DNA from: an uncultured Kordiimonas sp.
GTDB lineage: Bacteria > Pseudomonadota > Alphaproteobacteria > Sphingomonadales > Kordiimonadaceae
NCBI GenBank assembly: GCA_947503575.1
Contig: CANNDZ010000002.1
Coordinates: forward strand, 620,001 to 684,000
Reading direction: 5' to 3'
DNA length: 64,000 nt
Within the stretch, counting starts at the first letter, position 1. Each line of letters begins with the position of its first letter. The notes beneath the pieces were generated by a model. That model had not been told where the DNA came from, did not search any database, and saw only the letters and a list, made by a program, of their open reading frames with translations. Shown here piece by piece: positions 1 through 64,000 of the stretch. The position numbers were made by a program, and so were the translations under genes.

Positions 1-913
1 CCAACAGGTTGGTTTGTTCAGCAATCTCGTTAATCAGCGTAATGACCTGCGCAATACGGTCAGATGCCGCCGCCAAAGAGCCAACGCGCGTTTCGGCTTG
101 TTTGGTCACATCCATTGCTTTCATGGTGGTGCTGTTGGCAGACTCCACCTGACCCCTGATTTCGCCAATTGCTCCGGTCAGGCCTTCTGTTGCCTCGGCT
201 ACCGATACCATGTCCTGACCTGTTGCATCTGTTGCTGATGCCGCTGCATTGACTTCCAGACTGGTTTGCTCAATCGCTTCTGACATGGTGTCTGATGCCA
301 TTTGAAGTTCGGCAACAGACCCGGACAATGATTTGATAACACCGGAAATTTCCTGCTCGAAGGCTTCGGCCATTTCTGCCTGCATTTGCTTGCGCTCGGC
401 GGCGGCTTTTTCAATCTGAATTTTTTCTTCTGCGATGCGCGACTGTTCGGCGGCATGTTGTTCTTCTGCTGCCATACGTTCCTGATCTTCACGGGCAATG
501 CGCGCCTCTTCTGCTTCCCGGCGCAGACGTTCTGTTTCCAGCGAGTTTTGCCGCAAAAATTCCGCTGCACGCGCCATGGCGGCAATGCCATCACCGTGAT
601 CCATGTCGGTGACCGGCTGATCATACTTGCCTTCAGACAGAGCGGTTAACTCGGTTTGTAATCGCCGCAGCGGTCCCATAACACTGGAGATGATAGAAAC
701 AGAAAGCCCCAGAACGACGATAAACAAAATACCTGTGTAGACGTAAACCGTAAACTGATGTGCTTCTGCATCCCCGGCAGAGACGATGCCTTCGTTCAGT
801 TCATGCACCAAAGAGCTATACTGCCAGACGATAAAAACCGTGCCCAGCAGGGAAAGAATAGTCAGCGCCCAAATGCGCACGTTAACCTTGAAGTTCCGAA
901 GAAATGCGATCAT
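1..913 (-). CDS. Methyl-accepting chemotaxis protein, N-terminal part (3' end cut by window edge)
   Basis: The minus-strand frame opening at the ATG at 913-911 stays open to base 1, giving about 304 residues of a chemoreceptor-like signalling protein. Two hydrophobic segments (about residues 13-33 and 57-77) enclose only some 23 residues, so there is almost no periplasmic sensor. A HAMP-like segment follows TM2 (MGPLRRLQTELTALSEGKYD), then a long Glu/Ala/Arg-rich coiled coil, then a typical MCP signalling helix. The last visible residues, INEIAEQTNLL, are the start of the conserved hairpin tip that contacts CheA and CheW. Such proteins pass a signal to a chemosensory kinase array at the inner membrane. 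No che gene is in the window. The family call is strong; the ligand is unknown and may be sensed in the membrane or cytoplasm. Confidence 0.9.
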   Translation of the reverse strand, partial: MIAFLRNFKVNVRIWALTILSLLGTVFIVWQYSSLVHELNEGIVSAGDAEAHQFTVYVYTGILFIVVLGLSVSIISSVMGPLRRLQTELTALSEGKYDQPVTDMDHGDGIAAMARAAEFLRQNSLETERLRREAEEARIAREDQERMAAEEQHAAEQSRIAEEKIQIEKAAAERKQMQAEMAEAFEQEISGVIKSLSGSVAELQMASDTMSEAIEQTSLEVNAAASATDATGQDMVSVAEATEGLTGAIGEIRGQVESANSTTMKAMDVTKQAETRVGSLAAASDRIAQVITLINEIAEQTNLL

Positions 914-1138
914 GCAATTGTTCCACACACGTTACGAAAATGCATCGAGCCGAAGCGGCCTGTGGTGCCTGGTTTAGTCTCCTAAACCACGCCTGATGCA
1001 TCCTTAAACTTTATTGAAGTCCCCAAAAAATGACTTTTTCACCCCAAACCGCATCTTGAATCAGCAGATGCGATACTTATGTGTTTTAAATAACAAACGA
1101 TAAAAAAAATCTTAACAGCGAGGTTACAGGAGGATCAC

Positions 1139-1345
1139 ATGCGCCTGTTGATGGCGATTTTCTTACCACCCTTAGTTTTCTTCACCATTAACCGCCCGTT
1201 CCAGGGCTTGTTCTGCGCGATTTTGTGGCTAACGATTATCGGCTGGCCGGTTGCTGCCATTTGGGCGGTATACAGCCTCAGCCAGTACCGCAACGAAGAA
1301 CTGCGCCGCGAAATGGATTATGGTCGCCGGTACGGTCGTTACTGA
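1139..1345 (+). CDS. YqaE/Pmp3 family small membrane protein
   Basis: This 68-residue protein begins MRLLMAIFLPPLVFF, the family hallmark of an LLAIFLPPL-like first helix, followed by a second helix (FCAILWLTIIGWPVAAIWAVY). The tail is short, charged and Arg/Tyr-rich. Pmp3/YqaE proteins are two-helix proteolipids linked to salt and membrane-potential stress. The start is well supported by AGGAGG a few bases before the ATG. It lies 28 bp upstream of another small stress-type membrane protein on the same strand, so the two are probably co-transcribed. Confidence 0.8.
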   Translation: MRLLMAIFLPPLVFFTINRPFQGLFCAILWLTIIGWPVAAIWAVYSLSQYRNEELRREMDYGRRYGRY

Positions 1346-1373
1346 GTCGTAACGATAAACAGGAGCGACTGAC

Positions 1374-1625
1374 ATGCTATGGACAATTTTAATTGGTGCC
1401 GCCGCCGGGTTTATCACCGGGCAAATCATGCGCGGTGCAGGATACGGCGTATTTGGCAACGTTATCATTGGCGTTTTGGGCGGTATTATTGGTGACTTTT
1501 TGTTTGGCCTGGTCGGGTTTGGCCGGGCCGGACTGGCCGGAGAACTGATCTCTGCCACCGTTGGTGCCGTCTTGTTGGTATGCTTCCTGTTTGGGGGCGG
1601 CGAAAGCAAGCGTGCCCGGCGCTAA
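1374..1625 (+). CDS. GlsB/YeaQ/YmgE family stress-response membrane protein
   Basis: This 83-residue protein is almost entirely three glycine-rich transmembrane helices: LWTILIGAAAGFITGQIM, then VFGNVIIGVLGGIIGDFLFG, then ELISATVGAVLLVCFLFGG, with a basic end. This is the normal length and pattern of the transglycosylase-associated (GlsB/YeaQ) family. The biochemical role is unknown; relatives are general-stress or envelope-stress induced. An AGGAGCGAC ribosome site precedes the ATG. It is the second gene of a likely two-gene stress operon with the Pmp3-like protein. Confidence 0.82.
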   Translation: MLWTILIGAAAGFITGQIMRGAGYGVFGNVIIGVLGGIIGDFLFGLVGFGRAGLAGELISATVGAVLLVCFLFGGGESKRARR

Positions 1626-1652
1626 AGCAGCCACCAGATATTCACCCAGATA

Positions 1653-2777
1653 TTATTTGCGGAACCTTGCCGGGTCATACCATGCGCGGTTGGCACCAAA
1701 GCGCGCCATATCTTCGGGCATGTCCTTACTCAAGAGCAGATGCGCAGCATAGCGTGACCAGGCGGGCGAGGTTTGAATGCCGTAGCCACCCTGACCCACA
1801 TTCCAGAAAAAGTCTTTGGCGCCCGCTTCAAACCCAATAACCGGCGCACGGTCCGGGGCAAATGTGCGCAAGCCAGACCATTTTGCTTCAATGCGGGCAA
1901 CGCTGGAGTTTGTCGCGCGTTCAAAATGATCAACGGCAACCGCTACATCTTCCAGTTCTGGCTGGCTGTCACAGGGCTCGCTGAGGGTTTCGTCTGCTGG
2001 CGACACCAGATAACCGTCGCCTTCCGGTTTGAAATAGAAGGCTTCGTCAAAGTCCAGCACCACCGGCAGGGTTTTGTCGAACGGTAAGCCTTCGGGGTTG
2101 GGGATGGTCACCAGTGTGCGCCGCAACGGCTCCAGCCCAACAGGGCTAATGTCGCACCGTGCGGCCACATCGTCACCCCAGGCACCGGCACAGTTTACGA
2201 TCACACGCGCTTCGATATGGTCACGCCCAAGCTGAACCCGCCAGCCACCCTTTGTTCGCTCCGCCTTTTCAAAAGGTGTTTCAAGCTGGACCTCGAGGCC
2301 CATTTTTTTTGCAGCCCTTACATACCCCTGATGCAAGGCCGCTACATCCATGTTGCCGCAATCGCTGTCTTCAATCCCGCCGATAAAACGGTCCTGGTTC
2401 AGTTGCGGCACAGCCTGCCGCAAGTCATCAGCCGACAGCAACCTGATATGCGGCAAGGCCTTGCTGTTTCGTTCAAATAGTGCCAGCGCGCGGTCACGCT
2501 GCGCAGCATCAAAAACATGGATCGCGCCCAAATCAGTGATCAGCAGCGCTTCAGTAAACCCAAGCGGTGGGTTATGCAAAAATTCCTTGGAAGCGCTGGT
2601 AAGCGGCTGAATTTTCTCCCCGCCGTAGGTTTCGGCATAAAAAGCCGCAGACCGACCTGTCGTGTGGTAGCCCGCCTGTTCTTCCATATCAACAAGCAGC
2701 ACAGACCCATGGCCTGCCAACCGGTAAGCCACCCCTGACCCGGCGATTCCGGCACCAATAATCAAAAAATCATACAT
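1653..2777 (-). CDS. FAD-dependent D-amino-acid/D-arginine dehydrogenase-like oxidoreductase
   Basis: The 374-residue protein opens with a dinucleotide-binding loop, Gly8-Ala-Gly10-Ile-Ala-Gly13, and an acidic end to strand 2 (LLVDMEE). It then has GYHTTGRSAAFYAETYG, closely matching the DadA/DauA flavoprotein family. Other matching segments are DVAALHQGYVRAAKK, VNCAGAWGD, and a C-terminal FFWNVGQGGYGIQTSPA that closes over FAD. The length equals that of Pseudomonas DauA, which oxidises D-Arg and D-Lys to 2-keto acids and passes electrons to the respiratory chain. The substrate cannot be read from the sequence; sarcosine- or glycine-oxidase-like activity is also possible. It is convergent with the small membrane protein pair and divergent from the phosphatase gene. 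Confidence 0.82.
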   Translation of the reverse strand: MYDFLIIGAGIAGSGVAYRLAGHGSVLLVDMEEQAGYHTTGRSAAFYAETYGGEKIQPLTSASKEFLHNPPLGFTEALLITDLGAIHVFDAAQRDRALALFERNSKALPHIRLLSADDLRQAVPQLNQDRFIGGIEDSDCGNMDVAALHQGYVRAAKKMGLEVQLETPFEKAERTKGGWRVQLGRDHIEARVIVNCAGAWGDDVAARCDISPVGLEPLRRTLVTIPNPEGLPFDKTLPVVLDFDEAFYFKPEGDGYLVSPADETLSEPCDSQPELEDVAVAVDHFERATNSSVARIEAKWSGLRTFAPDRAPVIGFEAGAKDFFWNVGQGGYGIQTSPAWSRYAAHLLLSKDMPEDMARFGANRAWYDPARFRK

Positions 2778-2884
2778 TGGCTTGTGCGCTCCATTGATTT
2801 AGGCGGCTAATTTGTGGTCTAACACTGAGGCTTTTGCAAGCTGTCATTGAACCCCATTACCATTTGCCGGATCGCACCAACGCC

Positions 2885-3682
2885 ATGCCCCTTACACCAG
2901 AAAAAATCCAGGACCTTGCCACCTTTGCCGCCCGCCTCGCGGATGCCGCCGAGAAGGTTACGCTTAAGCATTTCAGGCAGCCCATAGACGTGGACAACAA
3001 ACTGGGAGAGGCCGGGTTTGACCCCGTCACGATGGCGGACCGGGGCGCAGAAGAAGCCATTCGTGCGCTGATTGAAGCGCACTACCCTGATCATGCAATC
3101 GTCGGCGAAGAATTTGGCATCAAAGACACCGGTAGCCCGTTTGAATGGGTGCTTGACCCAATCGATGGCACCCGCGCCTTTATTTCGGGCTTGCCCACGT
3201 GGGGTACGCTGATTGGTCTGAAGTATGAAGATGAGCCCATCGTCGGCGTTATCGATCAGCCATACCTGAAAGAGCGCTATGTCGGCTGGACAATAGGCGC
3301 GACGTTGAACGGTAAGGCTATTAAGACTCGGCAATGCCCCACACTTTCAACTGCGACCATTTCCACCACTGACCCAGACCTGTTTGATGCCGATGACAGA
3401 GCTGTATTTGATGCCATCCTTGGCCAGACTCGCCTGGCGCGGTACGGCCTGGATTGTTACGCCTATGCAATCCTGTCCAGTGGTTTCATGGATGTCGTTA
3501 TGGAAACCGGGCTGCAGCCTTATGACATGATGGCATTGATCCCGGTTATTCGCGGCGCGGGCGGTTCTGCCACCTGCTGGACTGGCGGCAAACCCGGCGA
3601 CAGCGGCAAGCTGTTGGCAGTTGGCGACACAGCATTGGCCGCAGATATGCTGGACATGATCCAAGCCATGCAGCGCCCCTAA
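2885..3682 (+). CDS. Inositol monophosphatase family protein, HisN-like histidinol-phosphatase
   Basis: The 265-residue product has both hallmark motifs of the Mg-dependent inositol monophosphatase fold: Gly74-Glu-Glu76 and Asp91-Pro-Ile-Asp94-Gly-Thr96. A third metal-binding region, PYDMMAL, lies near residue 210. The run DPIDGTRAFISGLPTWGTLIGL is typical of the HisN group, which dephosphorylates histidinol phosphate in many actinobacteria and alphaproteobacteria. The ATG at 2885 fits family length. An in-frame TTG at 2834 would add 17 residues, but its only Shine-Dalgarno-like site is 3 bases away, which is too close. No other his gene is nearby, so inositol phosphate or another sugar phosphate is also possible. 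Confidence 0.8.
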   Translation: MPLTPEKIQDLATFAARLADAAEKVTLKHFRQPIDVDNKLGEAGFDPVTMADRGAEEAIRALIEAHYPDHAIVGEEFGIKDTGSPFEWVLDPIDGTRAFISGLPTWGTLIGLKYEDEPIVGVIDQPYLKERYVGWTIGATLNGKAIKTRQCPTLSTATISTTDPDLFDADDRAVFDAILGQTRLARYGLDCYAYAILSSGFMDVVMETGLQPYDMMALIPVIRGAGGSATCWTGGKPGDSGKLLAVGDTALAADMLDMIQAMQRP

Positions 3683-3767
3683 ACCATTGCAGATTTGCGC
3701 TTACGCGACCGAGGGCCTACACTTCCTGCACATGGTTGTTTTTTAAGCGCACACAAGGAGCCAACCG

Positions 3768-4355
3768 TTGGGACGCCCGACAAAATTTAACCGGGATGAC
3801 GCAATAGAGATTGCGATGAATACCTTTTGGGCCAAAGGGTATGAACCTGTTTCTGTGTCTGACCTGGCGGCAGCCATGTGCATTACGCGCTCTAGCTTCT
3901 ACAATAGCTTTCGCAACCGGGAAGCCGTGTTTGGCGAAGTGCTGGGTCGGTATCAAGCGCATGGTATGGCGCTTGAGATCGCCTCCGACCCCGACCTGTG
4001 CCCAACAGAATGCGTGCGTGATTTCTTTTATCGCTTGTGCAAAAAACTGGCGGCAGACCCGGATGCGCGTGGGTGCCTGATCATAAACTGTTACGCGCAG
4101 GCATCAGAAGAAAAACCCGCACCCGCGGGCGTACAAGCCTTTATCGACACGAAACGCCAGCATTTCAAATGGGCCGCTGACCGCGCGCAACAAACAGGAG
4201 CGATACCCGCCAGCCAGGATACAAAGGCTGTTGCAGGTGCCCTTATTGCCCTGCTGATTGGTATCAATATTTTGGGCAAAAGCGAGAGAAACGCACAGAC
4301 CCTGTGGGCCAGCGCAGATGTCACGCTGACAAGCCTGGGGTTTGCACCAGCCTGA
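3768..4355 (+). CDS. TetR/AcrR family transcriptional regulator (TTG start)
   Basis: This 195-residue protein starts with an N-terminal TetR helix-turn-helix: DAIEIAMNTFWAKGYEPVSV, then DLAAAMCITRSSFYNSFRNR, then EAVFGEVLGRY. A divergent ligand-binding domain with four Cys residues follows. The start is TTG at 3768; AAGGAG is well spaced upstream and no ATG gives a complete HTH. It follows the HisN-like gene after 85 bp and converges with the hydrolase gene at 4364, only 8 bp away. It may regulate either neighbour. The ligand is unknown. Confidence 0.85.
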   Translation: MGRPTKFNRDDAIEIAMNTFWAKGYEPVSVSDLAAAMCITRSSFYNSFRNREAVFGEVLGRYQAHGMALEIASDPDLCPTECVRDFFYRLCKKLAADPDARGCLIINCYAQASEEKPAPAGVQAFIDTKRQHFKWAADRAQQTGAIPASQDTKAVAGALIALLIGINILGKSERNAQTLWASADVTLTSLGFAPA

Positions 4356-4363
4356 AGCCCGGC

Positions 4364-5440
4364 TTACAATACAGAGTAATCAGGGCCTTTTTTCAGGTCG
4401 ATAAAGTCACCGATGGCGTCCCAAATCTGTGCCCGTTTGTCATCGGTTTCTTTCAGAAGTTCATGCATGGCACCTTCAACCCTGACGACTTTGCAGTCTG
4501 GCATGACGGCAGCCAATTCTGATTGAGCATGATTATCAACGATCTGGTCTTCACCGGCTTGCAATATCAGCACAGGTGCGGCAATCGCCTCGGCATAGCC
4601 TGCGGCGTTTAATTTGTCGCATGACCGCATGGCTTCCAATAGCCACTTATATGTTACGCCCCCAACCGCAAGGCGGCGATCTTTTGTATTGATGAAATAG
4701 TCTTCATCGGCAAAACGCTCATCGTCATGTGTCAGCTTCCGCCGCCATCCCCACCGGCCTTCCTTGAAAGCATTGTGGCCCGGCACATAGGCAGCGCCAA
4801 GGCCAATCAGCGTCATCAGATAGGAAAGGCCGTGCATGAGGGGCCGCGGTACCCCGCTTGCTACAACATGAACCATGGGAGCCATCAGAATTGCCGCATC
4901 CGCATCGCGCTTGTGATCATGCAAAAACCGCAGGATGACATGGCTGCCTGCCGAATGGCCCATCAGGATGAACGGCTTAGGCATTTTATTGACTAGCGCT
5001 TGCTCAAAAAACTGATGAACATCGTCAATATGTTGGTCAAAAGTCTTCACATAATGTTTGTCCCGATTCGGGTGCACACGATGCGACATGCCCTGACCAC
5101 GCAAATCCATGGCGGCACAGGCAAAACCCAAACCGTTCCAGATGTGAACATCTTCAATGAATTTTTCGATGAATTCTGTACGCCCAGGCAGGAAAATTAT
5201 CGTGCCCTTTGTTTCAACAACTTTGCTTGCCGGGAAGCGGGCAAACCGCATCTGAACACCGTCAGACGCCGTGAAGTAATCAAAAATAGCGTCTTCAGGC
5301 GCTTCTCTGCGCCCGTCCTTTGCCGTGGCCAACAACTCGGGCGACGGCAGTGTTTCCTCACTCACGACTAGGCCCCTGCCTTTCATCCCCGCAATCAGGT
5401 TCTTACCGACCCACTGTTTATCGTTGCCATTATCTGGCAT
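4364..5440 (-). CDS. Alpha/beta hydrolase, lysophospholipase (PldB)-like
   Basis: The protein is about 358 residues. It has a nucleophile elbow, Gly-His-Ser163-Ala-Gly, in FILMGHSAGSH, with preceding FLPGRTEFIEKF and MDLRGQGMSHR. These match the serine aminopeptidase S33 / lysophospholipase L2 group. Later segments supply the candidate acid (LQAGEDQIVDN) and histidine (VEGAMHELLKE). The last residues, GPDYSVL, are short. No signal peptide is seen, so it probably acts in the cytoplasm or at the membrane face. An in-frame TTG lies 9 bases before the chosen ATG; neither has a clear ribosome site. The substrate is unknown; monoacylglycerol or lysophospholipid is the family default. Confidence 0.82.
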   Translation of the reverse strand: MPDNGNDKQWVGKNLIAGMKGRGLVVSEETLPSPELLATAKDGRREAPEDAIFDYFTASDGVQMRFARFPASKVVETKGTIIFLPGRTEFIEKFIEDVHIWNGLGFACAAMDLRGQGMSHRVHPNRDKHYVKTFDQHIDDVHQFFEQALVNKMPKPFILMGHSAGSHVILRFLHDHKRDADAAILMAPMVHVVASGVPRPLMHGLSYLMTLIGLGAAYVPGHNAFKEGRWGWRRKLTHDDERFADEDYFINTKDRRLAVGGVTYKWLLEAMRSCDKLNAAGYAEAIAAPVLILQAGEDQIVDNHAQSELAAVMPDCKVVRVEGAMHELLKETDDKRAQIWDAIGDFIDLKKGPDYSVL

Positions 5441-5552
5441 GGGTTTCAAGGGTTAAAAGCCGTGATACCAATTATTACGTTTATAAGACACTATTTTTAC
5501 ACTTACACATACGTATCCAAGACATGCCATCTTCTTCTCTATCCACGAAGGT

Positions 5553-5581
5553 AAAGTTTCCACAAGTCATTGATTTATAAT
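5553..5581 (+). promoter_or_regulatory. Candidate promoter ahead of the Tad minor-pilin genes
   Basis: A perfect TATAAT lies at 5576-5581, 96 bp before the vWA/TadG-like gene, in an AT-rich gap between divergent genes. The -35 region at the right spacing (5553-5558, AAAGTT) is poor, so an alternative sigma factor or activator may be needed. This is a motif-only call. Confidence 0.3.
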
Positions 5582-5677
5582 GATTAAACTATGAATAGAA
5601 TTGTCTGCATTCGTTTACATCTCTTTTGCATTGTGCGCATACAGTCGTTCTTGTGACCCACAAGGACAGGTAGGCAA

Positions 5678-7168
5678 ATGTTCAGGCAATCACAATCAGG
5701 CAACGAAAAATTATCGCTTCTTAACCGGGTGTTGAAGGACGAGAGAGGCAGTCTTGTACCTGCTGTTGCAGGCAGCATGTTAATGCTGACCGGGGCCGCA
5801 GGTCTGTCCATTGACGGCGCGCGCATGTTTTATGTGAAAGACGTGCTACAAAAGTCATTGGATAGCGCGGGCCTTGCAGCAGGTCACGCGATGGAAATTG
5901 ATACGATGGAAGCTGATGCCCGGGAATTTTTTGAGGCAAACATCGCTGCTGTCGACAATCTTGCTGCATCAACAGATATGGAAATCGAAATCAGCGAAGA
6001 TAATGAGCTGATTACGCTGACCGCCGAAGCAACGGTTGATGCAACCTTCATGAGCGTGTTTGGATTCGGTGAGATTACCGTATCCGCCAGCACAGAAATT
6101 ACCCGGGAAACCCGCGGTATGGAATTGGTGCTGGTGATGGACAACACCGGGTCCATGCGCCATGACGGCAAAATAGACACCATGAAAGAAGCCGCCACCA
6201 ATCTGGTAAACACCGTGTACGGCGACGAAGAAACCCACACAAACCTGTGGGTGGGTGTGGTGCCTTATATTACCCAGGTCAATGTGGGCAATGCCCATAC
6301 AAACTGGCTAACGGCGGCAGGACAAACGCTGGTGGACACGGGCTTCCCGGACACAGAATGGATGGGCTGTATTGCGGCACGGGGCAGCGGACTGGATGAA
6401 ACAGATGACCCACCGTCAGTAGAGGGGTTTGAGCCCTATTATTGGCCGGATACGGATTATGAAGGCTGGCATGATGGCGGTGGATTTTGGGAATTTGGCC
6501 AAACCGATAACAACTGGTTTGATGAAACCGATGATAACAAAATCACCATTGTTGAAACCAACAACCGCCTGGATGCCCTGGGGCCCAATCGCGGGTGCGG
6601 CGAACAGATCACGCCGCTTGTGCCGGAAAAAACCAAGATCACAGATGCCATTGCGGCGATGGAGCCCTGGTCGTTTGGCGGCACGGCAACGCCGATGGGC
6701 CTGTCCTGGGGCTGGCGGGTTCTAAGCCCGCGCTGGCGCGGGCTGTGGTTTGGCAGCGATGCAGCCCTGCCAATGGATTATGGCACCCCGTTTATGGATA
6801 AGGTGATCGTAATGCTGACAGATGGCAAAAACGAATTTATCGAGCCCGCATCCTGGCCGGACCCGATGCCTGGCATCTCGGATTATACCGCTTATGGCCG
6901 GATAACCGACATGGGCCACGGTAGCATCAGCGATGCACGCGATGACCTGGATGACCGATTTGACCAGATATGCGCCAACGTTAAACAGGAAGGCATTATT
7001 ATTTATTCCATCACTTTTGGCTCAACGCCGGACGATGATGTGAAAACCGCCTTTGAAAACTGCGCGACCAACCCTGCGTTTTATTTTCATGCGCCAACAG
7101 CCGCGTCGCTGGAAACCGCGTTTGACACCATTGGTCGCCAACTATCAAACCTGAGGCTGTCCAAATGA
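5678..7168 (+). CDS. tadG: TadG-like Tad pilus protein with von Willebrand factor A domain
   Basis: The 496-residue protein has a pseudopilin-type N terminus: KDERGSLVPAVAGSMLMLTG followed by a hydrophobic helix and the conserved GLSIDGARMFYVKDVLQKSLD segment. From about residue 147 it carries a vWA domain. The metal-ion-dependent adhesion site is Asp155-Asn-Thr157-Gly-Ser159, a variant of DxSxS. A later Thr is in FGGTATPMGLSWGWRVLSP and an Asp in VIVMLTDGKN. TadG proteins sit in the envelope, anchored by the N-terminal helix, and are thought to be minor pilins or adhesion parts of Flp pili. Its stop overlaps the next start by 4 bp (ATGA), so the three TadE/G genes are translationally coupled. 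Confidence 0.88.
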   Translation: MFRQSQSGNEKLSLLNRVLKDERGSLVPAVAGSMLMLTGAAGLSIDGARMFYVKDVLQKSLDSAGLAAGHAMEIDTMEADAREFFEANIAAVDNLAASTDMEIEISEDNELITLTAEATVDATFMSVFGFGEITVSASTEITRETRGMELVLVMDNTGSMRHDGKIDTMKEAATNLVNTVYGDEETHTNLWVGVVPYITQVNVGNAHTNWLTAAGQTLVDTGFPDTEWMGCIAARGSGLDETDDPPSVEGFEPYYWPDTDYEGWHDGGGFWEFGQTDNNWFDETDDNKITIVETNNRLDALGPNRGCGEQITPLVPEKTKITDAIAAMEPWSFGGTATPMGLSWGWRVLSPRWRGLWFGSDAALPMDYGTPFMDKVIVMLTDGKNEFIEPASWPDPMPGISDYTAYGRITDMGHGSISDARDDLDDRFDQICANVKQEGIIIYSITFGSTPDDDVKTAFENCATNPAFYFHAPTAASLETAFDTIGRQLSNLRLSK

Positions 7169-7743
7169 TCTGGCGGCTCATTCCATCGCTTGCGCGCCTA
7201 CCCCGCCGCCTTGCCAAAGACGAGCGCGGCAGCGCCCTTGTTGAGGCGGCGCTGGGGATACCCATTTTGCTAAGCGCCATGATCGGCGTATTTGAAATTG
7301 CGAATTTCTATTTTGTTTCGGCGTCGGTTGAAAATGCGGTTTTACATGCGTCCCGCTTTGGCGTTACGGGCGGGGCTGCGGACGGCATTACCCGCGAAGA
7401 TCAGGTGCGCGCCGTTATCGCACAACAAACATTTGGCATGGTCGATATGGACACTGTGTCGATCGAAACCCTCGTGTATGAACAATTCGGCGATATCGGC
7501 GAACCTGAACCTTTCACCGACGATAATGGCAACGACCTGTGGGACGACGGCGAAGACTATTCAGACGTGAACGGCAACGGCACCTGGGATGATGACATGG
7601 CCATCGCGGGCCTTGGCGGCGCGGGGGACATTGTGCTGTACCGCGTGAATTATGAAAGCAACAGTTTAACTGGCTTTATGGACTGGGCGCACAGGGCGCT
7701 CAATATCTCGGCAACCGTGGCGGTGCGCAATGAACCGTTTTAA
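7165..7743 (+). CDS. TadE-like pseudopilin with an acidic calcium-loop insert
   Basis: This 192-residue protein has a basic N terminus, then DERGSALVEAALGIPILLSA and a long hydrophobic helix. The Gly-x-x-x-x-Glu arrangement is that of class IVb pseudopilins cut by a TadV/CpaA-type peptidase, typical of TadE. Residues 119-144 form two Asp/Asn/Gly-rich loops (core NGNDLWDDGED and VNGNGTWDDD) resembling EF-hand or thrombospondin-type calcium loops; this insert is not usual in TadE. It overlaps the upstream vWA gene by 4 bp and the next gene by 14 bp. It probably acts as a minor pilin at the base or tip of the Flp fibre. Confidence 0.82.
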   Translation: MIWRLIPSLARLPRRLAKDERGSALVEAALGIPILLSAMIGVFEIANFYFVSASVENAVLHASRFGVTGGAADGITREDQVRAVIAQQTFGMVDMDTVSIETLVYEQFGDIGEPEPFTDDNGNDLWDDGEDYSDVNGNGTWDDDMAIAGLGGAGDIVLYRVNYESNSLTGFMDWAHRALNISATVAVRNEPF

Positions 7744-8311
7744 GGCCATACGGCGCCTGGCGAACAGCCTGCGAAAAGATGACCAGGGGTCCATTCTGGC
7801 GGAACTGGCCCTGGCTATGCCGCTGTTCCTGACATTTTTGATGGGAATTGTGGAAGTTGGCAATTATTTGCTGATTAACCTGAAACTGCAGCATTCTGTT
7901 GTGTCTATCGCTGACCTCGTGACGCGGGACGAACAGATTTCAGAAACCGTTATGGCAGACGTTTTCAATGCCGCCCCGCAGATTATGGAACCCTTTCCCA
8001 TGGGCGCAGACGCACTGGTAATCGTTAGTGCCATCAGCCAAACCGAAGACGAACCACCCAGCATTTACTGGCAGCGCATGGGCGGCGGTACAATGGATGT
8101 GGACAGCGATTTTGGCATTGAAGGCGGCCCCCCTAACCTGCCCGATGGCCTGACCATGCGGGACGATGAAACCATCCTGGCCACCGAAATTTTTTATGAC
8201 TATGAACCAGTTATCTTTCAGTTCATTCCGTCCCAAAGACTGCGCAAACAAAGCTTTTTCCGCCCGCGTATTGGCGCTTTGCAAAGCGTAGATCCCGCCG
8301 AACCGGAATAA
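7730..8311 (+). CDS. TadE-like pseudopilin
   Basis: The 193-residue product begins MNRFKAIRRLANSLRKDDQG, then SILAELALAMPLFLTFLMGIV, another class IVb pseudopilin signature with Glu at +5 of the predicted cleavage site. The rest is a soluble alpha/beta region without recognised motifs, ending in an acidic tail. It starts inside the end of the preceding TadE-like gene (14 bp overlap), so its production is likely tied to it. Together with the vWA protein it forms the usual TadE/TadF/TadG trio. Which of the two small ones corresponds to TadE and which to TadF cannot be told from sequence reading alone. Confidence 0.82.
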   Translation: MNRFKAIRRLANSLRKDDQGSILAELALAMPLFLTFLMGIVEVGNYLLINLKLQHSVVSIADLVTRDEQISETVMADVFNAAPQIMEPFPMGADALVIVSAISQTEDEPPSIYWQRMGGGTMDVDSDFGIEGGPPNLPDGLTMRDDETILATEIFYDYEPVIFQFIPSQRLRKQSFFRPRIGALQSVDPAEPE

Positions 8312-8483
8312 TCACTCACGTTGGGCCTGTCTGCCCTCAAAATCTCTATATGCCTTAATTTCGCCTCCTGATGGTGCGCTGACTACATCGTTCATTTCGG
8401 GTTCAGTATCTGTGTGCTTTAGTGCATGCACAATAATTGAAAATCGGCCAAAAAAGCCGGGTTGAGCGTGAGGGTAAATAGGT

Positions 8484-9608
8484 ATGACATTCACCAATAC
8501 AGTTGATGGCAGAGACGTTTTTGATGGGTCCGGGTTCGATAGTTTCTTTCGCGCCGGGCCAAGCGATGACTTTCTGGTCGGCGGTGGCGGCGATGATTAT
8601 CTGATCGGCGGCGCAGGCGATGATTTTATCATCGGTGGTGGCTTTCTTGATGGCCCTATCACTCATATTGACTGGTACGGCGACCTGAACTTTTTTGCCC
8701 CCGTAATACCCGACGACACCCTCTTTGATGGCCGGGACACGTTGCTGGGCGGTTCCGGCAATGACACCATCATTGGGGCCGGTTGGAACGACGGCGCGGT
8801 GGATGATAACGGCCTGTTTGACTTTGGTGAAACCGAAGGCCCGGCCTTTGCCATCGCTATCCCCGGAGCTGAACCGGAAAACGTGATCTGGGGCGGATCG
8901 GGCGACGACCTTATTCAAGGCGGCTTTTTCGCTGATACCATTGGCGGCGGGTCCGGTGATGATGATGTTTCGGGCCTGATTGGCCGTGACCTGCTGTTTG
9001 GTGGAACCGGTAATGACACACTTGATGGCGGTGACGGCGCCGACAGCATTTGGGGCGGGGTCGGCGACGACCTGATCCTGGCCGGCACCGGTGACGACGA
9101 CATTTGGTCCGGCAGCGGCAATGACACCATCGAAGGCCATGATGGTGACGACCTGATCGGCGCGCGCGAAGGCGATGATGATGTGTTCGCCGGTGCGGGC
9201 AACGACACTGTTTTCGGCGCAAGCGGCGATGATGTGATTGCAGGCGCTGGCGGCGCGGATGCCCTGTTTGGCGGGTCTGGCAATGACACAGTTTGGGGCG
9301 ACGCGGGCGATGACGACATATTCGGTGGCACCGGCGATGATGCCTTAATCGGTGGTACAGGCGATGACTTCTTCTATTTCGCGGATGGTCACGGCCAGGA
9401 CACCATCGACGACTTCGACATCTTCGATGACACCCTGGTGTTGGAGTTTGTTAACGACATCAATAACCTGAACGACCTTTTGTTTTTCTCTTTCGACACC
9501 GTCATTGATGGCCAGTTTGGCGTGCTGATCGAAACAACAGACTTTGATAATATTTTCCTTGTCGGTCTGTCTCAGGACGACCTGACCGTCGCGGATATTA
9601 TTTATTAG
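8484..9608 (+). CDS. RTX-type calcium-binding repeat protein
   Basis: This 374-residue protein is built mostly of glycine/aspartate nonapeptide repeats of the GGxGxDxLx kind (for example GGTGNDTLDGGDGADSIWGG). They run from about residue 25 to 295 with one non-repeat insert at about 55-130. A C-terminal region, FYFADGHGQDTIDDFDIFDDTL, resembles the end domain of type I-secreted RTX proteins. There is no Sec signal peptide, consistent with export by an ABC/type I system, none of which is in the window. The repeats fold into calcium-filled beta rolls outside the cell. It sits between the pseudopilin trio and the flp pilin and has a GAGGGT ribosome site. A pilus-associated adhesin role is inferred only from position. 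Confidence 0.88.
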   Translation: MTFTNTVDGRDVFDGSGFDSFFRAGPSDDFLVGGGGDDYLIGGAGDDFIIGGGFLDGPITHIDWYGDLNFFAPVIPDDTLFDGRDTLLGGSGNDTIIGAGWNDGAVDDNGLFDFGETEGPAFAIAIPGAEPENVIWGGSGDDLIQGGFFADTIGGGSGDDDVSGLIGRDLLFGGTGNDTLDGGDGADSIWGGVGDDLILAGTGDDDIWSGSGNDTIEGHDGDDLIGAREGDDDVFAGAGNDTVFGASGDDVIAGAGGADALFGGSGNDTVWGDAGDDDIFGGTGDDALIGGTGDDFFYFADGHGQDTIDDFDIFDDTLVLEFVNDINNLNDLLFFSFDTVIDGQFGVLIETTDFDNIFLVGLSQDDLTVADIIY

Positions 9609-10165
9609 CGTCCAAACCGGCCCTTGCAGAAAAGACGCAGGCAACACCGGCCTAACTTCATCCCCGAATCTCCCCCTATGTACTGAGGCACGGACGTAGA
9701 GGGGAGGCACTACGGCGGCACCCTAATGCTTACCCCCTTCGCTCCGGGGTGCCGCCACCCCAAGCTGGTTTCTCAATACTTCAGGATTGTTGATTTCTGG
9801 CGCTTCCGACTCTGGTTTTTTCCGAGACGGTTTCAACCCGAAACCACCCCTGAGTCTTACTGTTTTCGCTCAGTTTTTGTCTATTTTCGCGTCGAAACTC
9901 CCAAAAGTTGCATAAACTTCATATTTTTTTGCGGGCTCTCAACGGCAAGCACAGTCCGCTGCAATTCCCCTAAAATTGCCAACATCCTGAAAAATAGAGG
10001 CGACAAAACAGCTTCTCAATTTACCTAAAATTAGCAGAAAACTATTGTCAAATATGAAAATAAGTGTTTGTTTTAATTATACTTTTTGAAATTTTGCATT
10101 AACTTTTTGTTCACCCCTGAGGGCCTACTCCTTGTGCATCCAATCTTGGCAGCTGGAGAAAAGAA
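9609..10165 (+). other. 557-bp intergenic region upstream of flp, with competing hairpins
   Basis: No convincing gene is present; the one plus-strand reading frame (9726-10028) has no family features. The first part carries inverted repeats that share bases. 9714-9723 (GGCGGCACCC) pairs with 9747-9756. GGGGT at 9746-9750 can instead pair with ACCCC at 9732-9736 or at 9757-9761. The last 150 bp are AT-rich and likely hold the flp promoter, with a TATACT -10 candidate at 10078-10083 but no good -35. GGAGAAAAGAA precedes the flp ATG. Confidence 0.5.
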
Positions 10166-10390
10166 ATGCTCAAGTTTATGAAAAAATTCCACCGCGACGA
10201 AGAAGGCGCTACGGCCATTGAATATGGTTTGATCGCCGCCCTCGTTGCAATTGCTCTTATCGGTGCCCTTGGTGCCCTTGGTGACTCGCTCGATGGCATG
10301 TTCACTGGCGTATCTGACACCCTTGACGCCAACGCCCCTGCTGCAGGTGGCGGCGATGCCGGTGGTGGTGACGCTGGTGGTGGAGACTAA
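10166..10390 (+). CDS. flp: Flp/Fap type IVb pilin
   Basis: This 74-residue prepilin has a basic leader ending in DEEG, then ATAIEYGLIAALVAIALIGA. The Gly/Ala cleavage site, Glu at +5 and Tyr at +6 of the mature protein define the Flp family. The mature pilin is mostly one hydrophobic helix. The C terminus is an unusual low-complexity tail of three GGGD/AGGGD units. CpaA would process it and the CpaB-TadC machinery would assemble it into bundled adhesive pili. It is separated from the machinery genes by a strong terminator, which fits high, separate expression of the major pilin. Confidence 0.95.
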   Translation: MLKFMKKFHRDEEGATAIEYGLIAALVAIALIGALGALGDSLDGMFTGVSDTLDANAPAAGGGDAGGGDAGGGD

Positions 10391-10421
10391 GCCTCACCTC
10401 CCTAACCGGACTTAACCTCAG

Positions 10422-10462
10422 ATAGCCGCCGGGGGCCCAATCCTTCCGGCGGCTATTTTTTT
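10422..10462 (+). terminator. Rho-independent terminator after flp
   Basis: An 11-bp perfect stem (10422-10432 with 10446-10456, ATAGCCGCCGG) with a 13-base loop runs straight into seven T residues at 10456-10462. It lies 31 bp past the flp stop. It should end or attenuate transcription between pilin and machinery genes. Confidence 0.9.
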
Positions 10463-10554
10463 GGACCCGCGCAGTTTGCATCGCCCTAGTAAGGCGAAGG
10501 CTTTGGCAGAAGCCGCGAAATGCGCTCCGACCTAAACAAACTCAGGTGAACCTC

Positions 10555-11037
10555 ATGACCTCCATGGTCGAACCAGGCATATATTCATTGGTTGCTACGA
10601 TCCTTTTTTGGGCCGCAGCCACTGATCTCAAGGACCGGCGGATACCGAACTTTCAGCCGCTTAGCATTCTTGGCCTGTTCGTCCTGTTGGCTGCATGGCA
10701 GGTTGCTGGCGGTGCACTGGTAACAACAGCCTTTTTATGGCCGCTTGTCGCCGCAGCACTGGTTTTCAGCTTTTGTCTCGTGCTTTTTGCCCTTGGTATG
10801 ATGGGCGGCGGCGACGTAAAGCTAATGGCAGCCGTTGCACTTATTGCTGGTCCTTCGCTCAGCGCAGCTTTCGTTTTGTTTGCAACAATTGCAGGCGGTG
10901 TGGTGTCGCTTGGTGCGCTGGTGCATGCGTCCGCGCACAACACGTCCACTCAATCGGTCAAAGTGCCTTATGGCGTTGCGATCATGGCAGGTGGGCTGTG
11001 GGTTTGTTTCCAAAAAATTACGGTTACGTCTGCCTGA
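10555..11037 (+). CDS. cpaA: CpaA/TadV prepilin peptidase (A24 family)
   Basis: About 160 residues with several transmembrane helices and the two catalytic aspartates of the A24 family: one in AATDLKDRRIPN and one in MMGGGDVKLMAA. The family cleaves Flp prepilin and TadE/F leaders at the inner membrane. This short form lacks the N-methylase domain of PilD, as expected for TadV/CpaA. The ATG at 10555 is favoured because AGGTGA lies 5-6 bases upstream; a GTG at 10546 overlaps that site. It is the first of the machinery genes and is transcribed towards cpaB. Confidence 0.9.
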   Translation: MTSMVEPGIYSLVATILFWAAATDLKDRRIPNFQPLSILGLFVLLAAWQVAGGALVTTAFLWPLVAAALVFSFCLVLFALGMMGGGDVKLMAAVALIAGPSLSAAFVLFATIAGGVVSLGALVHASAHNTSTQSVKVPYGVAIMAGGLWVCFQKITVTSA

Positions 11038-11101
11038 CTAAACGATCTGCGGGATCGGTACAGCCGGTCGGACGCATACCGAATTTAACAGGAGACAAGA
11101 C

Positions 11102-12022
11102 ATGAACCCCAGAAGTCTTATCCTCATTGCCGTGGCGCTTGTTGGTGTTGTTGGCGTGGTATTTTTCACCCGGTCTTTTCTTGCAGACATGCAAAATCAG
11201 GCCAGCCAGGTCCAAACAGTCAGCGCGCCGGTCTCGACCGCAAAAATACTGGTCGCCGCAAAGGACCTTCCGGTTGGCACCATCCTGACGTCCAAGCACG
11301 TTGAATGGCAACCCTGGCCCGAAGCCGGACTGAATGACGCTTATTTCCAGGGCGGCAAAAACAAATTGAAAGAAATCGAAGGCAAAGTGGTGCGGTCGCC
11401 GGTTAACCGCGGGCAACCCATGACAGCATCCGCTGTTGTTGCCCAGGGCGAACGTGGCTTTTTGGCCGCCGTTCTTACCGCTGGTATGCGCGCCGTCACT
11501 GTTAAACTCTCCCCCGTGGCCAGTGTAGGCGGCTTTATCTTCCCCGGTGACCGGGTCGATGTGATCCTGACACACACCATCGAAGTATCCCGAAGCGAGA
11601 AATACACCGCAGCTGAAACCGTGTTTCAGAATGTGCGCGTGCTGGCTGTGGACCAACGCAGTGCAGTTCAGGATGAAAAAATTCAGGTGGCAAAAACCGC
11701 TACCATAGAAGTGACACCCAAAATGGCAGAAAAAGTGGCGATGCTGGAAAAACTCGGCACCCTGTCACTTAGCCTCAGAAGCCTGACAAGTGATGGCATG
11801 CAAACAGCGGAAGCAAACCCTGACAGCCCGCCCATCAGCCGCACGGTCAGCCACACGCTGGGTCATGAAGTCAGCCGCTTTTTGCCAGCAATGGACGAAG
11901 ACGCATCCACCAACACTGTGCGCGTCAGCCGCGGCAACATAGTTTCCACTATTGAAACTGCGCGCGCCGGACCCGGGTCGCAACCATCAGGATCGCAACC
12001 ATCTCAGGGAGATGACCAATGA
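11102..12022 (+). CDS. cpaB: Flp pilus assembly protein CpaB/RcpC
   Basis: The 306-residue protein has an N-terminal membrane anchor (LILIAVALVGVVGVVFF). A SAF domain follows (ILVAAKDLPVGTILTSKHVEWQPWP ... GKVVRSPVNRGQPM), then the RcpC/CpaB C-terminal domain (AVTVKLSPVASVGGFIFPGDRVDVILT). CpaB is periplasmic and is thought to work with the CpaC secretin at the outer membrane. A strong AGGAGA site precedes the ATG. The stop overlaps the cpaC start by 4 bp (ATGA). Confidence 0.93.
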   Translation: MNPRSLILIAVALVGVVGVVFFTRSFLADMQNQASQVQTVSAPVSTAKILVAAKDLPVGTILTSKHVEWQPWPEAGLNDAYFQGGKNKLKEIEGKVVRSPVNRGQPMTASAVVAQGERGFLAAVLTAGMRAVTVKLSPVASVGGFIFPGDRVDVILTHTIEVSRSEKYTAAETVFQNVRVLAVDQRSAVQDEKIQVAKTATIEVTPKMAEKVAMLEKLGTLSLSLRSLTSDGMQTAEANPDSPPISRTVSHTLGHEVSRFLPAMDEDASTNTVRVSRGNIVSTIETARAGPGSQPSGSQPSQGDDQ

Positions 12023-13464
12023 TTAAGCTGATACTCAGACATCTGGTCAGGGTCACAATTCTGGCCTGCCTGACGGCGGCGGCATCCATTATGGCGCAAG
12101 CGGCCCCCCTTACCCAAAAACACGGTGCCAGTGTGCTGGCTCCAAGCGAAGGCGCTTTGTCGATAGAGGTAAATAAAGGAACCCTCATACGGCTGGACCG
12201 CCCAGCATCAGAAGTGTTCATCGCCAACCCGGAAATCGCAGACGTTCAGGTTAAATCCAACCGCGTGATTTACATCTTCGGACGGGCACAAGGCGAAACC
12301 AGTTTTTATGCACTGGATAAAGATGACCAGACGATTTTTTCGTCAAACGTCATTGTTACCCGCAACCTGTCGGCGCTCCGGGGTGCCTATGACCGCCTAT
12401 TACCAGGTGCCCCCATCAAAGCCATGATGATGGGCCAACTGGTGGTGCTTGAAGGCAATGTTGGCTCCCCCGCCGAAGCTGCGATGGCAGAGCAGCTTGC
12501 ACGCAATGTGCTGTCATCCGACAAGGTGATGAACAGCATTAATGTTTTGCAGCCAACGCAAGTGAACTTGCGCGTCCGCATCGCTGAAGTCAGCCGCACG
12601 GTGCTAAAGCAGCTTGGTGTTAATTGGGAAGGGTTTTATACTGGCTCCAACATCGGATTCGGCATCGCCAATGGCCGCGATGTATCCAACATTATTGCAG
12701 ACCCGGTCACGCAGCTCCCGCTGGAGGTTTTCAATCCACCGAGTGTGGGGAATGCGCTGTTCGGTGAAATTTTCACCGGTGGGCTTGATCTGAATTACGC
12801 CATCGATGCGCTGGACCAGGAAGGCTTCATCAAGGTTTTGGCCGAACCAAACCTAACGGCACTTACCGGCCAAAGCGCTAACTTCCTGGCGGGCGGCGAG
12901 TTCCCGGTTCCTGTTCCCAGCATCAACGGGTTGGGTATTGAATACCGCGAATTTGGCGTGAAACTGGATTTCACCCCAACGGTAATGAGCACAGGCCGCA
13001 TTTCGATGCATGTACGGCCAGAAGTCAGTGACCTGTCAACGGCGGGCGCCATCCGGGTGGAAGGCATTAGCGTGCCGTCCATCAGTACCCGCCGGGCTGA
13101 AACAACAGTTGAACTGGGCAGCGGGCAGTCTTTCGCCATAGCGGGCTTGATTGAAAACAATATCGTTCAGGACGCCAACAAATTCCCCGGGCTGGGTGAT
13201 ATTCCAATCATCGGTGCGCTATTCCGGTCAGAAGAATTTCGCCGCGAAGAAACCGAACTGCTGATCGTTATCACCCCCTATATTGTGCGCCCCGTCGGGG
13301 ACCGCCAGATGGCGCTGCCCACTGACAACTACCGCGCCCCAACTGACATGCAGCGGTACTTCGGCGAAAAACGCTGGGTTGAAAACAACCCTGGCACGCT
13401 TCAGCAGCAAGACAGAAAAGCCGGTCCATCGCTTAAACAACGCGCTGGCTTCAAGCTGGATTAA
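12019..13464 (+). CDS. cpaC: Outer-membrane secretin CpaC/RcpA
   Basis: The 481-residue protein has a signal peptide ending near AQA/APL. A pilus-secretin N-terminal domain follows (LSIEVNKGTLIRLDRPASEVFIANPEIADV), then a BON-like segment (VVLEGNVGSPAEAAMAEQLA). The secretin domain comes next, with VPVPSINGLGIEYREFGVKLDFTPTV, GQSFAIAGLI and the end motif TELLIVITPYIVRPV. It forms the outer-membrane channel for the Flp pilus. It overlaps cpaB by 4 bp and is followed 14 bp later by cpaD. Confidence 0.94.
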   Translation: MIKLILRHLVRVTILACLTAAASIMAQAAPLTQKHGASVLAPSEGALSIEVNKGTLIRLDRPASEVFIANPEIADVQVKSNRVIYIFGRAQGETSFYALDKDDQTIFSSNVIVTRNLSALRGAYDRLLPGAPIKAMMMGQLVVLEGNVGSPAEAAMAEQLARNVLSSDKVMNSINVLQPTQVNLRVRIAEVSRTVLKQLGVNWEGFYTGSNIGFGIANGRDVSNIIADPVTQLPLEVFNPPSVGNALFGEIFTGGLDLNYAIDALDQEGFIKVLAEPNLTALTGQSANFLAGGEFPVPVPSINGLGIEYREFGVKLDFTPTVMSTGRISMHVRPEVSDLSTAGAIRVEGISVPSISTRRAETTVELGSGQSFAIAGLIENNIVQDANKFPGLGDIPIIGALFRSEEFRREETELLIVITPYIVRPVGDRQMALPTDNYRAPTDMQRYFGEKRWVENNPGTLQQQDRKAGPSLKQRAGFKLD

Positions 13465-13478
13465 GGAAGGACAGAACC

Positions 13479-14171
13479 ATGACAACGATAAAATCACCAT
13501 TGGTTAAACTGCTAACGCTTGCTGCGGCTGGTCTGTCCCTTGCGGCATGCCAGCATGGCTCCGTCACCGAACCGGCAGTCAGCGAAACAGTGATGCGCAA
13601 TGAAGTCAAAATGGTGCGCCTGCCCTTCACCATAAAGGCAGAAGACGACGATACAACAACCCCGTCCAGCTACACGCTTGCAGGCGTCAACCTGTTCCTG
13701 CGCAGCGTAAACGCAGGCCATGCCGATGTCGTCCTGCTGGATGCCCCTAACGTGGATCAGGCGCGCATTAATGAAATCGCGGCCCACATCAAACGCGGCG
13801 GGTTTGTTTATGGTGGCACCAGCACACTGGGCGCAGCCCCGGCCGACGGTGAAATCACCTTGTATGTGGAACGGCATATTGTGGTGCCGCCAAATTGTGG
13901 CTTCTGGCGGAGCGAAACATCATCCAATGACAAAAATAACGCATCTTCATTTCATGGGTGTGCCTCTATGGCCAACCTGGGGATGATGATTGCCAATCCA
14001 CGCGACCTGATCGCCGGACAAGGCAACGGTAATTCAACCGCGTCTGCTGTGGGCGCGCTTTATTCGCCGACGCCTCAGTCATCCGGGCCAACCATTACCA
14101 TGTCGCTGGATGGTATCGCCAACATGCCAGCGCCCACCAGCACAAGGCCGTCCGGCGGCGGCGATAATTAG
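13479..14171 (+). CDS. cpaD: CpaD-family pilus assembly lipoprotein
   Basis: The 230-residue product has a lipoprotein signal peptide with lipobox LAAC at about residue 24. The following region carries the CpaD pattern: ITLYVERHIVVPPNCGFWR, then CASMANLGMMIANPRDLIAGQG. The last is a strongly conserved block of the CpaD pilus lipoprotein family. It should sit in the outer membrane and help secretin assembly. Position between cpaC and cpaE is the standard order. Confidence 0.9.
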   Translation: MTTIKSPLVKLLTLAAAGLSLAACQHGSVTEPAVSETVMRNEVKMVRLPFTIKAEDDDTTTPSSYTLAGVNLFLRSVNAGHADVVLLDAPNVDQARINEIAAHIKRGGFVYGGTSTLGAAPADGEITLYVERHIVVPPNCGFWRSETSSNDKNNASSFHGCASMANLGMMIANPRDLIAGQGNGNSTASAVGALYSPTPQSSGPTITMSLDGIANMPAPTSTRPSGGGDN

Positions 14172-14224
14172 GCAACCCAGAATTCAGTAATCCAGAATTA
14201 GGAACCCGGTCAGGGAGACATATC

Positions 14225-15463
14225 ATGAACGCAGTTGCAACCATTCTTGACGAAAAATCCACCGATGCAGTGCGCCCCGCCTTCGCCGCCTTTGTATGCG
14301 ACGAAATGTCGAGCCAGATTTTGCACCCCATTGTACTAGAGCAAGGCTGGTCCGCTGATATGATTTATGCGGGCGGTATTGCAGCAGGGGTGCGCATGCT
14401 GGGCGGCATGCCCTGCCCGGAATTTATGATCGTGGACCTGTCTGAAAGCAGCGACCCGCGCGCAGATATGCAATCCCTTGCAGATGTCTGCGAAGCGGGC
14501 ACCGTTGTGCTGGCCATAGGCACCATCAATGACGTGACGCTGTACCGCGACCTGTTGACCGCTGGTGTACAGGACTATCTGGTTAAGCCGCTGGCTGCAG
14601 ATACGTTGCGGGAAGCAATTGTTGCCGCGCAGGACGCGATGCTGATACCGGACGCAGAAGAAGAAGCCGAAGACGCAAGCCCCGGTGAAAGAGTGGTGTT
14701 TGTTGGCCTGCGCGGCGGTGTTGGAACCAGCACACTGGTATCAAACATTGCGTGGCTTATGGCCGAGCGGCAGGAAAAAACAGTTCTGCTGGACCTTGAT
14801 TTATATTTCGGAACGTCCGCGATGCAGTTTGATCTGGAACCCGGTCGCGGGCTGTCGGATGCGCTCGAAAATCCAGACCGTGTGGACGGCCTGTTTCTGG
14901 AGCGCGCGGTCGTAAAACCTCATGAAAATCTGGCAATACTTGGCTCTGAAGCGCCGGTTGGATCCTTGCAGGAACCAGCCAGCGGATCCTTGCAGCAGTT
15001 GATCGGGTCATTGGCTGACAGCTTTAAAAACGTGGTAGTCGATGTGCCGCGTCAGATGCTGGGCGCGCATTCTGACCTGCTGTCTGCCGCCAAAGACATT
15101 GTGCTGGTAACAGACTATTCCCTGACCGCCGCGCGGGACTGCATCCGCCTGTTGGCCCACATCAAACAGGTGGCCCCAAACGCCAGCGTGCACGTCGTCG
15201 CCAGCAACACAGGCACAGGGCCGCAGGAAGTGGAACAGAAAGATTTTGAAAATTCTATCGAACACGCAACAGACGTAACCATACCCGGCGATAGCAAAAC
15301 ACTGCTGGCCACAGCACAGCGCAGCAAGCTGGTAGTAGAAGATGCCGCCTCCAGCAAGCTAGCAGCCGCCTACAAGGATGTGCTGGCCGCTATTGTTGCG
15401 GTTGATGAAGACGCACAGTCCAGCAACGGCTGGCTTGCAAAACTGTTCAAGAAAAGCGCGTAA
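14225..15463 (+). CDS. cpaE: CpaE/TadZ pilus localisation ATPase
   Basis: The 412-residue protein has an N-terminal receiver-like domain: FMIVDLSES near residue 80, and VQDYLVKPLAADTLREAI with the usual Lys. A MinD/ParA-like ATPase domain begins at Gly161 with GLRGGVGTSTL, the Lys-poor P-loop variant common in TadZ. TVLLDLDLYFG and VDVPRQMLGAH follow. TadZ/CpaE marks the polar site of pilus assembly and recruits the CpaF motor. An AGGGAGA site precedes the ATG. Confidence 0.92.
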   Translation: MNAVATILDEKSTDAVRPAFAAFVCDEMSSQILHPIVLEQGWSADMIYAGGIAAGVRMLGGMPCPEFMIVDLSESSDPRADMQSLADVCEAGTVVLAIGTINDVTLYRDLLTAGVQDYLVKPLAADTLREAIVAAQDAMLIPDAEEEAEDASPGERVVFVGLRGGVGTSTLVSNIAWLMAERQEKTVLLDLDLYFGTSAMQFDLEPGRGLSDALENPDRVDGLFLERAVVKPHENLAILGSEAPVGSLQEPASGSLQQLIGSLADSFKNVVVDVPRQMLGAHSDLLSAAKDIVLVTDYSLTAARDCIRLLAHIKQVAPNASVHVVASNTGTGPQEVEQKDFENSIEHATDVTIPGDSKTLLATAQRSKLVVEDAASSKLAAAYKDVLAAIVAVDEDAQSSNGWLAKLFKKSA

Positions 15464-15478
15464 CTGAGGAGCCGCCGC

Positions 15479-17257
15479 ATGAAACCCCAGGCATTCGGCA
15501 AAAAGAAAACTGGCTTTCGCCGTGCTGCGCCGGCCGGGTTTGGGCGCGGTGCGCACCCTGCAGGTGCGGCGCACACTCCGGCCATGTCAGACGTTTCAGG
15601 CGCTCCGGCAAATGACCACCCAGCCCCGCAGCTTGTTGCCAGCCCCATGGCAGCAAGCGACAATAGCATCCGCACACCCGCTGACCCGTCCGCCACTGGC
15701 ACGGGCCCTTCAGACCAAACGCCCGTAGACCGCGCTGCAAGCCTAGGTGAACAGGCTCTGCCAAAATGCTTCACGGCCGATGAACTGCGTATGGCAACCA
15801 AAGGGGAGGTCACACACAAGCTGTCGTTAATTGTTGCCGACCTTGCCGAAGCCGATGGCCTGGAGTTGGGCGACAAGGAAATTAAGGATGTGGCCACCTA
15901 CCTGCTGAATGAGGCAGAAGCCAGCATTGGCCCGATTGGTGACACCGGGGCGCAGGACACCACCAACAGCAAAAATGACAGCAAACAAGACAAGCGCAAA
16001 ACACTAGATGACGCCAAAGAGCGTGTGCAAGCGCTGTTGATGGAACATATAGACCCTGTGGCTGCCGCCGATCTGCCTCGTCCCGAGCTGACCGAGCAAG
16101 TGGGCGAGGTAGTTGGCGAGCTGCTGGTGCAGGAAAAGATCAACCTTAACCTGACAGAACAAAGCGATCTGGTCACTCTGTTGATGGATGACATGCTGGG
16201 CCTTGGCCCGCTGGAGCCCTTGCTGGCAGACGAGAGCATTTCAGATATTATGATCAACGGGCCTCGGCAGGTTTATGTGGAACAAAAAGGCAAGTTGCGC
16301 CTGACGGATGTCGCGTTCCGCGACAATCAGCACCTGATGAATATCGCACAGCGTATCGTGACAGCCGTTGGTCGCCGCGTCGACGAAAGTTCGCCCATTT
16401 GTGATGCCCGCTTGGCGGATGGTAGCCGCGTGAATGTGATCGCGCCGCCGCTTGCCATCGATGGGGCCTCCATCTCGATCAGGAAGTTTACTAAAGACAA
16501 AATCACGCTCGATAAAATGCTGGATTTCGGCAGTATTTCACCGCCGCTTGCCAAAGTGCTGAAAATTGCGGGTGCGTGCCGCCTGAATATCCTGATTTCG
16601 GGCGGGACCGGGTCGGGTAAAACAACCATGCTGAATGCCCTGAGCCGTATGATTGACCAGGGCGAGCGTGTTGTCACCATTGAGGACGCGGCCGAACTGC
16701 AACTACAACAGCCGCATGTGGTACGCCTCGAAACCCGCCCCGCCAATTTGGAAGGCAGCGGCGAGGTGGACATGCGCGACTTGGTTAAAAACGCCCTGCG
16801 GATGCGGCCAGACCGGATCATCCTGGGGGAAATCCGAGGCGGTGAAGCCATTGATATGTTGCAGGCCATGAACACCGGCCACGACGGGTCGATGGGCACC
16901 ATTCACGCAAACCGCCCGCGCGAAGCGCTGACCCGGCTGGAAAATATGGTGAATATGGCGGGCCTGAACCTGCCGCCCAAGGCCATCCGCGAACAGATTT
17001 CAGCGTCACTGGATTTGATCGTTCAGGTCCAGCGCATGCGCGATGGCGGGCGGCGCACAACGCATGTAACCGAAGTGGTTGGCATGGAAGGTGACGTGAT
17101 CACCACACAGGACCTGTTCCGCTATGAATTTACCGGCGAAGACGAAGGAGGCCGTCTGATTGGCGACTTTAAGTCAACCGGTGTGCGGCCTCATTTCCTC
17201 ACGAACGCTGAATACTTTGGGCTGCACCGCGCCCTGATGGATGCAATGAACGGATAG
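15479..17257 (+). CDS. cpaF: CpaF/TadA pilus assembly ATPase
   Basis: This 592-residue secretion ATPase has a Walker A P-loop at residues 375-383 (GGTGSGKTT). It also has an Asp box and Walker B region (RPDRIILGEIRGGEAIDMLQAMNTGHDGSMGTIHANRPREAL) and the His-rich sensor seen in TadA. The first 100-130 residues are a low-complexity Ala/Pro/Asp-rich extension beginning MKPQAFGKKKTGFRRAAPAG. This makes the protein longer than the roughly 430-500 residues usual for CpaF. It powers Flp pilus extension and retraction as a cytoplasmic hexamer beside TadB and TadC. Gaps to its neighbours are only 15 and 4 bp. Confidence 0.95.
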   Translation: MKPQAFGKKKTGFRRAAPAGFGRGAHPAGAAHTPAMSDVSGAPANDHPAPQLVASPMAASDNSIRTPADPSATGTGPSDQTPVDRAASLGEQALPKCFTADELRMATKGEVTHKLSLIVADLAEADGLELGDKEIKDVATYLLNEAEASIGPIGDTGAQDTTNSKNDSKQDKRKTLDDAKERVQALLMEHIDPVAAADLPRPELTEQVGEVVGELLVQEKINLNLTEQSDLVTLLMDDMLGLGPLEPLLADESISDIMINGPRQVYVEQKGKLRLTDVAFRDNQHLMNIAQRIVTAVGRRVDESSPICDARLADGSRVNVIAPPLAIDGASISIRKFTKDKITLDKMLDFGSISPPLAKVLKIAGACRLNILISGGTGSGKTTMLNALSRMIDQGERVVTIEDAAELQLQQPHVVRLETRPANLEGSGEVDMRDLVKNALRMRPDRIILGEIRGGEAIDMLQAMNTGHDGSMGTIHANRPREALTRLENMVNMAGLNLPPKAIREQISASLDLIVQVQRMRDGGRRTTHVTEVVGMEGDVITTQDLFRYEFTGEDEGGRLIGDFKSTGVRPHFLTNAEYFGLHRALMDAMNG

Positions 17258-17261
17258 CCTT

Positions 17262-18248
17262 ATGCAAGACACCAATATTACCATCATCTTATTTGCGGCA
17301 GGCCTGATGGCCGCCGTGATCATGATTGTGCTGTTTGTTCTGATGCGACAGCTGGGCAAAGGCCAAAAACAGGTGCGGGCACGGCTTGATGCCTTCAAAA
17401 ACCGGTTCACGGATGCCCGGGCACAAGTGGCCCAAACGGCATCCATCCGTATCAACCAGCAACAAACCGGCCTGGCGGCCAAGCTTTCGGCCCTGCTGCC
17501 GCGCCAGGATCAGTTGCAAATCAGGCTTGCAAAGGCAGGCATGGACATTGAGCTGGCGCGTTATGCCACCATCTGCGGGGTAATCGCGGCTGCGACCTTA
17601 ACCGCGCTTACACTGGCGGGCCTGCCGCCCATTATGGCACTAGCGCTGGGCATTATTGGCGGATTTGGCCTGCCGCACCTGTATGTAGGCCGGCGTATTG
17701 CGTCCCGCATTGAGCGGTTTACCAAACAATTCCCTGAAGCCATTGACCTGATGGTGCGCGGACTGAAGTCCGGCTTGCCGGTTAATGAGTGTATTGCAAA
17801 TGTCGGTCAGGAATTAAGCGAACCTGCGGGGACCGAGTTCCGCAAAATCACCGACGGCATGCGGCTTGGCAAACAGCTTGAAGATGTGTTGTGGGAAACG
17901 GCAGACCGGCTGGACACAGCAGACTTTAAATTCTTTGTTATATCCCTGGTTGTGCAGCGGGAAACCGGCGGAAACCTGGGGGAAACACTGGGCAATCTGT
18001 CAGGGATTTTGCGCCAACGACAGGCCATGAAACTGAAAATTCGCGCCATGTCATCGGAAGCCAAGGCAAGCGCATGGATCGTTGGCGTGCTGCCCTTCAT
18101 CATGCTGGGGCTGATCATGCTGATGAATTACGACTATGGCATCATCCTGTTCACGCACCCCAAAGCAATTGTTGCCGGTATTGGGGCGCTGATATGGATG
18201 GGGCTTGGCCTGATTGTCATGGCAAAAATGATCAAGTTTGAGGTGTAA
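17262..18248 (+). CDS. tadB: TadB inner-membrane platform protein (type II secretion F domain)
   Basis: The 328-residue protein has an N-terminal TM helix, a basic linker, two central TMs and a GspF/T2SSF domain. Characteristic blocks are RFTKQFPEAIDLMVRGLKSGLPVNE, then QRETGGNLGETLGNLSGILRQR, with terminal TM helices after. TadB pairs with TadC as the membrane platform on which the CpaF motor acts. It starts 4 bp after cpaF and is followed 2 bp later by tadC, so the three are one transcription unit. Confidence 0.93.
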   Translation: MQDTNITIILFAAGLMAAVIMIVLFVLMRQLGKGQKQVRARLDAFKNRFTDARAQVAQTASIRINQQQTGLAAKLSALLPRQDQLQIRLAKAGMDIELARYATICGVIAAATLTALTLAGLPPIMALALGIIGGFGLPHLYVGRRIASRIERFTKQFPEAIDLMVRGLKSGLPVNECIANVGQELSEPAGTEFRKITDGMRLGKQLEDVLWETADRLDTADFKFFVISLVVQRETGGNLGETLGNLSGILRQRQAMKLKIRAMSSEAKASAWIVGVLPFIMLGLIMLMNYDYGIILFTHPKAIVAGIGALIWMGLGLIVMAKMIKFEV

Positions 18249-18250
18249 TC

Positions 18251-19237
18251 ATGGGTGATGCAGCAGAAATTTTTGGCATGTCCACCATCGACCTTTTGTC
18301 CATCTTTACCGGCATTGTTGCCTTTATGGTGTTGCTGGCGGTGTATCAGGCGGCTTTGGTGAAAAAGCCCATGGCCAGCCGCGTGAAGGTACTGCAGGAC
18401 AGGCGCGACGCACTGAAAGCAGGGCTTGTGCGCACCAGCAAACGCAAGTCGCAAATCAAAAAGGCAGACGGCGTCAGCCAACTGCGTGCGATTGCAGAAA
18501 AATTTAAGCTGCTGCAAAACGAACAGACCAAAAAACTGACACTTCAATTACAGCAGGCAGGCTTCCGCTCCAAGGACGCGCTGGTCATTTACCAGGTCGC
18601 ACGGCTTGCGATGCCGCTCGTTATGGGTCTTGTCGGCATCATCTTGTTTTATGGTATGGGCGTTATGGCGCAGTATGAAAACTTTCACCCTGCGATGGCG
18701 GCAGGCCTTGTGTTTTTGGGCCTGAAAATGCCCGACCTGTATATCACCAACGCCAAGCAAAAACGCACAACCGCAATCCGCAAGGGCTTACCCGATGCGC
18801 TTGATTTGATGGTGGTGTGCGCGGAAGCCGGGCTTACGCTGGATAGCGCGCTGAACCGGGTCGCCAAAGAACTGGGCCGCGCCACCCCTGAACTTGCTGA
18901 CGAGTTTTCATTGGCATCCATCGAGCTTGGGTTCCTACCGGAGCGGCGGCAAGCGCTGGTGAACCTGTCGGACCGGGTGGACCTGCCAGCACTCAGGGGG
19001 GTTGTTACCACGCTCATTCAAAGCGAGCGCTATGGTACACCGCTGGCAACCAGCCTGCGGGTACTGTCCGCTGAATTCCGCAACGAGCGCCTGATGCAAG
19101 CAGAAGAAAAAGCCGCCCGCCTGCCCGCAACGCTGACGGTACCGCTTATTCTGTTTATCCTGCCCACGCTTTTTGTTGTGCTGTTGGGTCCTGCGGCCTG
19201 TAAAGTGGTTGATGACTTTGTGATGAAAAACCAATAG
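18251..19237 (+). CDS. tadC: TadC inner-membrane platform protein (type II secretion F domain)
   Basis: The 328-residue protein is a TadC-type paralogue of its neighbour. It has an N-terminal TM, a basic stretch, and a T2SSF domain with GLPDALDLMVVCAEAGLTLDSALNRVAKEL and LIQSERYGTPLATSLRVLSAEFR. The terminal hydrophobic helix is LPATLTVPLILFILPTLFVVLLGP. It closes the cpaA-tadC run. No tadD (TPR lipoprotein) gene follows, although TadD is common at this position. Confidence 0.93.
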   Translation: MGDAAEIFGMSTIDLLSIFTGIVAFMVLLAVYQAALVKKPMASRVKVLQDRRDALKAGLVRTSKRKSQIKKADGVSQLRAIAEKFKLLQNEQTKKLTLQLQQAGFRSKDALVIYQVARLAMPLVMGLVGIILFYGMGVMAQYENFHPAMAAGLVFLGLKMPDLYITNAKQKRTTAIRKGLPDALDLMVVCAEAGLTLDSALNRVAKELGRATPELADEFSLASIELGFLPERRQALVNLSDRVDLPALRGVVTTLIQSERYGTPLATSLRVLSAEFRNERLMQAEEKAARLPATLTVPLILFILPTLFVVLLGPAACKVVDDFVMKNQ

Positions 19238-19504
19238 CGGGGTCCACGACACAGGCGCGAATCACGCGCAGGATCATTTATTAAGTGGCCCTGCCTGCGA
19301 ATTGCGGTTGCACAAGGCCAACCCACGATAGCTGCAGTATGGTTAACATTTGCAAAGCCCGCCGCCCTATTGGTCAGATGTGACCAAAAATGACAGAAAT
19401 ATTGCGGTTTTTTCGATTCTTTGCAGAGAATCATTGACCAAACACTCAATATTTGGTTTTTTAGGAGGTGCGAGAGGGCGCGACTCAGTCGGGCCCACTC
19501 CTGT

Positions 19505-19527
19505 TGTGATCACTCCTTGTGATCACA
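19505..19527. repeat. Perfect 9-bp inverted repeat TGTGATCAC with 5-base spacer
   Basis: TGTGATCAC at 19505-19513 faces its exact complement at 19519-19527. Each half also contains the self-complementary octamer GTGATCAC. It could be a dimeric regulator site or a hairpin within a transcript that ends at the terminator just downstream. TGTGA and TCACA half-sites recall CRP/FNR-type operators, but the spacing here does not match those consensus sites well. Confidence 0.6.
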
Positions 19528-19549
19528 CTATCCTCGCTGTCGTGACTCG

Positions 19550-19578
19550 GGCCGGGTTTTTACCCGGCCATTTTTTTT
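19550..19578 (+). terminator. Strong Rho-independent terminator
   Basis: GGCCGGGT at 19550-19557 pairs perfectly with ACCCGGCC at 19562-19569 around a TTTT loop, followed by eight T residues at 19571-19578. It lies about 310 bp after tadC, far for a simple operon end. It may terminate the tad transcript or a separate small RNA starting inside this gap. Confidence 0.9.
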
Positions 19579-20121
19579 GCACGATACTCATACCCCTGAG
19601 GATGATTGCCATAGCAAGATGGCTTATTAGCCCCCAACGTCGCGCAAGCACAACGAACTGACCATCAGCTCTCGCATCACCATTCGCTGTCAACAAACGC
19701 AGTGGCATCAAAAACAGCAATTGTGACCAGAATCGGGCACATACTAAAAATTCGACAAAATACGGCTGAATTGCGACGAGCTGCCTGCATCATCCGGTAA
19801 ACTGAGGACGCTTCGGCTTCATAGATTGAAAAACACACCGACCAACCAATAACAGCCAGGCACCCGTGGTTTAATGCCTTCATCCCCAAACAACAGTTTA
19901 GAAAATATGACATCTAGGCTGCTCATAGCTACCTTAATGATCGAATTCTAATTGCAACTAATAGTATTATATAGTTACTTTTAATTGAATTGCTTTGCGA
20001 AGCATTCTGGGGTCGAGTTTCAAGTTTTCACAGGTTTTCCTGCAAGCTCAAACAAGTGGGCGACAGGGACTGGTGGATACATGGCCTTATTCGGAAACTT
20101 CAAACGTTATGGATGGGCTAA

Positions 20122-21912
20122 ATGAAAACTCCAACGGTTTCACACTTGATCAAACTCATTCTCCTGTGCCTAGGGTTGAGCCTTGCCAAGGGCAAGGTGT
20201 ACGCAGATGACTGCAGCCTTCCTCCGAGAGTAACCGAAGTTAAAATAGACGGTATTTTGTACCTAAAAGGAGAGATGTCTGTACCAATTGATCAACAGAA
20301 CACTCGTCCAATCAATCTGTATATTGAAAAAACGGAATATCCAGATGATACCTCTGCCAAGGACAGATGTGCTGCTGAAGTATACACGCAGACAAGGGAA
20401 ATTTTTATAGAGCTTTATCAAGACTATCTGACCAAGGGAGTAACAACCGAAAATATTCAGATTTTGGCTGACTCCATCAGCGGACTAAAAACGTCGGGAG
20501 TATATATAAACAAGGATCCAGGTGCCTGTACGTATTCTGGTGCCCCCAGGAGAATTAACTGCGGACCGACCAGCACAGATGCTTTAGGCAAGCTGGATCA
20601 GAAAACTTTTATGTCTCATGAAAATATGCATGGATGGCAATTCCAGTTTAACACGAACATCGGCGGAATCCATTTTTACATGGCTTTTGCCCACTTTGCC
20701 AATCACCTGTATAATACTAAGAATCCTCTAAATTACGATGACCCTGAAGCCATACCCTATGGTTTACAAAATCAATACGAGTGGGGCGCTGAAGTCTTTT
20801 CAGATTGGTTACTTGATACAAATCAGGGAAAAATTTGGCCTTATATCGATAAAAACCTGCCAAAGTATAAGACCTATTTCAATTGCCTCTGGAAAACCAA
20901 TAACAGTCCAAGTTCCTGTGCAGAGAAGCTAGGCAATCCTATAAAGCTTGCAACAGTTGACCCAACGCAAACACCACCGAACAAAGTTGTCACCACAATT
21001 AGAACACCAGATGGCGACGTAAACGTTGAGTTTAACAAAGCTTACTCCCAGGCAATCTGGAACGTTTGCTTCGATAGATACAAAAACTCGGCTAGCCCAG
21101 ATGATTACTCAGTATTAAGCCAGATTACCCAATATGCCGCCCCAGGTCTCCCAGACGACGCAGCCTACTATTATAAACTGATGTACGCAGATGCTAACCA
21201 TGACAACGTTATTGACTGGCTTTGCGAGTATGATGGGCCGGGCCCAAGTGGCGTGGGTGACGGCTACTATTTATGGAACAGCGAGAACAAATTTGGAACC
21301 TATACATTCATCGTTAGTGGCGATCCCTCGAACCCTTACGTCGAATATAAGCAAGACCCTTATCTAACATATCCCTCTATAAATGGATCACTTGGTCAGC
21401 CACAATTCCGGGAGTGGCAAGGCGAATACGGAAGCGCCAACGGAGCAAGCCAATTTGACTATCATATTGGTTATGACTGGTACCGTGTGTTTGCATCATT
21501 CATTACACCGGGCAAAATTTCAGCCATAACACCCAATGGCAGAAAGTGCCTGGACACGATCGGAGCCGCTGGCCGCAATGTTGGTGTTACACTCACCAAC
21601 TGCGCATTTGCACCAGCATGGATAAAACAGGCAGATGGAAGAATTCGTTTGCTTGATCCAGGTGCCAACCGCACATATTGCCTTGATGTTAATACGGCTG
21701 GCCCTCATCCGCGTGATGTCCAGATATGGGGAGCCTGCGAAGACAGCACTCCAATAAACCAAGTATGGACATGGTCTGGTGATGGCCCTTTAAGACTCAA
21801 TAGTAAAAACATGTATGTGACCACTACAGAGTCAGAGTCCGGTCAAGTCACCATAGCGCCTCTAGGCGCTCAATGCGGGGGCACAGTCAATTGGCGGCTA
21901 GACTATGACTGA
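20122..21912 (+). CDS. Secreted putative zinc metallopeptidase with C-terminal ricin-B-like lectin domain
   Basis: The 596-residue protein has a signal peptide (LIKLILLCLGLSLAKGKVYA, cut before DDCS). It has an HExxH motif at His166-Glu167-Asn-Met-His170 in MSHENMHGWQF. Fifty-four residues later is Glu224-Val-Phe-Ser-Asp228, a good match to the ExxxD third-ligand motif of gluzincin peptidases. A Ca-loop-like ADANHDNVIDWL lies near residue 355. The last 130 residues (from about 465) look like a ricin B beta-trefoil: RKCLDTIGA, TYCLDVNTAG and NQVWTWSGDGPLRL. The gene is AT-richer than its neighbours and isolated, suggesting transfer. No named family was recognised for the middle, so the peptidase call is inference from motifs. 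Confidence 0.6.
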   Translation: MKTPTVSHLIKLILLCLGLSLAKGKVYADDCSLPPRVTEVKIDGILYLKGEMSVPIDQQNTRPINLYIEKTEYPDDTSAKDRCAAEVYTQTREIFIELYQDYLTKGVTTENIQILADSISGLKTSGVYINKDPGACTYSGAPRRINCGPTSTDALGKLDQKTFMSHENMHGWQFQFNTNIGGIHFYMAFAHFANHLYNTKNPLNYDDPEAIPYGLQNQYEWGAEVFSDWLLDTNQGKIWPYIDKNLPKYKTYFNCLWKTNNSPSSCAEKLGNPIKLATVDPTQTPPNKVVTTIRTPDGDVNVEFNKAYSQAIWNVCFDRYKNSASPDDYSVLSQITQYAAPGLPDDAAYYYKLMYADANHDNVIDWLCEYDGPGPSGVGDGYYLWNSENKFGTYTFIVSGDPSNPYVEYKQDPYLTYPSINGSLGQPQFREWQGEYGSANGASQFDYHIGYDWYRVFASFITPGKISAITPNGRKCLDTIGAAGRNVGVTLTNCAFAPAWIKQADGRIRLLDPGANRTYCLDVNTAGPHPRDVQIWGACEDSTPINQVWTWSGDGPLRLNSKNMYVTTTESESGQVTIAPLGAQCGGTVNWRLDYD

Positions 21913-22050
21913 CATAGGCTCCATGTAGGGCTCGCCTAATCATCGTTTTTTTGTTGCACTTTGTCGTTCCGCGACAATATTTGCGTTTTTTTCATATCTG
22001 GCTATGATCGATGAAATGGATACAAAAACCCTTTTTTATCGGAACGGTCG

Positions 22051-22947
22051 ATGAGTTTCCCCCCAACCCTCAAACAGCTGCGGTATCTGGTTGCCCTGCA
22101 TAAAACCGACCATTTCGGTAAGGCCGCAGATGCCTGCCATGTTACGCAGTCCACGCTATCTGCGGGCATTCAGGAACTGGAAAACCTGCTGGGTGCCCAG
22201 TTGGTAGAACGCACCAAACGGTCTGTGATGTTTACCGCCCTTGGCAACGAAGTGGTGCGGCGCGCGCAGGGCATTTTAAATGAAGTTGACGACCTGACAG
22301 ATATGGCCGAGGCGGCAAAAAACCCGTTAAGCGGCACCATCCGCATGGGGGTTATCCCGACCATTGCGCCTTATCTGCTGCCTAAAATCATGCCGGTGAT
22401 TGGCGAAGAACTGCCCGACCTTGCCCTGCATTTACGTGAGGGCAAGTCCGCCGAACTATGTGACCTGCTGCGTGCTGGCGATCTGGATGTAGTGCTGTAT
22501 GCGCTGCCGTTTGAATGCGGCAACGTGCATGAAATGCCCTTGTTTCCGGACCCGTTTGTTGCCGCCTATCCGAAAGGCGAAGCGCCGGGCGCGGAAATCA
22601 CCACCGAGCAGTTGGATGAAGACAAGCTCTTGCTGCTGGATGAAGGGCATTGCCTGCGCGACCATGCGCTGGAGGCCTGCCACCTTGTTGGTCGCCGCGC
22701 AGGGCGCGAACTCGCCAACACCAGCCTGTCCACCATATTGCCAATGGTTGCGGCAGGGCACGGCATGACCCTTTTGCCGGGCATGGCAGTCGAAGCAGGC
22801 ATTGCAAGCAATCTGGCAGTTGATATCGCCACATTTGCGGACACTATACCAACCCGCATGATCGGACTTATCTGGCGGCAGACCAACCCCCGGGCCAGCA
22901 CGTTTGAAGCTCTGGGTAATGCAATTAAAACAGCTGTACACTCTTGA
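22051..22947 (+). CDS. oxyR: LysR-type hydrogen peroxide regulator OxyR
   Basis: The 298-residue protein has an N-terminal LysR winged HTH: LKQLRYLVALHKTDHFGKAA, then DACHVTQSTLSAGIQELE. In the effector domain is LLLDEGHCLRDHALEAC, with Cys201 and Cys210. Their spacing and context match the redox-active cysteine pair of OxyR (Cys199/Cys208 in E. coli), which forms a disulphide on peroxide exposure. No katG, ahpC or dps gene is adjacent. The upstream gap holds a small inverted repeat (TTGTCG/CGACAA, 21961-21977) of unknown role. Confidence 0.92.
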   Translation: MSFPPTLKQLRYLVALHKTDHFGKAADACHVTQSTLSAGIQELENLLGAQLVERTKRSVMFTALGNEVVRRAQGILNEVDDLTDMAEAAKNPLSGTIRMGVIPTIAPYLLPKIMPVIGEELPDLALHLREGKSAELCDLLRAGDLDVVLYALPFECGNVHEMPLFPDPFVAAYPKGEAPGAEITTEQLDEDKLLLLDEGHCLRDHALEACHLVGRRAGRELANTSLSTILPMVAAGHGMTLLPGMAVEAGIASNLAVDIATFADTIPTRMIGLIWRQTNPRASTFEALGNAIKTAVHS

Positions 22948-23036
22948 CCCTAAAACAACGTCACTGGTTTGGATTCTATTGACTGCGTTTCAAAAGCTGA
23001 CGCATTATTGAGCGGTCGAACGCTTGGGGACATAGG

Positions 23037-23591
23037 ATGCAAATTGTCAGACTTGACTATCTCCACGACGGAGACAACGACCCTGCGATAAAAGAATATT
23101 ATCTTGGTCCATCGTTTCGCGGCTCCATGCCTGCCAAAGAACGGCTGGATGTGTTTCGTGGAGTTCTGCGCTGCGACGAAGCACTGGCTGTTTTCAACTG
23201 GTGGCTAGGCCTGGTCAAAAACGGCGAACCACCCCAAAAATCTCACCTCCTGTTCCGCGAAATGGCGAAGTTTTCTGAAAACCTGGGCCTTGCCATGTGC
23301 AAACCAGACGGCAGTGCCCAAATCCGGCTTGCAGGTAGCGGCATTGAAGAGTTGGTCGGACGGTCGCTGAAAGGTATGGACATGATAGATGCGGCCCCTT
23401 TTTCCACCGGGCTGTGCGCACTGTCATGGAAAAGCCAGATAAAGGAACGTCGGCTAAGGTATTACCGCAGAGACTTGCGGAATTTTGGGCGCGCCTACCG
23501 CAATGTCGGCATTCTGGAATTACCGGTTGCAGACGGTCCGCAAGGACGGGCGAAATATGTATTGTCGCATATTCGCGCAGTTAACACCTGA
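23037..23591 (+). CDS. PAS_5-like domain protein, function unknown
   Basis: This 184-residue soluble protein fits the pattern of the alphaproteobacterial PAS_5 family, small single-domain PAS proteins. It has a Trp-rich early helix (ALAVFNWWLGLVKNGEPPQKS), a core IRLAGSGIEELVGRSLKGMDMID, and a terminal strand around GILELPVADG. There is no output domain. Ligand and partner are unknown. It lies 90 bp after oxyR on the same strand and 25 bp before a DUF454 gene. Confidence 0.6.
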   Translation: MQIVRLDYLHDGDNDPAIKEYYLGPSFRGSMPAKERLDVFRGVLRCDEALAVFNWWLGLVKNGEPPQKSHLLFREMAKFSENLGLAMCKPDGSAQIRLAGSGIEELVGRSLKGMDMIDAAPFSTGLCALSWKSQIKERRLRYYRRDLRNFGRAYRNVGILELPVADGPQGRAKYVLSHIRAVNT

Positions 23592-23615
23592 CCGAAATAA
23601 CCATCTGAGAGACCT

Positions 23616-24017
23616 ATGCATCGCCCGTTGCGGCTGCTAAAGAGCGGCATGCCTATCCGTATTTTATGGTTGATATTTGGGTTAATGACCCTTGCACTTG
23701 CGTTTGCCGGGGTCTTCCTGCCGGTGCTGCCGACAACGCCGTTTTTGTTACTGGCGGCGTTTGCGTTTGCCCGCAGTTCCCCCCGGCTGGAAGCCTGGTT
23801 GGTGAACCATCCCCGGTTCGGAACCCTAATCCGCAATTGGCAGCGGGACGGCAGCATAGACCGGCGCACTAAATATTCTGCTGCCACTGTGATGGCGCTG
23901 ACCTTCATTGGATCTTATTTGTTTGGTGTGCCTGACTATGTGCTGATCATTCAGGCTGTTGCCTTGGGCGGTGCCGCAACCTTTGTGCTGACCCGCCCGG
24001 ATGGCCCCAACCCCTGA
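23616..24017 (+). CDS. YbaN family DUF454 membrane protein
   Basis: The 133-residue protein matches DUF454 throughout: GVFLPVLPTTPFLLLAAFAFARSSPRLEAWL, then HPRFGTLIRNWQRDGSIDRRTK, then two more hydrophobic segments. It is an inner-membrane protein of unknown function. The Pro-rich turn between helices 1 and 2 is the family signature. An in-frame ATG at 23649 would remove 11 basic residues; the longer form has GAGAG upstream. Confidence 0.82.
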   Translation: MHRPLRLLKSGMPIRILWLIFGLMTLALAFAGVFLPVLPTTPFLLLAAFAFARSSPRLEAWLVNHPRFGTLIRNWQRDGSIDRRTKYSAATVMALTFIGSYLFGVPDYVLIIQAVALGGAATFVLTRPDGPNP

Positions 24018-24080
24018 GCGCCACTTGGCCGCGACTATGGCCGCTCCTGACCGCCTCCTGGCCGGACCCCAGACCAAACT

Positions 24081-25463
24081 TTATCGCACCTGAACGCCTG
24101 GCATGTCCCAGGTGCCGCTTAATGCCCGCGCCTTCGGCCAATAGAGCCGCATGTTTAACGCCATCGGCCCGGATGCGGGCGCAGGCAGCCAATTTGCCTG
24201 CGGTACACCGTCAGGGCTGGTGCGCTGGATATAGATATCCAATGAACCATCAGCGTTAAACACCAAATCATCCCGGCTGCCCACGGCGTAGCGGTCAATC
24301 GGGTTATCCGCTAAATAGAGGTTCTCGTTGTAAACCGTTAGTGACCAGAAGGCATTGACAGGCGGTACCTGATCCGCTTCAAAATGCAGGATATAGGCTT
24401 TGTCGGACGTTAATCGCCCGCCTGCGGTGTCCTGCGTTGTGTTGGGATAAAGGGCATCTTCCGGCCCGACGGCACCAAGGCCTGCCATAGCCACATAAGC
24501 GCGCAGTGGATACCTGGTACCATAACTGCCAAGGGTCGCGCCGCCGGGCATACCAGCCCAGAAACAGTCATTTTTCGGAATGCGGTCCGCAACGCCCATA
24601 AGCTGCTTTCGCGTGCGGTCTATCGCCTGCTGCATTGCCTTCATTTGCGACGGCGTAAATGAACTGGCAGAAAACGGCGCACCCGCGGCAACGCCAACAG
24701 TAGCCAGCGCCCCTTCCAGGACAGGGCCATCCGCCGCAGCGGGCGGGTTGTCAGCCATCAATTGTGCAAGCCTATTGAAAAAGGCTTCAACACCCAGGTC
24801 ATCGACACGGGTTTTCGGGTTGCCTGCCTCAGCTGCGCCCGTGTTTTCAAGCGCTGTGGCCGCTTTTTCCCCCGCCAGATGGGCAGCAAGAGACTGCACG
24901 CTCATGCCATTCTGGAATGCGTGCGCGGCGGGCAAATCATCGCCGCCCGGTGTGTCGACCCGCGCAATTGCCCATGCCAGATGGGTCGGCGACCGCCTGA
25001 AATCCATGCCATCTGGCACATCGCCCTGCCAGTCTGGCCCGGCAATCAACACCGTTTGCGGCCCACCGCCGGTTGTGCGGCTGCCGATGCTGGCAAATAC
25101 ATTGGTCCAGGCGTCATACAGCGGCATTACATAATAGCGCCCATCGCTATCGGGCAATTGAATGACCTGCGGGCCTTCCCTCAGGTTAAACCAGATGGTG
25201 GAATACAGCGTGTCGACATTAGGGCGCACCACGCGGCGGAAGGTGTGGTCCGGGAATTGGCGCAAGTGGTTTATGCGGTTAAACTGATTGCCCACAGTTG
25301 CCTTGCGGGTTTCATCCATCAGCACCAAGGGATAACCAAATACAAAAGCCTGCGCCGCTGCGCGCTGAAGCGCCGGATACGCAGCGCTGCTGTCCTGTGG
25401 CTGTGGCTGGGCAGCAGTGCCAAAGGCAAAAACCGTAAACGCCAACATCAAAAATGCCTTCAT
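24081..25463 (-). CDS. Secreted DUF1254/DUF1214 domain protein
   Basis: The 460-residue protein has a signal peptide (MKAFLMLAFTVFAFGTAAQ). The N-terminal half is a DUF1254 domain: AFVFGYPLVLMDETRKATVGNQFN, then VVRPNVDTLYSTIWFNLREGPQVIQLPD, then RYYVMPLYDAWTNVFASIG. The C-terminal half is DUF1214: PPVNAFWSLTVYNENLYLADNPIDRYAVGSRD ending in LRLYWPKA. These proteins are periplasmic and of unknown function. The gene lies 11 bp downstream of the GNAT gene on the same strand, suggesting a two-gene unit. Confidence 0.88.
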   Translation of the reverse strand: MKAFLMLAFTVFAFGTAAQPQPQDSSAAYPALQRAAAQAFVFGYPLVLMDETRKATVGNQFNRINHLRQFPDHTFRRVVRPNVDTLYSTIWFNLREGPQVIQLPDSDGRYYVMPLYDAWTNVFASIGSRTTGGGPQTVLIAGPDWQGDVPDGMDFRRSPTHLAWAIARVDTPGGDDLPAAHAFQNGMSVQSLAAHLAGEKAATALENTGAAEAGNPKTRVDDLGVEAFFNRLAQLMADNPPAAADGPVLEGALATVGVAAGAPFSASSFTPSQMKAMQQAIDRTRKQLMGVADRIPKNDCFWAGMPGGATLGSYGTRYPLRAYVAMAGLGAVGPEDALYPNTTQDTAGGRLTSDKAYILHFEADQVPPVNAFWSLTVYNENLYLADNPIDRYAVGSRDDLVFNADGSLDIYIQRTSPDGVPQANWLPAPASGPMALNMRLYWPKARALSGTWDMPGVQVR

Positions 25464-25474
25464 ACTCTCGTCCC

Positions 25475-25975
25475 CTAATACAAACTGTCCAGCCTGACGA
25501 TCCAGGCGGGGTCGGCCCCAACTCGGGCCGCTGAAACGCTATTGATCTCTCGGTCTGGCTTGAAGCCCAGTTTTTCGAGCACCCTGCCTGATGCAGGGTT
25601 ATCTTTAAAATACTGAGCATAAACAGGCCCGTCAAACCGTGCCTCGCGCAACAGTTCTAACACCATGGCAGCCGCGCAGGTAGCAAGGCCCCTGCCCCGG
25701 TAGTCCTTATGGATGGCGTAGCCAATTTCCATGCCGCCGTCTTCATTGTAGAACCAGCCTGCCGTACCCACAAGAATGCCCCCGTCATAGAGGCCGCGGT
25801 CAACGCGGGTGCCTTCTTCTTCCTCCTGTCGGCGGGTGGTCAGGCGGTTCTGCGCCCACGTCAGATCAATCACAAACGGGATAGACCCTGTGTTGATCGA
25901 CAGGCTTTCATCCGCCAGCATGGCCAGAAAGGCATGCACATCCTCGTCTGGTATGGGTTTCAGCTCAAGCGTCAT
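25475..25975 (-). CDS. GNAT family N-acetyltransferase
   Basis: The 166-residue protein is of the RimJ/RimL type. It has a GNAT core MEIGYAIHKDYRGRGLATCAAAMVLELLREARFD, with the acetyl-CoA pyrophosphate loop in YRGRGLAT, then YAQYFKDNPASGRVLEKLGF. The substrate cannot be inferred; relatives modify protein N termini, antibiotics or small molecules. It is transcribed ahead of the DUF1254/1214 gene. Confidence 0.85.
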   Translation of the reverse strand: MTLELKPIPDEDVHAFLAMLADESLSINTGSIPFVIDLTWAQNRLTTRRQEEEEGTRVDRGLYDGGILVGTAGWFYNEDGGMEIGYAIHKDYRGRGLATCAAAMVLELLREARFDGPVYAQYFKDNPASGRVLEKLGFKPDREINSVSAARVGADPAWIVRLDSLY

Positions 25976-26082
25976 ATGGCTGCGTCACATCCCTCTGGAT
26001 AACTGATCAGACTTGTGGAACTATCCCTTCAAATTTATCGGATGGCAAGCGCGGGTGTTTGGCTTGCTGCGGGGAAACAAGC

Positions 26083-26679
26083 ATGGCAAATCGCAGTTTT
26101 TGGAATGTGAATCAGGGGCCAGCGATCATCCGCACGGTTGGCGTGCTTTTGATGGGGTTTCTCGCGATGTCCTATGACATGTGGGGTGGGTATGTTGCCA
26201 TGCTGCCGCATGTGATGAAGCCAACCGCGTGGCTGGCGTTCGCGCTGTTCATTATGGCTTTTACCGCATCCAGTGTGCAGATTTTGTTCCCCGGCAGCTA
26301 TGGCCGGTGGGCCATGAAAAACCGGCGCTACATCGGCCTGTCGTTCGCGCTGGTGCATTTCATTCATGCGGGACTTGTGCTCTCTAACCTAGCGCTGACC
26401 GAGGCAAGCCGCACAGCGGGGGAGCTGTCGGGCGGCGGGCTGGCGTATGTATTTTTAGGGCTGATGGCGATCACCAGCAACAATGCATCAGTGCGCAAAC
26501 TTGGGGCCAAAAACTGGAAACGCCTGCATAAGGTGGGCAGCTATTACATCTGGCTGATTTTTGTTGCGCGCTCATTCGGCGAACTGCCCGGCAACCTGCC
26601 GTCTGGCGGGGTGATCATTGTTGTGGGTTTAACGGCCCTGATGTTCCGCACAAGCGCGCGGCGCAAGCTAAAGACATAA
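26083..26679 (+). CDS. Ferric-reductase-like (MsrQ/YedZ-type) transmembrane protein
   Basis: About 198 residues with roughly six transmembrane helices. Histidine-bearing helices (LSFALVHFIHAGLVL and NWKRLHKVGSYYIWLIFV) match the heme-binding pattern of the ferric reductase-like domain family, which includes MsrQ. Such proteins move electrons through the inner membrane by b-type heme. No MsrP partner is present, so the acceptor is unknown. The ATG at 26083 is preferred over an upstream TTG at 26059 because GGGGAAA precedes it. Confidence 0.72.
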   Translation: MANRSFWNVNQGPAIIRTVGVLLMGFLAMSYDMWGGYVAMLPHVMKPTAWLAFALFIMAFTASSVQILFPGSYGRWAMKNRRYIGLSFALVHFIHAGLVLSNLALTEASRTAGELSGGGLAYVFLGLMAITSNNASVRKLGAKNWKRLHKVGSYYIWLIFVARSFGELPGNLPSGGVIIVVGLTALMFRTSARRKLKT

Positions 26680-26709
26680 CCACTAAAAAGATCAACAGGG
26701 AGAGAAACG

Positions 26710-27120
26710 ATGCAGTCTATTTTAACACCCATGCTGATGCTGGTGGCCTGGACACTGGTAATGTGGCTGTGGATGTATGCGACCCGCCTGCCCGCCATGA
26801 GCAAAGCCGCCGTTGACCCGCAGGATGCTGCTCACCCCGGGTCGCTCGATGCGCTGCCATCCGAGGTGCGGCGTATTGCCGATAATTATAACCACCTGCA
26901 CGAACAACCCACGATTTTTTATGCGCTTGTTGTTTATTGCCATCTGGCGGGCATCACGGACGACACCACCGTTATGCTGGCATGGGGGTATGTGGGCGCA
27001 CGCATTCTGCATTCGCTGGTGCAGGCCACGTTTAACAAGGTTCTGTATCGCTTTCTGTTGTTTGTGACCGGCACAGCCCTGTTGATTGCCATCACGGCCC
27101 GCGCACTGTTGGTGCTGTAG
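26710..27120 (+). CDS. MAPEG family membrane protein
   Basis: The 136-residue protein has four hydrophobic helices. The MAPEG pattern includes an early MLVAWTLVMWLWMYATRLPAM, then the central NYNHLHEQPTIFYALVVYCHLAG and WGYVGARILHSLVQATFNKVLYRF. The Asn-x-x-x-Glu-Gln-Pro block and Arg-x-x-His are typical of bacterial MAPEG proteins. These are membrane relatives of glutathione S-transferase and leukotriene synthase; the bacterial role is mostly unknown. A GGGAGAG site precedes the ATG, and it follows the ferric-reductase-like gene after 30 bp. Confidence 0.85.
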   Translation: MQSILTPMLMLVAWTLVMWLWMYATRLPAMSKAAVDPQDAAHPGSLDALPSEVRRIADNYNHLHEQPTIFYALVVYCHLAGITDDTTVMLAWGYVGARILHSLVQATFNKVLYRFLLFVTGTALLIAITARALLVL

Positions 27121-27137
27121 GCGGCGAGATTGTAAGG

Positions 27138-28226
27138 CTACTGGCGTTTACCGGCAAGGAAACCAACCATCGCCTGCACAAGCGTGCGATAGTCTTCCTG
27201 CCTGAGCGCCGCGCCCGCAATGGTGATGCCGGACGCCGGTTCATGCAGCACCAACGTGCCCCAAAAACCGCCGTGCTCGTAAACATGCACACTGCCATAG
27301 TCTTTTTCAAAAATACCCAGCCGGTAAGGGCTCGCCTCCGGTAAACCATCGCCTGACAGCATCAACGCCAGTGTTTCCGGTTTGTCAAAAATGGCCCCCG
27401 CCAGCAGCAGGTCGTAAAAGCGCGCCACATCGCGCGGTGTTGCCACAAGGCCGCCCCCACCAAACAGGTCCACAGACGGGTCCCATCCATAAGTGTCCCG
27501 CCCTGCCATAAACTGGTGTGCGCGCCGCGCGTGCGGCACAGTCGCGCTGTCGCCGCGCTCCCAAACGGTATCGCTTAATCCGTGCGCGTCTAATCGCAAC
27601 AAATCCCGCACGGCAACCGGCAGCGGCTTGCCGGTGATGCGTTCAATAATGTGCCCCAAAAGGACATAGCCTGTGTCGGAGTAAAAGAATTTTTCGCCCG
27701 GTGCCCCAACCGGGTCGCCCCAGGAAACGGCAGCTTCAATATCTTCAGACCGGGTCCAGACGGTGTCCGGCGCTTTCAGGATCGCACTAATAAAGTTTGG
27801 GCTTTGCGCATGGTCAAACAGGCCCGCCGTGTGACTGAGCACATGCTTCAAGGTTATCGCGTCTGTGTCATAGCCATCACCCCGCAGCAGGGCATCAAAT
27901 GATGGGCGGATCATTTCCGATAGCGGCTCTGAAAGGGCAAGCTCCCTCGTCTCAACCAGCCGCAAAATAGTGGCCGCTGTGTAGGTTTTGGTAATACTGG
28001 CGATGCGAAACATATGCTGCGGTGTCAGCGGTGTGCCCGGTGCCGCCTCGCCCTCGACAGCACTATAGTGCGCGTCGCCTTCAATCACATGAAACGAAAA
28101 CCCTGTCCAGTCCGAGGCGCCTTCCATCGCACCCGCAAGCGCTGATGCAAGCTTTTCAGGGTCTGCATGCACGGCAGACGACACCACCATTACTAATGCT
28201 GCAAAACCTGCTAAAAACACCTTCAT
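27138..28226 (-). CDS. Serine hydrolase, class C beta-lactamase family
   Basis: The mature enzyme follows a signal peptide (MKVFLAGFAALVMVVSSAVHA). The catalytic SxxK is Ser77-Ile-Thr-Lys80 in FRIASITKTYTAATILRL. The second-motif Tyr is in FFYSDTGYVLLGHIIER, and a late HGG box is in HVYEHGGFWGTLVLHE. About 362 residues is normal for the beta-lactamase/D-Ala-D-Ala carboxypeptidase/esterase group. The substrate is unknown. The ATG at 28226 is chosen because GAGGAGAG is well placed upstream; a further in-frame start lies 27 bases earlier. It is separated from the amidohydrolase pair by a terminator. Confidence 0.88.
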   Translation of the reverse strand: MKVFLAGFAALVMVVSSAVHADPEKLASALAGAMEGASDWTGFSFHVIEGDAHYSAVEGEAAPGTPLTPQHMFRIASITKTYTAATILRLVETRELALSEPLSEMIRPSFDALLRGDGYDTDAITLKHVLSHTAGLFDHAQSPNFISAILKAPDTVWTRSEDIEAAVSWGDPVGAPGEKFFYSDTGYVLLGHIIERITGKPLPVAVRDLLRLDAHGLSDTVWERGDSATVPHARRAHQFMAGRDTYGWDPSVDLFGGGGLVATPRDVARFYDLLLAGAIFDKPETLALMLSGDGLPEASPYRLGIFEKDYGSVHVYEHGGFWGTLVLHEPASGITIAGAALRQEDYRTLVQAMVGFLAGKRQ

Positions 28227-28255
28227 TGTTGCTCTCCTCATCGCACCAGCCAAAC

Positions 28256-28281
28256 AAAAGCCGGGGCGGACCCCGGCTTTT
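28256..28281 (-). terminator. Bidirectional Rho-independent terminator
   Basis: A perfect 11-bp stem (28256-28266 with 28271-28281, AAAAGCCGGGG) has a 4-base loop and T runs on both strands. It lies 21 bp after the stop of the amidohydrolase pair and before the hydrolase gene, so it mainly ends the amidohydrolase transcript. Confidence 0.88.
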
Positions 28282-28301
28282 TTGCGTTTCAGGTTTTCTG
28301 C

Positions 28302-29570
28302 CTAGCGGTCAAACGCGGGGGCGCGGTCCAGGTCTTTGTAACGGTCCCGCAGTTTGGTCGCCCGCGACACCAACGGGATATCGTCGCCTGCGATCAACAC
28401 GGCATCCGGGCTGGACATCACCTCCAACGGGTCGCCGTCCCACACCACAATGTCCGCGTCCATGCCGGGTGCGATTTTGCCGTAGCTATCGGCCACACCA
28501 AAAATTTCAGCGGCATTAACCGTCAGCGCATCCATCGCAGCCTCCCAGGGCATCCCCATGGATACAGCGATGCCTGCGTTCTGCACAACAAGGCGCGCAT
28601 TGGGTGTACCCGGCGGGATAAAAGCCACCTTCACGCCCGCCGCGTGCAACCGACCAGCAGCAGCACTGGTGCGGGCCAGCACATCAAAGTTACCGGGCAG
28701 GTTTGCAGTTGGGTCCAGCACCACCGAAATACCGGCCGCTGCCAGCATATCCGCCAGCATCCAGGCTTCACCGCCACCGCCCAAAATAACCCGCAGGCCA
28801 AACCGCTTCTGGAACGCGATCAATTGCTCAATATCGGCCTTGCGGTTAACAATGGCATAGACCGGCATATCGCCCGACAAAACGGCCTTAAACGCCATGT
28901 CATTGGCAGACGGACGCTTGGCGTCTTTTTTGTCGCCGTCAGCTTTGTCCATTTTGTCTTTCGCTGACTGGAACGTATCGTTCAGCTTGTGCCACAAAAC
29001 CGCACGGCTACCACCAACTTCATTGGCGGACCCTTCGTCCAGGTCCAGCACCAAAAACGCCTTATCCTGCACAATGGCATCGCGGTCGGTCATTTTGACA
29101 ATGGCTCCAAGCCCCAAAAACATGTCGCCCGTGTTGGTCATGCGGGTCATGGCACGGGTCACGCCTTCAATACGGGTGTTGGCAATAAACACCGACGCCG
29201 GGTTGTAGGCTGGCACCACACTGATACCAACGACGTTCTTCTCTTTGGGGGCGGACGCATCCACAATCCCACCAGATAGCGCCACTTCAGACAGGCCAAG
29301 CGTCGTGTCCGCCGCCATAAAGCCTGCGGTCACCCACTTACCGGATGCATCAATCACGCGGTAACCATCAGGCACAGCGCCACCAGATGCAACAGACGTA
29401 ACCTTGCCGCCTGAAACCAGAATGGTGGCGTTTTCAACTTCGCCGGACCCCCCATTGGTAAACGCACGACCGCCCGTGATGGCAATGTCTTCAGCGGAAA
29501 CAGACCCTGTGAAGGCTGCTGCAATGAAGGTCGTTGAAGCAAGGGCCGCTATGGAAATAAACTTTCTCAT
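28302..29570 (-). CDS. Amidohydrolase-family periplasmic protein lacking the HxH metal motif
   Basis: The 422-residue protein has a signal peptide (cut after SVSA). The imidazolonepropionase-like composite beta-domain is clear: ENATILVSGGKVTSVASGG, then ASGKWVTAGF. Where active relatives have HxH after strand 1, this one reads GFMAADTTLGLSE, so the metal-binding His pair is missing. The C terminus is canonical (GKIAPGMDADIVVWDGDPLEV). It is probably a non-catalytic or altered partner of the amidohydrolase encoded just upstream, whose stop overlaps its ATG by 4 bp. Such intact/degenerate pairs recur in marine Proteobacteria by recollection. Confidence 0.82.
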   Translation of the reverse strand: MRKFISIAALASTTFIAAAFTGSVSAEDIAITGGRAFTNGGSGEVENATILVSGGKVTSVASGGAVPDGYRVIDASGKWVTAGFMAADTTLGLSEVALSGGIVDASAPKEKNVVGISVVPAYNPASVFIANTRIEGVTRAMTRMTNTGDMFLGLGAIVKMTDRDAIVQDKAFLVLDLDEGSANEVGGSRAVLWHKLNDTFQSAKDKMDKADGDKKDAKRPSANDMAFKAVLSGDMPVYAIVNRKADIEQLIAFQKRFGLRVILGGGGEAWMLADMLAAAGISVVLDPTANLPGNFDVLARTSAAAGRLHAAGVKVAFIPPGTPNARLVVQNAGIAVSMGMPWEAAMDALTVNAAEIFGVADSYGKIAPGMDADIVVWDGDPLEVMSSPDAVLIAGDDIPLVSRATKLRDRYKDLDRAPAFDR

Positions 29571-30997
29571 TTCACGTCTCCTTCACCGGGTTGGCCCAGT
29601 TCAAAATCCATCACCGGGTTACGGTCAGGGTTATTGCGGTCAAAAATAACCGCCCCGTCTACAAACGTCAGGTCAGCTTTGGTGTACACACTAAAGGGGT
29701 CACCGGACCACAGCACAACATCGGCGTCTTTGCCAGGCTCCAGCGTGCCGGTTTTATCTGCCACACCGAGCGACTTTGCCGGGTTCAGCGACAGCCAGGT
29801 CCAGGCCACCGCCTTGGAAATATCAACCCCCGCTTTGCGGCCATCGGCCAATGCTTTGGCGGCTTCCTGATTAAGCCGCTGAATACCAGACGCACTATCG
29901 GAATGCACAATCGCGCAAGCGCCCGCTTTGTGCACAAACGGAATGTTTTCCCGAATGCCGTCATAGGCTTCCATCTTAAAACCATACCAGTCGGCCCACA
30001 TGGCAGAACACACATTGTCCTCTGCCAGCTTGTCGGCGATTTTGTAGCTTTCCACCGCATGCTGGAAAGAGGCAATATGATAATCAAACTCTTTCATCAC
30101 ATCCAGCATGGTGCCCATGTCGTCAGCGCGGTAGCAGTGCATATGCACAAGAATATCGCCGCGCAAAACACCCGCCAGCGTATCCAGGTTCAGGTCACGC
30201 GCGGGCGGCAACACATCTTTGCCCGCCTTATAGTCGCGCTCGTATTTGTCCCAGCGGCGCTGGTATTCCTGCGCATCCGCCCATGCCTGCCGGTACCCGG
30301 CCACATTGCCCATGCGGGTGTGGGGGCGAAAGTCCCCGCCGCGGCTGCCATCGCCGTAAACACGCTTGGGGTTTTCACCGCAGGCCATTTTCATGCCGTA
30401 CGGCGCACCCGGAAACTTCATATCCTGTGACACACGGCCCGGCACATTTTTGATAGTGACCGACCGGCCCCCCACCAGGTTTGCCGATCCCGGCAGCAGT
30501 TGCAGCGATGTAATGCCGCCCGCCGCCGCGCGAATAAACCCGGGATCTTGCGGCCATAGGGCATGTTCGGCCCAAGCGTCTGCGGTGACTGGGTCGCCTA
30601 CTTCATTGCCGTCAGAGTGGGACTGCACTCCCGGGCTTGGATACACGCCCAAATGGCTGTGCACATCAATAATACCCGGGGTGACCCATCGGCCTGCTGC
30701 ATCAATAACGGTCGCCCCGTCTGGCGCGGCGATATCCGTGCCAATAGCAACAAGTTTGCCGCCTTCCATCAGGACAGACCCGCCTTCGATCATGCCGCCC
30801 ATACCGTCCAGCACGGTCGCGCCGGTTATCAGCGTGGTGTCGCTGGGCAGCGGCGTATAGCTGGACGGAAACGGATCACGGTCTATATCGACAAATTCGC
30901 CTTGCTCACCGTCCCCCGGCGTGCAGGCTGCCAGCAGTGCGGTTGCTGCAACACTTGTTGCAGCCGCCCGCAGCCAGCCAAACTTTCTGTTTTTCAT
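29567..30997 (-). CDS. Amidohydrolase lipoprotein (imidazolonepropionase-like)
   Basis: The 476-residue protein has a lipoprotein signal with lipobox LAAC. It has a metal-binding HxH at His113-Ser-His115 in WVTPGIIDVHSHLG, and the family block AAGGITSLQLLPGSANLVGGRS. Further candidate metal ligands are in MHCYRADD, FQHAVE and VHSDSA. The C terminus is TGTLEPGKDADVVLWSGDPF. It likely acts as a periplasmic, membrane-anchored metal hydrolase on cyclic amides or dipeptide-like substrates. It is translationally coupled with the HxH-less paralogue downstream. Confidence 0.86.
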   Translation of the reverse strand: MKNRKFGWLRAAATSVAATALLAACTPGDGEQGEFVDIDRDPFPSSYTPLPSDTTLITGATVLDGMGGMIEGGSVLMEGGKLVAIGTDIAAPDGATVIDAAGRWVTPGIIDVHSHLGVYPSPGVQSHSDGNEVGDPVTADAWAEHALWPQDPGFIRAAAGGITSLQLLPGSANLVGGRSVTIKNVPGRVSQDMKFPGAPYGMKMACGENPKRVYGDGSRGGDFRPHTRMGNVAGYRQAWADAQEYQRRWDKYERDYKAGKDVLPPARDLNLDTLAGVLRGDILVHMHCYRADDMGTMLDVMKEFDYHIASFQHAVESYKIADKLAEDNVCSAMWADWYGFKMEAYDGIRENIPFVHKAGACAIVHSDSASGIQRLNQEAAKALADGRKAGVDISKAVAWTWLSLNPAKSLGVADKTGTLEPGKDADVVLWSGDPFSVYTKADLTFVDGAVIFDRNNPDRNPVMDFELGQPGEGDVK

Positions 30998-31166
30998 ATA
31001 TCACTCCTCTTGCTGCCCAACGAACCCCTGCTAGCCCCCTACAGCTATGATGCAAAGCATGGACAGATGCTGCAGCCTATCAAGCCGCTACCGAAGTGTC
31101 ACCCTATTCAGACGTTGATCAAGATTTACGGAACAAGCCAAAATGCCAAAGAAAGCGCTTAAAAAG

Positions 31167-31234
31167 GCCAGAGAAGTCCGGAAAAGGCCAGAGAAGTCCG
31201 GAAAAGGCCAGAGAAGTCCGGAAAAGGCCAGAAA
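31167..31234. repeat. 20-bp direct tandem repeat, three perfect copies plus a partial
   Basis: The unit GGCCAGAGAAGTCCGGAAAA is present at 31167-31186, 31187-31206 and 31207-31226 with no mismatch, followed by the first 8 bases of a fourth copy. It lies just past the 3' end of the sulfotransferase gene and about 170 bp before the amidohydrolase lipoprotein start. Twenty bp is not a codon multiple, and any protein reading is low-complexity Lys/Arg/Glu. It is probably a variable-number repeat or a protein-binding array. Confidence 0.9.
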
Positions 31235-31247
31235 ACATCAGAAAAGA

Positions 31248-31994
31248 TTATGTAAGGCCAAGGACCCAGTCATGATTTTTTTCGTACCCAAGGGTGATCA
31301 GCGCATCACCGTGCAGGTCGAGGAATGTGTCTGCCATTGCGCGGGTATAGACGCTACGCCACTGCTCAACCTTGCCGGACCGTGTGTGGGCATCAACGTG
31401 TTTGCTTTCACCAAACAGCGAAAACTGAAAGAACGTTTCTTTGGCCTGATCTAGGGCTTTGCGCCTGAAACCAAGTTGTTTCATCGTTGACGTGAAATCT
31501 GCCATGGTCGGGTCTGTCATCCAGGTTTCATAGCGTACAGTCAGAAAATCTGGCAACGCCGTTGCACCCTGAAGCATTTGCTCAACGGTTTCCGCTGCCA
31601 CATGCTGCATTTCAAACACATAACGATCTGTCTGACTGTCGAAAGAGTTGATCGCCTGCTGGTAAGTCTTGCCGCCAAAATCCTCGTGGGGTTGGTGCAG
31701 CCATGTTTCGTGGCTTTTCGCATGATAGTGAGCCCCCGAAATAACCACATCCCTGGGGTCACGGATCATCCTGAACGCCCTGTGCCTTGCTGCAAGAAGG
31801 CTTGCGGGAAACACGCTGTGTTCATCAAGATAAAAACCGGCCTGCGGCTTGATGGGGTCACTACCCAGATGGCTGCCGGTGTAGCGTATTCCAAGCGCAT
31901 CGGCCAAATTAAGGAAAACCCGCTGCATCCAAACCGTACCGGTTTTATGATACGTGCCAATGAGCAAACGCTCAGGTTTGGTGGAAAAAAGCAT
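31248..31994 (-). CDS. Sulfotransferase domain protein
   Basis: The roughly 248-residue protein has the 5'-phosphosulfate-binding loop near its start (LLIGTYHKTGTVWMQRVF). The 3'-phosphate-binding segment is FRMIRDPRDVVISGAHYH, and a late RSGKVEQWRSVY resembles the PAPS-contacting RxGxxGxW block. These are the three signatures of PAPS-dependent sulfotransferases, which sulfate carbohydrates, lipids or small molecules. The acceptor is unknown, and no PAPS synthesis gene is nearby. The ATG at 31994 is used; a GTG 9 bases upstream is possible. Confidence 0.82.
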   Translation of the reverse strand: MLFSTKPERLLIGTYHKTGTVWMQRVFLNLADALGIRYTGSHLGSDPIKPQAGFYLDEHSVFPASLLAARHRAFRMIRDPRDVVISGAHYHAKSHETWLHQPHEDFGGKTYQQAINSFDSQTDRYVFEMQHVAAETVEQMLQGATALPDFLTVRYETWMTDPTMADFTSTMKQLGFRRKALDQAKETFFQFSLFGESKHVDAHTRSGKVEQWRSVYTRAMADTFLDLHGDALITLGYEKNHDWVLGLT

Positions 31995-32025
31995 GGTAAT
32001 CACGGTTCAACAAAAACAGGCCAAC

Positions 32026-32057
32026 AAAAAAGGCGGGGGTGATATCTCATCCCCGCC
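32026..32057 (-). terminator. Rho-independent terminator after the POT transporter
   Basis: On the minus strand GGCGGGG (32057-32051) pairs with CCCCGCC (32038-32032), followed by six T residues (32031-32026). It lies about 100 bp past the transporter stop and just before the sulfotransferase start. Confidence 0.82.
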
Positions 32058-32155
32058 CCTCGACCAAATGCACCCACACTGTGGGTGCCGTGCATGCCCA
32101 AGGCATTTGCAACTTGGACAAGACTAAAGCACAAACACCCATAACGTGCAAGCCG

Positions 32156-33703
32156 CTAATGGACGCCGTGCATCCATTTCCTAAGCTTCGGTGTTAACGC
32201 CAAAAGCAACAGCCCCATCACTACAGACAGCCCCCCTGCCGTGATGAACAGGTCATTGGTTTTCGCCATATCCAGCGCACCGCCACTGCTGTGGCCACCA
32301 ACGCCCATAAGGGACGAAAGCCAACCTGCTTTATAGTTACCAATGGCAATGAACAGGAAGAAGGCCCCCATTGTCATGCCAACAATGCGCGCTGGCGACA
32401 GTTTGGTCACCATCGACAGCCCCACCGGGCTGAGGCACAGTTCTGCCGCCGTCAGGAAGAAATAGATTTCAACCATCCAGATAAAGCTTTTGTCTGTGCC
32501 TTCATCCAGCGTCATACCCCATGCAAACAGCAGGTAACCGGCACCAATAAGGATGAGAGAAATCGCAAATTTGGCGGGCGTGGAGGGTTCGATACCGGCG
32601 TTGCCCATACGGGTCCAAGCCATCGCAAACAAAGGCGCCAGCAGCACGATAAAGCCTGGGTTCATAAATTGGACCTGACCTGCCGTGACTTCAAAACCAA
32701 GCACATTCCGGTCAATTTGCTGGTCTGCAATTAGGGTCAGTGACGCACCCTGCTGTTCAAACAGCATCCAGAAAACCACCATGAAGGCCAGCAGCACAAT
32801 CACCACAAAAATACGCTCGCGTTCTTCGCGGGTACATTTGGTAAAACCGTACACCATCAGAATGGCAACCATGGCAATGCCGGTGCCGTCCAGCATGTAG
32901 CCCACAATTTCCTGAAATTGCAGCATGAACCACATCAGGCCCGTAAGACCAATACCCACCAGATAGATGGTATATTCCTTATTCAACCCAATGGGCGATT
33001 TCTCTTTCAAAACCTCTGGGTTGGATGGATCAGCACGGCCTTCCAGCAGATGTTGCCCCCACAGGAAGGTGGCCAGGCCAATCAGCATACCAATACCAGC
33101 AAGGCCAAAGCCATAGCCCCAGCCGTATATTTCGCCGACACCTGCAACCACAATGGTTGCAACAAAAGAGCCAACGTTGATGCCCATGTAAAAGATGGTA
33201 AAGCCCCCATCCCGGCGTGGGTCATTGGGGCCATAAAGCGCACCAACCACCGTGGAAATGTTTGCTTTCAGGAAGCCAACGCCAGTGATGATCAACGCCA
33301 GCGACAGATAGAAGATACTGAGGTAGTTTTCGTTTCGCACCACTTCGCCGTTGATAAGCTGCGCGGTTGGTCCCTCAAATGCCAGACTGATATGCCCCAG
33401 CACCAGCAGCAATCCGCCATAGACAACGGCCTTGCGGCTGCCCAGATACTGGTCTGCGAAATACCCGCCAAGAATTGGCAACAGATATGTCATGCCCAGA
33501 TAGGCACCATAAATCAGGTTGGCTTCGCCAGCATTAAACAGGAAATGCTTGGTCAAATACAAAACCAGCAGCGCCCGCATGCCATAAAAGGAAAAGCGTT
33601 CCCACATTTCGGTTAAAAAACAGATTGATAGCCCAATGGGATGGCCGAGAAATTCCCGTTGCTGGGACCCCTCGGTCGAGACAACTGTGTCAGTCATGTC
33701 CAC
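32156..33703 (-). CDS. POT/PTR family proton-coupled oligopeptide transporter
   Basis: The 515-residue membrane protein has the proton-coupling signature of the family in helix 1 (EMWERFSFYGMRALLVLYL). The PTR2 block follows in helices 2-5 (YLGMTYLLPILGGYFADQYLGSRK ... GVGFLKANISTVVGALY), then GGFTIFYMGINVGSFVA. Length and roughly 12-14 helices fit bacterial DtpA-type carriers, which import di- and tripeptides. The S9 peptidase gene upstream on the same strand supports a peptide-use theme. Confidence 0.94.
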   Translation of the reverse strand: MDMTDTVVSTEGSQQREFLGHPIGLSICFLTEMWERFSFYGMRALLVLYLTKHFLFNAGEANLIYGAYLGMTYLLPILGGYFADQYLGSRKAVVYGGLLLVLGHISLAFEGPTAQLINGEVVRNENYLSIFYLSLALIITGVGFLKANISTVVGALYGPNDPRRDGGFTIFYMGINVGSFVATIVVAGVGEIYGWGYGFGLAGIGMLIGLATFLWGQHLLEGRADPSNPEVLKEKSPIGLNKEYTIYLVGIGLTGLMWFMLQFQEIVGYMLDGTGIAMVAILMVYGFTKCTREERERIFVVIVLLAFMVVFWMLFEQQGASLTLIADQQIDRNVLGFEVTAGQVQFMNPGFIVLLAPLFAMAWTRMGNAGIEPSTPAKFAISLILIGAGYLLFAWGMTLDEGTDKSFIWMVEIYFFLTAAELCLSPVGLSMVTKLSPARIVGMTMGAFFLFIAIGNYKAGWLSSLMGVGGHSSGGALDMAKTNDLFITAGGLSVVMGLLLLALTPKLRKWMHGVH

Positions 33704-33874
33704 CTCTTGATTTTACTGATCTGGCACCTGATACAGCCGGTGCCTGCTCCCTTGTTTTTCATGATCGGTCTTGTGCCGAAGCACAGACCAATCTCTCCCA
33801 GTCCCTAAAAATCATATTTGTCTGGCAAATACCAGTGTTTCGAGCAGAGTTGTGAAGTGTCATCCGGAAAGATG

Positions 33875-35812
33875 CTATCGTCTTGTGCCGATGTGGCGCT
33901 CCAGAAACCGTAGTGAGGCATCATAATAGGTGCGCCGGTCCTGCGGGCGACGAAGCTGATGTTCGGACCCTTTCAACACAATGAATTCATAGTCTTTCCG
34001 CAGGGCGCGCAGGGCTTTGACCATTTCTACCCCTTGCTGAAACGGCACGTTAGAGTCCCGCGTGGCATGCAGCATAAGAAGGGGCAACCGCACCAAATCA
34101 GCACGGTTCAATGGGGAGCGCCGCTCCAGCGTGCGAAACGACAGCTTTCCCTTGATGCGCGGAATGCTCAGTAAATTAAACCGGCGGGTTTCCAGATATT
34201 TGACCAGATGGGCAACGGAGGTAACGCCGTTCAGGCTGATGGCGCACTCAAAGATATCGTCGTCTTTGATGGCGGACAACAGGGCGGCGTACCCGCCGTA
34301 CGACCCGCCCATAATACACATTTGGCCCTGTTGCGCGTATCCGGCATCCAGCATCCACTCAGCGGCGGTGCGCACATCATCCTGCATGTCCGTGCCCCAG
34401 CGCGCATACCCGGCCCGCCGCCATTTTTCACCGAACCCGCTGGATCCGCGAAAATTGGGTTGCAATACCGTGTAGCCATTGCCGGTCAGCCAACTGACCG
34501 TTGGGCTATAGCTGTTGGACACCCGGCGCACCGGCCCGCCGTGTACCAGCACCACCGCCTTGCCCGTGCCGCCGCCCTCGGGTTCGGACAAAAGCGCATG
34601 CATCGGCCCCAAACCTTTGGTGCGCTTGCCTTTCAGCATAATCCGAATGCCGCGCTTTTGTGGCTTGGGCAAGCTGTCCGCGACCGGGTCGGGGGCGATT
34701 TCCATAAACGGGCCGGACCCAGCTTCTTTCAAAAAATACCGATTGGGCCGCCAATTGTGACGCACTCGAAACAAGGCAACGCGGCCATCCCGGCTGCGGG
34801 ACACCAGCTCCGCACGCTCAACACCCAGGGATTTGGCTGCCGCCTTCAGCTCGCCTTCAAATGCGGGTTGCCAGATCAATTGTTCTGGCCCGTCTTCGAC
34901 ATAAGTCGCGCCGACCACCGCATTGGTGACCGGGTCGACAATGGCCGCGTCAATATCGAACCCCTCTTGAGAAGCAAGCTGGCGCAGGAAAGCACCCGAC
35001 CGGGCATCCATGCGCCACAGCGACCGGGTGTTGCCTTCGTGCCCGCTGATAACAGCCGCAGTGGCACCGCCCGGCTCCAGCGCAACAACCGATAGCGGCG
35101 CATCGCGGAAATAATCATTGTCAGTGATTTGTTTCCATCCATCGGCGCGGCGCGCAAACATAAGCTGGCGGCGGCCCTGGTAGCCTTCACCCATCATCAC
35201 CTCACCGGATGGGCTGGCCCACCAGCGGATGATCGGTCGCCAGGCACCCATGATTTTTTCCGATGTGCCGGTGATGGCGTTTACCCGGTAAACCGCAGGA
35301 TACCCGGGCACTGCAGGGTCTTCCCATTGCAGTAAAATGTTACGCGGATCATCCGGCAACGCGCTGAGGAGAACCGGGGGCAGTTCAAAAGGGCGTGGGC
35401 CTTCGTTTTCAATGAGCGGGCGCAAGCGACCAATATGCGCGTCATAGAGAACAAGGCCGTATTCCCGAAGCGACAACAACAATCGCCCCTCGCCGATCCA
35501 GGCCATCCAGTTAACGTCAGGGCGCGCATAGGGCAGGAAATCCGCGGTTTCCAGCGGTTCAGACGCTCGCCAAACAGCGACGCGGGCATCAGCAGTGGGG
35601 TCAGACCCGGCATTAACATCACGGGCGATTGCCGCAAGATAATGACCGTAGGATGACAGGGTGACCGCCGCCACTTTTGGCGGGCGTGTCAGCTGATCCA
35701 GGAGTGTAGTTTCGGGCGCTATCCCGCTGTCAGCAGGCGCTTGCGCATGGGTGACACACCCCGCGCCCACGGCAAAAAACACAAAACACAAAAAGCGCCG
35801 AATCCGAACCAT
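33875..35812 (-). CDS. S9 family serine peptidase (prolyl oligopeptidase-type)
   Basis: The 645-residue protein has a signal peptide (FLCFVFFAVGAGCVTHAQA). A beta-propeller-like N-terminal half is followed by an alpha/beta hydrolase domain. The nucleophile is Ser504 in CIMGGSYGGYAALL, preceded by NFRGSSGFGEKWRRAGYARWGTDMQDD. The acid is in MLHATRDSNVPFQQG and the His in LKGSEHQLRRPQD. The cysteine of GCV in the leader could make it a lipoprotein. It likely trims peptides in the periplasm, feeding the POT carrier gene 170 bp downstream. Confidence 0.9.
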   Translation of the reverse strand: MVRIRRFLCFVFFAVGAGCVTHAQAPADSGIAPETTLLDQLTRPPKVAAVTLSSYGHYLAAIARDVNAGSDPTADARVAVWRASEPLETADFLPYARPDVNWMAWIGEGRLLLSLREYGLVLYDAHIGRLRPLIENEGPRPFELPPVLLSALPDDPRNILLQWEDPAVPGYPAVYRVNAITGTSEKIMGAWRPIIRWWASPSGEVMMGEGYQGRRQLMFARRADGWKQITDNDYFRDAPLSVVALEPGGATAAVISGHEGNTRSLWRMDARSGAFLRQLASQEGFDIDAAIVDPVTNAVVGATYVEDGPEQLIWQPAFEGELKAAAKSLGVERAELVSRSRDGRVALFRVRHNWRPNRYFLKEAGSGPFMEIAPDPVADSLPKPQKRGIRIMLKGKRTKGLGPMHALLSEPEGGGTGKAVVLVHGGPVRRVSNSYSPTVSWLTGNGYTVLQPNFRGSSGFGEKWRRAGYARWGTDMQDDVRTAAEWMLDAGYAQQGQMCIMGGSYGGYAALLSAIKDDDIFECAISLNGVTSVAHLVKYLETRRFNLLSIPRIKGKLSFRTLERRSPLNRADLVRLPLLMLHATRDSNVPFQQGVEMVKALRALRKDYEFIVLKGSEHQLRRPQDRRTYYDASLRFLERHIGTRR

Positions 35813-35958
35813 AGCGGCAAGATATCACGCCAGTTTGCGCGCTGAAAAGCCTTTCCCGGTCAAAAAAATCGTGAAAACAGCGTGATACCCCCCTGAAAAA
35901 GGCATAAAACCTGTCAAAAACTTACGAGAAAGGTGCAAAAACTTGTCGAACCACCGCT

Positions 35959-35986
35959 TTGCACCAATTTCATGATAAGCTAAAAT
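35959..35986 (+). promoter_or_regulatory. Candidate promoter of the desaturase gene
   Basis: TTGCAC at 35959-35964 and TAAAAT at 35981-35986 are spaced by 16 bp. The -10 box ends 30 bp before the desaturase ATG, and a TGAGGA ribosome site lies between. This is a motif-only call. Confidence 0.4.
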
Positions 35987-36016
35987 GACGCAATTTTTGA
36001 TGACCTGAGGAACCCC

Positions 36017-36940
36017 ATGTCCACCCAGTGGAACACCATAAAACCATCCGATATTCTGACCAGCGAAGAACAACACCGTCTGCGTCAGCGATCCGACCTG
36101 ATGGGATGGTGGATGCTGGTGCATTGCTGGGGTGTTATTTTTGGGGCTATGGCGCTATTTGCATTTTTCCCCAATGTGCTGACCTTTCTGATGGGCATCA
36201 CCATCATCGGTAGCCGCCAATTGGGTCTGGCAATTATCCAGCATGAAGCAAGCCACGGCATGCTGTTTCGCACCCGCAAACTCAATGAAGTTTTGGGTCA
36301 ATGGATTGCTGCGTCACCAATGCTGATCGCCATGAAAAATTACCGCATCCGCCACATGGCGCACCACCGGTTTACCCGCACCGAAAAAGACCCGGAAAAT
36401 TATCTTTACACCCCGTTCCCGGTCAGCAAGCACAGCATGGCCCGCAAAATATTGCGGGACTTTACGGGCGTTTCGTTTGTGCGCACCCAAGCCGGTATTT
36501 TCGCCTTCTTGTGGGGCAAGCCAGAAGGCCGCTGGGCGCGCCTTAAGGATTTTTACGGCGTAACGGTTTGTTTTTACACGGTCTTTATTGCAGCCTTTGC
36601 GCTGATGGGCCGCATGGACCTGTTCCTGCTGATGTGGGTGCTGCCGATGATAACCACTCAGCAGTTTTTCCTGCGCATCCGCAACATCGCAGAGCACGCC
36701 ACCGTGCCGGACCTTGAAAACCCCTTAAAAAACAGCCGCACCACTTTAGCGAATGCGTTTGAACGCATGACCTTTGCGCCTTACTGGGTAAACTTTCACA
36801 TTGAACACCATATGGTGCCATTTGTGCCCTGCTGGCGGCTGCCCGAAGTGCATAAAATCATGCTCTCCAAAGGCTTTGGCCGGGATATGGAAATCGCCCA
36901 TGGCTATCGCGCCATTATCAAAATGAACGCCGCCGCCTAA
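36017..36940 (+). CDS. Membrane fatty acid desaturase
   Basis: The 307-residue membrane protein has three histidine boxes that bind the di-iron centre: His76-EAS-His80, His113-MA-His116-His117 and His261-IE-His264-His265. Hydrophobic helices flank them. This layout is that of the acyl-lipid/sphingolipid or beta-carotene-type desaturase and hydroxylase family. The substrate is probably membrane lipid acyl chains, but this cannot be settled from sequence. The gene is alone on its strand between two minus-strand genes. Confidence 0.9.
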   Translation: MSTQWNTIKPSDILTSEEQHRLRQRSDLMGWWMLVHCWGVIFGAMALFAFFPNVLTFLMGITIIGSRQLGLAIIQHEASHGMLFRTRKLNEVLGQWIAASPMLIAMKNYRIRHMAHHRFTRTEKDPENYLYTPFPVSKHSMARKILRDFTGVSFVRTQAGIFAFLWGKPEGRWARLKDFYGVTVCFYTVFIAAFALMGRMDLFLLMWVLPMITTQQFFLRIRNIAEHATVPDLENPLKNSRTTLANAFERMTFAPYWVNFHIEHHMVPFVPCWRLPEVHKIMLSKGFGRDMEIAHGYRAIIKMNAAA

Positions 36941-36977
36941 GCTTGCGGCAGCGTTCTGTGCGGCATCCCCCTAACCG

Positions 36978-39440
36978 TTATTCGTGTTTCAAAATCACCG
37001 CCGGGTTGGTGTTGGAGGCCCGGTACGCATGATACACAATCGTCACCGCCGCAATACCGAAGGCCAGCACACTTGCCATTACAAAGGGCACAGGCGTCAA
37101 ATCAATGCGGTAAGCAAAGCCTGACAGCCAGTCCTGCGTTATCAGCCAGGCGGTTGGCCATGCAATCAGGTTGGCGACCAGCACCGGTTTTGAAAACTGC
37201 CACACCATCAAGCGCACAACGGCAAACGTGCTCGCACCCATCAATTTGCGGATGCCAATTTCCTTGGACCGGCGCTGCGCCGTATAAGCCGCCTGGCTAA
37301 ACAACCCGATAGACGAAACAAACACAGCAAACATGGCAAACACGCCAAATATTTCGCCGCGCTGGCGGTCCGCAGCGTAATACTGACCAAAGTTTTCCTC
37401 ATAGGACGTCATGCTGATCGGGAACGCCGGCACATGGCGCCGCCATACCATTTCAATGGCGCGTCTGGTTTCTTCTGCCCGCTCACCGGCCACCTTGATA
37501 CTCAGCGTATTTGGCGCTTGGTCAGGGATATTGAACTGCAAGGGCTCCATGGTATCGCGCAGACTGCGCATATGCATGTCTTCCACCACACCAATGATCG
37601 TTAGTCGCTTTTTCACCCCCACTTCGGTGAAGGAAAAGCTTTTGCCAATGGCGTCCTCGGGGCTTGTATAACCAAGATAACTGGCCCCAAACCGGTTCAG
37701 GATAATCGGAACTTCCGTAACACCAGACCCGTCGCCCGCTTCGTGGGTTTTATCAAGCGCCCGGTTGCGGTCAAACATGCGCCCGGCAATCAGGGTTGCA
37801 TTGATAAAATCAAGCGATTCGTAATCCACCGGCACATCTTCAAGGTTGTAGGTAGTGCGGGACGGGTCGCCGTCCTTTTGGAAACTAAAGCCCCAACGCC
37901 CACCCAACGGCAGCGGTCGATTTGAAAAGGCGACGTCTGTCACACCCGGCAACCGCGCAATTTCCTCGCGCAGAGTTTCGGCCACCGGCTCAACATCTCT
38001 GTAGCTCATGTAATTCAATTGCAGCCGGTTTTCGATTTCAAATCCAAGGTCTTTGTCCCGCGCGTAATCGGTTTGGGTTTTCACCACAAACGTCACAATC
38101 ATCAGGCCGATCGAAATGGCAAACTGCAACATCACCAACCCGGACCGCAGCCTGCCGCCCTGAAGGGTGGCGGCACCGCTGGAATGCAGCACCCGTGCAG
38201 GGCGCACCTGTGTGATATGAAAGGCCGGATGCAAGCCTGCACCCAACCCCACAACAACCAACAGCCCCGCCACCATCAGAGCGGCAACAGGGTCATTCGC
38301 CAAATTCAGCGCCAGAATTTTGGAAATAAAGTCGCTAAACCACGGTAAGGTTACTTCCACCAATGCCAGCGCCAGCAACAGCGCCAAGCCAACTGCAAGG
38401 CCGGTTTCCAGCAAAAACTGGGCAATAAGCTGATTGCGCTGTGCCCCGACAACTTTGCGCAACGCAATTTCCCGGGTGCGCAAACTGGCCCGCGCCGTCG
38501 ACAGGTTTACAAAATTGACGCAGGCAATGAAAATAATCAGGCCCGCAATAATGCCAAAGCTGACCACCAGCCGCATATCGCCGCCTTGCTTCATTTGGAA
38601 CCGAACTGTCGATTTCAGATGAATGTCGCTGACCGGCATCAATCGCATTTTCAGCCGTTCGCTCAAAGGTTCAACAATACCAGGGGTCTCTTCGGCAACT
38701 ACATTACGGTCCAGAAATGCGGGGATGTCGCGCTCGATTTGGGCGGCGGTGCTACTGGGTGACAGCTTCATATAGGTGTACACATTGTGGGACTGCCAAT
38801 ATGTCGCGATCCAGGGCTGGTCCACATACCGCGATGGGTCAAACAGGGCGATAAAATCAAAGTCCAGATGCGTATTTTCGGGCAGGTCTTCCAGCACCCC
38901 GACAACACGGAAGGAATAGTCTTCGTCATCCGGGTCCAGAATTTGGCCCACCGGGTCACTGTCGCCAAAATATTTGGTCGCCATGGCTTGCGTTAGCAGT
39001 ATGGACGTATTGTCATCAAACACGGCTTCCCGGTTGCCAGACACCAGCGGCACATCAAAAATCTCAAAAAAGCCCGGGTCCACATAACTGACGGTATCAA
39101 TGAAGGCTTCATTGTCGCGTTTGAACAAATGCCCGGTGTTATAAAGCCGACTGATCGCACGAATGTCGCTTGAAAAGTCATTGGCCAGCGGGTCTCTCAT
39201 TCGGCCAGGGGATACAGCTGTATGCTCGGTCGACCCATCCTGGTTGAACAAAGAGCCTTCAAGCCGGTACAGGTTTGGCGTTTCCGGTCCCCAATCGTCG
39301 TACGAAAGTTCATCCCGGATAAAAAGCAGGATCAAAATCGCTGCCGTTAGGGCAACTGCCAGACCCAAAATATTGATGATGCCAAACTGCCTGTCCCGCC
39401 GCAGGGATCGCAGGGCTGATTTCATATAGTGGCCAAACAT
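36978..39440 (-). CDS. MacB/FtsX-type ABC transporter permease
   Basis: About 820 residues. A first TM (GIINILGLAVALTAAILILLFIRDE) is followed by a MacB-type periplasmic domain, then the permease core (RTREIALRKVVGAQRNQLIAQFLLETGLA). A second periplasmic domain and a closing FtsX domain follow, with RRSKEIGIRKLMGASTFAVVRLM. The duplicated architecture matches large YbjZ/MacB-like permeases that move or extract lipids, lipoproteins or peptides by mechanotransmission. No ATPase gene is adjacent, so it is an orphan permease here. The ATG at 39440 has AGAGGA upstream; an in-frame ATG 33 bases earlier has poorer support. Confidence 0.88.
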   Translation of the reverse strand: MFGHYMKSALRSLRRDRQFGIINILGLAVALTAAILILLFIRDELSYDDWGPETPNLYRLEGSLFNQDGSTEHTAVSPGRMRDPLANDFSSDIRAISRLYNTGHLFKRDNEAFIDTVSYVDPGFFEIFDVPLVSGNREAVFDDNTSILLTQAMATKYFGDSDPVGQILDPDDEDYSFRVVGVLEDLPENTHLDFDFIALFDPSRYVDQPWIATYWQSHNVYTYMKLSPSSTAAQIERDIPAFLDRNVVAEETPGIVEPLSERLKMRLMPVSDIHLKSTVRFQMKQGGDMRLVVSFGIIAGLIIFIACVNFVNLSTARASLRTREIALRKVVGAQRNQLIAQFLLETGLAVGLALLLALALVEVTLPWFSDFISKILALNLANDPVAALMVAGLLVVVGLGAGLHPAFHITQVRPARVLHSSGAATLQGGRLRSGLVMLQFAISIGLMIVTFVVKTQTDYARDKDLGFEIENRLQLNYMSYRDVEPVAETLREEIARLPGVTDVAFSNRPLPLGGRWGFSFQKDGDPSRTTYNLEDVPVDYESLDFINATLIAGRMFDRNRALDKTHEAGDGSGVTEVPIILNRFGASYLGYTSPEDAIGKSFSFTEVGVKKRLTIIGVVEDMHMRSLRDTMEPLQFNIPDQAPNTLSIKVAGERAEETRRAIEMVWRRHVPAFPISMTSYEENFGQYYAADRQRGEIFGVFAMFAVFVSSIGLFSQAAYTAQRRSKEIGIRKLMGASTFAVVRLMVWQFSKPVLVANLIAWPTAWLITQDWLSGFAYRIDLTPVPFVMASVLAFGIAAVTIVYHAYRASNTNPAVILKHE

Positions 39441-39680
39441 GTGTATTCCTCTGGTTGCTGTCGTCCTATGCATGCAGCAGAAAGCATGCCAACCGGGTGG
39501 CCAGAAAACATATTGAAAAACAGCATGTTATGGTATTGGGATTTTCGTTTGGGGCCAGATTGTTCGTTTCCGAACACATGCATGTTCACAAACGGACACC
39601 TGCAACAGCTTACTGGGCATTGTCAGGATGGGTGGCGGCCCATATGCTGCCACTTTGGTGATATCAGGGGAGAGTTTGAC

Positions 39681-40922
39681 GTGAGCAGAGGAAAAATTGC
39701 AGGTCTTGCGGTATTGCTGCTGGCGGCGGCCGGTGGCTTTTGGGGGTACAGCTATTACCAAAAGATCAAACCATTTCAGGAATTTTCAAACCCTGAGCTG
39801 GTGACACAAAATTTTCGGTCCGCTGCCGAAACATTCCCGACCTATACGCTGAAGGCCCCGCCTGAAACGCTGGCGTTTGCCCGCCGGGATGACATTACCC
39901 TGCCAGAAACCTATGGGTACAAAGGCGAAACCCGGCAACTCGCCGATTTGCTGAACCGCACCTACACCACCGGGTTTTTGGTGGCGGTGGATGACACCAT
40001 CATCAGCGAACAATATTTCCAGAGCGAACAACCGAACGACCGGCACATTATGTTTTCTGTGTCCAAATCTGTTGTGTCCGCCGCCCTGGGCATTGCGCTA
40101 TCAGAAGGCCTTTTGGACAGCATCGAGGACCCGATAACCAAATACCTGCCGGAATTGAATGGCTCCGGCTATGACGGCGTGCGCATCAAGGACATTTTGC
40201 AAATGTCGTCGGGCGTGTATTTCGATGAAGACTATAACGACCCGCTGTCTGACGTGAACCAGATGGGGCTGACAATCGCGACAGGGGGATCGCTCAACAG
40301 TTTTGCCACCGGGCTGGAGCGCAAGTGGGAACCGGGCACCTACAACAATTATGTCAGCGTCGATACGCATGTGCTGGGTATGCTGATCACCAAACAAGCA
40401 GGCCGCACGCTGTCCGAATATGTGGAAGAAAAAATCTGGCAGCCTATGGGCGCAGAATTTGACGGCAAATGGCTAACCGATGGTGTGGGCATGGAAATGG
40501 CCATGGGTGGCTTTAACATGGCTTTGCGCGACATGGCGCGCGTGGGCCGCCTGTATCTGAACCGGGGGGAGTTGAACGGCAAACGCATTGTGCCCGCAGA
40601 ATGGGTAACCGCGTCCATCACGCCCGACGCGCCGCACCTGATGCCGGGCAGTGAAAATTCATCTAACCCTTATGGGTATGGGTATCAGTGGTGGATACCG
40701 GAAAACCCGCACGGGGATTTTTACGCTGCCGGGATTTATTATCAGTATATCTATATCGACCCGACGACAGGCGTGATTGTTGCCAAAACCAGCGCGGACC
40801 GCAAGTTTACCGACCCCAACGAGCCGCGCAAAAAAGGCGAGCAAGTTGCGGCGTTTCAAGCCATTTCAGCCCATGTGGCCGAGCAAATGAAAGCCAAAGA
40901 GTTGGCGGTTGAGGTGGAGTAG
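39681..40922 (+). CDS. Serine hydrolase, class C beta-lactamase family (parent of the repeated 3' end)
   Basis: The 413-residue protein starts at GTG 39681 (AGGGGAGA upstream). An N-terminal membrane anchor or signal (IAGLAVLLLAAAGGFWGYSYY) is followed by a beta-lactamase domain with Ser126-Val-Ser-Lys129 in HIMFSVSKSVVSAALGIAL. YNNYVSVDTHVLGMLI holds the Tyr motif, and FYAAGIYYQYIYIDPTTGVIVAK closes the domain. The last 32 codons (40824-40922) end HVAEQMKAKELAVEVE. That C-terminal segment recurs twice downstream at 42295-42348 and 43418-43516. A 12-bp palindrome, GTGCCTAGGCAC, lies at 40926-40937. The substrate is unknown. Confidence 0.88.
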   Translation: MSRGKIAGLAVLLLAAAGGFWGYSYYQKIKPFQEFSNPELVTQNFRSAAETFPTYTLKAPPETLAFARRDDITLPETYGYKGETRQLADLLNRTYTTGFLVAVDDTIISEQYFQSEQPNDRHIMFSVSKSVVSAALGIALSEGLLDSIEDPITKYLPELNGSGYDGVRIKDILQMSSGVYFDEDYNDPLSDVNQMGLTIATGGSLNSFATGLERKWEPGTYNNYVSVDTHVLGMLITKQAGRTLSEYVEEKIWQPMGAEFDGKWLTDGVGMEMAMGGFNMALRDMARVGRLYLNRGELNGKRIVPAEWVTASITPDAPHLMPGSENSSNPYGYGYQWWIPENPHGDFYAAGIYYQYIYIDPTTGVIVAKTSADRKFTDPNEPRKKGEQVAAFQAISAHVAEQMKAKELAVEVE

Positions 40923-41150
40923 ACAGTGCCTAGGCACGAGACTGCAAAAAGTGCTTTATCGTTGCACAGGGTAATGATTCTACCATATTTAGAAAGGCTT
41001 ACTGATACTAGTAGTTCGACTTTATCCGAGGGCGGTTTTAATTTCTAATTGCAGTCAAAACTTGCTATGGCGATTAGAGAGAGTCGGCCATTATCACTCT
41101 TCTTTGGCCCATACAATATGTCTTATCTTTATCGCTATTGAGGCCTCTTA

Positions 41151-42110
41151 ATGTTGACTGATCATGAAATTAAGTTAGGGAGTAGAAGAACACCTTTCAG
41201 CATCTTTAGTCTTTTTTTCATAATAGCCGTTATTTTTTCGGTTCTACTATTCACTGTGTTTTTTCGCTCTGATGCAATCACAAACAATGCCCCCCCATCG
41301 ACAATGCTTTTCAGTAATACCGGCAGCAAATTGGACTTACTCTTTACCGAATTACTAGTCCGACAGGATAACTCCGCTCCTTTGACTGTTACTATTGCTC
41401 GGATTCAGGACAACTTGCAGAAGCATATCACGGCGACCTTAGAGCTTGAGAGAGCAGTTAATTCAAAGACTATTAATATATACCGAGAACAACTCACCAG
41501 TCTTTATCTAACCCTAGCAGTTTTGGATAGTTCTCTTGACCCAGGAGTTTTTCTTGAAATAGTTGAAAAGAATCAAGAAGCTAGGCAACGTGTCGAGACT
41601 GAGGTCCAAGAAATTATTGAGCAAAATCGGCCTAAGGTTTGGATTGGCAACCTCATTAGCCCTACTAACGCACTTGTCTTACTACAATTTATCGCGACCA
41701 CTTTTCTTGGGGTAATGGTTTGGCGCCATACTTGGCGCGTTAATAAACTGGACCGGCTCACCAATGCTAATCAGCAGTATCAAGCACTCAATTTAACCAT
41801 GATTGATAACCCGGATTTGGCAAAAAAGGTTTTGAGACTAAAGTACGGTGTTGATGTACCTGACAATAATACAGCGTTAAGGTGCTTTGAATTTTTGTAT
41901 GTCACAAATATAATGGAAGATATTTTTGTGGCTACTCGGGATCGCTTGTTCGAGACAAGCCAAGCATCAGCGGCATTTAAAGCCTATTTCCAGCGCCCAT
42001 ACTTTAATGACAACCCACTTATTGGTTCTTTAGTTGCAGGTAACGCTGGATACGACCCGGATTTCGTCAAATACTTGGCGAAAGAGCTAAAAAAACAAGA
42101 CTTAATTTGA
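41151..42110 (+). CDS. Hypothetical two-helix membrane protein, AT-rich
   Basis: No family was recognised in this 319-residue protein. It has an N-terminal helix (FSIFSLFFIIAVIFSVLLFTVFF) and a roughly 130-residue, mostly helical segment with many Glu/Gln (EIVEKNQEARQRVETEVQEI). A second helix is at about residue 180 (LISPTNALVLLQFIATTFLG), followed by a cytoplasmic helical domain of about 120 residues. Base composition and codon use are clearly AT-richer than the flanking genes, which suggests transfer. It lies between the serine hydrolase gene and the first in-frame copy of that gene's 3' end. A sensor or defence role is possible but unsupported. Confidence 0.65.
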   Translation: MLTDHEIKLGSRRTPFSIFSLFFIIAVIFSVLLFTVFFRSDAITNNAPPSTMLFSNTGSKLDLLFTELLVRQDNSAPLTVTIARIQDNLQKHITATLELERAVNSKTINIYREQLTSLYLTLAVLDSSLDPGVFLEIVEKNQEARQRVETEVQEIIEQNRPKVWIGNLISPTNALVLLQFIATTFLGVMVWRHTWRVNKLDRLTNANQQYQALNLTMIDNPDLAKKVLRLKYGVDVPDNNTALRCFEFLYVTNIMEDIFVATRDRLFETSQASAAFKAYFQRPYFNDNPLIGSLVAGNAGYDPDFVKYLAKELKKQDLI

Positions 42111-42489
42111 GGTTATGAGTTTCCTTAACCTGAGCCAATCAAAGACAACCAACATTTCAATATTAACCAAAGGGTGTAACATCATTCGATATTGTGAATT
42201 GATTGCTCTCTCGGAGATTACGCATTTGTTTCGGAATTGGCACAGACGACTGCAAAGCATCGGCGCAATGCATCCTGCAATTATCGCTACCACCTCCCAT
42301 GTGGCAGCACAGATGAAGGCCAAGGAGTTGGCGGTTGAAGTGGAGTAGGCATCAACGGCTCAGAACACTGGCAAACCCTCTTTACATCTATAGTTTATGC
42401 GTATGGTTTAGCGCGTATCCTTCCGCCTAGACAAAGATCATATCCGCTGATTAGATACCGCTGGTTTAGGGATCGTTACGGGGGATATC
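42111..42489 (+). other. 379-bp region holding an in-frame copy of the serine hydrolase 3' end
   Basis: Apart from the small frame at 42268-42348 no gene is seen. ACTGCAAAGC at 42249-42258 is identical to the start of the 43361-43416 repeat, suggesting a shared promoter remnant just before the copied tail. The rest is AT-rich and featureless. Confidence 0.6.
42268..42348 (+). pseudogene. Serine hydrolase 3'-end remnant or 26-residue microprotein
   Basis: ATG 42268 to TAG 42348 encodes 26 residues ending HVAAQMKAKELAVEVE. Over 54 bp (42295-42348) it matches the end of the gene at 39681-40922 at 46 of 54 positions. Most changes are synonymous and the tag ends at the same stop codon. It may be an internally deleted paralogue or an expressed small protein; nothing in the sequence decides between them. 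Confidence 0.7.
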
Positions 42490-43320
42490 ATGGTAAAATA
42501 CTGGTTAGTGGCGTGCCTTTCGCTTGGGGTGATGGGCTTTGCTGAAAGCAGACAACCAACCACCGCGCAGGGCGATGCCCGGCCTGAAATTATGGTTTTG
42601 GGCACGCATCATTTCACGGGCGGCGGGTATGATTACGTAAACCCCGAAGTTGACGACTATCTGTCGCCGCGAAGACAAAAAGAGATCATCGATGTGGTGG
42701 AGCGATTGGCCGCATTCAAGCCAACCAAAATCGCCCTTGAAGTAATGCCCGCCAATGAAGAAGCGCTAAACAGAGCCTACGACGAATACCGGCAGGGTAG
42801 CCGCGAGCTTGGAGTAAGCGAGCGCCAGCAAATCGGTATGCGGCTGGCAGCAAAGTTGGATCACTCAAAACTGTATGCAATTGATTTCAAGAACGGCGGC
42901 ATGGATATTGGCGGGCTGTTTGAGCTGGGCCAACAAACCGGCCAAACCGACATTCTGGACTATTTGAACGGCCTTCAACAGCAAATGTCCGAGCAGGACG
43001 CCAGGCTGAACGCACCCGATGTTACCCTGCGCGAAAGGTTGCTGCGCGAAAACGGCGACGAAGTACGCGACGCACATAATGTGTATCTGACTTTGGCGCA
43101 GATAGGTGACAAGTCCAACCAGTTAGGCGCACAGGAGATGGGCAACTGGTGGGCCAGAAACATGCATATTTTTGCGAACATCAGCCATATTGCTGAGCCG
43201 GGGGACCGCATCCTTGTTATTTATGGGTCCGGTCATAAGTTCCTGCTGGATCAGTTTATCCGCGACTCTCATGAATTCAAACTTGCAGACCCAAGGGCCG
43301 TGTTGAAAGAAACAGACTGA
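42490..43320 (+). CDS. Secreted DUF5694 domain protein
   Basis: The 276-residue protein has a signal peptide (MVKYWLVACLSLGVMGFAES). A TraB/PrgY-like DUF5694 core follows: EIMVLGTHHFTGGGYDYVN, then YLSPRRQKEIIDVVERLAAF, then KPTKIALEVMPANEEALNRAY. A late block reads RILVIYGSGHKFLLDQFI. The conserved GTxHF, the Glu of LEV and the GSGH block resemble the catalytic pattern of the EreA/TraB hydrolase-like superfamily, but the function is not known. It lies between the two copies of the serine hydrolase tail. Confidence 0.78.
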   Translation: MVKYWLVACLSLGVMGFAESRQPTTAQGDARPEIMVLGTHHFTGGGYDYVNPEVDDYLSPRRQKEIIDVVERLAAFKPTKIALEVMPANEEALNRAYDEYRQGSRELGVSERQQIGMRLAAKLDHSKLYAIDFKNGGMDIGGLFELGQQTGQTDILDYLNGLQQQMSEQDARLNAPDVTLRERLLRENGDEVRDAHNVYLTLAQIGDKSNQLGAQEMGNWWARNMHIFANISHIAEPGDRILVIYGSGHKFLLDQFIRDSHEFKLADPRAVLKETD

Positions 43321-43360
43321 CCGGTCATGACGCCCATATACCTGCGTCCGGGAAAGTGAA

Positions 43361-43516
43361 ACTGCAAAGCAGCGACATACTGTGGTACACTCCTTATGGG
43401 GAATGGTTATTCACGCACCGCGCAAAAAAGGTGAGCAAATCGCTGCATTTCAGGCTATTTCAGCGCACGTGGCCGCGCAGATGAAAGCCAAGGAATTGGC
43501 TGTTGAGGTGGAGTAA
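43361..43516 (+). pseudogene. Promoter-like repeat joined to a serine hydrolase 3'-end copy (37-residue frame)
   Basis: 43361-43416 resembles the segment at 44262-44318 (both start CTGCAAA and share TGGGGAATGG). It runs straight into a 99-bp copy (43418-43516) of the last 33 codons of the gene at 39681. By direct count 84 of 99 bases agree, and only two residues differ (Val to Ile, Glu to Ala). An ATG at 43403 reads in frame to the shared stop, giving 37 residues. The arrangement looks like a paralogue whose body was deleted, leaving promoter and tail. The SGNH hydrolase gene begins 6 bp after the stop, so it may be coupled to translation of this tail. Confidence 0.75.
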
Positions 43517-43522
43517 CGCTTG

Positions 43523-44260
43523 ATGTCACTGATAAAAAACCTGTTGGTGTGTATCGGTCTATGGGCCGCCTTTGGGCTAACGCCTGCATCGGCGGAAACA
43601 AACAAAGCTGAAACTCTCAAAATCCTGACGCTTGGCGACAGCCGCGTGGAAGGCGCACGCTCGCATTTTGAAAGCTACCGCTTTGAGCTGTGGAAGCTTT
43701 TGGTACAAAACAACTGGCGCGTTGATTTCATTGGACCGCTTGAGGACGAGGCACGCTATCCGACCGTAATGGGTCAGCGCTTTGACCCGGACCACGCCAG
43801 GGTTGGCGGTTTTACGACCATCGACGTTCTGGAGCATCTGGAAGGTGCACTTGATGAAATCGCGATACCTGACATCGTGCTGGTGGGCATTGGCGGCAAC
43901 GACCTGTTGGGCACCAGAAGCCCTGTGCCGCGTGTTCTTGAAAACCTGCGGAAGATCGTTGGGATATTGCAGGCCAGAAACCAGCATGCCCTGATACTTG
44001 TGGAGCAAATAGCACCGGGTAAGCGCTCGGTCATGCGGCGCGAGTTTCAGGCACGGTTTGATGCGTTTAATGCTGAAATACCCGCGCTTGCAGCCTCTTT
44101 ATCAACCGAGAGTTCGCGCGTTGTTGCGGTGGATATGAGACCCAACTGGTCTGAGGCCTATCTGGCAGACGATGTGCATTATAATGAAACTGGCGCGCGT
44201 CATGTGGCGGAACACTATTTCACTGCGCTAAAGCAAGAGGTTGGGCAGGTAACCGAGTGA
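43523..44260 (+). CDS. Secreted SGNH/GDSL hydrolase
   Basis: The 245-residue protein has a signal peptide (LLVCIGLWAAFGLTPASA). The SGNH blocks are block I ILTLGDSRVEGA with nucleophile Ser, block III IVLVGIGGNDLLGTR with Asn, and block V ADDVHYNETGARHVAEHY with Asp and His. It should be a periplasmic or secreted ester hydrolase (lipase, thioesterase or carbohydrate esterase). The ATG at 43523 is used; its likely ribosome site GGTGGAG lies inside the upstream serine hydrolase tail copy. Confidence 0.87.
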   Translation: MSLIKNLLVCIGLWAAFGLTPASAETNKAETLKILTLGDSRVEGARSHFESYRFELWKLLVQNNWRVDFIGPLEDEARYPTVMGQRFDPDHARVGGFTTIDVLEHLEGALDEIAIPDIVLVGIGGNDLLGTRSPVPRVLENLRKIVGILQARNQHALILVEQIAPGKRSVMRREFQARFDAFNAEIPALAASLSTESSRVVAVDMRPNWSEAYLADDVHYNETGARHVAEHYFTALKQEVGQVTE

Positions 44261-44261
44261 G

Positions 44262-44318
44262 GCTGCAAAACGCTGCCGGATTATGCTATAGTAGCCTTTG
44301 GGGAATGGCCATCCACGC
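44262..44318 (+). promoter_or_regulatory. Candidate promoter and repeat ahead of the DUF2189 gene
   Basis: CTGCAA (44263-44268) and TATAGT (44287-44292) are spaced by 18 bp. The segment is similar to 43361-43416. Both also carry an ATG opening a short frame that starts M-A/V-I-H-A; here it ends after nine codons. Confidence 0.45.
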
Positions 44319-44372
44319 TGAGTATATATACTGAAGCGACTGCGATGGCCTGATGACAAGGGGGGAAGCATC

Positions 44373-45236
44373 ATGACACCGGAAACCGCATCACCACAAC
44401 CAGGCGCGCCCGAAACCGGGCACCAGCCAGCAACCACAACACCGCCCACCCGGGTAAAGGATTTTGAACGCGACCTGCCCGTTAGCGACGCGTTTAACTG
44501 GCTGAAGGCCGGTGCGCAGGACACGTTCGCATCGCCCACCAGCAGCCTGCTGTATGGGTTTGGTGTGTTTACTGTGTCGGTCGTGTTTGTTGCGGCGCTG
44601 TTCCAGTTTGGGTTCAGTTACATTCTGCTGCCGGTCATTGCCGGATTTATGGTGGTCGGGCCTTTGGTTGCCATTGGGCTGTATGGCAAAAGCCGTTTGC
44701 TGGCGGCGGGTGCGCCAAATGTGTCCCTCGGTGAGATGCTGGCCATCAAGGCAAAATCACCGGGCCAGTTGCTGCTGGTTGGGGTTGTGCTGATGCTGAT
44801 AATGACCTTCTGGCTGCGGTTTGCCATTGTGCTCTATGCGCTGTTTTTTGGGCTCGCGCCCTTTGACGGCGTGAAGGAAACCGTGGATACGCTGTTTTTC
44901 ACCGCAACAGGCCGCAGCATGTTGATGGTGGGTACCGCCGTCGGCGGGGCGATGGCGGCCTTGTCTTTTTGTGTAAGCGCCTTTTCCATCCCGATGCTGA
45001 TGAACGAGAAAAAAGACACCATGACCGCCATGGTTTTAAGTGTGGTGATCGCCTGGACCAACAAACCGGTGGTGTTTGTATGGGGTTGTATTGTGCTGGC
45101 TTTGTTTTTGGTCAGCGTGGTGACTGGCTTTTTGGGGTTGATCGTGATTTTCCCGATTTTAGGGCATGGCACATGGCACGCTTACACAGCCTTGCGCCGG
45201 GAGGACGCACTGGCGGCGGCAGAAGGGCAGGCATAA
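44373..45236 (+). CDS. DUF2189 family integral membrane protein
   Basis: The 287-residue protein has about six hydrophobic helices after a Pro/Thr-rich cytoplasmic start. DLPVSDAFNWLKAGAQDTFASPTSSLLYGFGVF is the family hallmark, and WHAYTALRREDAL ends it. DUF2189 proteins are inner-membrane proteins of unknown function, often near cytochrome oxidase genes, which are not seen here. A strong GGGGGAAG ribosome site precedes the ATG. Confidence 0.85.
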   Translation: MTPETASPQPGAPETGHQPATTTPPTRVKDFERDLPVSDAFNWLKAGAQDTFASPTSSLLYGFGVFTVSVVFVAALFQFGFSYILLPVIAGFMVVGPLVAIGLYGKSRLLAAGAPNVSLGEMLAIKAKSPGQLLLVGVVLMLIMTFWLRFAIVLYALFFGLAPFDGVKETVDTLFFTATGRSMLMVGTAVGGAMAALSFCVSAFSIPMLMNEKKDTMTAMVLSVVIAWTNKPVVFVWGCIVLALFLVSVVTGFLGLIVIFPILGHGTWHAYTALRREDALAAAEGQA

Positions 45237-45271
45237 TCCGGCCTACCCTTCGGGCAAATGGATGTCGCCCA

Positions 45272-46636
45272 TCACACAGTGATGCCATCTCGCGCTAGTT
45301 CATCGGCTGTTGCCTTGCGGGCTTGCTGTGCCGGTTTCTCGTCATACCAGCTCACGTCGTCACCATCGGACAGGCTGTCCCGCACCTTCAAAATGCTAAA
45401 CATTCCCCCCATAGTGATGTAACCGAGCGGCCCTTCGGACCCGACCATCGGCGTGCTGTTGTCGGGCACCATCATATGGCCCATGCCTACATGCCTACCG
45501 TGGTCTCCCATGCCGTCAGTGCCCATAACCATAGTGCCCGGCAACGCAGGTGCCAACGCATCCGACAGAGCCTGTCGATCCGCCCCAATGAGCAGGTCAA
45601 GGTTATGTCCCATCTGGGTCATGACATGGTGGGTCATGTGGCAATGCATGGCCCAGTCACCGGGATTGTTGGCAATAAATTCAACTGTGCGTGTCGCACC
45701 GGTGGGCACCAGCACCGTGGTGTCCGGGTGTTGTGCAGTTTCGGGCACAGGGCCGCCGTCGGTCTCGGTCACGGTGAAGGCGTACCCGTGCAGATGGATA
45801 GGGTGGTGATCCATGGCTGACAGGTTGCCAAACCGAATACGCACACGGTCACCGGTTTGCGCCATAAGCGGCGCGGTACCCGGGAAAGCCCGCGCGTTAA
45901 AGGTCAGCACATTAAAGTCTGTCATCTCGTTAGGGTCCGGACGGCGGGTGCCGGGCTTTATCGACCATTCGCTCAGCATCAGCGCATAGTCCCGGTCCGG
46001 TAGCGGCCCTTTTGGCACGCGCGGATGCACCACAATCATGCCAATCAGGCCCATGGCCATCTGGGTCATTTCGTCGTGGTGGCTGTGGTACATGAAGGTG
46101 CCATGCTGCACCAGCTTGAACTCGTAGCGGAAGGTCTCGCCGGGTTCGATGGGCGCCTGACTAAGCCCGCCAACGCCGTCCATACCGCTGGGCAAAATAA
46201 GTCCGTGCCAGTGCACCGTGGTGGCGGCGGGCAAACGATTGGTCACATAAATGCGCACCATGTCGCCTTCAACAGCCTCGATGGTGGGGCCATGCACCTC
46301 CCCGTTGTAGCCCCAGCACTGCGCCGTCAAACCGGGGGCAAATTCATGGTCGACAGGTTCGGTGATCAGATGAAATACCTTTACGCCGTCCACCAGCTTA
46401 TAGGGCAGAGTGCTGCCGTTTGGCGTGATAACGGGGCGATAGTCAACGCCCGGTGTGCCCGGCGCGAAGGTCTCAGCTGGGTCAACGGTTTGCACGCTGG
46501 TGTCTGCGGTTTGCGCTGTTGCACGGCTGGCGGCAAGCCCGGTGAGCGCAAGCGCCCCGCCGATCCTGAAGGTGTCTCTGCGTGAAAATGACGTTTTGGA
46601 GCGTGAAAGTGAAGTTTTGGGGCGTGAAATGGTCAT
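45272..46636 (-). CDS. Multicopper oxidase, CopA/laccase-like, Tat-exported
   Basis: The 454-residue protein has a twin-arginine signal (SRRDTFRIGGALALTGLAA). All four copper blocks are present: TVHWHGLILPSG, FMYHSHHDEMTQM, HHPIHLHGYAFTV and WAMHCHMTHHVMTQMGH. A Met/His-rich insert (GDHGRHVGMGHMMVPDN) lies before the C terminus, as in copper-tolerance oxidases. It probably oxidises Cu(I) or phenolic substrates in the periplasm. Its ATG overlaps the stop of the upstream TolC-like gene by 4 bp, so they form one operon. The region before the twin arginines holds a 7-codon repeat. Confidence 0.93.
   Translation of the reverse strand: MTISRPKTSLSRSKTSFSRRDTFRIGGALALTGLAASRATAQTADTSVQTVDPAETFAPGTPGVDYRPVITPNGSTLPYKLVDGVKVFHLITEPVDHEFAPGLTAQCWGYNGEVHGPTIEAVEGDMVRIYVTNRLPAATTVHWHGLILPSGMDGVGGLSQAPIEPGETFRYEFKLVQHGTFMYHSHHDEMTQMAMGLIGMIVVHPRVPKGPLPDRDYALMLSEWSIKPGTRRPDPNEMTDFNVLTFNARAFPGTAPLMAQTGDRVRIRFGNLSAMDHHPIHLHGYAFTVTETDGGPVPETAQHPDTTVLVPTGATRTVEFIANNPGDWAMHCHMTHHVMTQMGHNLDLLIGADRQALSDALAPALPGTMVMGTDGMGDHGRHVGMGHMMVPDNSTPMVGSEGPLGYITMGGMFSILKVRDSLSDGDDVSWYDEKPAQQARKATADELARDGITV
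46580..46629. repeat. 21-bp in-frame repeat in the Tat signal region of the multicopper oxidase
   Basis: 46580-46600 and 46601-46621 are near-identical 21-bp units (18 of 21 positions), and 46622-46629 is a third partial copy. Read on the minus strand they give tandem heptapeptides PKTSLSR and SKTSFSR directly before the twin-arginine motif. Confidence 0.85.
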
Positions 46637-48006
46637 GAGTGATCCTCTCCTGCGGCGGCGCTTGCTGGTGCAAAATTCTGGAAGGCGTCAGCGACTGAAA
46701 CATTGACGCCCGCCAGCAAGGCGTCAGCCTGAATGCGGGCCAGCGCCAATAGACGCTGCATATCAATTGCGGTAAGCCTGTTTTCCAGTTGGCGAACGCG
46801 CGCATCAATCAACCGGAGCGGGCCAATTTGCATGGCGTTCAACTGCCGGGTTTCAAAATCAAACTCTTCTTCTGTTTGGCTAACCAGCATGGGCGTAAGG
46901 CTGTCTGCTGCGGTCTTGGCAATATCCATCAACCCCAGCACAGCCCGCGCGCGGTTGGCGACAGAAAACGCAAGCGCCCGGTACCGCAACTCTGCCGCTT
47001 CAAGCGCGGCACGTGCGGCTCCTGTCCGGGCTTTGCCCCCATCAAACAGCGGCAGGCTAAAGCTGGCACCCAGTCCAAAGCTTGCCTCGCCGTCCTCGCG
47101 CTCAAGCGCGGCCTCGGTTTCAAGATGATCGAGCCAAACGGATACCTGCGCCAGACCAACCTGAACCCCAAGCGCGCGGATGCGTTCCCGCTCTGCGGCC
47201 AGCATCAGACTTTTTTCCAGCGCCCGCGCTACAAAGGCATCAGCAGCCGGTTCACTGTCAGGTGCTGTGCGCTCAAGAACCACTGAAACATCAGCATCCA
47301 CCGGCACACCGACGGTATTGGCAAGTCCTTCGACGCTATCAAGCTGGGCTAGCTGCGCCTGCCCCAGAGCCAACTGGCTTTCCACCGCCTGCCGCTGATA
47401 CAGCGCAAAGTCCCCCGCCGTCAGGTTGCCTGCCCGCGACAAAATACGCGCAGCCTTCGCAGCACTGTCACGCGCGACCGCGATTTGCTGCAGCACATCA
47501 ATAGACTGCTGCCTTGCCCACAGCTCAACAACAGCCACCCTTGTTTCTGCAATGATGCGCACAATGGCATCAATTGTCTGGGCTTCAACCCGTTGCCGGT
47601 CCGCTGCGGCAACCAACATCCGCCGGTTGCGAGTTAATAAATTGCCGAGAGCGAACCCAACGCCAAAATCGAGCGTGGGGCTGCCGCCATCAAACAGAAC
47701 TTGTCCGGTAACCGCCGGGTTGACCAACAAGCCCGCCTGCACCTCTTGTGCTGTCGCGATATTCAAATCCTCCAGCGCGGCCTGCAAAAACAGATTATGC
47801 CGGAGTGCAGCACGAATGGTGTCACTCAGGGTCAGCGTGCCGCTAAGAGGTGCTGCGGCGTAACTAAACTCATGCGGCAGGCTGACGCCAACACGGTCTG
47901 AAACCGCTGTGTTAACAACCGAGCGGCGTGTGTCAGGCGCGTAGGAAGCGCAACCGCTTAGACTAAGAGCGATAAGGCTGAAAACAGCCCATTGATTCAA
48001 TTTCAT
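46633..48006 (-). CDS. TolC family outer-membrane lipoprotein
   Basis: About 457 residues. A lipoprotein signal with lipobox LSGC is followed by the duplicated helical outer-membrane efflux protein pattern: LTLSDTIRAALRHNLFLQAALEDLNIATA, then GASFSLPLFDGGKARTGAARAALEAAELRYRALAF. No RND or membrane-fusion partner is adjacent, but it is coupled to a multicopper oxidase, an arrangement recalled from copper resistance loci. The start at 48006 is chosen for its AAGGA site and complete lipoprotein signal; an upstream in-frame start would place 15 residues before it. Confidence 0.87.
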   Translation of the reverse strand: MKLNQWAVFSLIALSLSGCASYAPDTRRSVVNTAVSDRVGVSLPHEFSYAAAPLSGTLTLSDTIRAALRHNLFLQAALEDLNIATAQEVQAGLLVNPAVTGQVLFDGGSPTLDFGVGFALGNLLTRNRRMLVAAADRQRVEAQTIDAIVRIIAETRVAVVELWARQQSIDVLQQIAVARDSAAKAARILSRAGNLTAGDFALYQRQAVESQLALGQAQLAQLDSVEGLANTVGVPVDADVSVVLERTAPDSEPAADAFVARALEKSLMLAAERERIRALGVQVGLAQVSVWLDHLETEAALEREDGEASFGLGASFSLPLFDGGKARTGAARAALEAAELRYRALAFSVANRARAVLGLMDIAKTAADSLTPMLVSQTEEEFDFETRQLNAMQIGPLRLIDARVRQLENRLTAIDMQRLLALARIQADALLAGVNVSVADAFQNFAPASAAAGEDHS

Positions 48007-48047
48007 ATGTATAATTCCTTGAGTTGAGTTGAGGCCAAAGACCAAAC

Positions 48048-48389
48048 TCAATCAAGGAGGCAATCACACCGTGAAACAGGGGTTGCCGGTCGAGGCGGCG
48101 CATGCTGGTAAGGGCGCATGAAGCTGACAGAACCTGCGCCGAGTTCCTGCGGCACCATCGGCGCATGTGCGACAACGGCAGCAGGGCTGGACAGGTCAGA
48201 CCCTGATTTATGGACAACCGCATCATCAACGCATGTTTCGCAGTCCGCGTCCTGCGCGGTCGCAGGTGCCTGATCGTGGCAGTCCTGATCCGGCTGCATG
48301 TACACAGACCGGTCATCCGCAGCCGCCGCGCACTGGCAACCCGCAATGGCCAGCGAAAAGGCAAACAGAATGTGTGCGATTGATCTCAT
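48048..48389 (-). CDS. Small Cys-rich exported protein of the copper operon
   Basis: The 113-residue protein has a signal peptide (MRSIAHILFAFSLAIAGCQC) whose IAGC could also be a lipobox. A Cys/His/Asp segment follows with CHDQ, CETC and later CDC, giving six or more cysteines in a short polypeptide. No family was recognised. It is the first gene of the TolC-like/multicopper oxidase unit (42 bp before the TolC gene). A metal-binding or metal-sensing periplasmic role is inferred from composition and context. Confidence 0.6.
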   Translation of the reverse strand: MRSIAHILFAFSLAIAGCQCAAAADDRSVYMQPDQDCHDQAPATAQDADCETCVDDAVVHKSGSDLSSPAAVVAHAPMVPQELGAGSVSFMRPYQHAPPRPATPVSRCDCLLD

Positions 48390-48486
48390 AGCTTTGAAAT
48401 ACCGCAAACAGAATAGTCTGTCCAGACAACGAACCGGCCAACTGGACACTGTAAGGCTAGCAAACAAAGGGCCGTGATCAGACCCG

Positions 48487-49812
48487 TTACTTGCTCGGGA
48501 TTAAAATCAGCTCCATCTGACGCGGTATCAAATATTCTGCGCCGTCGTCGGTAATGACCGCCATTTCTTCAACTGAAATGGTTTTCAGCGTGCCGTCCGC
48601 GCGTTTCCAGGCGTGGAAGCCGTCAAACGCGAACACCATGCCTGCCTTCAGGCGTTTTTGCGCAGCGGGGCGGATGCTTTGCGTGCGAGAGCCTCCCAAA
48701 TTCGGCCCGGTGTCGTGGGCCACATACCCAACCGGGTGCCCGGTGGACCAGGGCACATACTCTGACCCTGCCGTCTTCATCAGCTTGCTTTGGGCGGCAT
48801 CCACATCAATACCGCGCACACCGGGGCGCATCGCCTGAAACGCCGCATAGCCGCCAGCGCGAGCGCTTTCCCAATAATATTGGATGTCATCAGGGGCCTG
48901 TGTTTCCCCCGGTTTCAGAACATAGGCGAAACGCTGAATGTCACTGACCCACCGGTCATGCAGCTTAATACCAAAATCGATTTGGATGACGTCGCCCGGC
49001 ATTATAACCTTGTCGGTGGCGTGGGAATGCCCCCTGTCCGGCCCGGAGTTCACGTTGGGGTTTTGGTCCGGGGCCCAGGCGTCGGTTACGCCCAACTCCC
49101 GCATGCGCTGTTTCAGGAATTTGGCGATATCCGCATCTGTGGATGTACCCGGAGTAACTTGCGCATAGGCATCAATCTCAAGCTGGGCGGTAATTTCCGC
49201 CGCCTTGCGCATGATATCCACCTCTGCCGGTAATTTGACCGACAGCCATTCATACACCACGTCCTCTGACGACTTTAACCGTGCACTAAAGTCAGGCCCC
49301 AGCAGGCCGGTCAGCGTTTGCCACTGTGTGTAACTCAGGCCATCTGCCTGCGCGTTGTTGGCGGACATGTTAACGGCGATGGAGGGGAAATCTCTCTCGC
49401 GGATAAAGTCTGCTGCTTGCTGCATCGCCGAAGAGCCGCGCGGCACGGGAATAACTGTATCATGGATATTCAGGCTATCGAGCGCGGTTGCTTCGCCTGC
49501 GGGTGAAAACACCAGGGAGTGGAAGCCGGTGTCATCAATGTAGAACATGAAGGCAGCCGTGGAGCCCGCATTTTCACAGCCCACATGATCGGCAAGCGGG
49601 TCATTGTTGTTTTCCCGGCAAATCACCAGCCACAGGTCTGTGCCTGTCGCGCGCAAAGCTTGCGGCAGCAGGGTGGCAATACGGGCGTTGCGGATTTCAG
49701 GCCAGGGCGACCCGCCTTCCTTATAGTCTGCACCCTGTTCTGCGGCGCGAGCCGGGGCGAAAACAAATGCAAAAACGCAAAAAGTTACGATGATCCACAA
49801 AAACCGCTGCAT
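48487..49812 (-). CDS. Exported M24 family metallopeptidase (Xaa-Pro aminopeptidase-like)
   Basis: The 441-residue protein has a signal peptide (FLWIIVTFCVFAFVFAPARA). A creatinase-type N-terminal domain precedes a pita-bread domain with metal ligands Asp in IQIDFGIKL, Asp in VSDIQRFAY, His in STGHPVGYVAHD and Glu in ISVEEMAVITD. The position usually occupied by Glu in the xxEPGxY block reads GMVFAFDGFHAWKR, so one canonical ligand is replaced, perhaps by Asp. Activity on proline peptides is likely but not assured. It is divergent from purT. Confidence 0.82.
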   Translation of the reverse strand: MQRFLWIIVTFCVFAFVFAPARAAEQGADYKEGGSPWPEIRNARIATLLPQALRATGTDLWLVICRENNNDPLADHVGCENAGSTAAFMFYIDDTGFHSLVFSPAGEATALDSLNIHDTVIPVPRGSSAMQQAADFIRERDFPSIAVNMSANNAQADGLSYTQWQTLTGLLGPDFSARLKSSEDVVYEWLSVKLPAEVDIMRKAAEITAQLEIDAYAQVTPGTSTDADIAKFLKQRMRELGVTDAWAPDQNPNVNSGPDRGHSHATDKVIMPGDVIQIDFGIKLHDRWVSDIQRFAYVLKPGETQAPDDIQYYWESARAGGYAAFQAMRPGVRGIDVDAAQSKLMKTAGSEYVPWSTGHPVGYVAHDTGPNLGGSRTQSIRPAAQKRLKAGMVFAFDGFHAWKRADGTLKTISVEEMAVITDDGAEYLIPRQMELILIPSK

Positions 49813-49986
49813 GGCCCTACCCTTCTACATACTTTGTATGTTTCCCAACGTAGAGTAGATAGCATGTGCGGACCAGCGGGTTTTTAGACCATTAGGGTTC
49901 CGCCACCACCACCAATGGTTGCCCCCTCTTGCCAATCCCGGCACAGCCAGTAGATTACGCGCAAACACATTACGCAAAGGGCTGTC

Positions 49987-51162
49987 ATGGGACCGGAAAC
50001 AACCGCGAAAATTCTGCTTTTGGGCAGCGGCGAACTGGGCAAGGAACTGGTGATCAGCCTGCAGCGGCTGGGATGCCATGTTATTGCCTGCGATAGCTAT
50101 GAAGGCGCACCCGCCATGCAGGTCGCAGATGAAGCAATCATATTTGATATGCTGGATGCCGACAGGCTGGGCGCGGTAATAGATGACCGCGCACCCGATT
50201 ATATCGTGCCCGAGATCGAAGCCATCGCAACCGATGTGCTCGTGACAAAAGAAGCAGACGGCCACTGTGTTATCCCGTCGGCGCGCGCCGTGAACCTAAC
50301 CATGAACCGGGACCGCATCCGCGACCGCGCCGCAGAACTTGGTTTGCGCACAGCCCGGTTTGCCTATGCGGAATCAGAAGATGACCTGGTGGCGCGCGCG
50401 GCAGACATTGACGGCAAGGTGGTCATCAAGCCAGTGATGAGCTCGTCCGGCAAGGGTCAGAGCACAGCAGACGGCGAGGCCGAAGTGCGGGCCGCGTGGC
50501 AATTTGCGATCAAGGGTATGCGCGGCAACCGCCGCCGGGTGATTGTGGAAGAATTTATTGATTTCGACTGCGAAATCACGCTGTTAACAGTCAAACAGCG
50601 CGGTGGGCCAACGCTGTTTATGCCGCCTATTGGCCATGTGCAGGAACGCGGGGACTATCAATGGAGCTGGCAACCCGCAGAGCTGAACCCCGCTGCCATC
50701 CGCCAAGCGGAAACCATGGCAAAATTAATCACCGATGACCTGACAGAAGGCGTTGAAAGGGCGGCTGGTCTGTTTGGGGTCGAGTTTTTTGTAACAAAGT
50801 CCGGTGACGTGATTTTCAGCGAGTTAAGCCCCCGCCCGCATGACACAGGGCTGGTGACGCTGTTTACTCAGTCGCTGAGCGAATTTGACCTGCATGCGCG
50901 CGCCCTGCTGGGGTTGCCGATTACAGGCAAACCGTTCGCACGGTCAGGGGCCAGTCACGTGATTTTGGCAGGGGCAAACGACACCGGGCCTTATACCGTC
51001 ACAGGATTGGCAGAGGCCTTGACAGAAAAAGACAGCGATGTACGCCTTTTTGGCAAGCCGGTGATGAAACCATACCGGCGGCTGGGGGTTGCGCTGGCAC
51101 CAAGCATTGATGAAGCGCGGCAGGTTGCCAGCAAGATCGCCATCAGAAAGGCGTCTAATTAG
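49987..51162 (+). CDS. purT: Formate-dependent phosphoribosylglycinamide formyltransferase PurT
   Basis: The 391-residue ATP-grasp enzyme has KILLLGSGELGKELVISLQRLGCHVIACDSYEGAPAMQVAD at its N terminus. The ATP-grasp core includes KPVMSSSGKGQS, and the late FVTKSGDVIFSELSPRPHDTGLVTL and FDLHARALLGLP are characteristic PurT blocks. It converts GAR, formate and ATP to formyl-GAR in purine synthesis, an alternative to PurN. Length equals that of characterised PurT. Its stop overlaps that of the convergent PEP-CTERM gene by 4 bp. Confidence 0.97.
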   Translation: MGPETTAKILLLGSGELGKELVISLQRLGCHVIACDSYEGAPAMQVADEAIIFDMLDADRLGAVIDDRAPDYIVPEIEAIATDVLVTKEADGHCVIPSARAVNLTMNRDRIRDRAAELGLRTARFAYAESEDDLVARAADIDGKVVIKPVMSSSGKGQSTADGEAEVRAAWQFAIKGMRGNRRRVIVEEFIDFDCEITLLTVKQRGGPTLFMPPIGHVQERGDYQWSWQPAELNPAAIRQAETMAKLITDDLTEGVERAAGLFGVEFFVTKSGDVIFSELSPRPHDTGLVTLFTQSLSEFDLHARALLGLPITGKPFARSGASHVILAGANDTGPYTVTGLAEALTEKDSDVRLFGKPVMKPYRRLGVALAPSIDEARQVASKIAIRKASN

Positions 51163-51932
51163 CTAGCGGCAAATTGCCCGCGCATTTGGAAGCGACCCAT
51201 CACCACCAACGCCAGCAACAACATCAACAGTGTTGATGGTTCCGGCACTGTAATCGCCTCGGTGATAACAAGTGTGGCCTGGGCAAACGCCACATTGCGA
51301 CGACCATTGCCCGCCGCCGGATTACCACCAGATATAAAATCCAGTGTGCCAATGGTTGTGCCATCAAAATTGCCCACCGTGGCACCGTTGACAGTCAGGC
51401 CACTATCAGAAATTAGAAGCCCACCATCCCGGCCTGGCCTGCCGTTCACGCCCGTTAAAATGGCGTCATTGTTCACAGCTGTGATCAGGCTGATGACATA
51501 AGTGCCGGCCGTAGAAAACAAAGTGCCTGCACCTGTTGCAATGCTGGCAGTGCCAAGGCCGACAGCCGCACTGCCCATGGCCTGCACAACGCCGCCCGCA
51601 CCGCTAACTAGTGATGATATGGAGCCGGGAACGCCGTCGCCGCCCGTACCAAAGGTCAGGGCAGACGTGATGCCCCCAAAGGATACCAGATAATTGATGC
51701 TCCATTCATCCGGGTGGATCGTGTTGCAGATGCTGACAATTGTAGAGCTGTTTGTTGTCGTCACCTCACTACCGCAGGGCGACAGATTGATGTTTTCGCC
51801 CAAGGCAACCGGGGCCAAGGGGCCGATATCCGCATTGATATCAATATAAGGCTGCCGCGCATGAGACGCAGCACTGGCACCAACCAAAGCGAGGGTGACA
51901 AGCGCAACACGGCAAAGAAAACGATTAATCAT
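51159..51932 (-). CDS. PEP-CTERM sorting domain protein
   Basis: The 257-residue protein has a signal peptide (FLCRVALVTLALVGASAASHA). A Gly/Ala/Ser/Thr-rich mid-region with no recognised fold follows. The C-terminal sorting signal reads VPEPSTLLMLLLALVVMG then a basic end (RFQMRG). The Pro-Glu-Pro, the hydrophobic span and the Arg cluster are the exosortase recognition pattern, so the protein should be processed at the inner membrane and placed on the surface or in extracellular matrix. The ATG at 51932 is used. The divergent neighbour is a TPR lipoprotein of the same type of system. Confidence 0.9.
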   Translation of the reverse strand: MINRFLCRVALVTLALVGASAASHARQPYIDINADIGPLAPVALGENINLSPCGSEVTTTNSSTIVSICNTIHPDEWSINYLVSFGGITSALTFGTGGDGVPGSISSLVSGAGGVVQAMGSAAVGLGTASIATGAGTLFSTAGTYVISLITAVNNDAILTGVNGRPGRDGGLLISDSGLTVNGATVGNFDGTTIGTLDFISGGNPAAGNGRRNVAFAQATLVITEAITVPEPSTLLMLLLALVVMGRFQMRGQFAAS

Positions 51933-52190
51933 GAACAAGCGGCCTTTAGATTTGTACCAGCAATCCGACCACCCAAGAATCAGGAGATATCACAAAGGTC
52001 AGACTGAGTAAACATTCCGAAAGCCACGCACGGATAAAGCAGGTATGGCGGAAGGCGAACGGCGCATAAATATGCCTTTCACTCAGATGTGTATTGATAA
52101 AGGCGACATGTTCGATACAATTGCGTACATTAATGGGGGTGGCTTGGCCGTGTAAGCGCGGCACAACAACATCAGTGCAGAACGGATTGT

Positions 52191-54356
52191 ATGCGCCGCT
52201 TTTATTCTGTTTTTTCTTTGAAGTTTCTAACCGCCTTGTGCTGTTTGGCGTTGGCATCATGTGGCGACACCGATGACGTGCCACCACCACCCCCGGTCAT
52301 TCTGGAAACTGTAGAGCTTCAGGCCCTGTATGATGAAGCTGATTTCCGCGCACTGGTTGCGGCGGTAAAGGCCAAAGAGCAAGCAGAGCAGGCAACAGAC
52401 CCGGACTATATCTTACAAGCACGCGGATATTTAGCCCTGCTGGACAGCATTGGTGCCGCGCTTGCGCTGGAGAAACTGCAAGAAGAGCAGCGGGACACCG
52501 ATGTTTATGTTCTGTTGCGGGCGCGCACGCTGTTGATGGATGGGGCTTTGAACCGCGCGGTTCGCATCGTAACCGACCATGAATTTGGCGGTGAAAACAT
52601 ATATGAAGCACAGGTTCTGCTGGGCGATATGCAATTTTTGCAGGGCGAGTTCATGACGGCGGTAGCGCACTATTCCTCGGCCGCAGAGCTGGCACCCAGC
52701 AAATTTGAAGCCTATATTGGACGCGCGCAAACATACCTGAGACTTGGCTCCATCGATCAAGCGGAAGCCGATGCGCTGCTGGCCGTGCGCCATGCGCCCA
52801 ACAATACACTCAGTCACTATGTTCTGGGCACAGTTTACAATCAAAAAGCACAATTTGACGATGCGAAGACCCAGTTCCAGCGCGCGGTAGACTTGTATCC
52901 CTACAATGTACAAGCCCTTTTAGGGTTAGTGAATACGGCGATACTGGAAGGTGACTATGCGGGTGCAGAAACACTGCTGGACACAGTGTACAGCGTATCC
53001 CCGGAAGACAACACAGCGAAGTTTTTTTCCGCCATGCTGTTGGCTGTAAAAGGCGATGATACAGCCGCGCGTGAACACCTGATAAAACTGTCTTTTGTTG
53101 GCGACGCCAACCCGCAAACCGCCCGCCTGCTGGGGCATGTGGCATACCGGCTTGGCGAAAGGGACCTTGCACTGCGTAAATTGCAATCCGTCCTGGAGGT
53201 CGCGCCATTTGACCGTGTATCAAGGTTGATCGCGGCGGAAATCCTTTTATCGGACAATGCCGCAGATGAGGCGCTGTTGCTGTTGAACCCTATGGTCGCG
53301 GACATAAACACCACCGACTTGTCAGCTGTGTCAATGGCTGCAACAGCAACCGCCGTGCTGGGTGATTTTGACCGGGCGATTGCCTACAGCAAACGGGCGA
53401 TTGAACTGGCTGAGGCGCCTGATCAGATGCTGGACGCATCGCTGCTGGCACAAGACATAAAGCCATCAACAGTAGCTGTGATGAAGCGGCAATTGGCCAG
53501 TTACCATTTCAGCAACGGCGAAACAAACGCCGCCGCTGCCGTGCTGGAACAGATGATCAAAGAGGATGCTGGCGATACAACAAGCCTATTGTTGTTATCA
53601 AACATACATATGCAGGACGGGAATTATTCAGCGGCGATTGTTGCAGCAAAGCGACTAATCGACACGCACCCGTCATCCCCCCTTGGGCACAATGCATTGG
53701 CCGCCACCCTGCACCGACAGGGAGGAAAAGATGAAGCGCTGGCGGCCTATGACCGCGCGATTGACTTGGCGCCCGGTTATGTATCTGCCCGCAAAAACAG
53801 GGGGACGCTGTATTTGGAACAAACAGCCTATGATAAGGCAGCTGAAGACCTGAAAACTGTTCTGGATGCCACGCCTGATGACGTACAGACCCAGTTTATG
53901 TACGCGCGGGCGCTTGTTGGGCTAAAGCGGCCGGATGAGGCGCTGGACTACTTCAATGATGTGGCAAAAGTGTTCCCAAACTCGGTTAATGTTTTGCTGT
54001 ACCGGTCACGAGCGGTTGCATCAGTCGGGCGTCATGGGGAAGCGGCTGCCCTTGTTGAAGACGCACTGGAGCAAAATAAAATTCAAAACGCGGTGCCAAC
54101 ATCCGTTTTGGAGGAAACATTGGCATCCTACAGGGCGGTTTTAGCGGCTGAAGAAGCCGAAAAACAACGGGAAGCTGCTGAGGCTGCTGAAAGAGAAAAG
54201 AGAGCAGAGCAGAGATTGCGTGAAGCCGCAGAAGCGGCCCGAGCTGCGCAAGACGCACAAGATAAAAGCAAAAAACCGGACAGTAAGCCGGAGAGCAAGC
54301 CGGAAAAACCCGACACCAAATCTGAAGACGACCCGCCAAAAAACAGCCACCGATAG
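52191..54356 (+). CDS. TPR-repeat lipoprotein, PEP-CTERM system PrsT-like
   Basis: The 721-residue protein has a lipoprotein signal with lipobox LASC. It then has roughly a dozen and a half TPR units, for example ALLGLVNTAILEGDYAGAETLLDTVYSVSPED and EALAAYDRAIDLAPGYVSARKNRGTLYLEQ. It ends in a 70-residue Glu/Ala/Lys coiled-coil and Lys/Pro/Asp/Ser-rich tail. Domain order and size match PrsT-type TPR lipoproteins linked to exosortase/PEP-CTERM export and exopolysaccharide loci. No exosortase (EpsH) gene lies in the window. It is divergent from a PEP-CTERM protein gene, sharing a 258-bp gap. Confidence 0.85.
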   Translation: MRRFYSVFSLKFLTALCCLALASCGDTDDVPPPPPVILETVELQALYDEADFRALVAAVKAKEQAEQATDPDYILQARGYLALLDSIGAALALEKLQEEQRDTDVYVLLRARTLLMDGALNRAVRIVTDHEFGGENIYEAQVLLGDMQFLQGEFMTAVAHYSSAAELAPSKFEAYIGRAQTYLRLGSIDQAEADALLAVRHAPNNTLSHYVLGTVYNQKAQFDDAKTQFQRAVDLYPYNVQALLGLVNTAILEGDYAGAETLLDTVYSVSPEDNTAKFFSAMLLAVKGDDTAAREHLIKLSFVGDANPQTARLLGHVAYRLGERDLALRKLQSVLEVAPFDRVSRLIAAEILLSDNAADEALLLLNPMVADINTTDLSAVSMAATATAVLGDFDRAIAYSKRAIELAEAPDQMLDASLLAQDIKPSTVAVMKRQLASYHFSNGETNAAAAVLEQMIKEDAGDTTSLLLLSNIHMQDGNYSAAIVAAKRLIDTHPSSPLGHNALAATLHRQGGKDEALAAYDRAIDLAPGYVSARKNRGTLYLEQTAYDKAAEDLKTVLDATPDDVQTQFMYARALVGLKRPDEALDYFNDVAKVFPNSVNVLLYRSRAVASVGRHGEAAALVEDALEQNKIQNAVPTSVLEETLASYRAVLAAEEAEKQREAAEAAEREKRAEQRLREAAEAARAAQDAQDKSKKPDSKPESKPEKPDTKSEDDPPKNSHR

Positions 54357-54483
54357 TAAGCAGGATCAGCAGCGATATGGGCACCCCCCGTTTGGTGCAG
54401 TGCACACAACCGTGAAAATATATGTCAAAATCAGAACTGCTTGTTCGTTACTGTTAGGAACGCAACAACAGGGAAACCAGATT

Positions 54484-54990
54484 ATGAAAACTGCGTATCT
54501 TGCGGGACTTGCCATTTTTTTGAGTTGGCAGGCCCTGGCCCAGAAAGAGACTGAGACAGAGACAAAACCAATACCGACCCCATCGCTGGAGGCACCGTGC
54601 AATGCCTTTGGTGCGGACGCCCTGTGCACAACCGTATGGACCCTTGGCAAACACGCCAGCCACCGGGTGCAGGACTATACGATCCGTCATGCCGCCAGCG
54701 GCGCGGTAATGTTCAGTGGGCGCGGGCTGTATCGCATGAAGCCGGGCGACAACGGCACTGACACTATCGATGGATATTGGGAAGACAGTCAGGGCAGCGT
54801 GCATAAGCTGGTTGGCACATGGAACGGCACCGACCTGGCCGTCACCTGGGGCAGCCCGGAAACCGAACAAGGCCGGTCCCGGTATGTGTTTGAAGGTGAT
54901 GGCGGTATGAAAGTTCAAGACTGGGTTTTACGGCCTGAAGGCTGGCAAATGTTTATGGAAGTGACATACCCGGCAACCAGCCCCAAATAG
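54484..54990 (+). CDS. Small secreted protein of unknown function
   Basis: The 168-residue product has a signal peptide (YLAGLAIFLSWQALAQ), then a Glu/Thr-rich linker (KETETETKPIPTP) and a probable beta-rich domain with LVGTWNGTDLAVTWGSPETE. Two Cys residues (PCNAF, ALCTT) could form a disulphide. No family was recognised; the WNG/TW strands recall lipocalin-like or DUF1579-type barrels, which is weak. The ATG at 54484 is used because it gives a complete signal peptide. It follows the TPR gene after 128 bp. Confidence 0.65.
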   Translation: MKTAYLAGLAIFLSWQALAQKETETETKPIPTPSLEAPCNAFGADALCTTVWTLGKHASHRVQDYTIRHAASGAVMFSGRGLYRMKPGDNGTDTIDGYWEDSQGSVHKLVGTWNGTDLAVTWGSPETEQGRSRYVFEGDGGMKVQDWVLRPEGWQMFMEVTYPATSPK

Positions 54991-55089
54991 CACCGCCCTC
55001 GGCAACAGCACCTGCGTCAAAAAAGTCTGTGCAATCTGCATCAGACCGGGCGATAAAGGCTGCATGGCTGATGCTTTTAGGGGGATGAT

Positions 55090-56568
55090 ATGAAAAAATC
55101 AGGTCTGGTACTTGTTGGGGTTGCGTTGCTGGCTGCCGCAGCATGGTGGTTGGGTCAGCAACCGGATCAAACCCTTATTTCCAAACCGGCTGCGCCAGAG
55201 GCTGCAACCATTGCAACAGGGTTAAGGCCCGTAGTGCATATTGCCAACCGCCCGCCCGTAAGCATGACACTGCAGGAACGCATGGATGCGCATAAGGTGC
55301 CGGGCGTGTCGATTGCCGTGATGCAAAACGGCAAGATCGTAATGACCCACGCGGCAGGCGTGCGCGACCGCTCAACCGGGGCCGCGATAAATACTGAAAC
55401 AGTGTTTCAGGCTGCAAGCATCTCCAAGCCGGCTTTTGCCACCATACTGATGCGGTACCGCGAGCAAAACGAGCTTGATCTGGACGCGGATATCAACAGC
55501 CTGCTTACCAGCTGGCAGCTACCTGAGCACCCCTGGCAAGGCACGCAGGATGTCACCCTGCGGCGACTTTTGAGTCACACAGCAGGCACTACTGTGCATG
55601 GCTTTGCCGGTTATGCGGCGGGGACAGATGTGCCAACCTTTGTGCAGTTGCTAAACGGTGCAGCACCCGCCAATTCGCCTGCCGTGGTGGTGGACATAGA
55701 ACCGGGCAAGCAATTCCGTTATTCGGGTGGCGGCACAAGCATTGCCCAGCAAGCTTTAGAGGACATCAGCGGCATACCGCTGGCCACCCTGGCGGATACG
55801 CATCTTTTCGGCCCGCTTGATATGACCCGCAGCGCCTATGCGCAGCCGCTTTCAAAACCCCTGTCTGATAATGCCGCAGCCCCGCATAATGCTAAAGGCC
55901 AGCCCGTTAATGGCGGCGCCCATACCTATGCTGCGCTGGCAGCGGCCGGTATGTGGACCACGCCTTCCGACATTTTAAAATGGGCGGCATCCATTCAGCA
56001 GGCATACGCGGGTGACACCGGGCAAATTGTCAGCCCTGAAAGTGCGCAAGACATGCTGACCAACCCGGTTGGCCCGGTGGGTATCGGCTTTTTCATTGAT
56101 GAAGAAAATGGTGCCACGTCTTTTGGCCACGGCGGTTCAAACGAGGGATTTCGCGCCAACTTTTACACATACATGGATAGTGGGGACGGCATAGCCGTTA
56201 TGACCAATGGTGCCAATGGGTCCATTTTGATCCGCGAGATCATCCACCGCGCCGCTGAACTTTATGGCTGGGATGATGTCCAGCCGCCGGTCAAACACGT
56301 TGCCGACATGGATGCGGATACCTTGGCTCAGTTTGCTGGGCGCTACCGTGTAACCGAGCCGATGGACATGGAAGCCACAATCACCGTTGGCGCAGAAGGT
56401 CTTTTGCTGAACGCGGGCGATGTCATGGTCGACGAACTTTTTCTACCGGAAGAAACCAACAAATTTTTTGCGCTGAACGGCAGCGGCATGGTTTTCATCC
56501 GCGGTGATAATGATGCTGTCACAGGCTTTGAATATCGTGGGTTTGTCAAAGCGGTTAAAATCGATTGA
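55090..56568 (+). CDS. Serine hydrolase, class C beta-lactamase family
   Basis: The 492-residue protein has an N-terminal anchor or signal (LVLVGVALLAAAAWWLGQQ). The beta-lactamase domain has Ser110-Ile-Ser-Lys113 in FQAASISKPAFATILM. The Tyr block is in FRYSGGGTSIAQQALEDISG, and SFGHGGSNEGFRANFYTY holds a HGG box. A C-terminal domain of about 100 residues (from about 395) resembles the DUF3471/lipocalin-like appendage found in this family. The substrate is unknown. It is not closely similar in its end to the tail-repeat hydrolase at 39681. Confidence 0.88.
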   Translation: MKKSGLVLVGVALLAAAAWWLGQQPDQTLISKPAAPEAATIATGLRPVVHIANRPPVSMTLQERMDAHKVPGVSIAVMQNGKIVMTHAAGVRDRSTGAAINTETVFQAASISKPAFATILMRYREQNELDLDADINSLLTSWQLPEHPWQGTQDVTLRRLLSHTAGTTVHGFAGYAAGTDVPTFVQLLNGAAPANSPAVVVDIEPGKQFRYSGGGTSIAQQALEDISGIPLATLADTHLFGPLDMTRSAYAQPLSKPLSDNAAAPHNAKGQPVNGGAHTYAALAAAGMWTTPSDILKWAASIQQAYAGDTGQIVSPESAQDMLTNPVGPVGIGFFIDEENGATSFGHGGSNEGFRANFYTYMDSGDGIAVMTNGANGSILIREIIHRAAELYGWDDVQPPVKHVADMDADTLAQFAGRYRVTEPMDMEATITVGAEGLLLNAGDVMVDELFLPEETNKFFALNGSGMVFIRGDNDAVTGFEYRGFVKAVKID

Positions 56569-56621
56569 GGTCAGTCCTTTCAGCCGACCATATTGGTGCA
56601 ATCCTCACCGCACAGGGTTCT

Positions 56622-57038
56622 ATGCCCATGGCCGTGCAGGCAGATACAGTTGACACCCTTAATGCGGGCAAAGGGGCCTATGTGCTTATCATCCAGCTTA
56701 AGCGCGCGACAGACGTCAGCCTGCCTAAGCGGCAAAACCTCTCGCTTATACCCGGCACGCTCACCCCAGGAACATACCTGTATGTTGGCAGCGCAAACGG
56801 CCCCGGCGGCATTCGCGCAAGGCTGAAACGCCACTTCAGGCGCGACAAGAAAATCCACTGGCATGTGGACCAGTTGACAACACGCGCACACCACATGGAA
56901 GCCATCGCAGTAGCTGACGGCAATGAATGCAGCCTCGGTCAGGCATTGCTGGCATCCGGCCAATTTCAGGTCGCCTTGCCGGGCTTTGGCAGCAGTGACT
57001 GCCGCACATGCGACAGCCACTTACTTACGCCGTGTTAG
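56622..57038 (+). CDS. GIY-YIG nuclease family protein (DUF123)
   Basis: The roughly 138-residue product has KGAYVLIIQL, then GTYLYVGSANGPGGIRARLKRH and KKIHWHVDQLTTRAHHMEAIAV. This is the DUF123 version of the GIY-YIG fold, with the tyrosines, Gly-Ser-Ala and the His-Trp-His block. It ends with Cys pairs (SSDCRTCDSHLLTPC). DUF123 domains occur alone or fused to endonuclease III, so a DNA-repair nuclease role is plausible. The start is uncertain: ATG 56622 or 56628, or TTG 56565 overlapping the upstream stop. Confidence 0.78.
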   Translation: MPMAVQADTVDTLNAGKGAYVLIIQLKRATDVSLPKRQNLSLIPGTLTPGTYLYVGSANGPGGIRARLKRHFRRDKKIHWHVDQLTTRAHHMEAIAVADGNECSLGQALLASGQFQVALPGFGSSDCRTCDSHLLTPC

Positions 57039-57049
57039 CCCTTTGGTGG

Positions 57050-57352
57050 TCAGGGCGCCGCTGATAGCTGACTGGATTGAATGACCATCTGTATTTTTTT
57101 GCCCGTTGGGACAAATTGCGCGTCCTCAACATCTTTCAACCAAATAAAGCAGCCGCCCTCGCACAGGTTTTCCAGCGTCTGACCAGCGGCAATGGTGGTT
57201 TCCGTGATGTGTTCATTATCATCCTCGGTCACAATCACATGCGCTGTTGCATCCTTGTTAGTCACCGTCACAGACGCCGACACCGCAAAACTCATTGCCG
57301 CCGAGCCAACAAGCATGGCGGACATCAGGGAACCAAATTTAAAAAACCGCAT
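57050..57352 (-). CDS. Small exported protein of unknown function
   Basis: The 100-residue protein has a signal peptide (MSAMLVGSAAMSFAVSA) and a beta-rich mature part (SVTVTNKDATAHVIVTEDD). A close Cys pair in ENLCEGGCFIWLKD suggests a small Ig- or cupredoxin-like fold with a disulphide or metal site. No family was recognised. A strong AAGGAGA site precedes the ATG. It converges with the GIY-YIG gene. Confidence 0.62.
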   Translation of the reverse strand: MRFFKFGSLMSAMLVGSAAMSFAVSASVTVTNKDATAHVIVTEDDNEHITETTIAAGQTLENLCEGGCFIWLKDVEDAQFVPTGKKIQMVIQSSQLSAAP

Positions 57353-57613
57353 TAGAAATCTCCTTAAGCAGTAAGGCTTCTAGATAATGTTGCATAACAC
57401 TCTTTTAAATTGCCTAATTAGCCGCTTTTTGATCGGAAATTCCTATGATGCAGGCCAGCACCCACACAGCCTTTGCCCTTGATTGAGTGCATTATTCTGC
57501 TCGTCTTTTGCAGGGCCAGCCCTACATCATGCCGGAGTTGATCTTATGGCCGGGCCGTGCGGCACTGCGCGCATGCAAACCGGTTTAAAATTATGACCGC
57601 GAAGGGGAATCCT

Positions 57614-58756
57614 ATGTCTTTGCCAGCCACTTACCTGAAAATGTTTTCCACCGTTTCCGAGGACGGTCAGCTTCGCATGGAGCTGATGGAAAAAGAAATG
57701 CCCACACCCAACCCGACACAAGTCATTGTGCGGGTCGAGGCCGCCCCGATTAACCCGTCTGATCAAGGCGTGATGTTTGGCTGGTCCAACATGGCAGAGG
57801 CAGCATCAAGCGGCACTGGCAAAGGCACGGCGTTAACGGCCCCTGTTCCACCCCAAGGTATGCGCATGATGAAAGCGCGCGTTGGCCAGGCCCTGCCTGT
57901 TGGCAATGAAGGCGCGGGCACTGTGGTTGCAGCGGGCGATGACGCCTACGCCCAAAGCCTGGTGGGTAAAACCGTCGCCGTGATGAGCGGCGCGATGTAC
58001 GCCGAGTATTGCATCGTAGAAGCGCAAATGTGCCTGCCCCTGAATGAAGGCAACACAGCGCGCGACGGCGCGTCCTCTTTCGTTAACCCGCTGACCGCGC
58101 TTTCGATGATTGAAACCATGAAGCTTGAAGGCCATACCGCGCTGGTCCATACCGCCGCGGCCTCAAACCTAGGGCAAATGCTGAACCGCATCTGTCAAGC
58201 AGACGGCGTGGAGCTCGTGAACATTGTGCGCAAGGACGAACAAGCAACTCTGCTGAAAGACATGGGTGCCAAATATGTGGTGAACAGCAGCAGCGACAGC
58301 TTTATGCCAGACCTGATCGATGCCATCCACGCAACGGGTGCAACGCTGGCGTTTGATGCAACGGGCGGCGGCACGCTGGCGTCCAGCATCCTGACCGCGA
58401 TGGAAGCTGCGGCGGCACGCACGCCCGGCGCCTACAGCATCTATGGGTCCGTGAAGCACAAGCAAGTGTACTTATACGGTGGGCTGGACACATCACCAAC
58501 CACACTCACGCGCGGTTACGGCATGGCGTGGGGCGTGGGTGGCTGGTTGCTGCCCAACTTCCTGGCGCGGGTTGGTAACGAGGTGGCAGGCCGCTTGCGC
58601 CAGCGCGTTGCGGATGAGCTAACGACCACATTTGCCAGCCATTACACGGATGACATTTCCCTGTCGCAGGCTTTGCAGGCAGAAACAGTTGCCCGCTATT
58701 ACGCCAAGAAAACGGGTGAAAAATTCCTGGTGTGCCCTCAGCTAGCCATCGAGTAA
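57614..58756 (+). CDS. Medium-chain dehydrogenase/reductase (zinc-less quinone reductase-like)
   Basis: The 380-residue protein has a GroES-like N-terminal half (PTQVIVRVEAAPINPSDQGVMFG ... LPVGNEGAGTVVAAGDDA). A Rossmann half follows, with NPLTALSMIETMKLEGHTALVHTAAASNLGQML and a dinucleotide loop variant. The Cys/His zinc ligands of alcohol dehydrogenases are absent, pointing to an NADPH-dependent enone/quinone reductase-like member. ATG 57614 has AAGGGG upstream; an in-frame start at 57557 would add 19 residues without family match. Confidence 0.85.
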   Translation: MSLPATYLKMFSTVSEDGQLRMELMEKEMPTPNPTQVIVRVEAAPINPSDQGVMFGWSNMAEAASSGTGKGTALTAPVPPQGMRMMKARVGQALPVGNEGAGTVVAAGDDAYAQSLVGKTVAVMSGAMYAEYCIVEAQMCLPLNEGNTARDGASSFVNPLTALSMIETMKLEGHTALVHTAAASNLGQMLNRICQADGVELVNIVRKDEQATLLKDMGAKYVVNSSSDSFMPDLIDAIHATGATLAFDATGGGTLASSILTAMEAAAARTPGAYSIYGSVKHKQVYLYGGLDTSPTTLTRGYGMAWGVGGWLLPNFLARVGNEVAGRLRQRVADELTTTFASHYTDDISLSQALQAETVARYYAKKTGEKFLVCPQLAIE

Positions 58757-58783
58757 GCTGACTTCCCTCAAAGGGAGGATGAC

Positions 58784-59314
58784 ATGAATACCTGGGTTGC
58801 CCTCTTGCGCGGCGTCAATGTCGGCGGGAATAATATCCTGCCGATGAAGGAATTGAAGGCGCTGCTGGCGGGGCTCGGCTTTTGTGGCGTGCAAACCTAT
58901 ATCCAAAGCGGCAACTGCGTTTTCCAGTATGAAGACGCGGATGCCGCATTGATTACCCAACGGATTGAAGACGCAATTGACCAGGCGTTTGGCTTTCGCC
59001 CCCCTGTTCTGGTGATCAGCGCCGCTGCCCTGACCGCTGCCATAAACGCCAACCCCTACCCGGACGCAGACCCCAAAACCGTGCAGCTGTTTTTCCTGTT
59101 TGCGCCCGCACCTAACGCCGATCTCGCTGCACTTGAGGCATTAAGGGCGGAAACCGAGCAGTACCATCTGACTGATCCGGTGTTTTACTTGCACGCGCCC
59201 GACGGCATAGGGCGGTCAAAACTGGTTGCCAAACTAGACAAATTCATCCCTGCCCAAAAAACCGCCCGCAACCTGCGCACTGCCCTGAAATTGCAGGACA
59301 TGGCCGGAAAATAA
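58784..59314 (+). CDS. DUF1697 family protein
   Basis: The 176-residue product opens with WVALLRGVNVGGNNILPMKELKALLAGLGF and VQTYIQSGNCVFQ, the unmistakable DUF1697 start. It ends with the family's DGIGRSKLVAKLDKFIPAQKTARNLRTALKL. Function is unknown; the protein is cytoplasmic. It follows the reductase gene by 27 bp with GGGAGGA before the ATG, so the two are likely co-transcribed up to the terminator downstream. Confidence 0.9.
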   Translation: MNTWVALLRGVNVGGNNILPMKELKALLAGLGFCGVQTYIQSGNCVFQYEDADAALITQRIEDAIDQAFGFRPPVLVISAAALTAAINANPYPDADPKTVQLFFLFAPAPNADLAALEALRAETEQYHLTDPVFYLHAPDGIGRSKLVAKLDKFIPAQKTARNLRTALKLQDMAGK

Positions 59315-59342
59315 GCGCTTACTACCGTCACTGGAGACACAA

Positions 59343-59368
59343 AAAAGCCGGACAAATGCCCGGCTTTT
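59343..59368. terminator. Bidirectional Rho-independent terminator
   Basis: AAAAGCCGG (59343-59351) pairs with CCGGCTTTT (59360-59368) around an 8-base loop, with T runs on both strands. It sits between the convergent DUF1697 gene and the small lipoprotein gene and should serve both. Confidence 0.88.
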
Positions 59369-59389
59369 ATTTGTAACTATATGGTGCGC

Positions 59390-59665
59390 CTACAGGTCGC
59401 CTGCCTCAAATTCAAGCTCTGGCGAGCCGTTAGTGCGGCAACCATAGGCCATGCCCAGGCCTTCATCCTTGCGGTTGATTACAAAGCTTGACGTGCCCTC
59501 GGGGCAGCCAAAACTGTCGCGGGAACCGTTAGGCAATGTAACCGTTACGCGGTCTGTGTCGTATGACCGGCTGCTGCGGCTGACGCCGTCGTCGGAAATG
59601 TTAACAGAGCAAGCGCCCAGCACCAAAGCTGCGGCAGATACAAAGGTGACGTGAAGTGCTTTCAT
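59390..59665 (-). CDS. Small lipoprotein of unknown function
   Basis: The 91-residue product has a lipoprotein signal (MKALHVTFVSAAALVLGAC) with lipobox LGAC. A mature part follows with Ser/Arg-rich (SRSSRSYDTDRV) and beta-type segments and two Cys (FGCPEGTSS, YGCRTNG). No family was recognised. The ATG at 59665 gives a complete signal; longer in-frame starts add non-signal sequence. It lies 100 bp downstream of the TonB-receptor gene on the same strand and may be part of that transcript. Confidence 0.68.
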   Translation of the reverse strand: MKALHVTFVSAAALVLGACSVNISDDGVSRSSRSYDTDRVTVTLPNGSRDSFGCPEGTSSFVINRKDEGLGMAYGCRTNGSPELEFEAGDL

Positions 59666-59764
59666 GGAGTTTATCCTCTTGAGTGTCGTTAGTTCTGTTT
59701 TTTGTTTGTGGATTTGGTCTATCCCGCACAGCCCAGAAAAACAAGAGGAATTGGCCAGCAAGAG

Positions 59765-61807
59765 CTAAAAACTGGAGGCAAATCCTACACGGATGAACCG
59801 CCGTTGGGCAATGGTTTGCAGTCCGCCTGCCGTGACTGCCGACACAACCTTGGCATCAAACAGGTTTTCCACATTGGCGGTCAGGCGCACACCGTCCTGC
59901 ATGTCAAACGCAGCCCCTGCATTAATGGTGAAAATATCATGCAGCCTGCGGGTATTCAGATCATCATCAAACTGGCTACCCGCATAGCGCGCTTCCAGCC
60001 GCCAGAAACCGCGTGCCAGGGTTTTGGTTATGCTGGCCGTGGCACTGTGGCGGGGGGTTTGGACCGGGCGGTTGCCCACCAGCGCAGGGTTGGCATCAAA
60101 CGCCGTTATACGGGACCGGGCGTACAAATACTGCCCTTGCAGCTCCAGACTGCCGTCCAGTTCAATACGGCCCTCAAGCTCAACGCCGTCAACAGTGGTG
60201 CGGTCAATGTTGGCGCGCTGGCGCAGCACGCCGCCCGCTGGTACAAAACCGCCGAGCGGGAAGAAACCAGGGCCAAAGCCAACGGTAACATTACCCACAG
60301 CATCATGCAGCCAGTTCCTGAAGTAAGTCACACTGGCGCTAACGGTATTCAGCGGCTGATAATCAACGCCAACTTCAATGCCATACAGTGTTTCAGGCCG
60401 CAGGTTGGGGTTGGCTTCGGTGATGTCATTGACCACCCGGAACGGGCGGTAATATTCATTGAGCGTGGGTAAGCGCCAGCTTTTGAACGCCGCCGTGCGG
60501 GCCGTGATGGCCCCTGTTACCGCGCGTTCAAACCCAATGCGACCAGACCAAACACCGCCATCGCGATTAGGCACGGTATCGTCGCGCACCAGAGACCCGT
60601 CTTCCAGGCTGGTTTCCACCCGCTCGCCGCCGTAGGTTCGCCAGCGATCATACCGCACGGTCGCCGACAGGTCGCCCCAATCCCCGCTGGCGGCATATTC
60701 GCCGTACCCACCAAAAATCCACTGATCACCACCTGCGCGGCGCTGGCGGGTGAAGCCTGCACCCAAATTGCGGAAACGTTCGTTGGTTTCGCCGCTCATG
60801 CGGCGGCCATCCAGGCCAAATTCAAAACCATTTGATTGCACCCGCGCCAGGAACCCTGCGCCCCAGGCAGGTACGTCAAACTGATCGAGGACCGCACGCT
60901 CGGTGGTGCGGTCATCGCGGGCGGACGCAAAAATATTGGCGAAATCCCGCTCGCGGTAATAGGCGGTTACTTCATATTTTGTGCCGAAGGCCGGGTCATG
61001 CAACAACCGCAAGGAAACGTCATAGCCATCAGTTTCGTTCACTGCGAGCGACAAACCGTTCACCCGGCTTTCGCCGTAAAACCGCGCGCGAGCCGTTAGC
61101 GTTGTTTGGGCAGAAAAACGGTGCGCATAGGACCCACCAACAGAATAAGCATCGCTTGCCGCACGGGCATCAATGGGGCCACGGTCTGTTTCTGCCAGCA
61201 AAAAGTCACCGCCCGTTTCAAAATAACCACCTTCTATGGCAAAATCGCCGTGCGGCGCATGAAAAACAGCGCTTCCATTCACAGAAAATGTGTCGTCTGA
61301 GCCATAAAAGCCGGACACTGCATTTGTTGGCTTGGTTTGCAGGTCCACCGCTCCTGCAAGCGCTTGCGCGCCAAATGCCCCCGGGGAACCGCCCCGCCGC
61401 ACCCGGGCGTTTGCAACACTAACGCCCTGATAGCCGGACCAGTATATCCAGCCGCCAAACGGGTCATTTTGCGGGATACCATCAAGGGTAATCAGCGTGC
61501 GGCCGGCGGCATTTGCGCCCACGCCGCGCATCGACAGCCCTTGTGTTGTCGGATGTGCGGTAAAGCTGTTAGCCCGCCTGAAAAGGCCCACGCCCGGCAC
61601 GCTGCCCAGAACACTGTCCAACCGAAAGGTGGCCTGTTCGCCCACATCAACATCAGCCACTTTCTGGCCAACACTGCGCACCGGCAAACGGTTGCCGGTG
61701 ACAGTAACTTCTTCAATGTCTACGAAAGTATCTTGCGCGCTAACGCCTGGACTTAACGTCGTCAGCAGTGACAGGACCGCCGTTGTTTTCAAAATGGGTA
61801 CGAACAT
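59765..61807 (-). CDS. TonB-dependent receptor
   Basis: The 680-residue protein has a signal peptide (LKTTAVLSLLTTLSPGVSAQ). A TonB box candidate (DIEEVTVTG) leads into a plug domain with GLSMRGVGANAAGRTLITLDGIPQNDPFGG. The 22-strand barrel region ends in TVAQRRFIRVGF-like sequence with terminal Phe (GFASSF), the outer-membrane assembly signal. It actively imports a bulky ligand. Its first 68 bases overlap the end of the cytochrome c gene in another frame. That gene in turn overlaps a PQQ-type dehydrogenase gene, so the ligand may be the sugar substrate or PQQ itself; this is inference from context. Confidence 0.92.
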   Translation of the reverse strand: MFVPILKTTAVLSLLTTLSPGVSAQDTFVDIEEVTVTGNRLPVRSVGQKVADVDVGEQATFRLDSVLGSVPGVGLFRRANSFTAHPTTQGLSMRGVGANAAGRTLITLDGIPQNDPFGGWIYWSGYQGVSVANARVRRGGSPGAFGAQALAGAVDLQTKPTNAVSGFYGSDDTFSVNGSAVFHAPHGDFAIEGGYFETGGDFLLAETDRGPIDARAASDAYSVGGSYAHRFSAQTTLTARARFYGESRVNGLSLAVNETDGYDVSLRLLHDPAFGTKYEVTAYYRERDFANIFASARDDRTTERAVLDQFDVPAWGAGFLARVQSNGFEFGLDGRRMSGETNERFRNLGAGFTRQRRAGGDQWIFGGYGEYAASGDWGDLSATVRYDRWRTYGGERVETSLEDGSLVRDDTVPNRDGGVWSGRIGFERAVTGAITARTAAFKSWRLPTLNEYYRPFRVVNDITEANPNLRPETLYGIEVGVDYQPLNTVSASVTYFRNWLHDAVGNVTVGFGPGFFPLGGFVPAGGVLRQRANIDRTTVDGVELEGRIELDGSLELQGQYLYARSRITAFDANPALVGNRPVQTPRHSATASITKTLARGFWRLEARYAGSQFDDDLNTRRLHDIFTINAGAAFDMQDGVRLTANVENLFDAKVVSAVTAGGLQTIAQRRFIRVGFASSF

Positions 61808-62132
61808 AACTGGCGATCAATGCAATCTCTAGGTCTGAAAGATGCGCGAAAGACGGCATTTCATTGCCATAATCGCTTTCGGTTGGTGACAGGGCTTTGC
61901 TGCCGTTCAGGATAACGTCAATAACCGCTCCCTTGGGCCCGTTGGCGCGCGGGCGGTCAATTAATTCCGGCTGCAACATCGGCACGCCACCACCATCAAG
62001 CTGATGGCAAACACCGCAATGGGTTTCGTATAAACGCTGCGCGTCTGTATCCTGCGCACCGACCGCCATGCTTGGTGCTAAAGAGGCAGCCCCCGCAAGG
62101 GCTGCTGCAAAAACAACTTTAGTCGCCTTCAT
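61740..62132 (-). CDS. Periplasmic c-type cytochrome
   Basis: The 130-residue protein has a signal peptide cut near AVGA/QD. The heme attachment site is Cys39-Gly-Val-Cys42-His43, and the likely axial ligand Met92 is in NEMPSF, a normal class I cytochrome c layout. It probably takes electrons from the PQQ-type dehydrogenase encoded immediately upstream and passes them to the respiratory chain. Its start overlaps that gene by 14 bp. Its last 68 bp overlap the TonB receptor start. Confidence 0.93.
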   Translation of the reverse strand: MKATKVVFAAALAGAASLAPSMAVGAQDTDAQRLYETHCGVCHQLDGGGVPMLQPELIDRPRANGPKGAVIDVILNGSKALSPTESDYGNEMPSFAHLSDLEIALIASYVRTHFENNGGPVTADDVKSRR

Positions 62133-63405
62133 ATGTGACCTTCCATATCCGTCCGCCTGACATCAGGCTCCCGATATAGATAGCGCCATCTGGTCCTTCG
62201 GCCAAGCCCATTGGGCGGTGAACAGCATTTCTGGGGCTCATGACAGGGTCAGGTCCGGCAAAACCGTTGGCGAACGTCACCCAGTCCCCTGCAACATTGC
62301 CGTCGTCATCGAGCGGCTGATAAACAACGCGGTACCCCTGTTGTGGCAGCGGTGCGCGGTTCCAGGACCCGTGGAAGGCGATGAAAGCACCCTTGCGGAA
62401 ATCGGCGGGCAAGGCATCCGTTGACAGGAACATCATGTCATTGGGGGCCCAGTGACCGGGAAAACCAACCAATGGTTTCTGCCCTTCATCCGACACGGTC
62501 TCCCCGTCGCCGCCATATTCCGGCATCACCATGCGTTCACCCTTCATATGGTCATAATAACTGTAGGGCCAGCCCACGTCAGACCCGTCTTCGAGGCGGT
62601 GAAATTCTTCTGACGGCAGTTCAGCGCTTTCCTCGTTGGTGAACATTTCAGGAAAAAAGCTGGCAAGCTGATCGCGGCCATGCTGCGCCACATAAAGCGC
62701 ATCTGCATGCGGGTTCCAGTCCAGCGCCAGGCCGTTGCGGATACCGGTTGCATACAAATACCCATCAGCCATTTGATCCTGATTAGGGGTGTCGGCATCA
62801 AACCGCCAGATACCGGCGTATTTTTCCCGTATCGGGCAAGGCCGCATACCGGGGGAGCCCTTTTTGCGCATTTCACGCATGCAGGCGTTAGACGGCGCAC
62901 CCACATTCACATACATGTTGCCGTCACCGTCAAACGTGAAGTTTTTGGACGCGTGCTGCGTTTCAGAAACAAACCCTTCTGCAATAATTGTGGCATCACC
63001 GGACGGCGCACCGCTTTCTGGCAGGGGCCAGCGCATCACTGCTGTATCTGTTGAATAATACAAATAACCGCCGTGCACATCCACACCACTGCCCTGGATG
63101 CTTTCGCCAAAATATTCACGCTGGTCGGCAATGCCGTCACCGTCCGTATCGCGCAGAGCTACAGCACCCATACCGCGCATAGAACGCCGCAGCGCGCCGT
63201 ACACCCAGCCATTTTCTGCTGCTACCAGGTGGCGAACCTGACCAACTTCGTCAGCAAAAACTGTGGCTTTAAATCCGGCGGGAAGGCTGATGCCCGTTGC
63301 AGGATCAACGGCGGCATCTTCGGCAACACCCACGGGTGCGGCAGTAACAGCACCGCCCGTTATCGCTGCGGCCAGAAGGCTTGCGCCAAAAATATTTGCT
63401 TTCAT
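62119..63405 (-). CDS. PQQ-dependent sugar dehydrogenase (soluble aldose/sorbosone dehydrogenase-like)
   Basis: The 428-residue protein has a signal peptide (IFGASLLAAAITGGAVTAAP). A six-bladed propeller of the soluble glucose/sorbosone dehydrogenase family follows: LPAGFKATVFADEVGQVRHLVAAENGWVY, DVHGGYLYYSTDTAVMRWPL, KNFTFDGDGNMYVNVGAP, RNGLALDWNPHADALYVAQHGRDQL and FIAFHGSWNRAP. A calcium-loop insert, Asp86-Thr-Asp88-Gly-Asp90-Gly, lies in blade 1. The family oxidises aldoses in the periplasm with bound PQQ. No pqq synthesis gene is in the window. The ATG at 63405 has GGGAGAA upstream. Confidence 0.88.
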   Translation of the reverse strand: MKANIFGASLLAAAITGGAVTAAPVGVAEDAAVDPATGISLPAGFKATVFADEVGQVRHLVAAENGWVYGALRRSMRGMGAVALRDTDGDGIADQREYFGESIQGSGVDVHGGYLYYSTDTAVMRWPLPESGAPSGDATIIAEGFVSETQHASKNFTFDGDGNMYVNVGAPSNACMREMRKKGSPGMRPCPIREKYAGIWRFDADTPNQDQMADGYLYATGIRNGLALDWNPHADALYVAQHGRDQLASFFPEMFTNEESAELPSEEFHRLEDGSDVGWPYSYYDHMKGERMVMPEYGGDGETVSDEGQKPLVGFPGHWAPNDMMFLSTDALPADFRKGAFIAFHGSWNRAPLPQQGYRVVYQPLDDDGNVAGDWVTFANGFAGPDPVMSPRNAVHRPMGLAEGPDGAIYIGSLMSGGRIWKVTYEGD

Positions 63406-63626
63406 GTCTTTTCTCCCTACCCGTTTGGACCCATCTTGGCGGTATGCTATAGCGCTAGCCAAGCGTAAAACGAAACACAATTGTATGTGAAGCGCCTTAA
63501 CGATTTGATGATCGCTTATGTATAGCAAGAGTCAATTCGACAAAATTGTAGAGCGATGCTCGAAAGTGAATTGCCAAGTTGAACCCCAAAAAGCGCCGCC
63601 GCCAGTAACCCCCGAAAGTGAACCAT

Positions 63627-64000
63627 ATGCCCGACATGCCCTTCAATACACCGAACCCCGCGACCTATGACCTTTTGATGCAGCGCCGGTCGGTGAAAGC
63701 CAAAGACATGCAGGGCCCCGGCCCGGACCGGGCAGCAATAGAAAAAATATTGGCAGCGGCGCTGCGCGTGCCAGACCATGGCAAGCTGATGCCGTGGCGG
63801 TTTGTTGTGCTCACGGATGCTGAGCGCGAAAAACTGGGTGACGCCATTTGTGATGCCCTGATCAAAGAACAGGAAACCAGCGAAAAAACCGCCGCACGCA
63901 TGAGCGGCCATGCCACACAAGGCCCCGTGCTGGTGGTGGCGATTTATAACCCCAAGGACCACCCTGCAATCCCGGAATGGGAGCAAACCCTGTCCACGGG
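63627..64000 (+). CDS. Nitroreductase family protein (YdjA-like), N-terminal part
   Basis: The frame from ATG 63627 stays open to the window end (about 124 residues). It has YDLLMQRRSVKAKDMQGPGPDRAAIEKILAAALRVPDHGKLMPWRFVVLTD, the FMN-binding start of the nitroreductase fold in its short YdjA form. GPVLVVAIYNPKDHPAIPEWEQ follows. A second ATG lies 9 bases later. These are NAD(P)H-dependent flavin reductases of nitro compounds or enones. The gene is divergent from the PQQ-type dehydrogenase operon, with a 221-bp gap. Confidence 0.88.
   Translation, partial: MPDMPFNTPNPATYDLLMQRRSVKAKDMQGPGPDRAAIEKILAAALRVPDHGKLMPWRFVVLTDAEREKLGDAICDALIKEQETSEKTAARMSGHATQGPVLVVAIYNPKDHPAIPEWEQTLST

Follow-up and report, generated by a model that had tools for sequence, protein, structure and literature searches.

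Stranded 3' ends of a serine hydrolase gene in a Kordiimonas genome as probable scars of serial allele displacement

We analysed a window of 64,000 nucleotides from an uncultured Kordiimonas sp. (contig CANNDZ010000002.1); coordinates are those of the window, and all features described lie on the + strand. The locus opens with a Kordiimonas-type serine hydrolase gene, S12 (39681..40922; Pfam Beta-lactamase), the sole full-length copy, whose final 33 codons including the stop form tail 1 (40824..40922). Two further ends of an S12 gene are stranded downstream, namely tail 2, the final 18 codons (42295..42348), and tail 3, the final 33 codons (43418..43516). The first-pass annotation had reported this repeated C-terminus, with nearly all changes synonymous, only two residue changes in the 99-bp copy and the stop position retained in both lone copies, and the recount bore it out. 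Tail 2 matches tail 1 at 46/54 bases and tail 3 at 84/99; codon by codon, tail 3 differs from tail 1 by 12 synonymous changes, 2 non-synonymous changes (V->I, E->A), plus 1 change within the stop codon, and tail 2 by 6 synonymous and 2 non-synonymous changes. A repeat search placed the three copies in register at 40819-40921, 42245-42347 and 43413-43515, and a whole-genome DNA search with the S12 tail recovered 43418-43515 (E=1.8e-26) and 42296-42348 (E=8.2e-12). No fourth copy was found genome-wide among the 18 DNA matches, the next best of which had E=0.32. A dispersed repeat family was ruled out: the genome has three copies of the tail, and two of the core motif in repeat A, described below.

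The S12 protein carries PF00144 at residues 99-377 (E=1.8e-34) and an SxxK motif, SVSK, at residue 126. Among solved structures its best match is 8rlj (E=1.1e-52), a serine hydrolase related to class C beta-lactamases, followed by 6-aminohexanoate-dimer hydrolases (E about 2e-43). Scores against the NCBIfam class C beta-lactamases were far under the cut-offs in the 25 of 33 families listed, and a drug-hydrolysing role is not indicated by these matches. The best stretch aligned to solved structures stops at residue 372 or 373 in 20/21 of the sequences listed; the tail is outside the S12 catalytic domain as delimited by alignment.

Between S12 and tail 2 lies an AT-rich gene, ORF319 (payload 1; 41151..42110), with a GC content of about 0.40-0.42 against 0.48-0.58 in the surrounding windows. 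It matched no Pfam, NCBIfam, PHROG or PADLOC family, was absent from 97/97 relatives at E<=0.001 and from the plasmids and phages searched, and had a single match in the PDB, at E = 0.92. Tail 2 is followed by a DUF5694 gene (payload 2; 42490..43320; PF18950, E=6.4e-43), for which there was no solved relative at E <= 1. At E<=1e-20 this gene was present in 1/18 congeners, G006, where it stands directly 3' of an intact S12. The DNA upstream of it (42423..42486) is homologous to the G006 S12-DUF5694 intergenic DNA; the comparison of the tail 2-DUF5694 DNA with that intergenic region scored 42, with 0/2000 shuffles as good. One PADLOC match of DUF5694 fell under the threshold (E = 0.0065). Six bases past the tail 3 stop begins an SGNH/GDSL hydrolase gene (payload 3; 43523..44260; PF13472, E=3.1e-16), present at E<=1e-25 in 1/97 relatives, G018, and there also directly 3' of an intact S12. 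The right-hand neighbour is a DUF2189 membrane protein gene (44373..45236; PF09955, E=2.3e-32). Segments at the locus measure 1.2-1.4 kb, with a single gene in each. A Pfam scan of the 18 frames with 90 codons or more from S12 to the receptor gene found no integrase or recombinase family; of the shorter frames, the scan took in only the 77-residue frame holding tail 2.

Immediately before tail 3 stands repeat A (43362..43416), 55 bp that duplicate the region upstream of DUF2189. Its diverged counterpart in that upstream region, A', spans 44263..44318 (0/2000 dinucleotide shuffles as good), and the core motif of repeat A has two sites only in the genome, allowing up to 2 mismatches. A' (44262-44305) resembles the DUF2189 upstream regions of G006 and a further relative, G017 (2/1000 shuffles each), and shows no similarity to those of G018 and G027 (116/1000 and 618/1000 shuffles as good). 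Repeat A matched the G017 region weakly (20/1000 shuffles) and did not match those of G006 (209/1000), G018 (114/1000) or G027 (75/1000). At the joint before tail 3, homology to the DUF2189 upstream region stops at 43416 and tail 3 starts at 43418; by eye, the three bases ACG are shared by the two sides, a possible microhomology. Before tail 2 a short stretch (42249..42262) resembles repeat A (score 24); this is suggestive only, 36/2000 shuffles being equally good, and it does not fix the joint there. The region 40923-41000 had no significant similarity to repeat A (186/2000 shuffles). The heptamer CTGCAAA occurs near junctions on the + strand at 40942, 42250, 43362 and 44263; we did not rely on it as a recombination core, its count in the window being at chance (18 vs 18.4 expected, both strands). 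Upstream of tails 2 and 3 there is no S12 body sequence, the DNA before them aligning to the S12 genes of G006, G018 and the present genome only as well as shuffled sequence does, and a candidate S12-body piece adjoining tail 3 was dropped on the same grounds. The DNA lost at the joints would be the resident S12 body.

At E<=1e-60, S12 matches were found in 29 relatives, one in each of 28 and two in G012 only, where the pair lies on different contigs and the second gene is 40%-identical. In the relatives examined, S12 and the genes before it are conserved, and the gene 3' of S12 varies. In G006, G018 and G017 the DUF2189 gene is either on a different contig from S12 or far away from it, and the layout S12-X-DUF2189, with X a variable gene, is that of this genome alone among those sampled. 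G006 has an S12 remnant of its own 3' of its DUF5694 gene (47/69 bases, 0/2000 shuffles as good), decayed to the point that the residue is changed in 10/22 codons. Between G006 and G018 the 3' half of S12 is 0.91-0.93 identical, against 0.61-0.83 in windows upstream of S12, and identity drops beyond the S12 end; at fourfold sites it is 0.66 in S12 vs 0.42-0.46 in FAdesat, FtsX, QOR and TBDR. This pattern of identity shows that the S12 3' half was exchanged between the two lineages. A donor tract in the S12 body of the present genome was sought and rejected, identity to G006 and G018 being uneven with no clear tract, and no recent donor stood out clearly among the species sampled. Genes of the comEC and dprA types are present; they are widespread, occurring in 10/14 and 11/14 control genomes respectively, and their presence does not show competence.

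The tails were under coding constraint until recently. The 12 synonymous to 2 non-synonymous changes from tail 1 to tail 3 correspond to a neutral P of 1e-6, and no more than about a quarter of the tail 3 branch would have been unconstrained, if half of the synonymous changes fall on the tail branch. Over the first 25 codons the synonymous depth between tails 1 and 3 is 10, vs 9-14 between tail 1 and the seven relatives listed, a rough argument given that synonymous sites are near saturation between these species. Because the changes are mostly synonymous and near between-species depth, the tails appear to have belonged to whole genes until recently, and loss of the S12 bodies looks recent relative to the divergence of the tails.

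We think it probable that the tails are scars of S12 alleles serially displaced by homology-facilitated illegitimate recombination. The neighbours of the lone tails stand directly 3' of intact S12 in G006 and G018, so each tail with its gene looks like what remains, on the right side, of an earlier S12 + X allele. Further support comes from the match of the DNA before DUF5694 to G006 intergenic DNA, repeat A beside tail 3, the coding-type divergence of the tails, the S12 remnant in G006, the exchange of S12 between the G006 and G018 lineages, and the presence of comEC- and dprA-type genes. The S12 gene would be the left anchor of a zone holding different genes in different Kordiimonas species, and S12 + X alleles, X being SGNH, DUF5694 or ORF319, would have existed in related species. 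No S12-ORF319 or S12-X-DUF2189 allele was found in any genome, so the parental alleles are hypothetical. At the first event the resident S12 would have been followed by SGNH. S12 + DUF5694 DNA from a relative would have recombined by homology in or upstream of it, and the right side would have been closed by end-joining within the last codons of the resident S12, leaving tail 3 before SGNH. In a second, like event S12 + ORF319 would have come in and left tail 2 before DUF5694, which would make tail 3 the older and tail 2 the younger. Natural transformation is a possible route. The tails would have no function of their own, save that the end of tail 3 may act as ribosome-binding DNA for SGNH.

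Other explanations of the stranded ends were weighed against serial displacement. The first-pass annotation had proposed that the C-terminus is made as a free microprotein from in-frame ATGs giving 26 and 37 residues. Those ATGs exist, at 42268 and 43403, and each frame also has an earlier start, an ATG at 42115 (77 residues) for tail 2 and a GTG at 43382 (44 residues) for tail 3. Translation of the tails under selection, as microproteins or as leader peptides of the genes that follow, would fit the open in-frame ATGs and the few non-synonymous changes; we regard it as highly improbable. By eye, no well-spaced ribosome-binding site precedes either ATG, the N-termini are unrelated, the ATG of the 37-residue frame lies within the copied DUF2189 upstream DNA and not in hydrolase DNA, and the tail falls outside the catalytic domain. 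A genus search for stand-alone tails, informative for 7/18 congeners (in the other 11 not even the S12 gene end was found), returned S12 gene ends alone; it overlooked the decayed G006 remnant and hence excludes well-kept copies only. That remnant, the sole other stranded end found, is decaying. The annotation's other proposal, an old tandem array of paralogues lately stripped of its bodies, stands in so far as the S12 bodies are gone and, it seems, were lost recently; the tandem array itself is unsupported. A row of S12 paralogues, every one followed by a gene of its own and all but one stripped of the body by deletion, would account for multiple S12 ends in one locus, and the coding-type divergence fits if the bodies were lost late. 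The annotation had suggested looking in relatives for full-length paralogues at the locus; none was seen, with a single S12 match in each of the 17/17 relative stretches examined, and genome-wide 28/29 relatives have one S12, the G012 pair being on separate contigs. Each tail acts like an allele in being linked to a gene that follows an intact S12 in a different species, and an array would not account for the copy of DUF2189 upstream DNA beside tail 3; we judge it unlikely.

Gene ends can also be duplicated by integration. The 3' end of icd is the attachment site for phage 21 and element e14, and such 3'-end integrations leave short duplications with mostly synonymous changes and stop codons kept. 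Were the S12 3' end an attachment site of small integrative elements, each insertion restoring the end with a synonymous version brought by the element and stranding the old one at the far side, short 3'-end duplications would be expected and joints would recur, as they do, within the final 40 or so codons both here and in G006. Against this, no integrase or recombinase turned up in the 18 scanned frames, the inserts are 1.2-1.4 kb with one gene apiece, the longest run identical in the three tails is 8 bases with no core defined, and repeat A goes unexplained; we find the idea improbable. A linear donor fragment consisting of an S12 end, X and DUF2189 upstream DNA might instead have circularised and entered by a single crossover in the S12 tail. 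The resident S12 body would then be kept, the A/tail joint would be the ligation joint of the fragment, the map would be identical to that left by serial displacement, and the length of each stranded piece would equal that of the arm on the fragment. Such an arm would measure just 54-99 bases and be about 85% identical, which is unfavourable for homologous recombination, and incoming and resident S12 bodies are indistinguishable with the sampled genomes. Circularisation of linear DNA with a single crossover is reported for E. coli (PMC3240628); at this locus we judge it quite unlikely. Several observations count against serial displacement itself. They include the failure to find an S12-ORF319 or S12-X-DUF2189 allele in any genome, the poorly fixed joint before tail 2, the lack of a clear donor for the S12 body among the sampled species, the layout with DUF2189 seen in this genome alone, and the upstream similarity that fails for A' in G018 and G027 and for A in all but G017. 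In addition, the three joints seen, two here and one in G006, all lie within the last 40 or so S12 codons, and random end-joining does not predict such clustering. Joining might favour the S12 3' end, so that single genes from related species are repeatedly added there without an integrase, like the growing end of a cassette array. We hold this doubtful; if true, the three joints in this genome and G006 would be its earliest indication.

If the tails are indeed scars of displaced alleles, they would give the arrival order of the neighbouring genes, each lone gene end marking a former allele, and the synonymous depth of a lone end would put the displaced allele at a distance close to that between species. 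Variable zones are usually ascribed to mobile elements; here none is in sight. Should the pattern prove common, short in-frame gene ends before accessory genes would be a cheap marker of serial allele displacement in ordinary metabolic loci, and would carry a caution that a short orphan ORF is not shown to be a microprotein by its low dN/dS.

Our search of the literature on gene remnants, insertion hotspots and Kordiimonas genomes found nothing on the stranded-tail pattern, and the comparison is with better-known systems. The locus shares with phage 21 and e14 at icd a duplicated 3' gene end with synonymous differences, and differs in that no integrase, element-sized insert or defined core was found. 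The 3' regions of rhs loci carry toxin domains. These loci have a constant 5' gene part and strings of displaced, variable 3' regions, as outlined in PMC5361080, whereas the S12 tails are nearly the same sequence and hold no known domain. In homology-facilitated illegitimate recombination, as PMC3240628 describes it, homology serves at one end, the other is closed non-homologously, mostly with 3-10 bp microhomology, and resident DNA is lost. S12 body sequence is likewise missing before tails 2 and 3; the process is known there from transformation and conjugation experiments, whereas here the product alone is seen and the parents are missing. In Vibrio T6SS arrays, according to PMC5361080 (2017), incoming modules, anchored by one-sided homology, oust the resident gene and push what remains of it downstream, successive events build the array, a displaced effector 3' end is described, and the authors propose a process akin to homology-facilitated illegitimate recombination. 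The likeness would lie in the one-sided homology anchor, the displaced 3' ends and the serial growth of the array. At our locus the anchor is an ordinary serine hydrolase, the payloads are hydrolases or unknown genes and not effector-immunity pairs, and what is stranded amounts to just 18 and 33 codons, with no evident use. The locus appears to be a new, if small, instance of an already known way in which genomes grow, here around an ordinary enzyme gene.

The gene at 39681-40922 (+ strand) of this 3.6-Mb genome, from Kordiimonas or a genus very near it, encodes an S12-type serine hydrolase (S12) of 413 residues, with PF00144 covering residues 99-377 and the catalytic SxxK motif at residue 126. 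We found its last 33 codons (tail 1, 40824..40922) in a second copy at 43418-43516 (tail 3) and its last 18 codons in a second copy at 42295-42348 (tail 2). These repeated ends, reported in the first-pass annotation, were confirmed and lie beyond chance, and a whole-genome search returned no other close copy, the next match having E = 0.32. In 20 of the 21 solved relatives listed, the match to S12 stops at residue 372 or 373. The duplicated tail sits C-terminal of the conserved domain, and therefore neither tail 2 nor tail 3 has the SxxK motif. All three tails share the ending KELAVEVE, which was absent from 17 of 17 relatives.

An S12 match occurred in 29 relatives, and we compared the locus in 17 of these. 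A fatty-acid desaturase gene lay upstream of S12 in 14 of the 17, the stretch being too short to reach it in the other 3, and in some an FtsX-type gene intervened. Downstream, a TonB-dependent receptor gene stood on the opposite strand in 15, the contig stopping earlier in the other 2. The distance from S12 to the receptor gene was ~0.5 kb in relative G017, 10.9 kb in G006, and 18.8 kb in the window, where it forms a growth zone (40923-59764). G006 has DUF5694 as the first window gene recognised 3' of S12, G018 the SGNH hydrolase gene, G003 a second beta-lactamase-like gene, G014 a DUF123 gene, and G010 a quinone-reductase-like gene; in G017 the receptor gene itself comes first. In the window the zone also holds ORF319 (41151-42110), an AT-rich frame of 319 residues in which membrane-like stretches can be seen by eye; it could be assigned to no family, and searches of 97 relatives and of plasmids and phages gave no homologue.

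DUF5694 follows tail 2 and SGNH follows tail 3. Among 18 congeners, only G006 had a DUF5694 match at E <= 1e-20, 75% identical and immediately after S12; four relatives from other families of the order carried weaker homologues. SGNH was matched at E <= 1e-25 only in G018 among 97 relatives, again immediately after S12. Since both genes directly follow S12 in these relatives, the tails occupy the place of other species' whole S12. The short segment ahead of DUF5694 (42423-42486) shares homology with the DNA that separates S12 from DUF5694 in G006 (score 42; 0/2000 dinucleotide shuffles). The S12 stop and the SGNH start overlap in G018, and in the window 6 bases separate the tail 3 stop from the SGNH ATG, the last codons of tail 3 containing GAGGTGGAG, by eye a ribosome-binding-like stretch. 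The G018 stretch L056 (oriented 5149-7299) carries one 716-residue frame fusing SGNH with the second beta-lactamase-like gene, and tblastn matches omit the last 9 residues of the former and the first 24 of the latter; this frame would be a further joint of the same kind as at the S12 tails, perhaps yielding a chimeric two-domain enzyme.

The joint at tail 3 is preceded by 55 bases, repeat A (43362-43416), that are a diverged copy of A' (44263-44318) ahead of DUF2189 (0/2000 shuffles); their core motif occurs only in these two places genome-wide. A' (44262-44305) resembles the DNA upstream of DUF2189 in G006 and in G017 (2/1000 shuffles each), with no significant similarity in G018 (116/1000) or G027 (618/1000). 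Repeat A matched the corresponding DNA of G017 weakly (20/1000) and that of G006 (209/1000), G018 (114/1000) and G027 (75/1000) not significantly. The likeness of A to A' indicates that A is a piece of the DNA upstream of a DUF2189 gene and that an S12 tail stands behind it in DUF2189's place. Just such a repeat A plus S12 tail would be left if the breakpoint of an allele S12-DUF5694-(A)-DUF2189 lay within A and was fused to the S12 tail of an allele S12-SGNH-(A')-DUF2189. The 37-residue frame has an in-frame ATG because that ATG belongs to A; the corresponding place in A' reads MAIHAEYIY-stop. At 42249-42262, ahead of tail 2, a shorter stretch matches A only suggestively (36/2000 shuffles). 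DUF2189 itself (44373-45236) adjoins the S12 zone in the window, yet is not beside S12 in G006, G018 or G017. The heptamer CTGCAAA occurs on the + strand near module junctions (40942, 42250, 43362, 44263), its whole-window count being at chance.

Tails 1 and 3 differ by 12 synonymous and 2 non-synonymous changes, against a neutral expectation of ~3.4 non-synonymous per synonymous change at the observed transition/transversion ratio (P = 1e-6). At the E->A position, E is absent in 8 of 9 other listed sequences and present in G015, and most simply the change would have arisen in tail 1, leaving no more than one non-synonymous change to the branch of tail 3. If this branch carries half of the synonymous changes, no more than ~24% of it was without constraint (95%); for tail 2 alone the bound is weak (45%). 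Across the first 25 codons, synonymous depth was 10 for tails 1 and 3 and 9-14 for tail 1 and seven listed relatives, a rough gauge because synonymous sites are near saturation at such distance. The mostly synonymous change, this depth and the common KELAVEVE together argue that the tails were long the ends of working genes, within one clade of related species, and were stranded late. G006 holds a decayed S12 remnant after its DUF5694, 47/69 identical to its own S12 (0/2000 shuffles) and altered in residue in 10 of 22 codons. It matches the window S12 less well (78/2000 shuffles) and so seems to belong to the G006 lineage. The remnant shows the later state of such scars and that G006 underwent the same kind of event.

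Exchange of S12 between species is suggested by G006 and G018, whose identity is 0.91-0.93 over the last ~600 bases of S12 and 0.61-0.83 upstream of the gene, dropping sharply beyond the stop, where the following genes differ. The window genome and G006 are 0.79-0.82 identical over the same part, so the G006/G018 likeness exceeds what constraint alone explains. Between G006 and G018, fourfold-site identity was 0.66 in S12, versus 0.43 in FAdesat, 0.44 in FtsX, 0.46 in QOR and 0.42 in TBDR, and likewise high (0.62) in the small DUF1697 gene. The 3' half of S12 thus seems to have passed between the two lineages.

The tails were most likely produced by serial displacement through homology-facilitated illegitimate recombination. 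Incoming DNA would be anchored on the left by homology in S12 and upstream, and on the right would be end-joined inside the resident S12 tail, an event that would have happened twice. PMC3240628 gives 3-10 bp of microhomology in most cases of this recombination, and deletions of similar size. The genome has ComEC- and DprA-type genes, both widespread. Weak points of the proposal are that no parental allele was present among the genomes sampled, that all joints seen (n=3) lie within the last ~40 codons of S12, and that the joint at tail 2 is marked by no more than the suggestive match to A. An att-type site at the end of S12 is possible and would yield a similar map, but a scan of 18 frames lying between S12 and the receptor gene turned up no integrase family; a circular single crossover, from which a similar map is expected, is also possible.

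With serial displacement as the preferred reading, the earlier proposal of stranded ends of lost S12 bodies was right in outline, their source most likely being successive alleles instead of an array of paralogues. The alternative of a free C-terminal microprotein becomes superfluous. The displacement model published for Vibrio T6SS arrays (PMC5361080) is the same in form as that proposed here, and the stranded S12 ends are a neat, small new case of an already known process.
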